Shown piece by piece: positions 1 through 64,000 of a stretch of DNA of 64,000 nt. The DNA comes from Lumbricus terrestris (taxonomy: Eukaryota; Annelida; Clitellata; Crassiclitellata; Lumbricidae): contig OX457046.1 of NCBI GenBank assembly GCA_949752735.1, positions 31,157,816-31,221,815 of the forward strand, read 5' to 3'. The notes under the pieces were generated by a model that saw nothing but the letters and a program-made list of their open reading frames with translations, was not told where the DNA came from and ran no database searches. Both the position numbers and the translations under genes were made by a program. The first letter of the stretch is position 1; each line of letters begins with the position of its first letter.

Positions 1-660
1 TCTTGTTGTATTTCGTAATGTTTAATCAGCTCGGTTGGAGTTCTTCTTTGGCTCATTTGTCTCTCTCATCTTGCCTTCTTCGTCCGTACAGTAAAAATTT
101 TTCTCATCAATCTTCTGATTCTTCTCCCTCACCACCCACCAAGAAACATTTCACGAACGGACATCCGGAAGCAAAATAATCTCTGTCACCGTCTGCCCAT
201 CCGATCGATCTCCGCGTCCAGCGATGCCACTCTGGGTTTTGAAAAAAGGTCAGATCCGGTCGGAAAAAAGGCTAGAAAAGGCTAGATTGACGATTTCCCT
301 GTAAAATACATGGATTTTTCCAATTTTCCATCTTGAAATTTCTGATGACTTTTTAGTCGTCCGATGACTAAAATTTGCTCTCTTTTCCTTCCCGAAAAAT
401 TTCTGATGACCTTTTTTAATCTTCCGCTCCAAAATTTACAATTTTTGGTCCAAATTGAAACATTTCCCGATTTTGTTTCGCGTCTTTTGTGCATTTTCAG
501 TAAGAAAAACAAATTTGTATGTAAAAAGTCGAAAAAAACGCCATGAGAAAAAAGGCTTGATCCTGACCAAAAAACCTAGAAACCTAGACAAGACCAAAAA
601 TGCCTAGATCTAGGTGGAAAAAGCTAGGAGTGGCTTCCCTGTCCGCATCTGCACCCAGCC
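1..660. repeat. Gene-free stretch with a degenerate interspersed repeat
   Basis: No gene is recognised. About 240-650 holds A/T-rich sequence with recurring words such as AGTCGTCCGATGAC and AAATTTCTGATGACC, which also occur in the hAT-type MITEs at 19671, 25299, 29041 and 62039. It is probably an old, rearranged member of that repeat class. Clear ends or target-site duplications were not found, so the assignment is by shared words only. Confidence 0.35.
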
Positions 661-743
661 TGACATTTATATTTATATTTATATAGCGCAGTTTGAGTCG
701 CACTCGAGTCGCCCGGTCTCGACAGCAGGACTTCAGCACAGAG

Positions 744-776
<33 letters not shown>

Positions 777-1386
777 TCATGCCCCAGTTATGACGGGATT
801 TGTCCAATTCATCGACCTCAGTCGGTCATCTGGTCAGCGAAGAAAGACCGATGATGGACTAATCAGATCTCTGTCCAGTGGCGATAGATGACCTACACAG
901 GGATAATCGAATACGATGACCGGCACCAGCGGCCCTGGTCGCCCCAGGGGACGGGCGGGCGGCGGGCGGGCGGCCGGGCTGTCACCGCCGCCTCTCGGAC
1001 GCCCGGTTATCGCCCGGTATTGACCGCCGGCTGGTATGTATACACGTGAATATCCGAGAGATGTTTTCGTTTCTTCCAGGAAAGGGGTGAACGCTGTAAG
1101 ATGAACCGGTGTGGCGTGCTGAAGACAGACACTAACGGAAGGACGAGCATACAGACAGGCAGACAGACAGGTGGACATACAAGTAGACGAACACGCATAG
1201 ACTGACAGAAAGGCAGGCGGACAGATGGGCAGGCAGACAAACAAGCAGACAAACAGTTTGACTGATAGACAGAGAGGCAGTGAGACAGGTGGGAGGATGC
1301 AGGCAGACAGATAAAGACAAAAGGTGATAAATAGATACTGACGGGAACTGAGACGGATGGACACAGACAGATAGACAGACAGAGAG
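661..1386. other. No gene recognised; GC-rich patch and degenerate ACAG repeats
   Basis: About 930-1020 is a GC-rich island-like patch in an otherwise AT-rich window. From about 1130 the sequence becomes a degenerate (AGAC/ACAG)n simple repeat that grades into the pure tetranucleotide tract that follows. The long open frames here are products of low-complexity sequence (Ser/Val/Cys/Leu repeats) and are not credible proteins. Confidence 0.5.
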
Positions 1387-1429
1387 ACAGACAGACAGAC
1401 TGACCGACTGACCGACTGACTGACTGACG

Positions 1430-1460
<31 letters not shown>

Positions 1461-1469
1461 TGTCTGACT

Positions 1470-1502
<33 letters not shown>

Positions 1503-1527
1503 TCTGACTGACTGAATGACTGACTGT

Positions 1528-1558
<31 letters not shown>

Positions 1559-1561
1559 TCT

Positions 1562-1604
<43 letters not shown>

Positions 1605-1657
1605 TGACTGACTGACTGACTGACTGACTGACTGACAGACTGTCTGACTGACTGACT

Positions 1658-1706
<49 letters not shown>

Positions 1707-1710
1707 ACAG
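1387..1710. repeat. (CTGA)n microsatellite
   Basis: About 320 bp of CTGA repeats with scattered one-base changes (CTGT, CGGA, CAGA). Because the unit is 4 bp, all three frames on the minus strand stay open and read as Ser-Gln-Val runs; these are not genes. Confidence 0.95.
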
Positions 1711-2059
1711 ATAGTAGCAGTGAGAGACAGAGTGCGAGAGAGACACCGACACAGACAAAGACAGAGTCAGAAAGAGAAAGACGGAGAGAGAGACGACAGA
1801 GTGTGTCGTCCATGTGTGACTTGAGACGGGTATCATCGGCTCATCTGATCTTGATATATCACTGAAGCACTCGTCTCGTTAGTCCGCTATATACGATGAC
1901 TCATCGGCCACTGCATGGCCATCGATCGCGGCACTGGCTTCCACGTCAGAGAGAACGAACAGCTCCTAGAATCTCCATAATTATTAATGCAAAGGAAAAC
2001 GAAGGTTTGGCGCAGAGAAGCCAACAGCATCCTACAACTTATTATCTCCACGCGTCAGA

Positions 2060-2126
2060 TGTGAAGACGACGATAATAAAGACGACGATAATGAAGACGA
2101 CGATAATGAAGACGACGATAATGAAG
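2060..2126. repeat. 15-bp minisatellite GACGACGATAATGAA
   Basis: Four to five nearly perfect copies of a 15-bp unit (GAAGACGACGATAAT), followed by degenerate GACGAT sequence to about 2190. Confidence 0.85.
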
Positions 2127-2429
2127 CTGGGAAATGACGATAACTACATCGACGACGATGATGATAATGACGATAATGGTGGTGATGCTAGCCCCCGAGT
2201 GGACAAACGTCATTGTCTTTGTCGCCATTATTTTATCAATATCGTCATCATACATGATTCTGCGTTTGCTGTAGCTTTGAGATTGACGACTTCGTCTATT
2301 CTCTGTGATCATTGGTGTATCACAAGCTACCAACTTGTCAAGCGTCTTCCAATCATCAAGAAGCATCGCCTAATCCATAATCCTTAAGTCCACACAGTCA
2401 TTAATCCAACATAATCCATCATTAATTCA

Positions 2430-2742
2430 TACATGCATCCACCCATCGGTCCGTCCATCCATCCATCCGCCCATCCGCCCATTGATACCCCCATCCGTCC
2501 ATCCATCCATCCGTCCATCCATCCACCCATTGATACCCCCCATCCGTCCATCCATCCACCCATCTACCCATCCATCCGTCCATCCATCCACCCATCTACC
2601 CATTGATCCGTCCATCCATCCATCCGTCCATCCATCCACCCATCTACCCATTGATCCGTCCATCCATCCATCCGTCCATCCATCCACCCATTGATACCCC
2701 CATCCATCCACCCATTCACCCATCCATCCATCCGTCCATCCG

Positions 2743-2775
<33 letters not shown>

Positions 2776-2795
2776 CCATCCACCCACCGATATAT
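2430..2795. repeat. (CATC)n microsatellite with higher-order structure
   Basis: CATC/CGTC/CACC tetranucleotide tract. Longer units containing CCCATTGATACCCCC or CCCATTGATCCGTCC recur within it, so it has grown by duplication of blocks larger than 4 bp. Confidence 0.92.
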
Positions 2796-2799
2796 CTCA

Positions 2800-4300
2800 A
2801 CATCAGCTTTTGTCCTTCCTCCCTCCACCTAAAGCCGCCACCTTTTCTATTGACCAATCTCACAACCGGACCACTCGATTTCTAAAAACCATGGACATCA
2901 CGCTGCCTTTTTATGACCTAACTACGCACCCCGAGAGCGCAGTATTCCGCAAAAGCCACGAGGGTCATTCAACAGACACATCATCGCTTGTAAGACGTCA
3001 CTGATAACGCCGCCATATTATATAGTCACGGCAGCTGGCGTCGACGGATTACAGCGTTGTGTTTATTGTAATCCTCCGCCGCCTGCGAACATTGAAGCGA
3101 CATAAAAATGGGCGGATGGAATGCGCCGTTTCTTGATGAAGTTCGTCGACGAAAAACATAAACCGTGCTATGCGGATGTGATTACTGAGTAAATCAATTC
3201 TGTGTCTTCGTGATGTTGCATACTTCGTACGCCACTGGCGACACCTGTGGACTAGAAATCTCTCAATTTTGGAAGCGTTACCAAAATCTTGGCCTTTGTC
3301 TTGCGAGTAACGAAAGATTATCTGGCCTACTGCAGAAGCAGGTGTGAGCCTATGTGGCACATCGTGACAATTGTAATTCACCAGTAACGGCGCAAAATGT
3401 CGTTTTTTTCTTTCAGTAGGGATTCATGATAATCTTAATATTTCGTACAGAGGAACTGAAGTATAAGAATAAAACAGTAAACTAGAGAACGATCGACACA
3501 TTGGTCAGTGGGCATTGAGCACGTGGGCACGATAAGCTAAGGGTCACGAAAATAGATTAATATCTTCATAACAGAAAATGTCATTTTATTTTCCATTTAA
3601 AAAATGCTTTTGAAGAGTTTTTAGTAAAAACTTTTTAAATCACCTCAGCTCAGTGATTTATTACTCGCTGCGTTCTAAACGCAGTCTAAGCTGTGTAATA
3701 TTACTTGGTAGAAATAGAATAGGCCCATATTGAAAATAAGCCTAATTTTAGAAAATATTTTGGCTTTATGAAAATACTTTTTCGAAATACTTTTCTAGAT
3801 TATATCCCAAGAAGCGTGACACCGCGTATTGCTCACCTTCTGTGCTTCGTTTCTTCGGGTCGATGAATTAAGATAATATTTAACGAAACCTTCATTCTGC
3901 CTTGTGGCCAGTAATACTTGTTTATTGTGTAAACAACAAATACAACCCGAGCTTAGGGTAGACGTGTTGCATATTTACAGTTCTGGTAGCATCGACCTTC
4001 ACCACAACTAAGCGATTATCTTAAGTCTGTTCATGAAGCCCTCAAGCGGCTTTGCACCTTCCACTCGCAAGGACCACAATGCAGAAAGGGCATAGACTTA
4101 CATCATTTGTTTACAAATGATGTAGGCCTATGCCTTGTTATGCCGTTATGTTACAGAAATGACCGCTTGCTTGCGTTTACAAAAGAACACACGCTTATTT
4201 ACTTACTTACTTACTTATCGTTAGAAAGGGTCGTGAGAACTTGGTTTGCGAAGTTGAGAAACCGGTCCAATATCTTTAGCTATACGATTTATTTTTTGCG
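2800..4300. other. No gene recognised
   Basis: Unique-looking AT-rich DNA upstream of the array. A 110-codon open frame on the minus strand (3049-3381) has no recognisable domain, no paralog in the window and no visible splice context, so it is not called. A short (TTAC)n tract lies at about 4197-4217. Confidence 0.5.
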
Positions 4301-4357
4301 CTGGTACGGGTCATGGTCACTTTTCGTTTGTGACTTCACGCCTGCCTGTTGTGGAGA

Positions 4358-4401
4358 TACGTCATACTCTCTGTTAGAGTAGCGCTTTGGAGATACGTCA
4401 T
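4358..4401 (+). promoter_or_regulatory. Paired TACGTCAT motifs upstream of gene 1
   Basis: The 8-mer TACGTCAT occurs at 4358-4365 and 4394-4401, each inside GAGATACGTCAT, 90-140 bp before the start codon. The same pair is upstream of gene 3 (29868 and 29904) and one copy is upstream of gene 2 (16679). The reverse complement ATGACGTA contains the TGACGT core bound by CREB/ATF-type bZIP factors. Seen: motif conservation between paralogs. Inferred: regulatory use. Genes 4 and 5 lack it. Confidence 0.35.
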
Positions 4402-4493
4402 TGGCTGAAACTTACGAGCAAATTTTGATTTATTTTTAGTAGAAATATTATTGTGATGTACCGTTTCAATACAGATTGTTAAGTGCTGCAAAA

Positions 4494-4562
4494 ATGGAGA
4501 CGAAATGGGAGATATTAGTAATTCCCGCTATGAAGAAAACAATTCTAGTGACTGTGCCTAAG
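4494..4562 (+). CDS. Gene 1 exon 1 (UBL-N, strands 1-2)
   Basis: Encodes METKWEILVIPAMKKTI and on to VTVPK, matching ubiquitin strands 1 and 2. It ends in phase 0 at CCTAAG before GTTAGA. Confidence 0.85.
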
Positions 4563-7500
4563 GTTAGAAGCTGTATCTTATTTTCCAATCTAGTGCAGGC
4601 CTGGGACTACAGTATGCGGGACCATTGTCTTCCATTAAATCAAATAAAAGCTGGTGTTGTTGATAGTAGGCCTGGCATTAAAAATAATATTAATATTTTC
4701 TTTATTGAAACAATCCGGTTGACAGACCGCAACCGGTTACAACGATGCAATTTAAGAAATTCACAAGAACGCAATTACAGAAGACATAAAATCTTGACTA
4801 CCGTACTAACAGAGCAGACAGCCTGCAATACGCGGCGCTAATAGCAGCCTACAAAGCAAGTCAGCACTCCCAGGCCCGAACTCGTTACATCTCGCTCTCT
4901 ACGCCAGCGTTGTAGGCTATCCAATGCGCTTCTGCCTTCCTTCAGGTTGCCATTCTGTTATGTGGAGCATGCTCCTATGACTAAGTGTCGATGGTTACAA
5001 TAATGAATTGAAAAAAACTAAAGTAGGTCTAGGTCTCCATTACGTGGAGCCCTTGTCTTCTCCATTATAAACATTATATTAGCTGGTGTTGTTGATGTTA
5101 GAAGACTTTAAAATCTTTGGCGACACTAGTGGTATAACCTTCATTCATTCAATTGGTTTCATTTCCATAATTCACTTGCTCATTCGTCGCCAGCCTATTC
5201 AGGTGGTGCATAGGCAGGTATAACTAGAGTATCGGGGACCGACGTGTCTTTTGGGTGAGGTTAGGCGTCGCGAGGGTCGGTTAGGTTTAGGATAAGTCGC
5301 CCTTCGGTCCCCGATACTATAGTTTGCCCATCTACCATAATATAAATTTTATGATTTTTGCTTTTATTTCGTTCTCTGCAGAACTGCTCAACTGCGGAAC
5401 TGTACGATGAAGTGAAGAAGCATCCACTATCGCCAGTAGCTGTACAACATGTCCTGATGTCCACTGAAGGAGAACTGGAGAACAGTCTCAACAAGTATTT
5501 ATCTGACTATGACATCGAGAACAGAAGCATTGTTCAGCTGATGGTGAAAGTCAATGGTGGTTTATGGCCCGCAGATGACGACTCGGACACAGAACCTTTC
5601 GAGACAAGCGAGGAGATGGAGGTGACTGAAGAATATCCGGATGTGTTTGGGTTCGACGATGAGAATCCGCGTGCTATAATGGCATGTGGACACGCAGTTG
5701 GTATGTTTTCGCAGCACAGACATATTATTGATTGTATGCTTCTACAACATGCTACCCTACAGGGCCGGATTAAGAAATGTGGGGACCCTATTCGGGGAAT
5801 TTTTGCGGATCTTCGGCTGAAAATTCTGACAACCTTTTTTTAGTCGTTTGGTCGAAAATTTCCTAGAATATACCGATTATTTCCCTCAAAACAGTTGATG
5901 ACCTTTTCTTAGTCGTTTGGTTAAAATTTGCAAAAAAATCCCGCATGTGTGGGCCCCTAAAGTGTGGGGCATCTGTTCGTCCAAACACGTTGAACATGTC
6001 TTAATACGGCCCTGCTACCCTAAGCTACTATAGAGTTAGAATTTGAAGGCGAGTAAAATTGAGACAGCATGTTCCCAAGAAAGTTGAGTTTAAGAACCAA
6101 AAGTTAGCCATGACTGTTCAATAATAACAGGGAATAGAAGAACAAGTCTACAAGGCTGCTAGAAGAGGCAGGGGCATCACATCAGCCTGATATTTCGGGG
6201 CAAGACTCTGCTGTGCTTTTTATACCAAAATGGGAATTTGGAATTTAAAATTGTCAGCGCTTTGTTAAATCAAATATTAATCAATGAGCTCTTACAAAGG
6301 TTCGCGTATGAAACATTCGAGAGAAAGGTCATTCTGCAGAAAAGTTATTTGCATGTGCACAAAGGATTCTATTCTAGAATACGCAGTTGCCATGCAGTTG
6401 CCTTTATTGACTCTTGCCAAGTTTTAGAAGATTAGTATTCTCTTTTCAAGAGATTGGCGGTTTTTTAACTGTCATTGAATCAAGTCTGGTTAAAGTGGTA
6501 GCTTCATCAACAGAGGGGTCTTCAGTCAAGTTTGTTGTGCATTCCATTTATTAATTAGATCTAATGCATCTTAGCAATGCAATAAGTGTGCGTGTGTGTG
6601 TGTGATAGTTTTGCATAATGTAGGTCTAATCAAACATAATAATTATGCCCACGTGATACACGGAGTAAGACTACGCACTATACGCAGTGCTCATAGACTT
6701 TACTTAATATGCGTAATTCACCTATAGTAGCCAACTACACTTTATTATTACTTCCTTGTGTCAAGGCCGTAGCTAGGGAGTGCTTTGCATGTTTGAACAA
6801 CCCCCCAATAACGCTACCGTGAAGTAATGCATTTTTAACATAATCATGATGTAAGGACTTAAGGGATTTCATTTCGAATCTCTTATTTCCATGTGATGAC
6901 ATTTTGCAATATATTAAATCACCATCCAAATACCTTAGTCAGTTGATTCGGTTGCTTGTCGGCTCGATCAAGGTTGAGTAAACACCCCGAAATAAAATCC
7001 TGGCTACGACCGTGGTATGTGTTATATTGCATTATTTGTCGATGTCTCCTTGTGCGCTCGCAAACGGAGTAATGAAGGCCAAAATACTTAGTTAGGCCTA
7101 CTTACTTAAGTTTTTTAAATGTAATGCAGGTGCCCACGTACGGGATAGAGTAAAGCTACTTAGTACAGTACCCACGTACGGGATAGAGTAAAGCAACTTA
7201 GTACAGTACCCACGTACGGGATAGAGTAAAGCAACTTAGTACAGTACCCACGTACGGGATAGAGTAAAGCTACTTAGTACAGTACCCACGGACAGTACTT
7301 AATTATGCGTTAATTTTATTTTCAAACAGCTCCATTGTCACTTGCATTGCACTGCTACGATGAATTGGAAAACGGAGAGGAGTCGATCCGATGTCCCGAT
7401 CCTGATTGTGGCGAACACTGGAAGTTTAGCCAGATACGAGAAGCTGCTTGTCTCACAGTGGATGAAAGTCAGGAGTTTGAACGTAACGCTCTTTTTAACA

Positions 7501-10500
7501 GAATGCAAAAGAGGCAAAGAGAGATCAGACCATGTCCTGAGTGCGGCACGTTCTGTACTCGTCGGAACAACATAGACAGACTTATCGTATGTTCCAACTG
7601 CACAGCGCTTTCCGGAAAGCTGTTTGAGTTTTGTTGGTGGTGTTTAACTCAGCGGGCACACAATGGTACTTTGAGATGTGAGAATCTTGGATGTGGCCTC
7701 AATCAGTCACTTTATGATATCCTAGCAGTTTGTGCGTTGACGGAAGTCACTGGCGTGGAATGTCCTAGCATGAGAGCCTGTCCAAGATGCTACACTGTGA
7801 TTGAGCACGTCAAAGTGTGTAAGGACAGGACTTGCGACTACTGCAAACACGAGTTCTGCTTCATCTGCCTGAAGCCTTATCCATGCAAGACGGATGCATG
7901 GGGTACATGTGACGTGGCGCCCCGTCAAACCCCGGCCCCAATTCACACCAAGACGGCAGGAGATGACCGGTGGGAGATTTTTGTTAAGAATTTCGACGGA
8001 AAAACAGTTCTTGTGATTGTACCTGCGGTAAGATACAATCTATTCTAAACAATGGATTCACAAGATATGGCTTCTGTGTGTCTGGTTGTCGTCTGCACCT
8101 AGCCCTAGAGGTGCTAAGGGTCATTAGAGCAAACGTCAGAGTTTGATACGTGCTATAAAACTACGATAAACGTTTTTTCGACATAACTTCAGTCTACAGC
8201 AAGTATGTTTTTAGATGTGCTGTATCTTAAATAATTATGCAGTGTAGGGCCTATCTTTTTATGTTGTATATTTAGCAAACATGAAATTGCATGAGCATTG
8301 AGCACACTAGAAATGTGAGTATTGGTCTTACCGACCATCCTTAGTCTTGATTCTTCAGACTTTGAGTTATTATATACCTAAGAAGGGTTTTTGTTTTATT
8401 ACTTGATGCCCGTATCACGGGATTTTCTATCCCCCCTGAAAGCTCTCCGGGTTGATGGAATATATCGTATATAGAGTACCCGGGTGATAAGCCATCATAA
8501 CCCAATTATTGAAAAATGTGTAAGCTTATAATTTAAAAATGTATGTTGTAATCAAAATTTAAAGTGACTCCAATTGTTTTAAGTGTCCTAAGCAATGTCC
8601 AGAGCAAGGCAATTCGAATTTGGTTGGTGTCTATCAATGCTCTTTAGTGTTCTAAATGTTCTAAAGGCTCTTAACCCTCATGCGACCAACATATTTTGCT
8701 CCTTAATATGACCAACTGGGGTCCCGTGGGACCCCAATAATTAATAACGCGTTCATTGCTTGATGCGTCAATATTGTCAAAGGTAACATATGTAAATTGC
8801 TTAAATAAGCAATGTCAGTAGTTTCTATGAGTTAGTAATAATAATAACAATAATCAGGACAATTTATATAGCGCAGTAACACAGCCATCCCGTTACAACG
8901 GTTACAAGGACGCCTTACAAAGCAGCTAACATGCGGGATAAGCCATAGCGAGGAAGTAGGACTGTTTTTGCATGGATTTAAAAGGGGTATAGGACATTAC
9001 CCCTCCGGCCCATGACCCCTGTCATTACCCCCACCATTACCCCGTAGGACATTACCCCCCGCCATTACCCCATCTGTTTGCATGTAGGTCCAGTGCATGT
9101 ATGTAGGTATGCACATAAATGCATGCATACATACAAACGTACATACATGCATAAACACACAAATGCACACAAGTATGCATGTATGTATGAATGTATGTAT
9201 ATATATGCATACGTACATACATACATACATACATACATGCATACATACATTCATAAACACACATACACACAAGTATGCATGTATGTATGAATGCATGTAT
9301 CTATAGATGCATACAATACATACATACCTACACACTTGTGCACATACATGCATGCATAGGCTACGTACGTACATACATACATACATACATACATACATAC
9401 ATACATACATACATACATACATACATACATACATACATACATACATACATACATACATACATACATACATACATACGTACATACGTACATACGTACATAC
9501 ATACATGCATACATAAAGACACACATACACACATGGATACATACTTAGATGCATACATACACGCATACGTACATACATACATACATACATACACATACAT
9601 ACATATATGCATACATTACGTAATACATACAGGCATTTATACATAAACATATACATACACATACAAATACATACACACATACATGCATACATTCATGCAT
9701 AGATACATATATACATTTATGCAATGGACCTAAATGTAGACAATCAGAGGTAATGGCTGGGGGGTAGGCTAATGGCAGGGGGTAATGGGCGAGGTATTGT
9801 CCGGATCCCCTTGATATCAAGGCTTGCAGGTTTGGACTTTATGTACTGCCTGAAATTACACCTGCCACGGTAACCTCATCCACTCACAGATTTGTACCAT
9901 GAAAAAAAACTTTGGCAATTGAACAGAAAACACTTTTCTGATGTCACGGAAAGCAGTAACTTCGTCGTTGTTCAGTCTAACCGTGATTATATAAAAAGTG
10001 TTTCCTGCTCAATTGCCTTGTTGTAAAATCTCATATACCGGTACTTCATGATGCACGAAATTGTGTCCTGGACATGGTCATTATTCGTGCTATCATATTT
10101 TCCAACGTCCCTGTAGTCCAGAATTTTCTGTATTGCTTCTTTTGCACTAGATTGTACTGGACCAATTCTTGCTGTTATGATATCTTTGCATAAAGTGGCG
10201 TTCGGTTCCATCAGAAAAATCATCATAAAGCTGGAGTCCTGCGGGACCCCACTAGAAATTTCATATTTAAAAAATAACCGTAAGTGTTAAACCGGATTTA
10301 ATTATACGTAAATAATGAGCGATGTCCTTGTGACAAATTCATAAAAGATCGTTAAAAAATATTGGATAGCAAAAAAGGAACACGAGTCGAAACGGTGCTG
10401 GGGTCCCCGGGAACCCCAGTTGGTCACTTGAGGGTTAAGAGTTCTTACTGTTCGATCTAAGTGCTCTCAAACGAAGGCAAACAAAATCATCTAGTAGGAA

Positions 10501-12153
10501 TAAGCATACCTGTTATTTAGTGTCATTGTTCAAAACAAAATAGATGAATGTCAATTTGCAAAAATAAATACATGCGGAAGTGGCTTTTTTTCAACTTCCC
10601 TTCATCTGGGAAGGGATACGTTTGATAGGGGGAACTCTATTTCGTGACACCGGCGCAATAGAATTAACTAATTGTAGCAACAATAGGCCCATTATAATCC
10701 TTTTATTTCTGTGTCATGTATCTTAGCCTCGTGCAACAGCACAAAAGTCATGTTGCATGTAGGTTGCCTATTGTAGTATAGTTGATATATTCTTCATCTC
10801 GTTATTTGGTTTCTTCATTTGTAGTAGATTTAATCTAATTTTTCCAAAGGACTTTATTGAAACCGTTTTGTGTAGCTATCGGACCTGTTGTAAGATTAGC
10901 TGTTGGATTATTTTTGCAGGACTGTTTTGTCGACGAATTCTTTCGCTTGCTCTATGATCATCCAAGGACCCCGAAATGCTGTGGATACCGAGTTATATCT
11001 GGCATTTGTACGATATCTTTACAGTCTTGAATTCTTGAATATAGTTTGTATTTGCAATAATTGTGCTACAATTGTGGGCTCAAAAAGTGGAAGTATATAT
11101 AATTGGAGGCCAATTGTTAAGACGGATTAGCAGTTGACATATTTTTAAAGACATTCTGACAACATTCTGACCCAGGGTTATTTTTAAGGAATTTTTAGAA
11201 CTGCACAACCTCTTCCTTCGTTTCCCATCCTCCATGGTAAAGCACTTCCAATCGGAGGACAATGACCTTTTTCTATAGTTTTAGCTGTACAGGAGTGCTT
11301 CTACAACTGCAGAAATCCATTTAGAACTGCACATTTTGTGTAAAACTGCACGTTAAAAAAGCCCTGTTCTGACCTATCTTTTTAGCTGTGGCTGGACTGG
11401 GAGCGCCTCTGAGTAGGCTTCTTGAAGGGGTGCTATATAAGTTTTCGGAATGAATGAATGAACATAATTATGAAGAACGATTTGGCAGCCTTTAAAGAAA
11501 AGGGTTAACTAGAGTTTTGAAAGATAATCGTGAAGTTTAAGAAATTTCCTATGAACTTCTTAATTATAGGACTTTTATTTTCAACCCGTTTCTGCTACGG
11601 CCTTGGAACAGACAGTACTATCAATAGATAATGCAGAATTTTCGCGGGACCTTTTTCATCAAATTATCTAGATGGCCCAGGAGTAGTAGGCTACCCCTCG
11701 CGTAATCTTTTTGTCATCGACTTAATCACGCCCTCCATAATTCTGTCCAACTGCGGACAATTCGGTCGCAATGATTATTATTTAGCTCTGACTTTGAACG
11801 AAAAGTTTACTCTTTTGTCATAATCGTATTGGTTTTAGCCTACTTTTCTCTTTGCCATGCCTTGTCAGTTTAGCTTATAAGTCACCGAATCAAGCCACGT
11901 CAGCCCCGAAGGTACTCAGCAGTACTCGGGTCTATTTATGGCGCTTATTGATGTGGACCAGACTCTAATTTTGGACTATCAACTCGACGTAACTGTATAA
12001 ATTATAGCCTATAGGTAGGACAATATTAATTATTATGAGTTATATGCTGCTTTTTTAGCACAACTGGACAACTTATCAAAGAAGCGGCTCTCTGAATATT
12101 GCATGCGCAACGGAAGTACCGCGCATTTGCTCCTCAGGCTATGTGGTGGTTAG
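4494..12153 (+). CDS. Gene 1: UBL-RBR-UBL protein, putative RBR-type E3 ubiquitin ligase (5 exons, 422 aa)
   Basis: Exons 4494-4562, 5382-5700, 7330-8027, 10920-11007 and 12059-12153 join in frame (1269 nt, 422 aa plus stop). Residues 1-83 form a ubiquitin-like fold ending VNGG. An acidic linker (about 84-120) follows. A degenerate RING1 (CGH, then HC and CPDPDC), an IBR with CPEC, CSNC, FCWWC and H/C ligands, and RING2 (CPRC, then VCKDRTC) carry the predicted thioester cysteine at residue 293. Residues 344-422 form a second UBL ending LRLCGG at the stop. RBR ligases take ubiquitin from an E2 onto the RING2 cysteine and then pass it to a substrate, so E3 activity is inferred. The start is the ATG in AAAAATGGAG; the upstream ATG used by genes 2, 4 and 5 is TTG here. 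All donors are GT. The intron inside the N-terminal UBL is missing. Confidence 0.88.
5223..5332. mobile_element. Short palindromic MITE in intron 1
   Basis: About 110 bp with inverted ends (AGTATCGGGGACC at the left, GGTCCCCGATACT at the right) and a GGTTAGG-rich middle. Copies sit at the same place in intron 1 of gene 2 (17494-17668) and gene 3 (31240-31351), just before exon 2. It therefore entered before these genes duplicated. Confidence 0.7.
5382..5700 (+). CDS. Gene 1 exon 2 (rest of UBL-N, acidic linker, start of RING1)
   Basis: It starts after CTCTGCAG and ends in phase 1 at CACGCAGTTG before GTATGT. It corresponds to two exons in genes 3-5: the phase-1 intron expected after ATGTCCACTG is absent. 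It encodes the UBL end (LSDYDIENRS and VNGG), an Asp/Glu-rich linker, and MACGHAV. Confidence 0.88.
5760..6014. mobile_element. hAT-type MITE in intron 2
   Basis: Inverted ends CAGGGCCGGATTAAGA and its counterpart TCTTAATACGGCCCTG, flanked by an 8-bp direct repeat CTACCCTA (5752-5759 and 6015-6022). An 8-bp duplication with CAG-type ends is typical of hAT elements. Gene 2 has a decayed copy at the same place. Confidence 0.8.
6772..7012. mobile_element. MITE with CAAGGCCGTAGC ends (hAT-like), intron 2
   Basis: Left end CAAGGCCGTAGCTAGG and right end CCTGGCTACGACCG are inverted. The same family appears intact at 14510-14781 with an 8-bp duplication, and at the equivalent site of gene 2 (22170-22447). 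The shared site means insertion before genes 1 and 2 split. Confidence 0.75.
7133..7290. repeat. 38-bp tandem repeat, four copies
   Basis: Copies begin at 7133, 7171, 7209 and 7247 with CCCACGTACGGGATAGAG, plus a partial fifth. Gene 2 has one copy at 22563 and genes 3-5 have only a degenerate relative, so this is an expansion specific to gene 1. It ends about 40 bp before the RBR exon acceptor. Confidence 0.92.
7330..8027 (+). CDS. Gene 1 exon 3 (RBR catalytic module and start of UBL-C)
   Basis: The acceptor is TCAAACAG before CTCCATTG (phase 1) and the donor is CCTGCG before GTAAGA (phase 0, canonical GT). It codes for 233 residues with the split codon: end of RING1, IBR, RING2 with VCKDRTCDYC, then RWEIFVKNFDGKTV. 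If the donor is ignored the frame continues VRYNLF to a stop at 8048. Confidence 0.92.
8670..10438. mobile_element. Non-autonomous piggyBac-like element, intron 3
   Basis: The ends are TTAACCCTCATGCGACCAAC and GTTGGTCACTTGAGGGTTAA, i.e. TTAA target duplications and CCCT-type inverted ends as in piggyBac. The interior is a large CATA microsatellite and GTGGGACCCC-type sequence, with no transposase seen. Gene 3 has the empty site (GCTCTTAAGTCTTCT) with a single TTAA. Confidence 0.8.
9085..9715. repeat. (CATA)n microsatellite
   Basis: Long CATA tract, pure at about 9370-9474 and degenerate on both sides, inside the piggyBac-like element. All open frames here (Tyr-Ile-His-Thr or Met-Tyr-Val-Cys runs) come from the repeat. 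Confidence 0.95.
10920..11007 (+). CDS. Gene 1 exon 4 (UBL-C middle)
   Basis: 88 nt after TTTTTGCAG, encoding DCFVDEFFRLLYDHP and KCCGYRVISG, matching the ubiquitin helix and strand 3. The donor is GTACGA, phase 1. It is too short to appear as a good reading frame by itself and was found by comparison with the other four genes. Confidence 0.85.
12059..12153 (+). CDS. Gene 1 exon 5 (UBL-C end, LRLCGG stop)
   Basis: 95 nt after TTTTTTAG, encoding QLDNLSKKRLSEY through LLLRLCGG and TAG. It matches the ubiquitin stretch from residue 49 to 76. Arg74 of ubiquitin is Cys here. Confidence 0.87.
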
Positions 12154-12232
12154 TGTTACAAATCGTAAATAGAGGCATGACGTGGACAAACTGATGTAAA
12201 GTGGAATTGGAAGGTTCCGCTTTTCCACAGGC

Positions 12233-12238
12233 AATAAA
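12233..12238 (+). terminator. Candidate poly(A) signal of gene 1
   Basis: AATAAA 80 nt after the stop, in CCACAGGCAATAAAAAG. Gene 3 has AATAAA at the same relative place. Genes 2, 4 and 5 do not keep it, so they may use other signals. Confidence 0.4.
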
Positions 12239-13161
12239 AAGTTACATGCTGGAATCAGGTCCACGAGGTGTGTGATTCATAAAACCATTTGTAATTATAT
12301 GGGTTCTGAAAAGAAACATTTTAAAGTTTTCGTTGTTTGACGATTTGCGTTCATTGCCAGTGTTATCTTTGTGAATTGTTTTTAATTGATTCTGAGGCTG
12401 CAAGTTTATTCTATAACAGTCTAGTTCTAAGTACATTCCAGAACTCCACCTAAACACGTAGTTGGCTCTATACTAGATCCTATATCGATCTCTCCTGTCG
12501 GACCTGTCTCTATGCAGTCACTGCTTGCATCATGTTTTCCCAATTAATCCATGTCCTACTCCAAACCCCGACTCTATAACCAATACCCCCAAGTCCACAT
12601 ACTCCCAGTTTAAGAGTAGCTGTTCAAAAATCATCAGATTACCAAGACCTTATTAAAGTTCAGTGATTTGCTAAAAGCTGAAGCAAAAAATGTTTTTTTC
12701 TTTAAATAGAAGCTTTGTGTCTTTTATATATGATCGTTAATTGTTTTGAAGACTGTTTAGAGTTCATTACCCTTGCCAGTGGTTTCAGAATTAAAATTGT
12801 TGTAACTGTTTAGAACTTTAGATGTGGGCCCTAATCTTGTTCCCGATTATTTGATATTGAAAAATTGGGTTGTTTATTCTTGTTTGTATAATTTTTCCGA
12901 GCGAGTTGAAATTTTAGCAGTCATCAATAGTTAATGCTTTCGTAATTTAAACAAATACGAGATGCATTGGACAGAAGTGTAAGTTTTACCCTCTGGGAGC
13001 TGTAACACGGACCTACATGTATGTTGTTTCAAGTTTTGTATGCTTGAGAGCATTAAGGATATACGCAATAAGGAGAGAAGGGGTCATCCAACTGCGGACA
13101 ATGGAGTGACTGTGACTTGAACGGACATCCGAACTGCGTTGGTGCATCCTTGTTTCAGTAA

Positions 13162-13601
13162 CGGGCCGTTATTCCGAGGGTCCACTATTCCGAAGGTCTA
13201 CTATTCCGAATATCCGCTATATTTTGTTCGTTATCCTTGGTGGTTAGGGTTACAGTGGGTTAGGATTAAGTTTAGGGTTAGGGTTGGGGAGGGTGGGTTA
13301 AGGTTGGGGAGGGTGGGTTAGGGTTGGGTGGGTTAGGATTAAGTTTAGGGTTATGGTTAGGGTTGGGGAGGGCTATAGGGTTAGGACTAGGGTCATGGTT
13401 GGGGTGGGTTAGGGTTAGGCATAGGGTTATGGCTAGGGTTGGTGTGGGTTAGGGTTAGGTTTAGGGTTATGGTTAGGGTTGGGGTGAGTTAAGGTCAGGG
13501 TTGTAGTTAGGGTTCGGTTTAGGGTTAGGGTTCGGAATAGTGGACCTTCGGAATAGTGGACCCTCGGAATATAGCGGACCCTCGGAATAGGGGACCCAAA
13601 C
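13162..13601. mobile_element. Fold-back element with degenerate TTAGGG interior
   Basis: Flanked by a 14-bp direct repeat CCTTGTTTCAGTAA (13148-13161 and 13602-13615). The ends are inverted tandem words (ATTCCGAGGGTCCACTATTC left; GAATAGTGGACCCTCGGAAT right) and the middle is degenerate GGTTAGGG/GGGTTAGG repeats. The matching downstream regions of genes 2 (about 28957) and 3 (about 37518) have TTGTTTCAG once and no element. Confidence 0.82.
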
Positions 13602-13615
13602 CCTTGTTTCAGTAA

Positions 13616-14509
13616 TATACCTGATCTACTTTCTTCAGGTAATTCCACACAGCGTAATCATCAAACCATTAAGGCTATTGGCGTAGGCAGATTGTAATCT
13701 AAGTGCAGGTTTAACAGGAGACTACACAACCAGCCATGACCCTTGCGTGCTCTTCGACGTCCTTTCTCCGCAATTTACTCCATAGACAGCTCATGACAGC
13801 AAAGGCCGCTGTCGTCGACAGGATAATTTTGCCATGCCATTGTTATAGCTCATTTTCCAACGCCATCTGGCAAATGCAAGGCTGGTCGACTATTGGGAGG
13901 CTAATGCGATGCGATTTTCTGGTCTTCATGCCAAAGTGTTGCCATTTATGGGCACTAAGTTATTCACCTACCGGGAAGGGGAAGTTCCCCTGCCCCAGGA
14001 ATGATATTCCTCTCAGAAAGATCGAAAGCTGTCATTTGCATGTGGGTCTATAAAATCAATATTCCTCCGACCAAAAGTAAGTAAGTATAAGTAAGAATAT
14101 TCTTTATTATAACCGTACCACCAACAAACGCACAGTAGTTTACAGAAGATGTAGAAAAACATTTGCGCAAGGTTATATAACATTCTCATAATGAAACTTC
14201 TTTTTTCAAAAGAATCGACTCTAGGAAGGGTAAGATTAAGAACCCTGGGTCGAGTATTGTAAGGAGTAACCTTATGTGGAGGACGGAGGTGAAGAACATG
14301 ACAAGGACTTAAGAGGATAGAGAATCAGAAAATACCAGAAAAATGATCATAAGTAGCATATGCACCCGCCCCACCAGATATATTTTGCAGCCCTTGTTAA
14401 GTTCCAGTGTTTATTGATGTTGATTTGTAAAAAGTCTCGACAGTAAATTTTGATAGCGCGCGGTGTGCTTTGATGCACTAAAGAAGGTCATCACATTTAA
14501 AAGCACCGG
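13616..14509. other. Intergenic DNA, no gene recognised
   Basis: Between genes 1 and 2. A block at about 14078-14200 (AAGTAAGTAAGTATAAG then ATATTCTTTATTAT and CAACAAACGCACA) resembles 53898-53960 inside the element in gene 5 intron 3, so it is an interspersed repeat. Nothing else is recognised. Confidence 0.5.
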
Positions 14510-14781
14510 CAAGGCCGTAGCTAGGGGGGTGTTTTGGGTGTTTGAACACCCCCCGAAATGGAAAATGTAAAAAATAAAAGAATGCATTTACTAGCACATG
14601 ATGTAAAAACCATGAAATAAAACCATGAAAAATACCCCCCCAAAATGAGAAATGTACGGAAAATTGGGGACATTTTTCTGAAGATTTCGTTTTCGGTCGG
14701 ATGACTATAAAAGGTCATCAGTTTTTTCGGACGGAAAACTGAAGAAACACCCCCCGAAATCAAATCCTGGCTACGGCCTTG
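14510..14781. mobile_element. hAT-type MITE
   Basis: 272 bp with inverted ends CAAGGCCGTAGCTAGG and CCTGGCTACGGCCTTG, flanked by the 8-bp duplication AGCACCGG (14502-14509 and 14782-14789). This is the best-preserved copy of the family also found in introns of genes 1 and 2. Confidence 0.85.
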
Positions 14782-15052
14782 AGCACCGGTATGGATTGAC
14801 TACCGGGATTTGAATGCTTATCTCAAGTTTTAACAGAAACACTACAAAAGGTCGTCAGAAAAAATGCCCGACATAGGGTGTCGTTTGTCCTGTTGCCCTC
14901 TCAGATACCTGAATTCCACAAGCCAGGGGACTAGATTAAACACCGGAAACTAAACTCCAAAGAGCCCCGTACAGAATGATGACAGTCTTATAAAAATACA
15001 ATGTATAGGTCTACATACTTTATTGGGACAATTTCGAAAGGCCCTATGCCAT

Positions 15053-15239
15053 GCATGGATAAGGCTTCAGGCAGAAGAAGCAGAACTCGTGTTCGCAGTA
15101 GTCACAAGTCCTGTCCTTACACACTTTGACGTACTCAATCACGGTGTAGCACTTTGGGCAGGCTCTCATGCTAGGACATTCCACACCATTGACTTCTGTC
15201 ATCGCACAAACTGCAAGGATATCATAAAGTGACTGATTG
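15053..15239 (-). pseudogene. Antisense fragment of the RBR exon (RING2 half)
   Basis: On the minus strand this reads NQSLYDILAVCAM, VECPSMRACPKC, VCKDRTCDYCEHEFC and LKPYPC, i.e. the second half of exon 3 of the array genes, including the catalytic cysteine. Similarity stops abruptly at both ends, with no linked exons in either direction. It stays open but lacks splice sites and the other domains, so it is a displaced gene fragment. The wording SMRAC resembles genes 1 and 2. Confidence 0.88.
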
Positions 15240-15324
15240 TGATCAACTATCAGCTCGGTAATCAACGAGAATACAAAGGCGAACGCTTTCATTATTCATT
15301 CACTAGTTCATCTATTTCTCCATT

Positions 15325-15512
15325 TCTATAGCGCCTTTCATGCTCTCTACTCAAAGGCGCTCCCGACAACAGTGCGGACACTGCCTCGGAGTTTCAAGCC
15401 GATGCGCCATAGCAATTGTGGGTGAACGACTTGCTCAATGTGGAATCGAACCTGCAACCCTCCGAATGCAAGGCAACGAAAATACCCACTACACCACGTC
15501 GCCCCACAATCG
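15325..15512 (-). mobile_element. tRNA-headed SINE (family A)
   Basis: Read on the minus strand it begins GGGGCGACGTGGTGTAGTGG, has a B-box-like GGTTCGATTCC, and ends with the GAGCGCCTTTGAGTA...GCGCTATAG tail. Better copies are at 34061-34280 and 38124-38358. The tRNA-like head is part of the SINE and is not a tRNA gene. Confidence 0.78.
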
Positions 15513-15605
15513 CTGGTGAATATGCGTAGGCCTAAATCTTAATAACTATTACTGAAAATGGTCAAGTTTGAAAAAAGTCACAATTTGCCGTCACATTGCC
15601 AACTG

Positions 15606-15864
15606 CAGTGGCGTAGATAATGGGTGGTTTCGGGGGTTAAAATCCCCCATTATCCTAGGAAAAAGTTTTCTTTATGGTTATTTGTCCACATAAATAAGAA
15701 AAACAAAACAATTGATTGTAGTAACAATTCTTTTTCTGACTTTATTCCCTTTGTTACTTTATTCCCTTTTTATTTACTATAATACTGATGGGTTGGTGTC
15801 AGAAAGGGCAACCGGCCAGGCAAAAAAACAATCCCCTCATCATAATTTCCTGGCTACGCCGCTG
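15606..15864. mobile_element. hAT-type MITE with CAGTGGCGTAG ends
   Basis: 259 bp with ends CAGTGGCGTAG and CTACGCCGCTG, flanked by the 8-bp duplication GCCAACTG (15598-15605 and 15865-15872). CAGTGGCGTAG-type ends with 8-bp duplications are a hallmark of hAT MITEs. Confidence 0.85.
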
Positions 15865-16464
15865 GCCAACTGCATAAAAACAAACAGCATAAAATAGGCT
15901 TCAGAAACTGAACAATTCCATTCATCATGAGTTGAAGTCTTCTTATATGAAATTAATGCTTGTCGGGCAAGTTGGCTTGACATCCTGCACCAGATACTCG
16001 CGAGTTCGTTGTAATAAGAATATAAATAGGCCTCTGTAGGCCTACATGTATATCTTATTTTTATCATTGCTATATAGGACCATGCACGTACATGTACATT
16101 GTAGTTTTGATGTAGGCTAGTTGTGGATGTGTCCAGTAAACAAGCAAAGTTCACAATAACAATAACAACTTGATACATTGAGACAGGCAAAATTAACCTA
16201 AAAGAAAATAGAAAGGGGCAATCAGTTATTGGGTTGAAGCGTTGGTAACGCTTTAGTAAACCTGTTCGTCCACAATTTCATGCAAATGATTGCACAAACC
16301 ATGCAGGAGAGACAAACATGCACATTGCACATCACATTTTCTGTAAACGGACGATCGCTTGCATGCGTTTACAAAGAGCACCGTTTACTTACCTACTTAG
16401 CATCAAATAGTTATAACTTTGGACTCAGCTTGTATATATATATATATTATATATAAATATTTAT

Positions 16465-16615
<151 letters not shown>

Positions 16616-16678
16616 AATTTGCGTTCGTTCGGGTGAAGGTCACTTTCGTTTGTGATCTCACATCTAACACAGAATAGA

Positions 16679-16686
16679 TACGTCAT
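16679..16686 (+). promoter_or_regulatory. TACGTCAT motif upstream of gene 2
   Basis: Single copy of the motif paired in genes 1 and 3, in AGATACGTCATAATACTCTC. Same interpretation and same uncertainty. Confidence 0.3.
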
Positions 16687-16824
16687 AATACTCTCTGGCG
16701 CTTATTATAATTTCATGCGTACACGTGCCTCATTGATTACAATAGGCATGTAAGCTTATGGTTGATTGTTGAACTTTGCGAGCGATTTTTAACTTATTTG
16801 TAGAATTAATCATTTTAATACAGA

Positions 16825-16911
16825 ATGTTGAGCGCTGCGAAAGCGGCACCGAAATGGGAAATATTAGTAATTCCTGCCATGAAGAAAACAATTATAGTGA
16901 CTGTGCCTAAG
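16825..16911 (+). CDS. Gene 2 exon 1 (UBL-N start)
   Basis: 29 codons from ATGTTGAGCGCTGCG to CCTAAG before GTTAGA, phase 0. This upstream ATG is shared with genes 4 and 5 and is therefore the ancestral start. Confidence 0.87.
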
Positions 16912-19900
16912 GTTAGAAGTTGTAACTAATTGTAATTGTTATTGTACATTTATATAGCGCACCTTCAAGAGAACTCCTCAGAGGCTCTCCCGACCTGACA
17001 CCAAATCACAATCAAAGAGAATGGTTTTGAAACGCTTGCGCAAAAGGGGCAAAGAAAGACAAAGAAGTTCATTACGGAGACTAATAGGTAGGCCTAACTC
17101 ATTCCAGAAAGACCATAGCAAAGCTTCTGTGCAGCACTGTGGAAGATCGAGCCATAGGGACAACCAGGTCACCATGCGTAGCAGAGCGAAGGAATCTACG
17201 GCCTGGAATGGATAGCACATGTACACAGAGTTTCATTTGATAGGTCGGGCTTGTTTGCTAGGCAATTACGCACGAACAACAGAATCTTAAACTCAATACG
17301 TAACTATGCTGCAGCTCTTAGAATTGGGGTTATGGTGGTAAACGTGTGTTTTTAGAGTCACAGCTTGTTTTCTGATTGTCAATGAAACAAAATCGTCGTA
17401 AATTATTTCATGTATATTTTAGACATTGTGTTTGTCGCTCAACATAGATGCGATTCTACTATAAAATATATTTGTCGCTCTTCCCTGCGGTACAACTACA
17501 GTATCATGGACCGGAGTGTCATTTAGTATCAGGTCAGGCGTCGTGAGAGATGATTAGGATGAGGATGGTCGTCGGGAGGGGTTAGGATTAGTGTCGTCAT
17601 TAGATGTTAACCAACTCACGACAGCTAACATGACCCTAAATGACACACCGGTCCCCGATACTATAGGTATGCCACGGGGAGTAGTATTTTATTTTCAATG
17701 ATATTTCCCCACGAATTATTTGTCTTTAACTCAGATTATGGATTATTCTGTGCACTTAGATAGAGAAACTAAATGTGATAGGCATTTTCCGACAAAATGG
17801 CTCAGAATTTTCCCAGATATTAGGCCTAACTGCGTGTTGTGAGGGAGAGTTAATGATGTTTGCTGTTAAATGTTTATTTCATTCTGTGCAGAACTGCACA
17901 ACTGCGGAACTGTACGATGAAGTGAAGAAGCATCCACTATCGCCAGTAGCTGTACAACATGTCCTGATGTCCACTGAAGGAGAACTGGAGAACAGTCTCA
18001 ACAAGTATTTATCTGACTATGACATCGAAAACAGAAGCGTTGTTCAACTGATGGCGAAAGTCAATGGTGGTTCATGGCCCGCAGATGACGATTCAGACAC
18101 AGAACCTATCGATACAAGTGAGGATGTTGAGATGACCGAAGAATATCCGGATGTGTTTGGATTCGACAATGAGAATCCGCGTGCTATAATGGCATGTGGA
18201 CACGCAGTTGGTATGTTTTCTTATAACAGACAAATAATTACTGATATAGTAGCCTATGCTTCTACAACATGCTACCCTAAGTATATATTATAACATAAAA
18301 TTTCCCGCATGTGTGGGGCTCCATAAAGTTTGAGGCCCTGTTCGGCCGAACATGTTGAACATGTCTTAATCCGGTGTGGCATGAAATCTTGTCCGGCATG
18401 AAATAATGTCCGGAAAGCCTTGTCATTGGTTCACGTGACCGATGACATCAGACAGCAACTGTCAAGCTACAGTATTAATAGCACCATGAGATCTTGTCCG
18501 GGGAAGACACAAAATAGACAAGATAATTATTCAGCCTACCAAAACCAATGAAACGAGGCACAGCCTAACTGACCTAACTATAATATTATTAAAACTAAGG
18601 CCTACGTGTCGAAATCCTGTATCATCCAAAATTATGGGTTGTAAGTAAAATTAGCTTGTCCTAAACTTATTCTACTTTAACGGCCAATTGAAAGTGATTG
18701 TGTATGAAGTTAGAAAATGAGTAGGCTATAAACACACTTCAGACAGATAGCCTAGGCTAACAGGGCGTATCTCGAGATCTGTTGTACGTGGTATCCTATC
18801 AAAAGGTCGAATTTCAAAAGGGCGCAATCAAAAGAGCGCAATCAAATGGACGAAAATCACGAGAGCGCATTGCTTTTAGATCGCACGATCAATAGGGCGA
18901 AAAGACAAATATTGAGTGATCAAAAGGGCGCAGTCAACGGGGTGCAAACTAATACAATGAAAGGCAGTCAAAGGGCGCGTTTTAAAAGACCGAAAGGAAC
19001 CGAAAAGGGTAAATAAAGAGTGTGCTAATAAGGCGACGAGCAATCGAAGCCCACTGGATTGAAACGAAATGATTAAAAGAAGAATTTAACAGGTCAGTAA
19101 GAAAAGAACGATTATGAAACGAAGGCTGGATGAAGGTTCTCTTACATGTGAAATAGAAGCTGGATTGACGAAAATAATGTTTAAGAAATGGAAGAAGGAT
19201 GAAGATTCTTTTATTGATGAAATAGGAGTTGGATTGATGAAAATAATGCTTAAGAAATAGAAGATGGATTGACGAAAATAATGCTTAAGAAATGGAAGCT
19301 GAATGAAGGTTCTTTTATCGATGAAAAAATAGGAGTTGGATTGATGAAAGTAATGTTTAAGAAATAGAAGCTGGATTGACGAAAATAATGCTTAAGAAAT
19401 AGAAGCTGGATGAAGGCTCTTTCAACGGTGGTTACATGCGCCCTTTTGATTGCGGTCTTTTAAACATGCGCCCTTTTGTTTCTCGCCCTTTCGACCATGC
19501 GCTCTGAAAACAATGCTCTTTATTCATTTTCGCCCTTTTGATTGCGCCCTTTTGAAATTCGCTCTGTTGATAGTGAACCGTTGTACGTAGTAGACCTAGT
19601 CTACATGAGCATTATAAGTCAACAGCAGTAGCATCGTACCGCGTTCATAGATTTAGACTAGCCTATAGGCCATGGGCGGAGACCTAGGGGAGACAGGGAG
19701 ATGGTCCCCCAATGGAGGTGTCGGGGGGACGGCTCGTGCATTTATCCCCCCAGTCGTTGAGCGTCACGACTAAAAAAGGTCATCAATTGTTTGGCGGCGA
19801 AAATAGAAAATATCGTCAAGATTTTTCGCCGGGTGACTATAAAAAAGTCGTCAGAGATTTTGGCCGACAAAAAAATTGAAATTTTTCGGCGGCGACACTT

Positions 19901-22900
19901 AGCCACTTGTCCGTCAAAAAATCTCGCGTCTTTTCGTCCCCCCCCAAGTCTCCGCCCAGGTATCCGCCGATGCTATAGGCCTATAGAGCTTCTCGAACAA
20001 TGACCCACATAGTCCCCTCAGCACGAAAACGCGGATCCCGAGGAAAAGAAAATAGCCCTAATGCTTTAAATTGACCAGAAAAAAGCCGTAAGTTTGGCGC
20101 TTAGTGCGAAAAAGTCATTTCATATGGAAATACCAACCACAGCCAACGTCCGATGTTGGGCAAGAGCAGTAGCCTACCCTATTGGCCCTTATTCTGGGAA
20201 CAATTAAAAGATGAAGAAATCAGCAGAACATTATAGGCCTAATCTCCGATATGAGGATGCGGTTAACGGCTTGTGCGCATATTTTTAGAGTCTTTAGGTT
20301 ATTCGATCCCACCATTGCTTTGGAAATCTGAAAGACGATCGATCTAGTAAAGATTGTAGGCAGTGGATACGTGTAGCGATAGGTAGCCATGCAGTGCAGG
20401 ATTTCAAGCTAGTCAAGCATATGCCTAATATCAGTAGGCCTACTTCATATTTGGAATACATATTTCAAGTATCAGCAGCCCAGTTGATGAACAGCGTGCA
20501 AACTATACATACACACATAGAAGTTTACAGCTATAACAACTAGGTGAAAAAACAGAACTGAAAACTAAGGGATAAATGGAAAGTCTAATTTTTAAAGGTT
20601 TTAGAACTCCTTTCTATGCTCTGAAAGCGATCTTACTCATTTACACAGGCCTCATTGACTCATCGCCAGTTCGCCACGTTCCACGATGGGAATTTCCTTC
20701 TAAATATAGAACTAGCGTCATCGTGGTCGCAACAAACATCGCGCATTAAAACAATAATTCAACTGTTTACATCCTTGATTTCTCATCCCATATATAAAAT
20801 TATATTATTGATTTTATGTTAGTAAGATACTTTTACGCGGATAATTTATATAATAATTAGGAAATACTGTTTCGATAAAGAAAGTAGGCGGAGTCGTGTC
20901 CATTTCATGCCGGACAAGATTTCATGCCGGACAAGATCTCATACGTATGCCGTATGAAATACTGTCTTGACAGCGGAAGTGGGCGGAGCCGGACACAATT
21001 TCATGCCGGACAAGATTTCATGCCACACCGGCCCTGCTACCCTAACTAGCATGCAGCACTTATATCTTGCACTTGCTCTTGAGCTCATGACATTTACTCT
21101 GACATTTGACATTATGCGTGTAAAGCATCCTAGAAGTGGCTTGCCTCTGACGATGCTATATAAATTGTCTGAATTACATTACATTACAAAAGGCCTACAT
21201 ATACTCTACACTTGTATATGTATTAGCACAGAAGAGCGGCTACTAGGTTATAGAGTTAGAATTTGAGGGCGAGCATAAAGCGAGACAGCATGTTCCCAAT
21301 AAAGTTGAGGTAATAAACCAAGAGTTAACCGTTATTATTTATTATTATATTCGTTTAATGGTAACAAAAACTGATAGACACACCACTATCAAGTACAAAA
21401 AGCAGTTGATCAATTACAATCAATATAATACCTATAGAATGCCTTTAGCCTTGTCTGTTGAATTTGTCTTAGGATGAAAGCACAAAATGACAGAAATTAC
21501 AAAAAGAATGCTTCTATGTTTATAGGCAGCTATAATGAGATTAGACAATTTATCCATGGCTGTTCAATAATAACAGGGAATAGAAGAACAAGCTTGCAAG
21601 GCGGCTATAGAAGAGGCAGGCGCATCACATCAGCCTGATATTTCGGGGCAAGATTCTGCTGTGCTTTTTTAGACCAAAATGGGAATTTGGATTTGAAAAT
21701 TGGCAGTGTATTTTTAAGTAAAAAATTAAGCAATCAGCTCTTGCAAAGGCTCGCATATGAAACATTCGAGAGAAAGGCTATTCTGCAGAAGATCTATTTG
21801 CTTGTGCGCAAAGGAATCTATTCTAGAATACGCTGCTACTTTTATTGACTCTTGCCAAGTTCTTGAAGATTAGTAGGCTATTCTCTTTTCAAGAGATTGG
21901 CGTTTAACTGTCATTGAATCAAGCCTGGTTAAAGTGGTAGCTTCATCAAAAGAGATGTATGCAGTCAAGTTCGTTGTGCATTCCATTTATTAATTAATGC
22001 ATCTTAGCAATGCACTAAGTGTGTGTGTGATAGTTTTGCATAATGTGATCAATCATATAAATCATATACCCGCCTGTGCTACACATAGTAGGCCTAAGGC
22101 TACGCAGTACTCATGGACTTTACGCGTAATTCACGTATATTACTACACTTTATTATTACTTCCGTGTGTCAAGGCCGTATACTAGCTAGGGGTGCTTTGG
22201 GTGCTTGAACAATCCCACCCCACCCCCAAATGTATTAACGCTGCCGTGAAATAATGCATTACTAACATAATCATGATGTAGGCTAAGGACTTAAGGGATT
22301 TCATTTCGAAGCTCTTATTTCTATGTGATGACATTTTGCAATAGATTAAATCACCATCCAAACACCTTAGTCCGTTGTTTCGGTTGCTTGTCGGCTCGAT
22401 CAAGGTTGAGTAAACACCCCCGAAATAAAATTCTGGCTACGACCGTGGTATGTGTTATATTGCATCATTTATCGATGTCCCATTGTGCGCTCGCAAACGG
22501 AGTAATGAAGACCATAATACTTGTTACTTGTTTAAGTTTTTAAAAATAATGTAATCCAGGTGCCCACGTACGGGATAGAGTAAGGCTACTTAGTACAGTA
22601 CTCATGGACTGTACTTAATTTTGCATTAATTTTATTTTCAAACAGCTCCACTGTCACTTGCATTGCACTGCTACGATGAATTGGAAAACGGAGAGGAGTC
22701 GATCCGATGTCCCGATCCTGATTGCGGCACACACTGGAAGTTTAGCCAGATCCGAGAAGCTGCTGATCTCACAGTGGATGAAAGCCACGAGTTTGAACGT
22801 AAAGCTCTTTTCAACAGGATGCAAAAGAAGGAAGAAGAGATCAGACCATGCCCTGAGTGCGGCACGTTCTGCACTCGTCGAAACGACACGGACAGACTTA

Positions 22901-23823
22901 TCGTATGTTCCAACTGCACGGTGCTTTCCGGAAAGCTGTTTGAGTTTTGTTGGTGGTGTTTAACACAGCGTGCACATAATGGTTCTATAAGATGTGAGAA
23001 TCTTGGATGTGGCCTCAATCAGTCACTTTTTGATATCCTTGCAGTTTGTGCGATGACAGAAGTCAATGGTGTGGAATGTCCTAGCATGAGAGCCTGTCCA
23101 AGATGCTACACCGTGATTGAGCACGTCAAAGTGTGTAAGGACAGGACTTGCGACTACTGCAAATACGAGTTCTGCTTCTTCTGCCTGAAACCTTATCCAT
23201 GCAAGACGGATGTATGGGGTACCTGTGACGTGGCGCCCCGTCAAACCCCGGCCCCAATTCGTCCCATGACGGCAGGAGATGACCGGTGGCAGATTTTTGT
23301 TAGGAACCTCGACGGAAAAACAATTACTCTGAATGTGCCTGCGGCAAGTTTCAAAATCGTTCCCATAACAATGATTGATGCTGGAGGTGGTTATGGTCGT
23401 TAAAGAAAACCTTAGACTTTATCCCTTTTAAAAGTATACATGTCAAGTGTTCTGTATTTTAAATATACAATCAATATATTTATATTGTATATTTAGCATA
23501 CATAAATTTACCATATATATTTTGTATAATTATTTAACCCTCAGGCTACCAAGCTTTTTTGTAACATGGACTACCAAGGGGGGGTGGTTACCAACCCCCT
23601 GGGTATTGGGTTTGGTTTGAGATATCATCACTTGCAATACACCAATGGATAGAGCATTCATTTCTGCACAAAATGATATATTTAGGTTCTAAAATATATT
23701 AATCTACCTCGAAATTATACAATTTTTCCCTGGGGACCCTATGATTCCACAAACGTGTACTTTTGCATGGGCAGAATATTAGATTCTGTGTGTTTTGAAC
23801 ATGTGTGTTAACAGTCATGTATG

Positions 23824-23857
<34 letters not shown>

Positions 23858-26800
23858 TGTATGTATGTATGTATGTATGTATGTATGTATGTATGTATGT
23901 ATGTATGTATGTATGTATGCATATATGTATGTATGTCTGTATGTATGTATGTTTGTATGTATGTATGCATGCATACTTGTAAATATATATGTAAATATGA
24001 ATGTATGTACGAAGGCATGCGTGCATGCATATATGTTATTATGTATGTATGTATATATATTTGCATGCATGTATGTATACATGTATGTATATATATATGT
24101 ATGCATGTATGTATGCATGCATGTATGTATGTATGCATGTATGTATGTATGTATGTATGTATGTATGTTTGGAAATATATATGTATGTATGAATGTATGT
24201 TCGAAGGCATGCATGCATGCATGCATATATGTAATTATGTATGTATGTATATTTGTATGCATGTATGTATACATGTATGTATATATGTATGTATGTATGC
24301 ATGCATGTATGTATGCATGTATGTATGTATGTTTTTATGTATGTTTGGAAATATATATGTATGTATGAATGTATGTACAAAGGCATGCATGTGTGAATGC
24401 ATGTATGTAATTATGTGTGTATGTATGTATGCATTGTGTATATATATATATATGTATGTATACATGTATGTATGCATGTATGTATGTATTCATATTCAAT
24501 GTCTGTTTCAGCTAATATAAGTTCATTAGCTGGCGACAAAGTTTACGCACAAATATCGATTTGCGTTGTAAAAACCCCAAAATTTTCACACATTTTAATT
24601 TATTTTGAGCACTTCCGGTCATCAAAAGTCAAATTAATTGGTATGAAAAAATAGCCTTTCATGCCCGCTATGGAATGGCTTAATTTATATCTCTTCAAAA
24701 ATATATTATGGATACGCCATAATAGAAAAACAGGAATTTTTTACGAAAATAAAATCTATTTTTTTTATATTTTAATTTATTTTGAGCACTTCCGGTTTTC
24801 AAAAGACAAATCAATGAACATGGAAATGTAGCCCCACATTCCCTCTATAGAATGGTATAATTTGTGTCCCTTAATGTTAAACGACCGACAAGATATAGCC
24901 GATAATCTAGGGGGGGGTGGTATCCACCCCCTCTGGTACCTCGAGTATATCTGGTATAACTTTTGAACGGTAGGGGCATCATCAAAAATATTACCTCAAA
25001 ATGTGTGCAAATGAACCCTCTACAGCTACCTAAAATGTCAAAATTTTATTCCAAACGAAACAAGAATTATTTGGAAAAAATCTAGGGGAGGGGTGGCACA
25101 CCCCCCTAATCCCCCCCTTGGTAGCCCGAGGATTAACATACAAACACTATGTGGGTATTGGACTTTCCGACCATCCTCAGTCATTATTCTTCAAACTTTT
25201 ATTATTGACTCTATACTGGCTTTTGTTTTGTAGGCAGATGCCTAGTGCCCTAGATGCCGATGTCACGAAATAGAGCATGCCCCCATAATAATTCCCCACA
25301 AGGGCGGACAGAAATTTTCGAAGGAGGGGGCCAAAATTTTCGGTCTTGGGACAGGGGAAAATGTTCGTTTTGGTCGCCAAAAAATCTCATGACCTTTTTT
25401 GGTCTTTTGTCTCGATTTTCCAAGAAAAAGATACCATTTTATCCGCCAAAATAGTTGATGACCTGTTTTAGTCATACGGATCTCGTGTGCGGACCTCGTG
25501 GGCATGGGGAGGGCCTACGAGACTACTCATGTACTCATGGGGGGACGTCAACTTTCCAAGCCGGAATAGCTGGTCAAAAATAAAGAAATTTCTAAATGGG
25601 GGTCATGGCCGGATTGGCCTCCTGGATCCGCCACTAATCCCCCACAAAAAGATAAGATGAAGAAAGCCTCTTCCACGTGTGTTTATTTTGTGAATTAACT
25701 TCCATTTGCTTTTTTGAACACATCTAGGCCTACTTAGTTACAGGTGTGTTTGTTCTTACCAGCTAACTTTATTTGCTTTGCTTTTACAACACTTAGAACA
25801 TTTAGGACACTTAAGCACATTTACTGTTACTTAGTAAACTCGTGTTGCCTTGCTTTTTGAACATGGCCTGGGCCACTTAAAACAACTAGAGTTACTTTAA
25901 ATGTTGAATACAGCAAAAATGTATAAATTGTGCGCATTTTTCAATGACTAGGGAGGGATAGAATGGTTTAATTCTCCGAATACTCTTTCTCCGGTCTTAA
26001 TTCATCCCCGGGATAAATTTAGGTGGGGTAGAATATCCCACGACACCGGCACAAATACAATAGTAACCGATAAATAGGACGGCAATTAAAATCCTTTCGT
26101 TTGTGGGTTCTGTGTCTTCTTAGTCTTGTGCAACAGCGCAAAAGCCATTGCATTTAAGCCTACGTAGAGTTGGTCTGTTCTTCATCTCGTTATCGGCTTC
26201 TTCATTTGTAATAGATTCATTAAAATTGTCAGGTCGACTTTGTTAAAAAATTTAATTGAAGCTATATGAGTTGTAAGATAAGCTGTTGAATTAATTTTGC
26301 AGAACTGCTTCATCGACGAATTCTTTCGCTTGCTCTATGATCACCCAAGGACCCCGAAATGCTGTGGATACCGAGTTATATACGGTATATTTGGTAAGAT
26401 ATCCTGTCTTCTTGAGTAGGCCTATAGTTTATGTTTGCTGTAATATTGTGCTCTTTGTGGGTCCGAGAAGTGGGAATAAAAGTGCTTAGAGACCAATTGC
26501 GGATTAGTTGTTAACAAGACCATTGAGGACATTTCTGACCAATATAATTATGAGAAGAGTTTTGAAATACACCACTCATTGAAGGGAAATTTAACCAATG
26601 CTTCCTCTCCTCTTTCTAGTGCTTGACAGATTTTGATTGGAAAGATACAGTTAAATCAATGGCTATAATTTCCTTGTTTGGCTGAAAGGCAGTTGGGTAG
26701 TTGTCCATTATTTCTCTTTGATACATGTGTCTGAAAGCTGTGAGGCCCAGTTAGCTACCTTCGTAAGAGAGCTGGCGGCCGCGCGTCTGTGAAAGAGAGC

Positions 26801-27744
26801 GTGCGGGCCGCGGTTCGATTCCCGAAGGTGGCTATTTCAGAGATTCATAATCTCGGGCTAGCACGGTCCGTCCACGGGGACCTAAATGGCGTGGCGTCCA
26901 TTCAAACGGGCGAGCGGTGGTGAAGGATCTCACCCTCAGGGCCGAGGCCATAGACAGCCGCTATATAAAAATCCGATTACATTTACATTTACATTTACTT
27001 CCAAATATCAAGCAATGCTTAGATTCAGACATACAAATTTTGTGTAGTATAACGATAATATAATTATAATAGCCTAAATACAATCACAATAGCCTAAATA
27101 CAACCACACTTTTATTTCACGCAGAGTCGTTGCATGGAAGAATGAATGTCTGAAAGCTGTGAAGAATTCTACTCTTTGCTAATTCTTTTGTGAATTCATT
27201 AATTTTGACGTTTTACAATGTATGCCAAACTGCGGTGGAACTCCTAGCTGGTGTCGCGTGACAGTCTCCCCATAAAAGTCTCCCCCGGAGGTTCTATTTC
27301 ACTCCAGTCTCATCAGCTATTACTATTAGCCTAGAAGTAACCGTGTTTTCATGTGCCAGTACGCTAGAACCAAAACACGTAAATTTTTCATACAGTACCA
27401 GGGCCTCCCAGTTTGGAATAAGCTATCCAGTGACATCCAAAATGCTCACAGTCTACCACAATTCAAAGGACTTATCCGAATCCATACACTTAACACAAAC
27501 AAAATATAATTACCCTATCCAGTTTCCGACAGTCTGTCTATCTTCTCTCAGTCACTCACTTGTTCAATGGACCCCGACTAGCGGGACCTGTCTCTTCAGG
27601 TGAGCCCTTTGTTCCCACTTAAACTCATTTAAATCTGCAGTTTTACTCGTTTCTTTGTTTCATGTGTTCTATTACTGTTCTGCCTAACTGTAAAATGTGT
27701 TTTCTGGGATCAGTAAACGAATCGAGTGATTGATTGATTGAAGA

Positions 27745-27775
<31 letters not shown>

Positions 27776-27790
27776 GAGTGATTGACTGAC

Positions 27791-27822
<32 letters not shown>

Positions 27823-27950
27823 GATATTATCATTTATACGCTGTTATTTGTTCAGGCGATTTGGACAACAGAGTAAAGAAACGGCTCTCTGAATATGGCA
27901 TGCGCAACAATAGTAACGTAACTTTGCTCCTCAGGCTACGGGGTGGTTAG
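16825..27950 (+). CDS. Gene 2: UBL-RBR-UBL protein ending in LRLRGG (5 exons, 429 aa)
   Basis: Exons 16825-16911, 17892-18210, 22646-23343, 26303-26393 and 27856-27950 give 1290 nt. UBL-N is residues 1-89 (MLSAAK, then KWEILVIPAMKKTI, ending VNGG); the linker runs to about 128; RBR is about 130-330 with predicted catalytic Cys299 (VCKDRTC); UBL-C is 350-429. UBL-C is the most ubiquitin-like of the array: RWQIFVRNLDGKTITLNV at the start, YRVIYG in strand 3, LSEY, and LLLRLRGG directly before TAG. Positions equivalent to ubiquitin Leu8, Lys11, Arg42, Ile44 and Arg72-Gly76 are kept; Lys63 is Asn. A mature ubiquitin-type tail on an E3 could in principle be activated by an E1 or act as an intramolecular ubiquitin mimic; this is inference. 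The donor after exon 3 is GC. Exon 4 is 3 nt longer than in the other genes. Confidence 0.9.
17494..17668. mobile_element. Palindromic MITE in gene 2 intron 1
   Basis: Degenerate copy of the 5223-5332 element with GTATCATGGACCGG and CCGGTCCCCGATACT ends, at the equivalent site. Confidence 0.6.
17892..18210 (+). CDS. Gene 2 exon 2 (UBL-N rest, acidic linker, RING1 start)
   Basis: 319 nt, same length and ends as in gene 1, and like gene 1 lacking the internal phase-1 intron. The linker is Asp/Glu-rich (PADDDSDTEP). Confidence 0.9.
18790..19580. mobile_element. Fold-back, Mutator-like element with AAAAGGGCGC repeats
   Basis: The inverted ends share GAATTTCAAAAGGGCGCAAT, and both arms are built from iterated CAAAAGGGCGCAATC-like words. 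The 9-bp direct repeat GTTGTACGT flanks it (18781-18789 and 19581-19589). A 9-bp duplication suggests the Mutator superfamily. The middle (about 19080-19420) holds tandem repeats of about 60 bp with GAAGCTGGATTGACGAAAAT. Confidence 0.7.
19671..19965. mobile_element. MITE with GGGCGGAGAC ends
   Basis: Inverted ends CATGGGCGGAGACCTAGG and CCAAGTCTCCGCCCAGG, with the AAAAAGGTCATCA-type interior seen in other hAT MITEs of the window. A clean target duplication was not found. Confidence 0.6.
21032..22169. other. Gene 2 intron 2 sequence homologous to gene 1 intron 2
   Basis: Aligns with gene 1 from about 6015 onward, including the 21570-21870 segment related to the open frame at 52532. No exon is recognised: the frame is broken by stops. 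Confidence 0.6.
22170..22447. mobile_element. CAAGGCCGTA-type MITE, gene 2 intron 2
   Basis: Ortholog-position copy of the 6772-7012 element: starts CAAGGCCGTATACTAGC and ends CTGGCTACGACCGTGG. Confidence 0.7.
22646..23343 (+). CDS. Gene 2 exon 3 (RBR module and UBL-C start)
   Basis: 698 nt after TCAAACAG. The donor is CCTGCG before GCAAGT, a GC donor in phase 0. Read-through would add ASFKIVPITM... to a stop at 23401-23403. It contains the complete IBR and RING2. Confidence 0.92.
23534..25136. mobile_element. Second piggyBac-like non-autonomous element, gene 2 intron 3
   Basis: TTAACCCTCAGGCTACCAAG at the left and CTTGGTAGCCCGAGGATTAA at the right: TTAA duplications with imperfect inverted ends. 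The interior has a TATG microsatellite and G-rich GGGGGTGGT segments. It is related in style but not in sequence to the 8670-10438 element. Confidence 0.75.
23817..24495. repeat. (TATG)n microsatellite
   Basis: Long TATG tract, pure at about 23828-23918. Larger units of about 165 bp (GGAAATATATATGTATG...AAGGCATGCATGC) are repeated three times within it. Reading frames here are repeat artefacts. Confidence 0.95.
25299..25635. mobile_element. hAT-type MITE, GGGCGGA ends
   Basis: CAAGGGCGGACAGAAATTTT at the left and CTGGATCCGCC at the right, flanked by AATTCCCCA and AATCCCCCA (a near-perfect duplication). It is the same family as 62039-62406, sharing CGTCAACTTTCC and AGAAATTTCTAAATGGGGG. It sits within an older GATGTCACGAAATAG element. 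Confidence 0.78.
26303..26393 (+). CDS. Gene 2 exon 4 (UBL-C middle)
   Basis: 91 nt after ATTTTGCAG, encoding NCFIDEFFRLLYDHP and CGYRVIYGIF. The donor is GTAAGA, phase 1. Confidence 0.87.
26745..26998 (+). mobile_element. tRNA-headed SINE (family B)
   Basis: The head TAAGAGAGCTGGCGGCC, the B-box-like GGTTCGATTCCCG, a core TTCATAATCTCGGGCTAGCA, and a tail ending GCCGCTATATAAAAATCC(ATTTAC)n. A second copy is at 61391-61645. Confidence 0.8.
27340..27822 (+). mobile_element. LINE 3' end with (ATTG)n tail
   Basis: The frame starting near 27385 reads FFIQYQGLPVWNKLSSDIQN and LPQFKGLIRIHTL, the C-terminal signature of CR1/L2/RTE-type non-LTR reverse transcriptases. A 3' untranslated region and an ATTG/ATTC tail (27727-27822) follow. 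It is 5' truncated. Confidence 0.72.
27856..27950 (+). CDS. Gene 2 exon 5 (UBL-C end, LRLRGG stop)
   Basis: 95 nt after TTGTTCAG, encoding DLDNRVKKRLSEYGM and LLLRLRGG, then TAG. The last six residues equal those of mature ubiquitin. Confidence 0.9.
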
Positions 27951-29032
27951 TGTTACTAATCACTTATAAAGCATGACGTGGATGGACGGATTAAAGTAGA
28001 ATTAAAAGATGTTGCTTATCCACAAACAATTCAGAGTAACATGAGGGGATCTAGTCCACGCGATGTGTGATTCATGAAAACATATGTAATTATAATGTGT
28101 TATGTAAAGAAACGTTTTAAAGTTTCTGGTGTTTCATGATTTATGTTCATTGCCAGTGTTATATTTGTGAATAATAATTGTTCAATTGATTTTGTGGATG
28201 CGTGTTAATTCTGTGACAATCCAGTTCTCACTGCATTCGCGAACTCCACCTAAACAGGCACCCAGCTATACCAGATCTTATATCAATCTCTCCTGACGGA
28301 CCTGTCCCCCATGCAGACACTGCTTGTATCAAGTTTTTCAACCAATCCATATCCTACTATTCACCCCGACTCTATAGCAAACCCACAAATCTACATATTC
28401 TCAGTTTAAGAGTATAGATGCTCAACAATTATCAGATTACTATGACGTTTTTTAAAGTTTGGTGATTTATTAAAAGCTGAAGCAATATTTTTTGCTTTCT
28501 TTGAGAGGAACCTTTTTGTCTTTTTATGATCGTTATAAATGTTTAAAAGCCTGTTCAGTGTTCATTTAACCTTGAATGTGGCTCCAGGATTAAAAATGTT
28601 CTGACTGTTTAGGTGTTTTCTTGTTCTTGATTATCTGATATTGAAAATTGGAATGTTTATTCGTGTTTGTATAAACCAGAAAATTTAATATTTTGCCAGT
28701 GAGTTTATATTTTTCCTGTCATTTTTAGTTATTGGTTTCGTAATCTAAACAAATATGAGATGCGTTGAACCGATGCGTGCCATCTGGGAACCTGTAGCTG
28801 TAGTAATGCAGATGTTGTTCCAAGTTTTGTTTGCTTGGGGAGCATTAAGGACGTCCGCAATAAGGAGAGATTGGGTCATCCAATTACAAACTTGGGAGAG
28901 ATAGGCCTATTGTTGTGACCAGTGCGGACGTCCGAACAGCATTTTGTGCATAATTGTTTCAGCTCAACCTGATATACATGATACATCTTCATTTAAAACC
29001 GCACAGTGTATTGATCACCGATGCCTAGACGG
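27951..29032 (+). other. Conserved 3' flank of gene 2
   Basis: Homologous to the regions after the stop codons of genes 1 (12154-13147), 3 (36592-37560) and 4, with shared words GTTCATTGCCAGTGTTAT, TTCTGTGACAATC and CAAATATGAGATGCGTTGAA. It marks the duplicated unit as extending about 1 kb past the stop. No further gene is seen. Confidence 0.6.
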
Positions 29033-29040
29033 AGTTTGGA

Positions 29041-29375
29041 CATAGGCGTACGGGACATTTCGGCAGTGGGGGGCAAAAACATTTTTTGCCCGAAAAATCT
29101 GACGACCTTTTTTTAGTTATCTGCCCAAAATTCTTAGGGATTTTCCCGTCCGAAAAATCTGACGAACTTTTTTTAGTCATCCGCCCAAAATTCTTAGGGT
29201 TCTCCCGTCCGAAAATTTTACCCCTCCGTGCCCGAAAAAATCCTCCCGTACCTGTTTTGCCCGAAAAAATTTCCGATTGTTTGGCCCATCCATGCCTCTT
29301 TTGCCCGAAAAACACATTTGCCCGAAATTTGGGGGGGCATTTGCCCCCTCTGGACCCCCGCCTCGTACGCCTATG
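29041..29375. mobile_element. hAT-type MITE with CATAGGCGTACG ends
   Basis: 335 bp with ends CATAGGCGTACGGG and CCTCGTACGCCTATG, flanked by AGTTTGGA (29033-29040) and AGTCTGGA (29376-29383). The interior repeats CCCGAAAAATCTGACGA twice. Confidence 0.78.
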
Positions 29376-29867
29376 AGTCTGGACATGTTCGAAATTCGCT
29401 CCTCCCTCCTATAAAGTGCACGCCCCTATTCCATACGTCCCAGACCACATGACCGAATTGTCCCACGGGCAGAAAACTTAATGTGAAAAACGTTTTTTAT
29501 AACAATGCTCAATGATGCCTAATTTCATGTAAACCAAATGGCGTTTAAGCACTTGGATTAATAAAGAATATACATACTTCTTATGTCATAGGAAGCCTTT
29601 CGAATAGGTCTAGGTAGTTTTGAATCTAAATAGCTGTAGGCCTAACCAACGCAACAGCCGGGTAGGCTATAGCCTAATAGGCTAATACACAGCCAACCAC
29701 GTAGCCAGGTAGCCTACGTCCTCTCTTTGCATGGTCTTAGTCCTCAATTTACTTCATCAGTTCTTTGGATTCATAGACTCTGAGTAGAAAGTTTGAAGCG
29801 GCGCTATATCATGTGCAGATAGGCCTACATAATAGACAGCTTATGACAACAAAGGCCGTTTTGGAGA

Positions 29868-29911
29868 TACGTCATACTCTCTGTTAGAGTAGCGCTTATG
29901 AGATACGTCAT
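29868..29911 (+). promoter_or_regulatory. Paired TACGTCAT motifs upstream of gene 3
   Basis: TACGTCAT at 29868-29875 and 29904-29911 with the same 36-bp spacing as upstream of gene 1. The whole 5' block is nearly identical to gene 1, so conservation may reflect recent copying rather than selection. Confidence 0.33.
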
Positions 29912-29998
29912 TGGATGAAACTTACGAGCGAATTCTGATTTATTGTTAGTGGAAATTGTGATGAGCCATTTCAATACAGATTGTTAAGTGCTGCAAAA

Positions 29999-30067
29999 AT
30001 GGAGACGAAATGGGAGATATTGGTAATTCCCGCTATGGAGAAAACAATTCTAGTGACTGTGCCTAAG
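29999..30067 (+). CDS. Gene 3 exon 1 (UBL-N start)
   Basis: 23 codons, almost identical to gene 1 exon 1 (METKWEILVIPAMEKTI). Donor GTTAGA. Confidence 0.85.
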
Positions 30068-33000
30068 GTTAGAAGCTGTATCTTATTTTCCAATCTAGAG
30101 CAGGCCTGGGCCTACAGTATGCGAAACCATTGTCTTCCCCATTAAATCAAATAAAAGCTGGTGTTGTTGATAGCAGCAATAAAAGTGATAGTAGCTTTTT
30201 TTTATTGAAGCAATCCGGTTGACAGACCGCAACCGGTTACAATGTACATTGATGCAATTTAAGAAATTCACAAGAACGCAATTACAGAAGACATAAATCT
30301 TGACTACTAACAGAACAGACAGCCTGCAATACGCGGCGCTAATAGCAGCCTACAAAGCAAGTCAGCACTCCCAGGCGCGAACTCGTTAGGCCTATATATG
30401 ATGGTATTCAATGCGCTACTGCCTTCCCCCATGTTGCCATTCTGTTATGCGAAGCATGCTCCTATGACTAATTGTTAATGGTTACAATATATTGAATTGA
30501 ATTGAAAGAAAATCAAGAGTAGGCCTAGGCCTTCATTACGCGGAACCCTTGTCTTCCCCATTCATCAGCATCATCAAAATCCATGGGTTAAATACACGTA
30601 GGTGTCCGACGCCACTCTCTGTCTGAGTCTGTCTCGCGTCATGCTGCCCAGCTTCAACCGGTCCGGTCAGCAGGTCTGCTCCATACCATTAACATCTTGG
30701 AGCAGCTAGACCACATTGTCTGATTGAAGAGAATATTGGGAGAGAGGCATGAAGGACAACCTGGGTCAATGCCCGTATGTGTACCACGCTCTCTCCCCCG
30801 ACTCTCTCCACTGGTCTGTCCTGACCGGCCTGTGCATGTCAGCTCCACATCATGACACCTTGAAGCATCTGGGTCGCTATGTCACTTGTGCCGTGGTTTT
30901 TGGCATTTCAGTCGTCTTGGTCTTTTACTGCCAGAGTATCGCCACCCATCTGGCAAACCTTCCTCCTTTTGTCCGGGCTTAGGACCGGCACAGGAACGCT
31001 GTTGTTTCCTGTGGCGGAGGATGGATGCAGTTTAACGTCGTGCCCAGGACAAGTCTTCCCCATTACAAACATACACGTATATTAGCTGGTGTTGTTGATA
31101 TCCGAAGACTTTAAAATCTTTGGCGACACTTAGTCTAGTGGTAGAGTCTGCATTCATTCAAATTTTTTCACCTACGTAATTCACTTACTCATTCGTCGCG
31201 AGCCTGTTCACTGTGTTCAGATGGTGCACATACAGGTATAACTAAAGTATCGGGGACCAACGTGTCTTTTTGGGCGAGGTTAGGGGTCGTGACGGCCGGT
31301 TAGGTTTAAGTTTAGGGTCAGTGTTGTCTTTCGGTCCCCAATACTATAGTTGGCTCATCTAACATAATATAAATTTGATGATTTTTGCTTTTATTTCGTT
31401 ATCTGCAGAACTGCACAACTGCGGAACTGTACGATGAAGTAAAGAAGCATCCACTATCGCCAGTTGCTGTACAACATGTCCTGATGTCCACTGGTATGGC
31501 AATATTTCCTTGGTTTCATTCTCATTGAAAGTTCTTTGGGTATTGTGCGCAGATCCGAGAAATCACTACATTAACCAGAAGGGTATCTTCTGTGCTTGCT
31601 GCCCGATTAGGCTTGTTGACCAATCAACAGATTTAGGGAGCTCATCCACCTTGATAATGGGTATTAGTAGTTTTAATACCAGTACACAAAAGCAAAAGTT
31701 TATAATGGTTAACCTCAGTTTAACAGATACCGCATGACTATTGACTGTTGGAGCTGAAGATCAGTTGTCATTTACAAGGATGGGCTTATCTATAACTATC
31801 ACATCTAATGCTATCCATGATTTTCATATTCGTGTGCTTTTTAAGTTCCGGGAAATGCTGTTGCTTGATGAGAGTCATGGTTGTCCAAAGAAGGGTGTAA
31901 ATTACATGTAATGTTCAATTGTTCATGTCATGCGAGTAGGTGTACTATATGAGCGGCAGTGGTGAAATGAGCAGCCGGACGTTTCGAGCTGCCAAAGAGT
32001 TAACTGTGACTCATGTAATAGCTAGGCTGTAGCTTCCTATATCCTCTCTTCAAACAAAGAAGTGTAATTGCGATGCGTAGCCTAATTTTGAACTCAAATG
32101 AAGATTATTACTGGGTCTACTATTATTTTGTAAATAATTTAGGTCTACTCTTTGAAATCTGCAGTCCTTTGAAACATTCCTACGAAATAACCAATAATAT
32201 CACACATCTTGTATCTTTAAGAAGTGGCAATTTCTGGCATCTAAAAACATGTTTTTCTTACTCAGAAGGAGATCTGGAGAACAGTCTCAACAAGTATTTA
32301 TCTGACTATGACATCAAGAACAGAAGCGTTGTTCAGCTGATGGCGAAGGTCAAAGGTGGTTTATGGCCCGCAGATGACGATTCGGACACAGAACCTTTCG
32401 ATACAAGCGAGGAGATGGAGGTGACTGAAGAATATCCGGATGTGTTTGGGTTCGACGACGAGGATCCGCGTGCTATAATGGCATGTGGACACGCAGTTGG
32501 TAGGTTTTCTCAGCATATACAAAATAATTGTTGATAGTAGCCTATGCCTCACTAACATACTGCCAGGGCTGAAAATGAGCCGCGTCTGTTCTGGTCTGCG
32601 ACCCTGCATTGATTTTCGTGTATATAACTAAACCTTGTTACTGGCCTACTGCTATGTTTTATATTGCATTATTTGTCGATGTTCCAACGTGCGTATGCAA
32701 ATGGAGATAATAAAGGCTATAAAACTTACTTACTTGCTCAATTATTTTGTAATGTAATGCATGTGCCCATGTGAGACCTAAAGTAGGGCTATGTATACTC
32801 AGCACATACGGATTGTGCTTAATATGCGTTAATTTTATTTTCAAACAGCTCCACTCTCACTTGCATTGCACTGCTACTATGAATTGGAAAACGGTGAGGA
32901 GCTGATCCGATGTCCCGATCCTGATTGTGGCGAACACTGGAAGTTTAGCCAGATACGAGAAGCTGTTTCTCTCTCAATGGATGAAAGTCACGAGTTGGAA

Positions 33001-36000
33001 CGTAAAGCTCTTTTCAACAGAATGCAAAAGAAGGAAAGAGAGATCAGACCATGCCCTGAGTGCGGCACGTTCTGTACTCGTCGAAACAACAGAGACAGAC
33101 TTATCGTATGTTCCAACTGCACGGCGCGTTCCGGAAAGCTGTTTGAGTTTTGTTGGACGTGTCTAACACAGCGGGCACACACTGGTACTCTAAGATGTGA
33201 GAATCCTGAATGTGACGACAATCAGTCACTTTATGATATCCTTGCACTTTGTGCGTTGACAGAAGTCAATGGCGTGGAATGTCCTAGCAAGAGAGCCTGT
33301 CCAAGATGCTACACCGTGATCGAGCACGTCAAAGTGTGTAAGGACAGGACTTGCGACTACTGCAAATACGAGTTCTGCTTCCTCTGCTTGAAGCCTTATC
33401 CTTGCAAGACGGATGCACGGGGTACCTGTGACGTGGCGCCCCGTCAAACCCCGACCCCAATTCGTGCCATCAAAGCAGGAGAGGCCTGGTGGCAGATTTA
33501 TGTTAAGAACATCGACGGAAAAATAATTACTCTGGATGTACCTGCGGCAAGTTACAGTATTGTTTTCTAAACAATGGATGCTCAGGAAATTATTTCTATA
33601 TATTTGGTTGACGACTGTACCAAGCTATGGAGGTCCTTAGGGTTATTAAAGCAAACGTCAGAGTTTGATAGCCTATAAAAATACGATAAACTTTTTGTCT
33701 CGACATAACTCAAGTCGCCAGCAAGCGTGCTTTTCAGATGTGCTGTATGTTAAATTTTTTACAATGTATATTTTTATGTTGTATATTAAATATACACAAG
33801 CAGTATATGTAGAATATAATGTATATTTAAGACACAGCACTCAAGAAATGTGAGTGTTGGTCTCTCCGACCATCCCGAGTCTTGATTCTTCAGACTTTGT
33901 TTTGTTACATACCTGGGTTTTTATTTATTATTTGATGCCTGTGTCAGGGGAAATCCTATCCCTCCTTAATGCTATCTGAATGATCGAAAAAGTGCATAAT
34001 TAAAAAATGTATACTGCTATAAAAATGTAAAGTGACTTTAATTGCTTTAGGTGTCCTAAGTGGGGCGCGGTGGTGTAGTGTGTATGTTCGTCACCTTGCA
34101 GCCGAAGATTGCAGGTTCGAATCCCGCCGCGTAGGGACCTTTGGCAAGTCCTTCACTCGCAATTGCTCAGCGCTTCGGCGTGAAACTCCGATGCTGTGTC
34201 CGCGCTGTAGTCGGGAGCGCCTCTGAGTAATGGGCTTGAAGGGACACTTTAACAAGTGCACATAGGCTACACACCATAAGTAATGTCCAGAGCAAGGCAA
34301 CTCATATTTGGATAGTGACTCTCTCTAAGTGCTCTTAAGTCTTCTAAAATTTAATGTTCTAAGTGCGCTCAAACGGAAGCAATCAAACTCATCTAAAGTA
34401 GGAATAAACATACCTATTAGTGCCATTGTTCAAAACAAAAGCAGATGGAAGTTAATTTGCAAAAAATTAATACACGCGGAATTGCGGATGTGGCTTTTTC
34501 AACTTCTCTTCATCTGGGAGGGGGTACGATTAATACGGGGGCTATTCTATGTCGTGACTTCGGCGCAATGGAATAAACTAATTTTGGCAACAATTATCAA
34601 TCTGTTTGTTTCTGTGTCCTGTGTCTTAGCTTCGTGCAACAGCGCAAAAGTCATGTTGCATATACGTTAAAGTTGATCTGTTCTTCATCTCGTTATTTGG
34701 CTTCTTCATTAGTAGTGGATTTATTCTAATTTTTCAGGACGACTTTATTTAAACATTTTTTGGTGTAGCCTATAAGTTGTAAGATTAGATGTTTATTTAT
34801 TTTGCAGGACTGTTTTGTCGACGAATTCTTTCGCTTGCTCTATGACCACCCAGAGACCCCGAAATGCTGTGGATACCGAGTTGTATCTTGCGGTGGTACG
34901 ATATCTTGACTTCTTGAGTAAATTTGTATTTGCTATAATTGTGCACCTTGTGGGTTCGCGAAGTGCATGGGAATAGACATACTTAGAAGCCAATTGCGAA
35001 GGCGGATTAGTAGTTGACATGTATTTTGAGGACATTCTAACAACATGTCACCATCTGAAGAAAGTTTGGCAACCCTTTTAGAAAAGGTTTAATCAGAGTG
35101 TTTGAACGATAATTACGAAGTTCAAAATTTTCGAATAGACTTCTTAATTACAGGATGTTTGTATCTTGCCCGTTACTGCTGCGACCTTGAAATCTACTAT
35201 GTATGTATGTATGTATGTATGTATGTATGTATGTATGTATGTATGTATGTATGTATGTATGTATGTATGTATGTATGTATGTATGTATGTATGTATGTAT
35301 GTATGTATGTATGTATGTATGTATGTATGTATGTATGTATGTATGTATGTATGTATGTATGTATGTATGTATGTATGTATGTATGTATGTAGGCCTATGT
35401 ATGTATGTATGTATGTATGTATGTATGTATGTATGTATGTATGTATGTATGTATGTATGTATGTATGTATGTATGTATGTATGTATGTATGTATGTATGT
35501 ATGTATGTATATGACCATTTATATAGCGCTTTAACAAGAATCTCATGAAGGCGCTCAACGTAGCTACCCAACAGATCTAAACAGATGCGATATAAGAGAT
35601 TTAGAAAATGTTTCCTGAGATGCATTCGGTGCAATGTTACGAATTGTCAATGGAAGACAGTTCCAGTAGGCATATGAAGGACCAATGCATGAGAATGCAC
35701 GGCGAGCCCGCATCGAAGTACGAGAGCGAGGAACCATCAGGTCCCCACGAGTGGAAGAGCGCAAGGATCGACGACCTGACTGGCTGGAGACAGGAACGCA
35801 GAGCTCCCTAATGTACGCTGAGGCAGCACATACCATGGATGCTCGTCCCATAATAATGATCTTGAATGCGATCCTATCTTCAACCGGGAGTCAATGCAAC
35901 GTACCTCGCATATAGATGGAAATATGCGAGAATTTTGGGAGATTGGCGACGACTCGGGCAGCGCAGTTGAGGACGGACTGAAGTCGTATCCGGAACTTTG

Positions 36001-36591
36001 GGAGACCCGCTAGGATACCATTACAGTAGTCCAGGCGCGTCAGCACAAAGGAGTGGACAAGAGTGGCTGCGGCATAAAATGATAGATTACGCCGTATGAC
36101 TCTTATCTGGCGCAGTTGGTAAAAACAACACCTACAGATGGAATTAACATGTTGCAGAATTAAAATTGTTGTAACATCGTCATCAACCTCTCGCACTCTA
36201 CGCCAGTGTGCTATCCATTGCGCTACCGCCGCCCCCTCCCCGATCAGCGGAGATTACATAAGAGGTATAATTATTGATCTGAAGCACCCTGGGGAAATGA
36301 AATATTTTGTGACCGTAGGCCTACACACTTGATACTGTTATATTTTCCAGGATTGATAATTTTTTGATTGGGTATTGCTTTTTGTACTTGCCTTTAGGCC
36401 TCTCACGTAAGCTTAACGACTTGACGCATGCCTAACTGTATAAGTCTACGTAAGACAATAATTATTAGGCTATCAATTGTGTGCTCTTATTTTTAGTACA
36501 ATTGGACAACAGAGAAAAGAAGCGGCTCTCTGCATATCGCATGGGCAACAAAAGTACCGCGTATTTGATCCTCAGGCTACGTGTTGGTTAG
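29999..36591 (+). CDS. Gene 3: UBL-RBR-UBL protein with a VG terminus (6 exons, 422 aa)
   Basis: Exons 29999-30067, 31409-31493, 32266-32499, 32849-33546, 34808-34895 and 36497-36591 (1269 nt). The N-terminal UBL is split by the ancestral phase-1 intron and ends VKGG at residue 83. RBR ligands and the catalytic Cys293 are intact. UBL-C starts WWQIYVKNIDGKIITLDV (344) and ends LRLRVG, so the first Gly of the diglycine is Val. Ubiquitin-family proteins need the diglycine for E1 activation, so this paralog should not be conjugatable through its tail even if others are. The start codon has the same shift as gene 1 (ATG changed to TTG upstream; METKW used). A GC donor follows exon 4. Confidence 0.88.
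30563..31052 (-). mobile_element. Retroposed insert with 12-bp target duplication, gene 3 intron 1
   Basis: 490 bp flanked by GTCTTCCCCATT (30551-30562 and 31053-31064). Gene 1 has the empty site (GTCTTCTCCATTATAAAC). It is GC-rich relative to its surroundings. Read on the minus strand it ends in a TGATGATG tail, consistent with a 5'-truncated LINE or related retroposon. No domain is recognised. Confidence 0.65.
31240..31351. mobile_element. Palindromic MITE in gene 3 intron 1
   Basis: AGTATCGGGGACC at the left and GGTCCCCAATACT at the right; orthologous-position copy of 5223-5332. Confidence 0.68.
31409..31493 (+). CDS. Gene 3 exon 2 (UBL-N middle)
   Basis: 85 nt, NCTTAELYDEVKKHP to LMST, then GTATGG; phase 1. 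In genes 1 and 2 this is fused to the next exon. Confidence 0.88.
32266..32499 (+). CDS. Gene 3 exon 3 (UBL-N end, acidic linker, RING1 start)
   Basis: 234 nt after TTACTCAG: EGDLENSLNKYLSDYDI, VKGG, the acidic linker, MACGHAV. Donor GTAGGT. Confidence 0.9.
32849..33546 (+). CDS. Gene 3 exon 4 (RBR module and UBL-C start)
   Basis: 698 nt. IBR has CPEC, CSNC, FCWTC; RING2 has CPRC and VCKDRTC. GC donor (CCTGCG before GCAAGT). Read-through ends ASYSIVF at 33570. The preceding intron is only 349 bp, the shortest in the array, because the mobile elements found in genes 1, 2 and 5 are absent. Confidence 0.92.
34061..34280 (+). mobile_element. SINE family A, gene 3 intron 4
   Basis: GGGGCGCGGTGGTGTAGTG head, GGTTCGAATCCCG B box, AGCGCCTCTGAGTA tail. 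It sits where gene 1 reads GTGTCCTAAGCAATGTCC without interruption, so the ends are fixed to within a few bases. Confidence 0.85.
34808..34895 (+). CDS. Gene 3 exon 5 (UBL-C middle)
   Basis: 88 nt after TTTTGCAG, DCFVDEFFRLLYDHP and KCCGYRVVSCG; donor GTACGA, phase 1. Confidence 0.85.
35198..35509. repeat. (GTAT)n microsatellite
   Basis: About 310 bp of GTAT, interrupted once by AGGCCT near 35391. It directly abuts the 3' end of a LINE fragment and may have grown from its tail. Confidence 0.97.
35511..36240 (-). mobile_element. L2/CR1-like LINE, 3' end of the reverse transcriptase ORF
   Basis: On the minus strand two overlapping frames read CRCCFYQLRQIRVIRR, LTRLDYCNGILAGLP and LQSVLNCAARVV, then VPRSRTSMRARRAFSCIGP and SKSLISHLF. 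These are standard motifs of the end of CR1/L2-type reverse transcriptases. The element ends in GGCGCTATATAAAT-like sequence at 35511. It is frameshifted and 5' truncated. Confidence 0.82.
36497..36591 (+). CDS. Gene 3 exon 6 (UBL-C end, LRLRVG stop)
   Basis: 95 nt after TATTTTTAG, QLDNREKKRLSAYRM and ILRLRVG, TAG. GGT for the first Gly is GTT here. Confidence 0.87.
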
Positions 36592-36670
36592 TGCTACCAA
36601 TCGTTAATGGAGGCTTGACGTGGATTGACTGATGTAAAGTGGAATTGGAAGATTCTGCTTTTCCACAGAC

Positions 36671-36676
36671 AATAAA
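36671..36676 (+). terminator. Candidate poly(A) signal of gene 3
   Basis: AATAAA 80 nt after the stop, in CCACAGACAATAAAAGG; same relative position as in gene 1. Confidence 0.4.
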
Positions 36677-37952
36677 AGGTTTCATGAGGAGTCTAGTTCA
36701 CGAAGTGTGTGATTCATGAAAACATAATTATGCAATTATAAAATTATGTGTTCGGTAAAGAAACGTTTTAAAGTTTTTGTTGTTTCACGATTTGCGTTCA
36801 TTGCCAGTGTTCCCAGCTCTACTCGATCCTCCTGTCTCAATTTCTCTCACCCCACCCCCCCCATTCACTGCTTGCCTCGATTTATAAATTGATGACTCCA
36901 TTATCCCACTCCGGACCTCAACTCTAGAACGAACATCCTCTGAGTTCCACATACTCTCAATTGGAGCACGTAGCGCTTCAGTAATTTAGAGATTAGGCCT
37001 ACTATATAATTCTGTTGTTAAAGTTCTGTGATTTGTTAAAAGCCGAAGCAAAACCTTTATTTTCTGTAGAAAATATAGCCTATGTGTTATTTTATTAACG
37101 TTAAATGTTTACCAATAATTGTTCATTGTTCATCAACTTTCAAAGTGGTTTGCAGAATTAAAATTGTTGTTAACTTTTACATTTGTTCTTATTCTTGATT
37201 ATCTGGTGTTGACAATTTGGATGCTAGCCTAATACTTTTTTTGTATATGCCAGCAAGTTTAACTTTTCGAGTTACTTAATTATTTAGCAGTCATCATCAA
37301 TGAATTCTTTTGTGATTTACACAAAATTAATATGAGATGCATTGAACAGCCTCTGATATCGTATAGCTGTAATACGGACCTTATTATGCTGCAATTCTTG
37401 TTCCAAGTTTTTGTATTTTTGGGGAGCATAAGGACAACCGCAATAAAGAGAGGCTGCAGCATGGTGTCATCCAATTGCGGACAATGGAATGAATGTGACA
37501 GGTCCGCTCTGCATTTGGTGCATAGTTGTTTCAGTATCAAAATATCTACTTTCTTCTTCATTTAATATCAGACAGTGCACTATTCAGGCCATGGGAAGCC
37601 TTTATGATATAGGGAGAATGGAACAAGCAGCTGTAGCTCAGTTTTAACCGGGTCAACAACCGACTACACAACCAGCAACGTCCTCTAGCTGCTTGACCTT
37701 CGTCCTGTATTTACTTAAATAAACAGCCCGTTTGGATTCATGGGTTCGGCGGGGTGAGCGCAGAGGTTCCGCGAAAAGTTTGTCAAATTCTTTCTTAATT
37801 ACTATTTTATATAGGCCATTAGGCCTACTATTCAGTTTGGTAGGCCTACGCTTGTTGCTGCTTAACGACATCGTAATCGTAATCGTAAACTCGAAATTTC
37901 TAAAGCGCCACTCGAAAGTCAAGCGCGGGGCACCAGCTTATTCACGAGCGCT

Positions 37953-38099
37953 GCGTTGAGTTAGAAGGGTTGTCCGTGAGCGTAGTCCGTGGTGGTCCGG
38001 GTCGAGTTACCATAAGATCAGGATCAAATGCGTTGAGTTAGAAGGGTTGTCCGTGAGAGTAGTCCGTGGTGGTCAGGGTCGAAATTCCATAGGATCAGA
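37953..38099. repeat. 77-bp tandem duplication
   Basis: Two copies beginning GCGTTGAGTTAGAAGGGTTG at 37953 and 38030, about 90% identical, between genes 3 and 4. Confidence 0.9.
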
Positions 38100-38123
38100 G
38101 GGGCGGAACAGACATTGTGTCCG

Positions 38124-38358
38124 TGGGGCGCGGTGGTGTAGTGGGTATGTTCGTCGCCTTGCATCCGAAGGGTTGCAGGTTCGAATTTACCTCAAGTCGC
38201 CGCGTAAGGACCTTGGGTAAGTCCTTCACCCGCAATTGCTCAGCGCTTTAGCGTGAAAACCCCGATGCAGTGTCCGCTCTGTAGTCGGGAGCGCCTATGA
38301 TCGAGTAGTGAGCCTGAAGGGGCGCTATAACAAGTGCACATACAAACAAACAAACACA
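38124..38358 (+). mobile_element. SINE family A
   Basis: GGGGCGCGGTGGTGTAGTGG head, GGTTCGAAT B box, body matching 34061-34280, and an (ACAA)n tail. Confidence 0.85.
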
Positions 38359-38748
38359 GATGATTGGTGTCGCCCTCCACCTTTATCCGGGCTCTGGGCA
38401 GGATAAAGGAAGAGGGCCTACAGTTTGGTAGGCCTACTGTGAGACAGGCAAGATAAACGGAAAGATAGTAAGAAAAAGGAGCACTCGCTTTTTGGGTTGA
38501 AGCGTTAGTTATGCTTTAGTCCTGTGATTGCACATACCACAATCATCGCCACATCGTATCGCTTGCGTCAACTTGAAATCATCGAATACAGAAGTTTACA
38601 TCCTAGTCGACAGATGTAGCCACACTTGGGGCCGTATGCCGGATATAGAAATTTTCGTGAGTTATCATTCCTTCTAATAATGGCCCTTGTGCAAGTTGTG
38701 CGAATTTTGACTTTTTAGTGGAAATTGATATTAATTGTTCAATACAAA

Positions 38749-38835
38749 ATGTTGAATTGTGCAAAAACGGAAACGAAATGGGAAATATCAGTGATCCCAG
38801 CTATGAAGAAAACAATTATTGTGACTGTGCCTAAG
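38749..38835 (+). CDS. Gene 4 exon 1 (UBL-N start)
   Basis: 29 codons, ending CCTAAG before GTTAGA, phase 0. Confidence 0.85.
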
Positions 38836-41800
38836 GTTAGAAGTTGTAACTTGTAGCTTTCTAGAGTAGTCTGAGTAGACCTTTATTATGCTACCGCACT
38901 TAGAATGGGGGGGGATAAACGCGTAGTTTAGCGCAGTGGTTCTCAAACTTCCACAGACCACGGACCGGTGTCACGAAATAGAGTAAGCTTATCCCCCGTA
39001 TTAATTGTATCCCCCCAAATAAAAAAAAGTCGAAAAAACCGCTTCCGCGTGTATTTTGTTTTGCAAATTAATTTTCATTTGCTTTATGATGAACAATGAC
39101 ACTAACAAGTATGTTTATTCTTACTATATAATTTCTTTTGCCCTGTTTTTAGAGCACTTAAAACTTTTAAAACACTTAAAAACACTCAGAGTCACTAAAT
39201 AAATTCGAGTTGCCTTTATCTGAGCATTGCTTAGGACACTTAAAACAATTAGGGTCACTTTAAATTTTGATTACAGCATAAAAAAATTTATTATGCTCAT
39301 TTTTCAAAAAAGGGGATAGAATGGTTTATTCCCCCGGATAGTATAGACCGGTTAATTCCGTCCGGGGGATAGATTAATTCATCCCCCCGGATAGCTTTCA
39401 GGGGGATACTCCGTTTCGCGTCACCGGCAATAATTTTGTTGGAAGCTCGCGGACCACTGACTTTAATGGCATGCGCAAACAAGAACGAATGGAAAGCGAA
39501 AATAATTTACGACGCTAAACTACACGTTTACCTGTATTTATATTATGATGTTTGTTATCTATTTCGTTCTCTGCAGAACTGCACAACTGCGGAACTGTAT
39601 GGTGAAGTGAAGAAGCATCCACAATCACCAGTAGCTGTGCAACATGTCCTGATATCCACCGGTATGGTAATATTTCTTTGGTTGCATTCTCTTCGGGTAT
39701 TGTACGCTGAGCTTATTAAATTGTGTGGTTTAGGGTAATGGTAACGCTATTGTGGTTTAGGGTAATGGTAACGCTATAGCACAGTGCGCAACAGGTGCAG
39801 TATCGTTTCCCGCTACTCACCCCAGAGGTCAACTCAGCATTCCATTTGGCAGATGGTGTTGGTAAAATGAGTTGTAGGATGTGATGTCCTCACATAGCTG
39901 CCAGAAAGTTAAATTCGAATCCTATAATAAATTGTGATAATCCGTTAACACTATGAATAATTGTAATCATACTGCAAAATGCCAGTTTGAAATCAGATGA
40001 AGATTTTTATTATTGTTATTATAATCATTATCATAATTTTTATTGTTATTATTGTTATTTTTTATTCAATAACTTACTTTTTGAAGTTGCGTTGAGCACT
40101 TTGAAATGTTTTTGTGCACGGACCATTTAACACATCTTGTTTCTTAGAAGGATGCAATTTCTGGCATCTGTAATAGATGAGGTTCTTTTTTTTCTCAGAA
40201 GGAGATCTGGAGTACAGCTACAATAAGCATTTGTCAGACTATGACATCAAAAACAGAAGCACTGTTCAGCTGACGGTGAAAGTCAATGGTAATTTATGGC
40301 CTTCAGACGACCACCCAGACGTGAAACCCTTCAAGACAGAAGGGATGCAGATAACGACATCCGAAGATCATCTGGATGTGTTTGGGTTCGACAACGACAC
40401 TCCACGTGCTATAATGGCCTGTGGACATGCAGTTGGTATGATTTCTCATCACCAATTTTTGATGGTGCATATGCTTCTATTGCATTGTATTCTTAGTGGA
40501 GCGCGGTGGTGCAATGCTTGAATATCAAGTCTGTTTGAAGTGCAGCGTGGACGATGCATGCAGTGTCGTCGCCAGATATACAATTTCAGCAGGTCGCTTT
40601 GAACAGTTATTGAGCAGGTCGAAGAAATTGAAGTAAAAGTAGAAATAAATAAATTAAAACTTCCACATAATTTTTTAGGCAGGTCAAGAGTGAAATAGGC
40701 AGGTAAAATGTTCTACCGCAGCCTATGATGACGCTGCCACTGGACGAAAAAAAGCTGAAAGAGGCTGTAATATTACATCAGCTTCATATCTCTTGGGCAA
40801 GATCCTTTTGTACGTCGATGACAAAAATGAGGATTTGAAATTGTGTCAAAAATTAATAATTGAGTTCTTACAAAGGCTCTTCTGATAAAAATTTGAGAGA
40901 GGGACCAGACTTCCGAAGAGCAGATTGGAATCTTTTCTAGAATATGCAGAGCTGCCTTATTGACTATTGCCAGCCTGTGTGAAAACTAATTTAAGAAGGT
41001 GGCTACGTTCCTATAATTATTAGGTCTAAGCTTTTTAAAAATGGTTTCTTTGCCAGTAGAGCTTTACGTTCTAACTTCAATGGATCCTCCTTGTGCATTT
41101 GTGTTGCATAATTTACCCATCTTACACTCAACAAATAATTATGTGTGCTACAGTTTTGTATTATGTGACACATGTGCACATGTGAGACATAAAGTGACTC
41201 AAATACTTTACTCAATAGCTTCGAGAGTGCTCCTGATTAGTTACCTTGAAGAGGTGCTGCATAAATCTTCATAATGAATAAATTAATGTCTGTGCGAATT
41301 TTCTTTTCAAACAGCTCCACTGTCACTTGCATTGCACTGCTACGATGAATTGGAAAATGGAGAGAAGTCGATCCAATGTCCAGATCCTGATTGCCGCACA
41401 AACTGGAAGTTTAGCCAGATCCGAGAGGCTGCTTGTCTCACAGTGGATGAAAGTCATGAGTTCGAACGTAAAGCTCTTTTTAACAGAATGTATCAGCCAC
41501 AGGAAGAGATCAAATCATGTCCTAAGTGCGGCACATTCTGTACTCGTCGGAATAATGGAGACAGACTTATCGTATGTTCCAACTGCACTGCGCAGTCTGG
41601 AAAGCTGTTTGAGTTTTGTTGGTTATGTCTAGGACAGCGAGCACATAGTGGTTCTCTGAGATGTGAGAATCCTGAATGTAAAGGCAATCAGTCACTTTTT
41701 GATGTCCTGGCACTTTGTGCGATGGCGGAAGTCAGCGGAGTGGGATGTCCTAGCAAAAGAGCCTGTCCAAAGTGCTACAACTTGATCAAGCACGTCAGAG

Positions 41801-44148
41801 TGTGTAAGGACAGGACTTGCGACTTCTGCGAATACGAGTTCTGCTTCCTCTGCCTGAAGCCTTATCCATGCAAGACGGATGTATGGGGTACCTGTAACGT
41901 GGCACCTCGTCAAACTCCAGCCCAAATTCGTCCCATCACGAAAGGAGAAGCCCGGTGGCAGATTACTGTTATCTATATCGACGGGAGTCGAATTCATCTG
42001 AATATACCTGCGGCAAGTTACAATCGTTTACTATGCAACTGATGCACCAGAAATTGTTTCTGTATATTTTCTTGTCTTGCCATGCAGGTGCTTAGGGGTC
42101 ATTGCATAATTACATAGCACTCGAGGGTGGGTTGGTGGTTGGGCGGAAGGGAGCACTGAAAACGTTATGAGAAGTTACATGGGTGGGTGGGTGGGGGTGA
42201 GCTCACCGTTACGTAACGTCTTTGTCAAAAGTTAAGTTATAAATTAATTTTAGATTAACATCGAATGTCACACTTTAGACATGATGTGATCGAAGTTTAA
42301 GTTTCGCAACATTGATTTAAAATGTAACAAATGTAGGCTCTATATATGCACGAAAAAGAACCGGCAGCAGACACCAGTTGAATTCCAGGTCAACATATCT
42401 GTTTCCCCGTCTCTGTTCTGCTATTATTTTGTGTAAACTGGAAATTGCTGTTCAATTGCTTGGATCTTTTATAGTTACCAATGGAACAACGTGGTTGACC
42501 TAATTTTCATTGGATTCCTAGCTGACACCGAAGAACCCCTTTGAAGCATTTTTTTTAGTGGAAATGCGACCATTTAAAATTAAATTAGAGAAAGACAAAG
42601 AAGATGGATCGGGCACACACTCAGAGGAGACTCGATGCTGCGAACAATCATAGAGGGGAAAATGGATGGAAAAAGAATGAGAGGCAGACCAAGACAAAGA
42701 CTGTTAGACTGGATGATGAAAGGATGAAAGATGGCTATCAGAAGCTGAAAATGAAAGCGCAGAACAGAGAAGATTGGAGACGTCAAACATTCGAACCTGC
42801 CTAAGGGCAGAGCACGAAAAGAAGAAGAAAATTAATATTCAATAAAACAATGCAGTATTTCTATTAATAATAATTGAAGTGACTAAGCAAATAATTAGTT
42901 CATCTTAATTTTGATTAATTACAAGGCCTAATAAGGAAATTAGTCCTTGATTCTTTTCAGCAGTGTGTAAAATTTTAGCCTAGTCTTGAAATAAAAGTTA
43001 AAAATTGCATTTCAAATATGACTGTCATTCATATATAAAATAAAGCTTTCTGTATATTTCAAGCCTAGCCTACTGTAAAATTGTAATTTGCAGAAATATC
43101 GCTATGAAATTCTCATTCACAATTACGCGATCACATAGGCATAGTAGGCTCAAATCTTAACTCATTTTTCGTAACAATAATTACGTAACGCTGTTCTTCA
43201 ACCCACTAAGTACTTCATTTGTAAAAGATTGAATCAAAAAATTTTCTGGAGAATTTTTTCAACAAACTTTAGTGTAGCTATATAAATTGTAAGATTTACT
43301 GCTGAATTATTTTTGCAGGACTGCTTTGTCGATGAATTCTTTCGCATGCTCTATTCTCATCCAAAGGCCCCAAAAGTCTGTGGATACCGAGTTTATTTTG
43401 ATGGAGGTAAGATTTTTGAGTATTTGATTTATATAATTTGCTATTTTTATGTTGTTTCTGGTTCTGAGAAGTGGGAAATGAAAACACCTGGAATCCCTGT
43501 GGTGGTGATGGATCAGAAGTTAGCGTGTCCTCCGAAGACATTTGTGTCAAAATATTGAGAACGTTTTTGAGACCCTTTAGGAAATCGTTTTACCTGTTAT
43601 TTTTGAAAGATTATTTTCAAATTTAAGAAATTTCCTTGTTCAGAAATTTATTTGTCAACCTCTTAATTATTGATGTTCGACATTCGTATTTTGCCCTTGT
43701 CTATCTCTTAAGTGGGTCACCATAGTTTTCGGGAAATATTTATTTTTTTCAGTATTTATTTGTAAATTCCATAAATTCATGTTATATACAGCGGACCAGT
43801 TACACTAAGTAACATGTCTCCTTTTCAAAATAAATTATCTGAAGTCATCTATAAAACATTTATTTGACTGTAGGGTAATATTTATATTTGTTAAACATCA
43901 TTATTGCTAGCTAAAATTTGTTAACCGTTACGGTTTACTGCTTAGATCTGCTTTGTAAACTTGGAGCTTTTAACAAGAAGTAAATTTATGTCGTTGTGAT
44001 GTAATTCGATATGTAGTATAATTATTATCAATTAGCCTTTTATTTGTTTTAAGCACTATTGGACAATCGAGGAAAAAGGCGGCTCTCGGAGTATGGCGTA
44101 CAAAACAACAGCGTTCTACATTTGTTTATCCGTCTAACAGGTGGTTAG
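38749..44148 (+). CDS. Gene 4: UBL-RBR-UBL protein (6 exons, 429 aa)
   Basis: Exons 38749-38835, 39577-39661, 40199-40435, 41315-42012, 43319-43406 and 44054-44148 (1290 nt). It uses the ancestral ATG (MLNCAKTETKWEISVIPAM). UBL-N ends VNGN, so its internal diglycine is lost. The acidic linker is one codon longer than in genes 1-3. RBR: IBR with CPKC, CSNC, FCWLC; RING2 with CPKC and catalytic Cys300 in VCKDRTC. UBL-C (351-429) is more diverged (RWQITVIYIDG) and ends IRLTGG. The promoter region resembles gene 5 rather than genes 1-3. GC donor after exon 4. Confidence 0.88.
38968..39428. mobile_element. Inverted-repeat element with GGTGTCACGAAATAGAGTA ends
   Basis: About 460 bp; left end GGTGTCACGAAATAGAGTA, right end TACTCCGTTTCGCGTCACC. 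The interior has C-rich CCCCCGGATAG words. Related, older copies lie between the RBR exon and the next exon in gene 1 (about 8410-10655, enlarged by a nested piggyBac-like element), gene 2 (about 25247-26050) and gene 3 (about 33940-34565). Gene 5 intron 4 lacks it (AGATGCCAGTGCAATAT). Confidence 0.68.
39577..39661 (+). CDS. Gene 4 exon 2 (UBL-N middle)
   Basis: 85 nt, NCTTAELYGEVKKHP to LIST; donor GTATGG, phase 1. Confidence 0.87.
40199..40435 (+). CDS. Gene 4 exon 3 (UBL-N end, linker, RING1 start)
   Basis: 237 nt after TTTCTCAG: EGDLEYSYNKHLSDYDI, VNGN, then an acidic linker ending DVFGFDNDTPRAIMACGHAV. Donor GTATGA. Confidence 0.9.
41315..42012 (+). CDS. Gene 4 exon 4 (RBR module and UBL-C start)
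   Basis: 698 nt. Carries RMYQPQE where genes 1-3 have RMQKxxxE, a feature shared with gene 5. GC donor (GCAAGT). Read-through adds ASYNRLLCN to 42042. Confidence 0.92.
42595..42840 (+). mobile_element. LINE 3'-terminal fragment, frameshifted
   Basis: Two frames together read LRTIIEGKMDGKRMRGRPRQ and then DGYQKLKMKAQNREDWRR, a familiar C-terminus of invertebrate non-LTR retrotransposon polyproteins. The tail CGAACCTGCCTAAGGGCAGA(GCACGAAAAG) matches the tail of the SINE at 53510-53762. Confidence 0.65.
43319..43406 (+). CDS. Gene 4 exon 5 (UBL-C middle)
   Basis: 88 nt after TTTTTGCAG, DCFVDEFFRMLYSHP and VCGYRVYFDG; donor GTAAGA, phase 1. Confidence 0.86.
44054..44148 (+). CDS. Gene 4 exon 6 (UBL-C end, IRLTGG stop)
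   Basis: 95 nt after TTTTAAG, LLDNRGKRRLSEYGV and LFIRLTGG, TAG. The acceptor AAG is weaker than the CAG/TAG of the paralogs. Confidence 0.84.
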
Positions 44149-46169
44149 CATTGCCAAAAGTAAGACAGACAGGACAGGAGGATGGTTGTAAATGTAGAAT
44201 TGGAAGATTGGGTTTTCCACATACATTTTCATTCAGTGCAGGAGTTGCATGGAGGAATTTAGTTTGGTACATGTGCAATTCATGATAACAGATGTTATCA
44301 TATGTGGTCTGCATTTTAAGGTTTTAATTGTTTTACGATTTACATTCATTGCAACACAGTGTTGTCTTAGTGAATTGTTTACTTGATTTTGTCGATGTTA
44401 GTTAATCTGTGACAATCTTGTATCTGCTACCTTCGTATGTACTCCGCAAAACAGACACCCAGCTCTACCCAGATTCTCCATTCTCTCTATAGTCCCAGTC
44501 ACTACTCAGCATTCACTTTCAGTTCGCTTACCGATTGATATCTCACACTGCACCTCAACTGTACAATGAGCGTCCTCTGAATTCCGCTTACTCTCAGTCT
44601 ACTCCATCAGTACGGCCACTCACCAACCAGAATCTGCTTCAGGCCCCTCTACTTGTCAAGCCACATTCTCTCCACCCCCAATTGAAGGCTCCCTTCTTCC
44701 TACCCTTACCTTTCTGTTTCTCCTCATCGTTAATGAGGCTACAGTGCTTGCCTTAGTAGCTGCCTCCTCTCTGACAACAGAGCATGCACATTGTGCACTC
44801 TGATGTGATGCACTCGCAAATGATCTGGTCCAGTTTGCTTATCTTTAGAGTTGTGCTCTAGAAATTAGGAGATTATAATTATACTGTTGAAGTTCAGTGA
44901 TTTGTTAGTAGCCAAATCAGAATAGTTTGTTTTCTTTAAGAAGTACCTTCTGTACTTTCATGAACCTTTAATGTTTAAGTGACCGTTCATTAACCTTCGA
45001 AGTGGTGTGCATAATTAGGCTTGCTATTAGTACTTAGATTTATTTTTATTTCCTGATTAACTGATGAGGAACGAAAATTTTGAGGTTAAATATTTGTTTG
45101 TATAAACCAGTGGATTTAATTTTTCTAGTTAATTTTGAGACAGTCAACTAATTATGTAGTTCGGCAAGAATCGTCATTTTAAAATATAATATTAACTATG
45201 TATGATTTTCTATTATTAAAATAGTTGCAACTTTGAATAAATTGATTTGAACCTTGGCCTGCTAGACCTACATACTGTCAAATTCTTTTGAACCTAACTA
45301 TCGAGTGAACTTTGTTAAGACTTGAATCACAAATACGAGATGCATTGAACGGATGCGTTCCATTTCGAATTTTGTAGCTGTGTGATTCTTGAAAAACATG
45401 CTATTATAAATGTGTTCTGCAAAGGTAACGTTTTTAGGTTTGTTGTTTCATGATTTACGTTCATTGCCAGTGTTATTTTTGTGATTTTTTAATTGATTAC
45501 ATGTGGATGTATGTTTATTCTGTGACAATCTGGTTTCTCAGTGGGCTATATAGCGAAATCCACCGAAGCAGGCACCCATCTCTACCCAATCTTCCTTTCT
45601 CCTCTCCCCAATCAATGCTTGCCTCAAGTTCTCCAATTAATCCATATTCCACTCTGCACCTCACTCTAGAACGAACATCCCCTGAATTCCACATGCTCTC
45701 AGTTGGAGTAGCGCTTCAAAAATTTGGAGATTATTAATCTGTTAATAAAGTTCTGTGATTTGTTAAAAGCTGAAGCAAAATGGTTTGTTTAGAAGTACGT
45801 TCTTTAAAAGACTGGTTGGTGTTCGTTACAAGATTCAATATTTTGATCTGGAAAAAATAATAGCTTCGAAGCCATTTCTCCATGTAACTTCAGCGGCGAT
45901 TAGTATTTTAGTTATGTGATGAAAATATTGATAACAAACCACGAAGTTGGATGACGGTTGAAAATCTTCAGACCAAAACAAGAAGCGGGATGATTTTTCT
46001 GATATTTTTAGTGCAATAAATGCGATGATTGATGCAAATTACAGTTTGCAGGGGGGGGGGTAATTTGAAACCTTTATGAACCGGACAGTCCGGTATTTAC
46101 ACAAACTGTCCGGCCGTTTAGTCACCGCAGTTTGGGTGCGACCATTACTTTTTTACCCGCCGTTTTGAC
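44149..46169 (+). other. 3' flank of gene 4 with an internal duplication
   Basis: The conserved 3'-flank block (CGATTTACATTCATTGCAA..., then CTGTGACAATC, and CACCCAGCTCTACCCA) occurs at about 44335-44760 and again at about 45440-45760. No gene is seen. A partial copy of the hAT end (GAACCGGACAGTCCGGTATT) lies at about 46079-46110. Confidence 0.55.
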
Positions 46170-47397
46170 TAGAGTTGCCAGGCGTCCGGTAATGAACCGG
46201 ACAGTCCGGTATTTACACAAACTGTCCGGTCAGAAATTTCAGACATTACCGGACATGGCTGTGTCCGGTAAATAATTATTGCTAGCAACAAGTGTTGGTT
46301 ACTTGCAGTGTTGTCTCTTGGGGCCATGAAAAGATATCTGCTTACGATTTTCCAACGTAAAATGGATTGCCTTGTGTAGCAGAGAAAATGATGCACGGAT
46401 CATACTTTGTACCTTGTGCATAGGCCTAAAGTTGGAGGGTTGACACAGAGTTCAGGTCGCAATTGAACCGAATCTCCGTGTTATAATGCCATATCTCTCT
46501 TCTCTCCGCATGTCTGTCTGTCTGTTTTTCGTCTGTCTGTCTCTCTCAGCACAATTGATCTCTCCCTCTTAGTATGTCTATCTCCTCTTTTCCCTTAAAC
46601 ACGGACGCTTGCAATATGTCTGTGCTTATCTGCCTTTCTATCGCTGTCTGTTTCTGTCTCTCTCTAACTGTGCCAATCTGCCACTCTATAGGCTCTCTCT
46701 CTCTCGCCTGTCCTATAAACCCCACACTGAGTAATTATTATTGTTTCGAGTACAAAGATTAATTCGCGTCCTAATGATCCGTTCACATTTTGCCTTGCAT
46801 GTCTATATATAGGTCAACTGGGTTATCTATATGATGGAACTGAGTGATAAAATTGTTAAATGTGTTTTTAATATTGTTTAATATCCGAATTCAGTCATTC
46901 GTTTTAGCGCCAAATTTTAAAATCAGCCACTATATAGATAGGCCTATGCATAATTTTATCCACCCTATACATTTATATTCCTGCACTTGGCTGAGTTTCC
47001 ACATTGCAACTTTCGAACAGTTTCCGGCACCGTATGTAATATATATATATATATATATATATACTAGCTGAATTACCCGATGCTGCCCGAGAAATATCGG
47101 CTTTCGCCCCCCCGCAACGTCTCAGCTCGCTCCTACTCCACCCTCCATCTTCCATCGCGTACACGCACACACATATATTATATATATACACAAATATATA
47201 CGCGCACACACACACACATATATATATATATACATACATAAATATATGCACACACACACATATATATATATACATAAATATATGCACACACACATATATA
47301 TATACATAAATATACACATATATATATATATATAATATGGCTCCGTAACGTGATGGCCATTGTCCGGTAATTTCCTGAAGGCAACCTGGCAACACTA
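46170..47397. mobile_element. hAT-like element with microsatellite interior
   Basis: Ends TAGAGTTGCCAGG and CCTGGCAACACTA with the 8-bp duplication GTTTTGAC (46162-46169 and 47398-47405). The interior includes CCGGACAGTCCGGTATTTAC, TCTGTC-rich DNA and (TA)n/(CA)n at about 47039-47335. No transposase is seen. Confidence 0.82.
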
Positions 47398-48308
47398 GTT
47401 TTGACGCCGATGTCGTAGAAAAAGAGTGGCTCCTCCTAAAAGTAACCTCCGCCCGGACTAACCCGGAGACTATATTTCGAAACAGATTCTGCCCCTCAGA
47501 GTAGGCCTAAGTCTCTCCCCCGGATAATATAATATTCTGAAATATTGTCTCCGGGAGAAGTGAATATTTCATCGACCGATAAAAAAGTCTCCCCTTCAAC
47601 GCAAAATATGCTACAGTCACATTATGCATTTATATAATCGTAATCGTAATCTCGAAACTTCTACAGCGCCCACAAAAGCCAAGTCGCGGGAACCAGCTTA
47701 TTCACAGGCGCTCAATCAAAACAAAATCGATAGGCAGCGGGTCAAGTCCGGAGAGTCAGGCAGGCAGATAGATGGACGGCTAAGGTGGGTGATGTTTAGA
47801 GTTGAAGTGGCGGGGGATGTAAGGAGAAGAAGAATCAGGATAGGATTTTTGAAAGAGCAATGTTTTCAGTTTTGAGTGAAAGACCTGTGGGGAGATAGCG
47901 AGAGGTGGAGTTCCCAAAGTGCACACCAATCAGAGACACTTCCAGTGCACTAGACCAAGAGAGAGAGAAAGTGGTTTTGACTTTTGAGACCACGAAAAGA
48001 GGCACTTGGTCCACCAGTTCACAAATAGGAACGCGTCGGAGGAAGCTGTTTTCACAATGCTGGGTCAGCGAGAGAAATTAATGCTCGCGTTTTAGCCATG
48101 GCACATAGGCCTATTGCCTATGATGGCTGGCTTTAAAACATTTCATGCACAAGTTTACATCCTCACCGCCAGATGTAGCCACGCTCGTCGCTTTATGCCG
48201 GATATGGAAGTTTTTGTGAGTTACCATTTCTGTTATACCAGTTCCTTGGCGGAATCTTCGAGCGAATTTAACTTTAGCGGAAATTTTTATTAATTATTTT
48301 AATACAGA

Positions 48309-48392
48309 ATGTTGAGTGCTGCAGAAACGGAAAAATGGGATATATCAGTAATTCCAGCTATGAATAAAACAATTATTGTGACTGTACCTAAG
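48309..48392 (+). CDS. Gene 5 exon 1 (UBL-N start)
   Basis: 28 codons, one fewer than genes 2 and 4; ends CCTAAG before GTTAGA. Confidence 0.85.
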
Positions 48393-51252
48393 GTTAGAAG
48401 TTGTATGATTATATATCCGCCCTATACTATGCTCGGCTTTAAAACAGCATCCACAATAGCTACATAATGTTGTTCATGCGAAACTTGACTATTATAATAA
48501 TTATTCTCTCTTTCTATATATTGATATCACCCAAATAAACCGCCTCCACGATAAGGCTGCCAACTTTTGATTTTGCCATTCCGGGACGCCTTCAGCCACT
48601 CGATGTGCTATGACCAATTTACACAATCTAGGCCTACAGAAGCGCATAATGTAACAAAAGCTGTGTCAGCCCAGTATATAATCTACATCTACAATCTACT
48701 AAAAAGTCCTTGATGATTTCAGACAAATAAATCATCAAAAGACACTTAATTTATATTATAGCCTAAATTTAAGACAAGAATCAACATCAAGAAGAAGCAT
48801 TTCAAACTCCAGTCACGTAGGCTTATCAGAGTATAAGACTTATGAGCCCAAATTGAGGAAAGTTCTGCGACCGGAGAGCAGAATTTATATTAAACTTAGA
48901 ACCTATACTAATAATTATATTAAAGGGCCCAGTTTTATGTGCAGTTCCAGAACACTGGGCACAAAGTCGCAGAAATCAGCACATGTCAGTTGTGCTTTAA
49001 TAAGCCGGTGAACTCTCGGTGCTCCGGTAATTGCGATTGTTAGACAACACATCGCGTTCATAATGCTGAAAGCTCTCTCGCAAAAAACATTAAAACTGGA
49101 CACAATATGCTAAACCGAAAACCGAATAGGCCTATCAGTGATTTGTAAAGTTTTGAAGACTTTAACTCCCGATGTTCAGCCAACAATTAATGTAGGCCCT
49201 AATGCATATAAATTATGTCTGATAGAGAGCAGAACATAAAAATCATCGTACAAATGGCTGAGTTTAGTAAGCAAAAATCAATAGGAACAATAATTGCGTT
49301 AAGTGGATTTCGATCTGGACCAAATTCCGGGACAATTTGAGATCAATCCGGGACACGGGACGCACAGAGTCGATTCCGGGACTGTCCCAGCGAATCCGGG
49401 ACGGTTGGCAGCCCTACTCCACGATATCCAGGATGTCATCGTCCGTGCTGTAACCAAACCCCAAAACGTCACCACATCACGCCTGTCCTAATATCACTTC
49501 ACTAGCTCAAAAGTACCAGAACGCATAGAATACAAGCCCCTGTCACTCACTTACAATGGATTTCAATCATCCCAGCATTCGATCTTCGTCACTTGTTCAC
49601 CATCGAGCCACTTCGTATTTAATTTCTGTGTCGTGTATTTAATTTAACTCTGAATAGTTTTTGGGGAGTTTGGCCGCTTTCTACAGAGCTGTTTTGGAAA
49701 ACTGGCTTGTGTGTATTTTCTGCGTTTTCGGGGATTAACCTCCCACCCCCGTTTTGAAATTCTGAGATACAACACTGCAAACAAAATAAAAAAACTGGTC
49801 ATGTTGTTGATGGTGGTGCTTCCTTCATTCATTCAATTGAATTCATTTCCTTAATTCGCTTGTTCAATTGTTATGAGCATCCACTGGTGCATATATCATA
49901 ATTGATAGGTTATACTGTTTGCTTTCTATTTCATTCTCTGCAGAACTGCACAACTGCGCAACTGTACAATGAAGTGAAGAAGCATCCACTATCGCCAGTA
50001 GCTGTGCAACATGTTCTGATGTCCATTGGTAGGGTAATATTTCTTTGGTTTAATTCTCAATGAAAGTTCTTTGAGTATTGTGTGCAGAGCCGAGAAATCA
50101 CTACATTAACCAGAAGGGTCTCCTTTTTGCTTGCTGTCCGGTTAGGATTTACAGACATATCTGAGATCTGTAGGTCAGTTACAAGGTACCTCACTTGCAT
50201 GATGATTCACATGGACTGACTCTGTAGCCTACAATTTGTTGAACAATTCACTGACTTTGGAGCTTATGCACTTTGTTAATGGGTATAAATCTGTATGGAA
50301 AGCAAAGGCTATTTATGTCTGAACTTCTTTTTGGCTGCTACCTCATGACCATCGACTGTTTGAGCTCTAAATGATATGGAATCTGTTAAGGGGTATCCGT
50401 AACTATCAAATATAATGCTGTACATATGCTTGTGCTTTTTAAATTGCCGGCAAAATGCTGTTGCTTGATGAGAGCCATGGGTTCATCAGAAGGGTGTAAA
50501 TATATCATGCAAAATTTGATCATTTTAAAAATGTAATTATTAGCTTAGATTTCAACTATGAATGGCTTTAGAAACATATTTTCACATTTTAATTGTATTG
50601 AAACTAGTCAAGATGACCTTTACAACATTCAAAATATATAAAAAAAGGAAATTTTAGCAGTTTTGTCTTCTAAATAAATGCTCGTATTGTGTGGTTGAAA
50701 CCAGGATCCAAGAATGCTTACAACAGGCCCCATATCATGTGAAATTCATTCAGAGCCCAGGAGGCAATATTCCCCTACAAATCACAAGAGTGAGCGCCGT
50801 GGGTGACATGGTCTTTTACTTTTGGCACCCTCATCAGTGCCTGTGCCAATAACAATTTAAAACTGCTCCCTTAAAAATTCTGTGGACATCGCCCATGATG
50901 AGAGTGTCTTGAAGGTCTTCTAGATCCTAAGAAACGGAGGTGAGTGGAGTTTGTTAACTAGTGTGGTTTAGGATGAGTTTAGGGTGATGGTAGTACCATG
51001 GCATGAAGAGCTCACAAACGCCGGATCGTTTCCACTACTCTCCCCCTCCCAGAGGTTGGCTCAGCATTCCATTCGGCAGATGGTGTTTTTAAAATGTGCT
51101 GTAGGATTGGGTATGCCTTGCATGGCTGCCAGAAAGTTTGATTCAAATCCTGTTACACTTGTGATCATCGCTTAAAACTGAATTGTAATCATACTTCGAT
51201 GTGTCAGCGTGAAATCAAACAAAGAGTATTATTATTGTTATTATTATTTTTA

Positions 51253-51287
<35 letters not shown>

Positions 51288-53410
51288 CATCATTATTATT
51301 ATTGTATCAATAATTTACTTTTAGTTTGCCGAAATGCTTCTGTGCGTAACCATTGTATCACATCGTGTCTCTTGAGATGCTGAAATTTCTGGCATCTGTA
51401 ATAGATGGGTTTTTTTTTTCTCAGAAGGAGACTTAGAAAACAGCGAAAACAAGTATTTGTCAGACTATGACATCGAAAACAGAAGCACTATTCAACTGAC
51501 GGCAGAAGTCAGCGGTGGTTTATGGCCTGCAGATGACTACCCACCAGACACAAAACCCATCAAGACAGAGAAGTTGGAGAGGACCACATCCGACGATCAT
51601 CCGGATGTGTTTGGGTTCGACAACGACTCACTGCGTGCTATAATGGCCTGTGGACACGCAGTTGGTATGTTTTCTCAGCACAAACAAGTTTTTTTATAGT
51701 ATCATTGATTCTGTTACATAATGTTCTAAGTGACCTGAAACACATATATAAATGCATATACAAACACTGGAACCGCCTGCGCCCAGGCATCACTCCTCAA
51801 AGTTCTTATCTAACCTTAAAACTGCAGTGTACCTGTATATTGTATCTGACCATTTATAAAGCGCTTCTTGCGGCAAGAGCCTTTCAAAAGCGGTCTCTGA
51901 GAGAAAAGGCAGGTTTTGACTGTCCTATTTTGCCAAAGTTGGGTTAGGAGTGCTTCTGAGTAGCTAGTCTTTAATGTGCTATGTATAAGTGCTCAAAATA
52001 AATATAATACATGTTTAGATATTTTGCTGTGCAGCATTTTCTGCATACTTTAACCGATCGATACAGTTGTGAAATTTGTTTGCATCATTGGACCGGTTGC
52101 AAAATATGTGAAATTGTATTGTATTGTTTTGCATTCAGACATTTATGTGGTGCCTCTTGTAGAGTGAACTGTTCAGAAACCCTCACAGTGTGCAGGGTCA
52201 TGAGAGGATAAATATTTTTTGCGAAAAGAGTTTTTTTGCGAGAAGCATAGTTACCAAAGGTTGAATTTGAGAATGAGTAGATGGAGATAGTGCATTCCAA
52301 GGAAAGGGACTATTTGAGCTCAAAGACTGGTGTTCTAGTATGAAGAGCTAGAATACCTAGAATATCAAGTCTTTTTGAAAAGCAGAGTGTAGGGCCTACA
52401 ATGCAAGCAGTGACGTCGGTTCCAGCTATATATATATTATTTCAGCAGGTCGCTTCAGGTCCAGATTTGTTCAGCAGGTCGAAGAAATTAAATGTAGTGA
52501 AGAAATTAAAACTTCAGTCACAAGGCAAGTCATGAGTAAAATAGGTAAATCAAATGACCTGCCGCAACCTATAGTAACGTCACCACTGGACGGAAGCAAG
52601 CTGAAAGAGGCCGTAATATTACCAGCTTCATATATCGGGGGCAAGATCCTGTTGTATATGAATGACCAATATGAGGAATTATTGATTGAACTCTTTCAAA
52701 GGCTTAAATCCGATTTAATATATGAGAGAGGGACCATAGTTCAGAAATGCAGATTGCAATCTCTTCCAGAATACTCTGAGCTGCCCCGATTCGGATTATT
52801 GGCTGTTGCCAATGCCTGTGAAAACTAGTATTCTCTTCTCAAAAGGTGGCAACCTACCTAAATATTATTATTAGATCTACCGTAAACTATTTTGAAATGG
52901 TTTCTTTGTCAGTAGCTGTTGGTATCTTCAGTAGAGCTTATCTGTGCATTCTTGCTGATTAATTTATGCATCTTACACTCAATAAATATGTGTGTTATAG
53001 TTTTGTATGATGTGATGCATGTGCCCATGTGAGACATAGAGTAACTCACAGACGTTATTCAAATGGTTCCATGAGAAAATGTCGCACAACGAAATGTTGC
53101 CGACAAAATGTCACCGAGGCAATATGTCGCAAGACAAAATGTCGCCGATAAAATGGCACAATCGTAAATGAATAAAACAGGTTTTTTTTGCACAATTTGA
53201 CCACTTAAAAAACCATCGAATGAACTTGTTAATAGTAGTGTCAACGGACACACATTCCAACTAAAAATGTCAACGAAGAAAGCTCGCAAAAATTCAACAG
53301 CTAAAAAGTGTGCGAACTAACTCTCATTCCATGAAGTTACTAATAGGCTAAAGCTACAGTGATGTTAATATTAAATGTGTAAATGTGTACGAAAATGTAC
53401 GTGATGAATG

Positions 53411-53464
<54 letters not shown>

Positions 53465-53726
53465 CACAAAGTGTGCAAACAGACTATGAATACATGTTAC
53501 ACTAAAGCTACTGGCCTAGTTAGCTACACCGGTAAGCGACAGCTGCATTCGTCTGTTGGTTGCAACGGACTGCGGTTCAAACCCCAGGCTGGGAGTTGAC
53601 ATTCAGAGATTTAGATATCTCGGGCTAGCACATGTGGGACGCAGGGGCGCAAGCTCCTGCGGAGCGACCTCACTCATCTCATCCCCAGGGGCGTAACGCC
53701 AATGAACCTGCCTTCGGGCAGAGCAC

Positions 53727-53761
<35 letters not shown>

Positions 53762-56700
53762 CACTAAAGCTAAAGTGAAATTGGTATTCAATCTGTTAAT
53801 GTCTCTGTAAAGCCTTAAAGGTCCATGAATAAAGCTAATACAGAATTCAAACAGTTCATACAACATTGATATTAAGAATTCTTGTGATGTCTCCCAAGTA
53901 TTAAGTAAGTAAGTAAGTAAGTATTTTCTTTATTACTCCACTTGCAAACGCACAATGGGACACAGAACATCTAAGTACTTCCACTCTCTCTTCGTTGCTC
54001 ATATTGACTCCCTACCTTCAAAACATGGTCAAAACTCACTATTTCTCTTTGGCTTTCAAGCACATGGACCTTTAACTGCATCTTCCTCTGGCGGCTGACT
54101 ATCCGCACCTCAGATTCACACTTTGGTGTGACCTTGCGCACATAATAAATTTATGTAATAATAATAATTATAATACATCGAAGTAATAATAGGTAATAAA
54201 TACGTGTAAATTAAAATCACAAGTTAAATTATAAAATTATAATATAATTACTAAACTATTATCGTCAAGCAAGTTTACTATATAGCATTCTCATGATAAA
54301 TCCCTTTCCAATCAACGAATCACATCGTGATATCTCTAGATTATGTGATCGAGGCCTAAGGGAATAACCAGTTACACGTTCAGGTAGAAGAAGATAATGG
54401 AGGACATGCCCGGGGTCACAAAGGATAGAAGAAAAGAGGTATACATCTGCCTTAGAACATAGCATGTCAAAAGTAGGAGTGTTATTGGGCAAAAAACCTT
54501 GTCGTATCAACTTTCTAATAATAGAGGACGGAAGTCAACGGCATGGAATGTCCCAGCAAGAGAGCTTGTCCAAAGTGCTACACTGTGATTGATTGCGGTG
54601 GAATGTACAACATCATGGAGTCGGCTGCCTGTCAAACCATATTGAATAATCCATTCTCTGTTTCCGTAATCGGTGACGATAGTGCAAAGTCCTTCGTTCA
54701 CTCTAACATACGCCTTCTTCTTCTTTCCTGGTGGAACCCCAAGGTTCAGTTGACGATGTAAGAGAGCTATACTATGCTGCTCTTGTTGAAGTTTACGAGC
54801 CAGTTTTTCTGCATTTTTATTATTATTACACAAATTTATAACGCGAGCAAGGTCACACCAAAGTGTTCTCTTTGATGTCTATTGACCCTTTGTACCGCTG
54901 TGTACTATCTACAAATTTTGTCTCAGGTCCGTCTTCTTTAATCCTGGTCCGCTACCATGCTCTACCTCCTTGTACTGTAGGTATACTTCAAACTTCGGAT
55001 AGATCGAAGCCATTTAATCCACACAATACGCACCTAGTGAGTAGAATTATCCACGACATTTTGTTTTGCGACAAATTGTCGCTGCGACATTTTGTGGGCG
55101 GCATTTTGTCATGCAACATTTTGTCAGGCCACCATTCAAATACTTTACTCAATAGCTTCGAGAGTGCTCCTGAGTAGTTACCTTGAAAGAGGCGCTACAT
55201 AAATCTCCATAATGAATAAATTAATGTCTGTACGAATTTTCTTTTCAAACAGCTCCACTGTCACTTGCATTGTACTGCTACGATGAATTGGAAAATGGAA
55301 ATGTGTGGATCCGATGTCCAGATCCTGATTGCGGCAGACACTGGAAGTTTAGCCAGATACGAGAAGCTGCTTATCTCACAGAGGATGAAAGCCACGAATT
55401 GGAACGTAAAGCTCTTTTTAACATGTATCAGCCGCAGGGAGTGACCAAATCATGCCCTAAATGCGGCACGTTCTGTGCTCGTCGGGACCACAGGGACAGA
55501 CTTATTGTATGTTTCAACTGCACAGTGCGTTCCGGAAAGCTGTTTGAGTTTTGTTGGTTATGTCTAGCACAGCGGGCAAATACTGGTATTCTGAGATGTG
55601 AGAATCCTGAATGTTGGCCCGATCAGTCACTTTTTGATATCCTTGCAGTTTGTGCGATGACGGAAATCAATGGCGTGGAATGTCCTAGCAAGAGAGCTTG
55701 TCCAAAGTGCTACACTGTGATTGAGCACGTCAAAGTGTGTAAGGACAGGACTTGTGGCTTCTGCAAATACGAGTTCTGCTTCATCTGCCTGAAGCCTTAT
55801 CCATGCAAGACGGATGTATGGGGTACCTGTAACGTGGCGCCCCGTCAAGCTCCAACCCAAATTTGTCCCATCACAAAAGGAGAAACCCGGTGGCAGATTA
55901 CTGTTCTTTGCTTCGACGGTGTTCAAATTGATCTGAATATACCTGCGGCAAGTCACAATTGTTTTTTAAAGAATTGAATGCACAAGAAGTCATTCTTCTA
56001 TGTTCAGTTATCTGCTGCACCTCGTTTACGGTCATTAAGACAAATGTGGAAGTTTGACGCTTGCTATAAAACTGCGATGAGCGCTTTTGTCTCGACTTAA
56101 CTCCAGCATGTTCTCATTTTTATTGTGCTGTTTGTTAATATACATTATATATTGATATATTTATATTGTATATTTAACATGCATAAATTTAATATATATA
56201 TATATATATATATACAGGGTGGCCCAGCATGTCCCGACTTTGCACGCGAATAACTTCGCCAATTTCTAACATTTATTTATACAAAATCCGTCAAATTAAA
56301 GGTATTTCACTCTAGTATTAGCTCTAAAAAAAGTCGATTTGGTGCTAATTTAGGTTTTAATTATATGCTCTTAACAGCGCTAGCTACCATTTTTCGTCAT
56401 TATTGACGCAATATGACACCGTTTCCCCTGAAAATTCTATCATTTTTTGCTAAAACGCGCTTAGACACGATCATTTTGGGTGTTTGTAGGGTCCCTACCA
56501 TGAATATCTTCGCATCGTAAAACCACGTCCTTTCAATTTTGCCAACAGCCGTGCACTGCCATGCGCTGCTTCAGACGCTTGCACTCTGCCAGCCGCATCT
56601 CTTTGCGTAAGAGTTGGAGATTTCATCAGACTTCTCGTTGACGAATTACTTTAACTTTAGGCCTGTATCATCTTTTCCAATGCGTTATGCAGTGCTTCTA

Positions 56701-58875
56701 AGACTGCCTGTTTTGTGCTGAATTTCCCTGGGAGATTTGCATGTAGGGCCTGCCCTGGTCATTGTCTTGATTGCAAATTTACTCTGAGACACGAGCAATG
56801 TTAGCGGATGTGAGCGCCGTGCGCACCGATGGGCCGATTCCCATGGTCTGCGAGTAGAAAGTCCTGTTTTATCAATTTTCAGTAGCAGATAATTCAAGGT
56901 ATTGTTTATTCCATCCTCTGTTAGAAAATTCGTTAATCATTTCAAACGAATTAAATCCCTTAACAGTTCGTAAAATTAAGATCAAAACGCGATCATCCTC
57001 TGTCAACGGCGCCAGATTGCGTCACAAATGACATCAAAATATGTTAGCTACCGCTGTTCTGGGCATGTAATTAAAACTTAAACTAGTATCAGTTCAATTT
57101 TTTCAGTAGAAATACTAGAGTGACATACCTTTAATTTGATCCATCAAGGATAAATAAATGTTAAAAATTGGCGAAGTTATTCGCGTGCAAAGTCGGGACA
57201 TTTATGCTGGGCCACCCTGTATATTTTATATATAAGTTTTATAAATATTGTATATTTAGCATGCAGCATCCTAGAAATGTACCAGTCTTTCTGACGTTCC
57301 TTAAGTAGTCCTTATTTTTCGAACTCTTATTATTGATCTGATTGCGGCTTTTGTTTTGCTGATGCCTTACACTCTAGATGCCAGTGCAATATAAATCACA
57401 AATTAGAGCGGCAATTGCAATCCTCTTGTTTGCATCCTTGGTCTTAACAGCATAAAAAGCCATTGCATGTGCGTAAAGTTAGTCAGTTCTTCGTCTCATT
57501 ACTTGGCTTCATTTGTATTATTTTTATAGATTAATTCTAATTTTTCTTAAGCACTCACTTTGTTTAAAACCTTTTAAATATAGCTTATAAGTTTTATGTT
57601 TGGCTGCTGGATTATTTTTGCAGGACTGCTTTGTTGACGAATTCGTTCGCATGCTCTATAATCATCCTACGGCTCCGAAATGCTGCGGATACCGAGTTAT
57701 ATTCAACAATGGTGAGATATCTTTACTTCTTGAGTAAACATTCATTCATTCAGGTATTTATATTGCACCTCTTCAAGGAACCTACTCAGAGGGGCTCCTG
57801 ACTTCAGCATGGCTAAAAAGAACAGTTTTCAAGTGAATAGAATGTTTCATTTTATATTATTGATCTCTCAATTTCTATAGCGCTTCTTCAAGCTAACTAC
57901 CCAGAAGCGCTCCCGACTGCAGCATGGACACTGCATCGGAGTTTCACGCCTGCCTAACTACTTCCTGGCTGCCAGTCTTAAGAAAACTCTAGCCTTATCA
58001 TTCTCACTTGAGACTGGGGAAAATAAATCTGGCAACCTCTAGGTGTAACTAGTCACTGGCTCGGCCAGTCTGGAACGACCCCTAGAAGTGAGGTTCTATT
58101 CACACTCATTTTCCCCTTCTCTTCCCACTTTATCTTACCAGAAAAGATGTCAAAAAATGAAATTAATAGAATTGTTTTCTAGAGCAATTTTAGGTGCAGA
58201 CACTCGGGAAATAGGCAGTTTATACTTGCTTAGAACACGCACTTTGTTGCAGCGTGTACCTTTATGCAAAACGAGTTGTGGGGTATAATTTTTCGGATAG
58301 TCACTGTATAAAAATATTTTACCAAAATAAAAATATTTTTCGACCTACCCACCCAATTTTGTAGAGCTCTGTTACCGGAAACACAACATTATTTTTTGGC
58401 CTTAGGTAATTTTTTTTAGCTTTTATGGTTTACTGTTTAGATCTGAACAGAATTTGACTGATTTAATCAGGTGCCTTTGGACGACTACAGGATAATAGAT
58501 TTATAATCTATAGGCTAATGTGGGCGTAATAATGATAAATTTATTTTGCGTTCATGCATTTTGTCGGCACCCCTGCCCCACCATACGCGCCCGTACGCAG
58601 ATTGCCTTGACCCGGTGACCCTTTCTGTGTATGTAATACATGACCAGCCTCCTTTTTCAGCAACACTTGATTGTTGCTGTCTTGCCTTGATCTTAGAGTT
58701 TTTAAGAAGAAGTAAAAATGTTGTTTTGACGTAATTAGATATGCAGGATAATAATTATCAGTTTTGCTTTTATTTTTCAGTACGATTGGACAACAGAGGA
58801 AAAAAGCGGCTCTCGGACTATGGCGTACAAGACCACAGTTGCCTCTTTTTGGTCATTAATCTATTGGGTGGCTAG
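48309..58875 (+). CDS. Gene 5: UBL-RBR-UBL protein (6 exons, 428 aa)
   Basis: Exons 48309-48392, 49944-50028, 51425-51664, 55253-55947, 57624-57711 and 58781-58875 (1287 nt). MLSAAETEKWDISVIPAM starts UBL-N, which ends VSGG. The linker has the longest acidic/proline segment (DDYPPDTKP). RBR: IBR with CPKC, CFNC, FCWLC; RING2 with CPKC and catalytic Cys299 in VCKDRTCGFC; exon 4 is one codon shorter. UBL-C (350-428) starts RWQITVLCFDG and ends VINLLGG, keeping the diglycine but losing ubiquitin-like arginines before it. Intron 3 is 3.6 kb because of a 2-kb inserted element that itself carries a piece of this gene's RBR exon. GC donor after exon 4. Confidence 0.88.
48552..49416. mobile_element. 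hAT element with transposase remnant, gene 5 intron 1
   Basis: Ends TAAGGCTGCCAAC and GTTGGCAGCCCTA, 8-bp duplication CTCCACGA (48544-48551 and 49417-49424). On the minus strand at 48915-49103 the peptide VFCERAFSIMNAM followed by PRVHRLIKAQL resembles the C-terminal dimerisation region of hAT transposases. The ends also carry CCGGGAC repeats. Confidence 0.82.
49944..50028 (+). CDS. Gene 5 exon 2 (UBL-N middle)
   Basis: 85 nt, NCTTAQLYNEVKKHP to LMSI; donor GTAGGG, phase 1. Confidence 0.87.
51425..51664 (+). CDS. Gene 5 exon 3 (UBL-N end, linker, RING1 start)
   Basis: 240 nt after TTTCTCAG: EGDLENSENKYLSDYDI, VSGG, linker, MACGHAV; donor GTATGT. A (TTA)n tract (about 51236-51302) precedes it. 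Confidence 0.9.
52532..52828 (+). other. 98-codon open frame in gene 5 intron 3, unrecognised
   Basis: MSKIGKSNDLPQPIV through SYIGGKILLYMND and LLAVANACEN, then a stop. The DNA aligns with intron sequence of gene 1 (about 6130-6435), gene 2 (about 21570-21870) and gene 4 (about 40735-40990). In those copies an indel around ATTACATCAGCTT and stop codons break the frame. It could be a relic or alternative terminal exon, a decayed inserted gene, or a chance opening. No function is proposed. Confidence 0.3.
53415..53461. repeat. (TA)n microsatellite
   Basis: About 23 TA units inside the inserted element. Confidence 0.95.
53510..53762 (+). mobile_element. SINE family C with LINE-like tail
   Basis: A different tRNA-like head (GGTTGCAACGGACTGCGGTT, then CAAACCCC), the family-B core (ATATCTCGGGCTAGCACA), and the tail GAACCTGCCTTCGGGCAGAG followed by (CAT)n, which matches the LINE tail at 42795-42815. 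Confidence 0.72.
54528..54592 (+). pseudogene. RBR exon fragment inside the intronic element
   Basis: About 65 bp reading EVNGMECPSKRACPKCYTVI, the IBR-RING2 junction of exon 4. SKRACPK matches genes 4 and 5. It breaks off abruptly at GATTGA. With no linked domains or splice sites, it is a captured fragment. Confidence 0.85.
55253..55947 (+). CDS. Gene 5 exon 4 (RBR module and UBL-C start)
   Basis: 695 nt after TCAAACAG. NMYQPQG lacks one residue relative to gene 4. GC donor (CCTGCG before GCAAGT). Read-through adds ASHNCFLKN to 55977. Confidence 0.92.
56215..57220. mobile_element. Mariner/Tc1-like non-autonomous element with long inverted ends
   Basis: CAGGGTGGCCCAGCATGTCC at the left mirrors the right end to GGGCCACCCTG, with inverted similarity over about 100 bp (AACTTCGCCAATTTCTAACA and its inverse). 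TA flanks both sides. The 1-kb interior shows no transposase frame. Confidence 0.8.
57624..57711 (+). CDS. Gene 5 exon 5 (UBL-C middle)
   Basis: 88 nt after TTTTTGCAG, DCFVDEFVRMLYNHP and CCGYRVIFNN; donor GTGAGA, phase 1. Confidence 0.86.
57752..57950 (-). mobile_element. Two LINE/SINE tail fragments
   Basis: ATTTATATTGCACCTCTTCAA...CTCAGAGGGGCTCCTGAC and then TATAGCGCTTCTTCAAG...AGCGCTCCCGAC are minus-strand copies of the tail shared by SINE family A and the L2-like LINE. They are truncated. Confidence 0.6.
58781..58875 (+). CDS. Gene 5 exon 6 (UBL-C end, VINLLGG stop)
   Basis: 95 nt after TTTTTCAG, RLDNRGKKRLSDYGV and LVINLLGG, TAG. Confidence 0.86.
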
Positions 58876-59600
58876 CATTGCCAATAGTAAGAGATACAGA
58901 GACGGAAGGATGGTTGTAAATGGAGAATTGGAAGATTTAATTTTTTTACATACAATGCATTAGGTACAAGGGGAATTTAGTTTGTGACTAGTGTAATTCA
59001 TGATGTGAAGAAAAGTTTTAGGGTTTTTGCTGTTTCATGATTAACGTTCATTGCAAGCGTTATGTTAGTGAATTGTTTACCGGTAATTGATGTTGATGTT
59101 AGTTAATTCTGTGACAATCTGGTTCTCCGTACATTCACAAACTCTACATAAACAAGCAAGCAGCTCCTCTCCTTGGTACCCAGTCACTACTTCCTCTCCA
59201 CCGGAATTTGCTTCAGGCTCGTCGATCTGTCACCCTACAGACTCCGTTAGAAATAGAAGTTTTACCTGCTCAAGAATTCTTGCGCTAATCCATCTGATCG
59301 TCTGCCTGCCAATCCAGAGATTGCAATTACGCTGTTTGCAAAGTTAAGTGATTTGTTAAAGCCGAACTTCCGAAGCACAGTAGTTTGTTTTCTTTAAGAA
59401 GGATTTTTGCATCCTTAAATGAATCTTCAAGTGTTTAACAGACTGTTCATTATCCTTTAAAGTGATATGCAGGATTAAAATTGTTTTGATTGTTTAAATC
59501 TCAATGTTATTAATCGATTTACGAAATTTGAGATGGCTACACTTGTTTATAATTATATAAGCCAGTGAATTTAATCATTCTATATGAAATATGCAGACGG

Positions 59601-59890
59601 GCGCAATTGAAAACTACATCGTAGTTTCTCTGAACGGCGCAATTGAAAACTTTATTGGCCTTCTCAGACAGGCGCAATTTAAATCTGTATCGGAGCTGCT
59701 CCGAACAGCGCAATTGAAAACTATCGGGAGTTTCTGCGAGGGGCACAATTGAAAACTATCGAGCTTCTCCAATCGGCGCAATTGAGATCTATCGGTTCTT
59801 TTCCGTGGGAGCATTTAAAAGAGAGATCAGGTCTTCTTCGTTGGGTCCACTTAAAATCGGGATTGTCGCTTCTCCATGGTGTGCATTGAA
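59601..59890. repeat. 33-36-bp degenerate minisatellite
   Basis: GCGCAATTGAAAACTATCG-type units begin at 59601, 59637, 59672, 59708, 59743 and 59776, with weaker copies to about 59890. Alternating TTCTC/GAAAA words give it some hairpin potential. The open frames on the minus strand follow the repeat. Confidence 0.85.
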
Positions 59891-61390
59891 AACTACAAAA
59901 TGGTTTCAGAACTTCGATGTAGGCCTATTAACATTACTGTTTAATTATGATGAACGAGGGTTATAGCAAGCTGAAGAAGAGAGCCGAACAACGTGACGAA
60001 TGACGCCATTGGACGCACGAACTACTAACCTGCCTGAAAAGACAGAACCAAAGAAGAATACACCAAATACCATACTTACTTACTCACCGAATTCTTAAAG
60101 TGTGCCTGTTGAGTGACCTACTATAAACCGATATCCATGCACGAGCAGTATGAGAATTGTGCAGAATAACATGGGCAGACTAATCCACATAAATATATGG
60201 AGCGTGCAGTGAAGACTAAGTTGGTAACACTGGAGAGTGAGGAAATTGCGCATCTAGCAGCCCCTGCTCAATTCGATCCTCTTCCCATCTCACTTTAATT
60301 CCCGTACCCCAGTCAAAGGCCTTCTAGTCTTTGCCTAAAAGAGTCACGTGTAGGTCTACATGTCTGTCAGAAGTTCTTTTAAGTTGCAAATTTCGTTATT
60401 GAGTATAAAACAAATCTGTCTAATCGTTGATTTTTCTATCAGAGCATGCATTGACATTCATAAGTTATTTAGATAAGCACAAAATTATAAGAATGAAATA
60501 GATGTACGCCTAATCAATTTTGTTCAACAGACTAAGCCTACTAACCAAGTAGGCCTAGCACAGGCAATTAAGAGCCGCACAGTCGATCGAGCGCACGAGT
60601 GGTCGGCTATAAGCTTAATCGACGAGGTCGATCGTACCGCCGAGCCAATTGAGTCAATTTATTGATCTTGGCACTCGACTCAGCAGATCACAAAGTAGGT
60701 CTATAATAAGACGTACCGGTAATAAGATATTCTCAATCACGAATCGTAGGCCTATATACTTGTCAAGCTGCTCATATAATTTATTACATAGGCTACGCAG
60801 GGAGGGATCACCGAATTTAGGCGATATGTGTAGGGGTGCATGCGGCGGGGTAGAGGTCTCGCCTAATCGTAGGCCTACGTAGTCTATGCAAATTAAAAAA
60901 TTATAATGTACACCTTTAAATACTATATATATATAAATAGGCTCATTTGGCCTATTTATGACTGTGCTATCGCATATTCGTCCAATGGCATTTTATTACA
61001 TTTTAATTAAATTCTGCTACAATCTAAACTGTAAACTATAGCCTACCACTACGGCAGGCCTATCAGTTAACAAGATTTAGGTAGCAAAATAATGTGAGGT
61101 TGAAACAAAATAAATAGTTGCCTACGGTGAAAAAGATGTTTTGTAAATGACTTTGGCTAATTAACTTTTGTAAGGGGGCAGGGTAGAGAAGTTTATTTGT
61201 GCGTAGACCTACGCATGGGTCCTCAAAATGTGCGAGTTGCACCAGAGGGAGAGGAGTCGAAAAACGATTTGTTGCGTTCGTAATAGCCTACATGTATAGG
61301 CCTATGGTGGGCTCTTAGGCGTACGGGGTTCCTGGCGCAAGAATCTGCAGCCTACGCCCTACATCTATAGTGACTGTCCACGATAGCTAG
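59891..61390. other. No gene recognised
   Basis: AT-rich DNA with many TAGGCCTA words. No exon with family similarity, RNA gene or element with definable ends was found. Confidence 0.5.
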
Positions 61391-61645
61391 GCTACATCGG
61401 TAAGAGAGCTGGCGGCCATGCGTCTGTGGAAGAGAGCGTGCGGGCCGCGGTTCGATTCCCGAAGGTGGCTTTTTCAAAGATTCAAAATCTCGGGCTAGCA
61501 CGGTCCCTCCACGGGAACCTAAATGGCGTGGCGTCCATTCAAACGGGCGAGCGGTGGGTGGTGAAGGACCTCACCATCAGGGTCTAGGCCTAGGCCATAA
61601 GACAGCCGCTATATAAAAATCCTATTACATTTACATTTACATGTA
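61391..61645 (+). mobile_element. SINE family B
   Basis: Second copy of the 26745-26998 element: TAAGAGAGCTGGCGGCC, GGTTCGATTCCCG, TCGGGCTAGCACGGTCC, and an (ATTTAC)n tail. Confidence 0.85.
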
Positions 61646-62038
61646 CATTACTTTTACATTTTATGCAGCACATAGAAATCAATAAAACTAGGGAAATTAC
61701 AGAACATCGTTGCTGACTTGTTGGTGATTATTATAACTCAACGACCACCCGCAAACTCAAAAATCTAAGACGGTAATTAAGCGTAACCGTCGTGGAGGCC
61801 GGAAAAGCGTCTGGCAGAAGTCAAATCTTGATCCCCACTAGCCTACTGAAATTTCTCGTACTCGTATGGTCCTAGCCCCCACCCCGGTTATCGGAACGCA
61901 ATTTCAAGCTAACGGGGGGGGGAAGTAGGGTGAGACAACAACTGTGCGCTAAGTTACTTTGGTTTTCGCAAGACCGTGAGTTATTAATGTGGCCACTCGG
62001 AGTGTTGTCTCTATTACGAGAGGTAGGCTACCAGGTAG

Positions 62039-62406
62039 CAAGGGCGGATACAGAAATTTTCGGTGGGGGGGGGCAAAATTTAGGGTCTTGGTCCAGGAAA
62101 AAAAGTTCGTCCCGGACGGCGAAAAACGTGATGATCTTCTTTTAGTCATCTGTCTCGAATTTCCCCAAAAAGATACCTTTTCGGTCCGCCAAAAACTGAC
62201 GACTTTTTTTAGTCATCTGCCTCGAATTCCCCTCCAAAAAGATACCTCGTCATAGTTTGCGAACCACTCATGGGTGTATAGAACGGACATACGGAGCTAC
62301 TCACGGGGGGGGCACGTCAACTTTCCTGGCCAGAATAGCTGGTAAAAAATTAAGAAATTTCTAAATGGGGGAGCATGGCCATTTTTGCCCTCTGGATCCG
62401 CCCCTG
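62039..62406. mobile_element. hAT-type MITE, CAAGGGCGGATACAG ends
   Basis: Left CAAGGGCGGATACAGAAATT, right CTGGATCCGCCCCTG, with near-identical 8-bp flanks CCAGGTAG and CCAGGGAG. Internal words TTTTAGTCATCTG(T/C)CTCGAAT occur twice. Related to 25299-25635. Confidence 0.8.
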
Positions 62407-62414
62407 CCAGGGAG

Positions 62415-63074
62415 GCCTAGTATTGATATAGAATACTTACTGCTGTTATCACAAGCACAAGCATAATCAGCATTAGCCTATGGGCCTAAGCAAGTTTTCT
62501 CTGGTGTTGACTTTCTTCAAAGTTTAAATGACATGAATGTTGCTATGGGTTAAATATAATCTTTGGTCCTACCTAACAGATTAGAGATGTTCAAGAACCC
62601 TTTAGAAGTAGCAGTAATATGTATATTATATATATAATATTATATACTTATTATGAGTAGGCCTACATATAGTCCAATATGTATATATATAATAAATGAA
62701 AATATAGAAGCCTATCGGCCTATGCCTACTATTAGCGTGGTCTATAGGCCTATTTCAATTTCATTTGTACTTCGTTTCACCTCCCAGCAATGACGTAGGT
62801 CCCCACTTCTATTTTCTTAAAAGAGTAGGCCTAATAGGCCTAGTCGTGAAACTGGAATTTCCACGAGGATGTCTTAATCATGTCGCAGTAAATAGCCTAC
62901 ATTATTTAAAGCGCCTTATCTATTCTGTTATCATGTCCTATTTACCTGCATAAGACGGCGAGTGTTTGGGCGAAGTATTCTGTCGTCGCTGTATTTTATT
63001 CGATTGCTGTAACAGACTTAGTGCCTCAGGTGAGAACTTTTTAAATTAATACAGGTCCTGACGGATCGTTGCTT
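62415..63074. other. Upstream of gene 6, nothing assigned
   Basis: AT-rich, with TATATAATATTATATA around 62620-62700. No TACGTCAT pair and no similarity to the other promoters was noticed. Confidence 0.45.
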
Positions 63075-63257
63075 ATGGAAGATAACGCAATGTTGTTGGT
63101 ATTGGATACTACAGCATCGAAAGTTTTGAACTGTCAACAAACTTTTATGCAAACTGTTTTAGGCAACTGTATGAAAATGCTGGTCGATCCGAACGACTTC
63201 TGGCAGATTTACATACTCACCGATCTAGACGAGAACATTGTGATGACCATAGATAAG
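63075..63257 (+). CDS. Gene 6 (partial): first exon of a divergent family member
   Basis: 61 codons from ATGGAAGATAACGC to GATAAG before GTGAGA, phase 0. The last 21 residues (DFWQIYILTDLDENIVMTID, then K) match strands 1-2 of the family UBL, and the donor is at the same codon position and phase as exon 1 of genes 1-5. An extra N-terminal segment of about 40 residues (MEDNAMLLVLDTTASK...) has no counterpart in the paralogs. No later exon is visible before the window ends. Membership is inferred from the strand pattern and the splice position. Confidence 0.62.
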
Positions 63258-64000
63258 GTGAGAAATACCAGCGAAAAATGATCGCCTGCGTCGAAGATAG
63301 AAGACTAATATTTCTCTTAAACACCGTCCTTCGTTTCACTTGTGTGAAATGTATGGAGATAGTTCTTGTTTAAGAATGAGATTAATTTTCTTGAGCCATT
63401 ACTGTTGAACCTATTTTTCGTTGAGACGAGTGGGGGAGATGCGCATGGTGAGAATTACGGGGCCAGGGGTTGTGGTATTCAACCCCCAGTCTTTTCTTGA
63501 ACGCCATAATAGGATTAGGGTTAGGGCTAGAATCCTCAGTGCACTCACCAAGTCCATAAAAAATTATAGCCTAATTCATCGTCTGACCTCCAGAGGCTTC
63601 TATCCCTATACATGGTGGGCGCAGCTTGAGCCCAGTGAAAAATAGGGGGAATCAGAAAAGAGCCAAGACTCACGTCGGTAGGGGGAAAGCCGGTGTCACG
63701 CGGCCATGGAGGACAATGTTCAATCTATAGGCATCTCTAGGGAAGTTCCCCAGAAATGACTTCCTCCACAGAAAATTTTGACAGAATGGTAATAGTTTTT
63801 AGCTATACTATCAACATTTTTTCATCACATGAACTGTTATAATATACCATAATGAAATTTACGATTAGGTGATTATAATAATATTATTTACTATTTTAAT
63901 AAATGACACAATCATAATTATTATAATGAATATGATTTAATATTAACGGGCCTACTTGTACAAATACTATTTTTTACAACTAAAATGGCTTTCCTCCAGT
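63258..64000. other. Presumed intron 1 of gene 6, nothing recognised
   Basis: No exon 2 candidate (CTGCAG followed by AACTGC-like sequence) is present before the end. A short GGGTTAGGGTTAGGGCTAG-like word lies near 63512. The frame at 63421-63645 has no recognisable content. Confidence 0.45.

Follow-up and report, generated by a model that had tools for sequence, protein, structure and literature searches.

Our analysis reveals five tandem genes, sharing the same layout and the same intron phases, within the window (the whole 64-kb stretch of DNA analysed), whose predicted ligase-like products end in a second ubiquitin-like domain, UBL2. We tentatively favour the reading that UBL2 may well be a docking module, a naturally occurring 'ubiquitin variant' that would guide the ligase towards different ubiquitin-binding partners, and this reading draws on codon-level signs of diversifying selection on its ubiquitin-type binding face. 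To our knowledge, few known surfaces are normally as resistant to change as the Ile44 face of ubiquitin. In the mechanism that we propose, UBL2 would target the ligase-like enzyme, and its partners would be ubiquitin-binding proteins, whether deubiquitinases, ligases or pathogen factors.

Five predicted UBL-RBR-UBL genes

When its five exons are joined in frame (16825-27950), gene 2 is predicted to encode a product of 429 aa with a UBL-RBR-UBL layout (Table 1). Its splice acceptors are all AG and its donors GT, with the sole exception of the GC donor after exon 3, and the N-terminal domain, UBL1, carries an internal KVNGG/SWP in exon 2, the GG ending at 18071. An earlier note on this DNA had proposed that gene 2 ends in LLLRLRGG at the stop codon, and the in-frame join confirms this ending under the predicted splicing. 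The identical exon layout in five copies rules out a chance or wrong splice join and, since layout and intron phases are common to four more tandem genes, the case for linking exon 3 with exons 4 and 5 has more than a single gene behind it.

Table 1. Features of the five tandem genes. All gene models are predictions from shared splice sites.
Feature	Position	Strand	Description
Gene 1	4494-12153	+	422 aa; five exons: 4494-4562, 5382-5700, 7330-8027, 10920-11007, 12059-12153; UBL2 tail RLCGG
Gene 2 exon 1	16825-16911	+	Start codon, first strands of UBL1; GT donor, phase 0
Gene 2 exon 2	17892-18210	+	Remainder of UBL1, acidic linker, RING1 start (Cys131 codon at 18195)
Gene 2 exon 3	22646-23343	+	Degenerate RING1, IBR, RING2 (to ~23244), UBL2 strands 1-2 from 23287
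Gene 2 Cys299 codon	23134-23136	+	Aligns with the ARIH1/ARIH2 RING2 cysteine
Gene 2 GC donor after exon 3	23344-23345	+	GCG/GCAAGT
Gene 2 exon 4	26303-26393	+	Helix and strand 3 of UBL2
Gene 2 exon 5	27856-27950	+	UBL2 end; RLRGG at 27933-27947; TAG at 27948-27950
Gene 3	29999-36591	+	422 aa; six exons: 29999-30067, 31409-31493, 32266-32499, 32849-33546, 34808-34895, 36497-36591; UBL2 tail RLRVG
Gene 4	38749-44148	+	429 aa; six exons: 38749-38835, 39577-39661, 40199-40435, 41315-42012, 43319-43406, 44054-44148; UBL2 tail RLTGG
Gene 5	48309-58875	+	428 aa; six exons: 48309-48392, 49944-50028, 51425-51664, 55253-55947, 57624-57711, 58781-58875; UBL2 tail NLLGG

All five predicted gene models place the stop codon at the position of ubiquitin Gly76. 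The full mature LRLRGG tail is found in gene 2 only (one of five paralogues), which rules out conservation of the mature ubiquitin tail as a family trait, and the terminal GG is present in four of the five predicted proteins, gene 3 having VG. When the last 61 codons were simulated under neutrality, the four other paralogues all came out stop-free in only 33 of 2000 runs. An Rfam scan (gathering threshold) and a tRNA scan gave no matches. The retained terminal GG could act as a C-degron, recognised by KLHDC2-type receptors and controlling the protein's half-life; the available part of PMC11568203 gives a terminal Gly-Gly as the KLHDC1/KLHDC2 consensus degron and places UBLs among the substrates of the receptor family. 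We regard this as highly improbable, as it leaves unexplained both the retention of a whole ubiquitin fold and the diversification of its face.

The tail and binding face of UBL2

The whole gene 2 protein matches the Pfam ubiquitin family (PF00240) at 2e-8 across two stretches, above the cut-off, as do the whole proteins of the four other paralogues, and gene 2 UBL2 by itself falls slightly below it (25.1 vs 25.4 bits). Structure models predict a ubiquitin fold for UBL2, the most diverged copy included, so that the fold prediction that the earlier note had called for comes out as expected. UBL2 is slightly closer to ubiquitin (23-29 of 76 positions) than is UBL1 (20-22 of 76), despite its UBL1-like introns. 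In gene 2, UBL2 retains equivalents of all the residues previously singled out (Leu8, Ile44 and Arg72-Gly76), together with Arg42, and Leu replaces Val70.

These residues bear directly on whether an E1 adenylates the tail of gene 2, and perhaps the tails of genes 1 and 4. The ligase would then be a self-encoded modifier whose C-terminus is joined to a substrate, to a lipid or to the enzyme's own RING2 cysteine. According to the accessible text of PMC12355090, UBA1 contacts ubiquitin at the Ile44 patch, Arg42, Arg72 and Arg74, and gene 2 has equivalents of these arginines and the GG. The shared stop codon at the Gly76 position points the same way, as does ancestral reconstruction, which gives Gly75/Gly76 at 0.99-1.00 at all three inner nodes and Arg72 at 0.98-0.99 at two of them. 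Against this, Arg72 falls to 0.09 in the ancestor of genes 4 and 5 and Arg74 is reconstructed at 0.50-0.51 only. Over the five copies Arg72 is present in four and Arg74 in two, the Ile44 patch is variable, Gly75 is missing from gene 3 and gene 5 has Asn for Arg72; only two of the five UBL2 tail positions are invariant columns, compared with 34 of the remaining 75. Because the face and tail read by UBA1 belong to the parts of the domain that change most rapidly, and because of the losses in genes 3 and 5, an E1-charged tail is disfavoured. The earlier note had offered two alternatives, an E3 activated through its own tail or a tethered ubiquitin mimic, and it is the mimic that fits better. Our preference is for the docking module; a self-charged modifier we judge unlikely, though conceivable for gene 2.

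Across the five paralogues, UBL2 outpaces both UBL1 and the RBR in protein change. The test value for diversifying selection on UBL2 was reached by none of 100 null simulations; about half of its codons have an omega near 0.15 and 30% an omega near 4, and a model lacking omega > 1 is rejected. Twenty UBL2 codons, positions 44, 72 and 74 among them, were assigned to the selected class, and 17 of the 20 lie inside the segments randomised for engineered ubiquitin variants (2-14, 42-49 and 62-76), a clustering at the Ile44/Phe4 face and the tail. A second enrichment test gave 15/17 vs 5/64 selected with an Ile44/Phe4 face list that was drawn up after the sites were seen, and our enrichment claim thus rests on the published segments. 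We acknowledge that these tests draw on few sequences (n=5 paralogues) and naive site posteriors, and that gene conversion among tandem copies can give a false appearance of selection.

Selection at positions 44, 72 and 74 is a further argument against a self-encoded modifier, and the same codon classes bear on the possibility that UBL2 is a relaxed by-product, a duplicated C-terminal UBL with little function that is drifting. No omega above 1 is seen for UBL2 as a whole: the one-ratio omega of 0.96 is not different from 1, as drift would have it, and pairwise values lie between 0.42 and 1.00 in nine of ten pairs, with 2.56 in the remaining pair, so the selection signal is limited to a class of sites. 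The coexistence of strongly constrained and fast-changing codons, as well as the open frames in all five copies, speaks against drift, and we consider a by-product very unlikely.

The selection pattern is not confined to UBL2, as the RBR also carries selected codons and a weaker signal, in a test made without simulation. This is compatible with a Parkin-like internal regulator, in which UBL2 (and UBL1) would pack on the RBR and keep it off, with the variable face co-evolving with its own RBR. Parkin's UBL inhibits intramolecularly, as stated in the part of PMC3940038 available, and Parkin (5n38) has the best Foldseek E-value for the full model (E 1.2e-8), yet with a TM of 0.21 and an rmsd of 29. 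With a pTM of 0.28 that model has no confident domain contact and is not usable for domain arrangement, and co-evolution within a protein does not alone predict omega > 1, so that we find an internal regulator rather unlikely.

The RBR core and the origin of UBL2

The earlier assignment of gene 2 as an RBR-type E3 stands in part. The IBR (PF01485) scores above its cut-off in genes 1, 2, 3 and 4 and below it in gene 5 (22.1 vs 24.3 bits), and the RING2 cysteine that had been noted is indeed present, C299 being invariant in all 19 rows of the RBR alignment. Only four of eight RING1 zinc ligands are kept: C131, H133, C157 and C162 align with what we take to be ARIH2 RING1 ligands, and the linker has no Cys upstream of C131. 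In each of the five window genes the catalytic His two residues past the Cys is replaced by Asp (CKD); the motif is CKH in P0001, P0014 and five of eight neighbours. The excerpts available define the RBR by a RING1 that binds two zinc ions through eight ligands (PMC3940038) and describe the role of this His (PMC11354881). Judged by their sequences, the four missing RING1 ligands and the change from His to Asp would argue against the window proteins being ordinary active RBR enzymes.

Elsewhere in the same genome (assembly of 1.06 Gb, 331 contigs) there are 31 matches to relatives, none of which extends into UBL2. The 3' ends of 13 were read, and six carry what we take to be a CaaX-type motif and one what is presumably a hydrophobic tail; the other six end without an anchor-like tail, which counts against the docking reading. 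UBL2 may have taken a C-terminal slot that resembles a membrane anchor in some relatives, and it may have arisen through the attachment of UBL1-type exons from the array downstream of an RBR exon. UBL2 shares intron positions and phases with UBL1, and a stretch beside a neighbouring gene that resembles its UBL1 exon 1 (weak match, E 1.1) ends in VPE/GCAAGT, the same GC donor context as the end of exon 3; a direct origin from a ubiquitin gene is therefore not favoured. A viral carrier was set aside after a scan of viral contigs with two UBL1 words, a weak test, yielded 71 stretches with a word and none encoding a relative. A bolder proposal makes the ligase C-terminus an exchangeable attachment slot, where the relatives' prenylation or hydrophobic anchor would be replaced by a ubiquitin fold that is charged at its free glycine and joined through it to lipid or protein, a self-tethering with a face diversifying in an arms race; we think this most doubtful.

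Relation to known proteins and implications

The window genes are homologous to a fish family (si:ch211-212k18.15, DDB_G0292642-like and others; P0003-P0013, P0015), with 33-38% identity in the RBR and the same half RING1 (CGH...C) and APRQ end of the RBR, but the fish proteins are only 237-299 aa long, have no UBL in the alignment and end about 10 residues past VAPRQ. The ARIH2 profile matches the window RING1-IBR-RING2 (E 5.9e-7) and the ARIH1 profile RING2 (E 4.8e-7), with the RING2 Cys aligned, although four RING1 ligands and the His at +2 are missing from the window proteins. Parkin and HOIL-1 likewise have a UBL N-terminal to the RBR, but in the available portion of PMC3940038 they are described with an N-terminal UBL only, and Parkin with a two-zinc RING1 and the catalytic His. 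In line with the earlier view that a C-terminal UBL is unusual, protein database searches returned 15 matches among 1615 candidates and the same 15 among 5761, none with UBL2 or a UBL-RBR-UBL architecture; a search with the UBL2 region had no match among 25 candidates, and no UBL2 orthologue was found by these searches in another species. This absence is weak evidence because such searches only pick up proteins of similar length that have 5-residue words in common. Among the literature matches listed, titles and abstract openings describe no UBL-RBR-UBL protein.

Engineered ubiquitin variants resemble UBL2 in that the scaffold is constant and the three segments named above vary, as far as the available text of PMC12155308 goes (see also the parts available of PMC5434665 and PMC5451084). 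They are laboratory-made and free-standing, whereas UBL2 is natural, germ-line encoded and joined to a ligase-like protein. ISG15 and FAT10, which diverge fast, differ from the window proteins as two-UBL modifiers with no ligase domain. They share with UBL2 the ubiquitin fold, the free GG and, in the portion of PMC12355090 at hand, a patch that is polar rather than hydrophobic.

If the docking reading is true, UBL2 would be nature's equivalent of the engineered ubiquitin variants, with the fold kept and the face changing between tandem copies. The array would make it possible to test whether hosts deploy ubiquitin mimics to capture or direct enzymes that bind ubiquitin. The exchange of a likely membrane anchor for a diglycine-ended ubiquitin fold, at the same position within one gene family, would also offer a clean comparison of tail function.

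Architecture of the tandem array

Four more genes of the design of gene 2 lie in tandem with it on the same strand, each predicted to encode an N-terminal ubiquitin-like domain (UBL1), a part resembling RING1-IBR-RING2 (RBR) and a C-terminal ubiquitin-like domain (UBL2). The claim of the earlier note that gene 2 ends in LLLRLRGG at its stop codon was borne out on the predicted joins, with TAG directly after. From gene 1 to gene 5 the UBL2 tails read RLCGG, RLRGG, RLRVG, RLTGG and NLLGG, and in every case the next codon is TAG; the stop at the Gly76 position is kept in all five, the diglycine and Arg72 in four each, and Arg74 in two. UBL2 of gene 2 may be a self-charged modifier, as previously proposed, but conservation does not favor this as the function of the whole family. 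A parkin-like internal role for UBL2 and a C-degron role for its tail are rival explanations.

Predicted genes of the array and parts of gene 2 (nucleotides are window positions)
Feature	Position	Strand	Description
Gene 1	4494-12153	+	paralogue
Gene 2	16825-27950	+	5 exons, 429 residues (predicted gene model)
UBL1 of gene 2	residues 10-89		N-terminal
UBL1 GG-x-W-P site of gene 2	18066-18080		
Acidic linker of gene 2			between UBL1 and RBR-like part
RBR-like part of gene 2	residues 131-335		
UBL2 of gene 2	residues 350-429		C-terminal, last residues LLLRLRGG, then TAG
Gene 3	29999-36591	+	paralogue
Gene 4	38749-44148	+	paralogue
Gene 5	48309-58875	+	paralogue

At the end of UBL1, GG-x-W-P is found in four of the five window genes and in all six neighboring relatives with a readable UBL1 tail, which lie within ~100 kb downstream of the window. 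Its presence in 10 of 11 copies makes the internal diglycine a general feature of UBL1 here. In this, UBL1 resembles an uncut ubiquitin precursor, and UBL2 ends at the exact point where UBL1 would end if cut at its GG. Genes 3-5 carry an additional UBL1 intron in the same place and phase as the last UBL2 intron, so that both intron positions and phases are common to the two domains, as would be expected if one had been copied from the other.

The donor after the RBR exon (exon 3 of gene 2) is GT in gene 1 and GC in genes 2-5, in the context GCG|GCAAGT in gene 2. This GC-AG intron begins at 23344-23345 in gene 2 and at the same place in genes 3-5, and the same GC donor context ends a likely UBL1 exon 1 (a weak match) of a neighboring gene. 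A lone RBR-exon fragment on the minus strand (15053-15238; 92% identity to gene 2 over 62 residues) is probably a broken copy, and a shorter piece (54528-54593; 82% over 22 residues) inside the large intron preceding the gene 5 RBR exon is probably a remnant. Long four-base microsatellites occupy introns and regions upstream of genes (1386-1708, 9208-9716, 23817-24489 and 35198-35510).

The RBR-like part and its relatives

Protein-database searches, which rely on shared words, returned 15 relatives, namely 12 fish proteins together with the contig-derived proteins P0001, P0002 and P0014, and yielded no UBL2 orthologue. The RING2 cysteine noted earlier in gene 2 is confirmed by alignment, being invariant in 19 of 19 rows and matching the position of that in ARIH1 and ARIH2. 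The residue two positions after it is Asp throughout genes 1-5. The fish rows and P0002 carry Asn there, and His is present in P0001, P0014 and five of the eight neighbors. Only C131, H133, C157 and C162 are kept among the RING1 ligands, likewise in the fish rows. Given this reduced RING1 and the change of the catalytic-position His to Asp, we name this part "RBR-like" and claim no activity for it.

When the 1.06 Gb genome was searched with the RBR exon of gene 2, 38 matches emerged, seven in the window (the five genes and two remnants) and 31 outside. None of the 31 outside matches reaches UBL2; all stop at or before query residue 212, ahead of its start. Five of eight RBR exons read to the stop in flanking DNA have CaaX-type ends (CAIQ, CTIS, CAIL, CIVQ and CIIQ) and three have no such end; five further 3' ends comprise one CTIL, one hydrophobic stretch and three with neither, bringing the 13 C-termini read among the 31 to six CaaX-type, one hydrophobic and six neither. 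P0001, from a source other than this genome, ends in CVII. In an RBR tree of 17 sequences, with four of 14 inner branches open and five rows flagged as long, the five UBL2-bearing copies fall into a single group supported at 100/99, next to CaaX relatives and others. Two relatives on the same contig as the window, L038 and L039, end in CTIL and a hydrophobic stretch of ~20 residues, putatively exchangeable C-terminal tails within one ligase family. A further relative, L024 (RBR exon at C12:31325193), has a long NDLGNDLEN-type repeat run between the RBR and a CaaX-type end.

We propose that UBL1-type exons were placed behind an RBR exon once, in the array, giving rise to UBL2, which would take the place of a C-terminus that looks like a membrane anchor in some relatives. 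The function of UBL2 is likely to be targeting.

Probable diversification of the ubiquitin-reading face

At the protein level the copies share 54-75% identity in UBL2, 75-90% in RBR and 80-95% in UBL1. Codon models, fitted with a purpose-written script to the five paralogues, gave one-ratio omega values of 0.96, 0.52 and 0.45, respectively; pairwise omega for UBL2 was 0.42-1.00 in nine of ten pairs and 2.56 in the other. Allowing sites with omega > 1 improved the UBL2 fit by a 2dlnL of 23.1 (21.8-23.1 across nine settings), with an omega near 4 estimated for 30% of codons and one near 0.15 for about half. None of 100 null simulations, which covered UBL2, attained this value (maximum 7.6). The corresponding 2dlnL values were 15.1 for RBR (9% of codons) and 2.8 for UBL1. 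Non-coding pieces aligned beside the UBL2 exons diverge by ~18-25% between genes 1 and 3. Gene conversion among the tandem copies may offer an alternative account of the selection signal.

Twenty codons in the UBL2 analysis have a posterior above 0.7: 4, 6, 8, 11, 12, 14, 35, 44, 47, 48, 49, 64, 66, 67, 68, 70, 72 and 74 in ubiquitin numbering, together with a codon preceding the domain and another within an inserted loop. Ubiquitin-variant libraries randomize segments 2-14, 42-49 and 62-76 (PMC12155308). Of the twenty codons, 17 lie within these segments, which span 36 positions, against 3 among the remaining 45 (Fisher 2.8e-5); the enrichment holds at posteriors of 0.9 (11 versus 2, p 0.0017) and 0.95 (9 versus 1, p 0.0024). 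The equivalent face of ubiquitin is read by UBA1 and many partners, according to PMC12355090 and PMC5434665. The UBL2 helix CF(V/I)DEF is almost constant among genes 1-5. In our proposal, the predicted ubiquitin fold would be retained while the ubiquitin-reading face diversifies. Such a combination is what one would expect if UBL2 were a module that docks onto ubiquitin-binding partners which themselves change, whether it is in conflict with them or matched to them.
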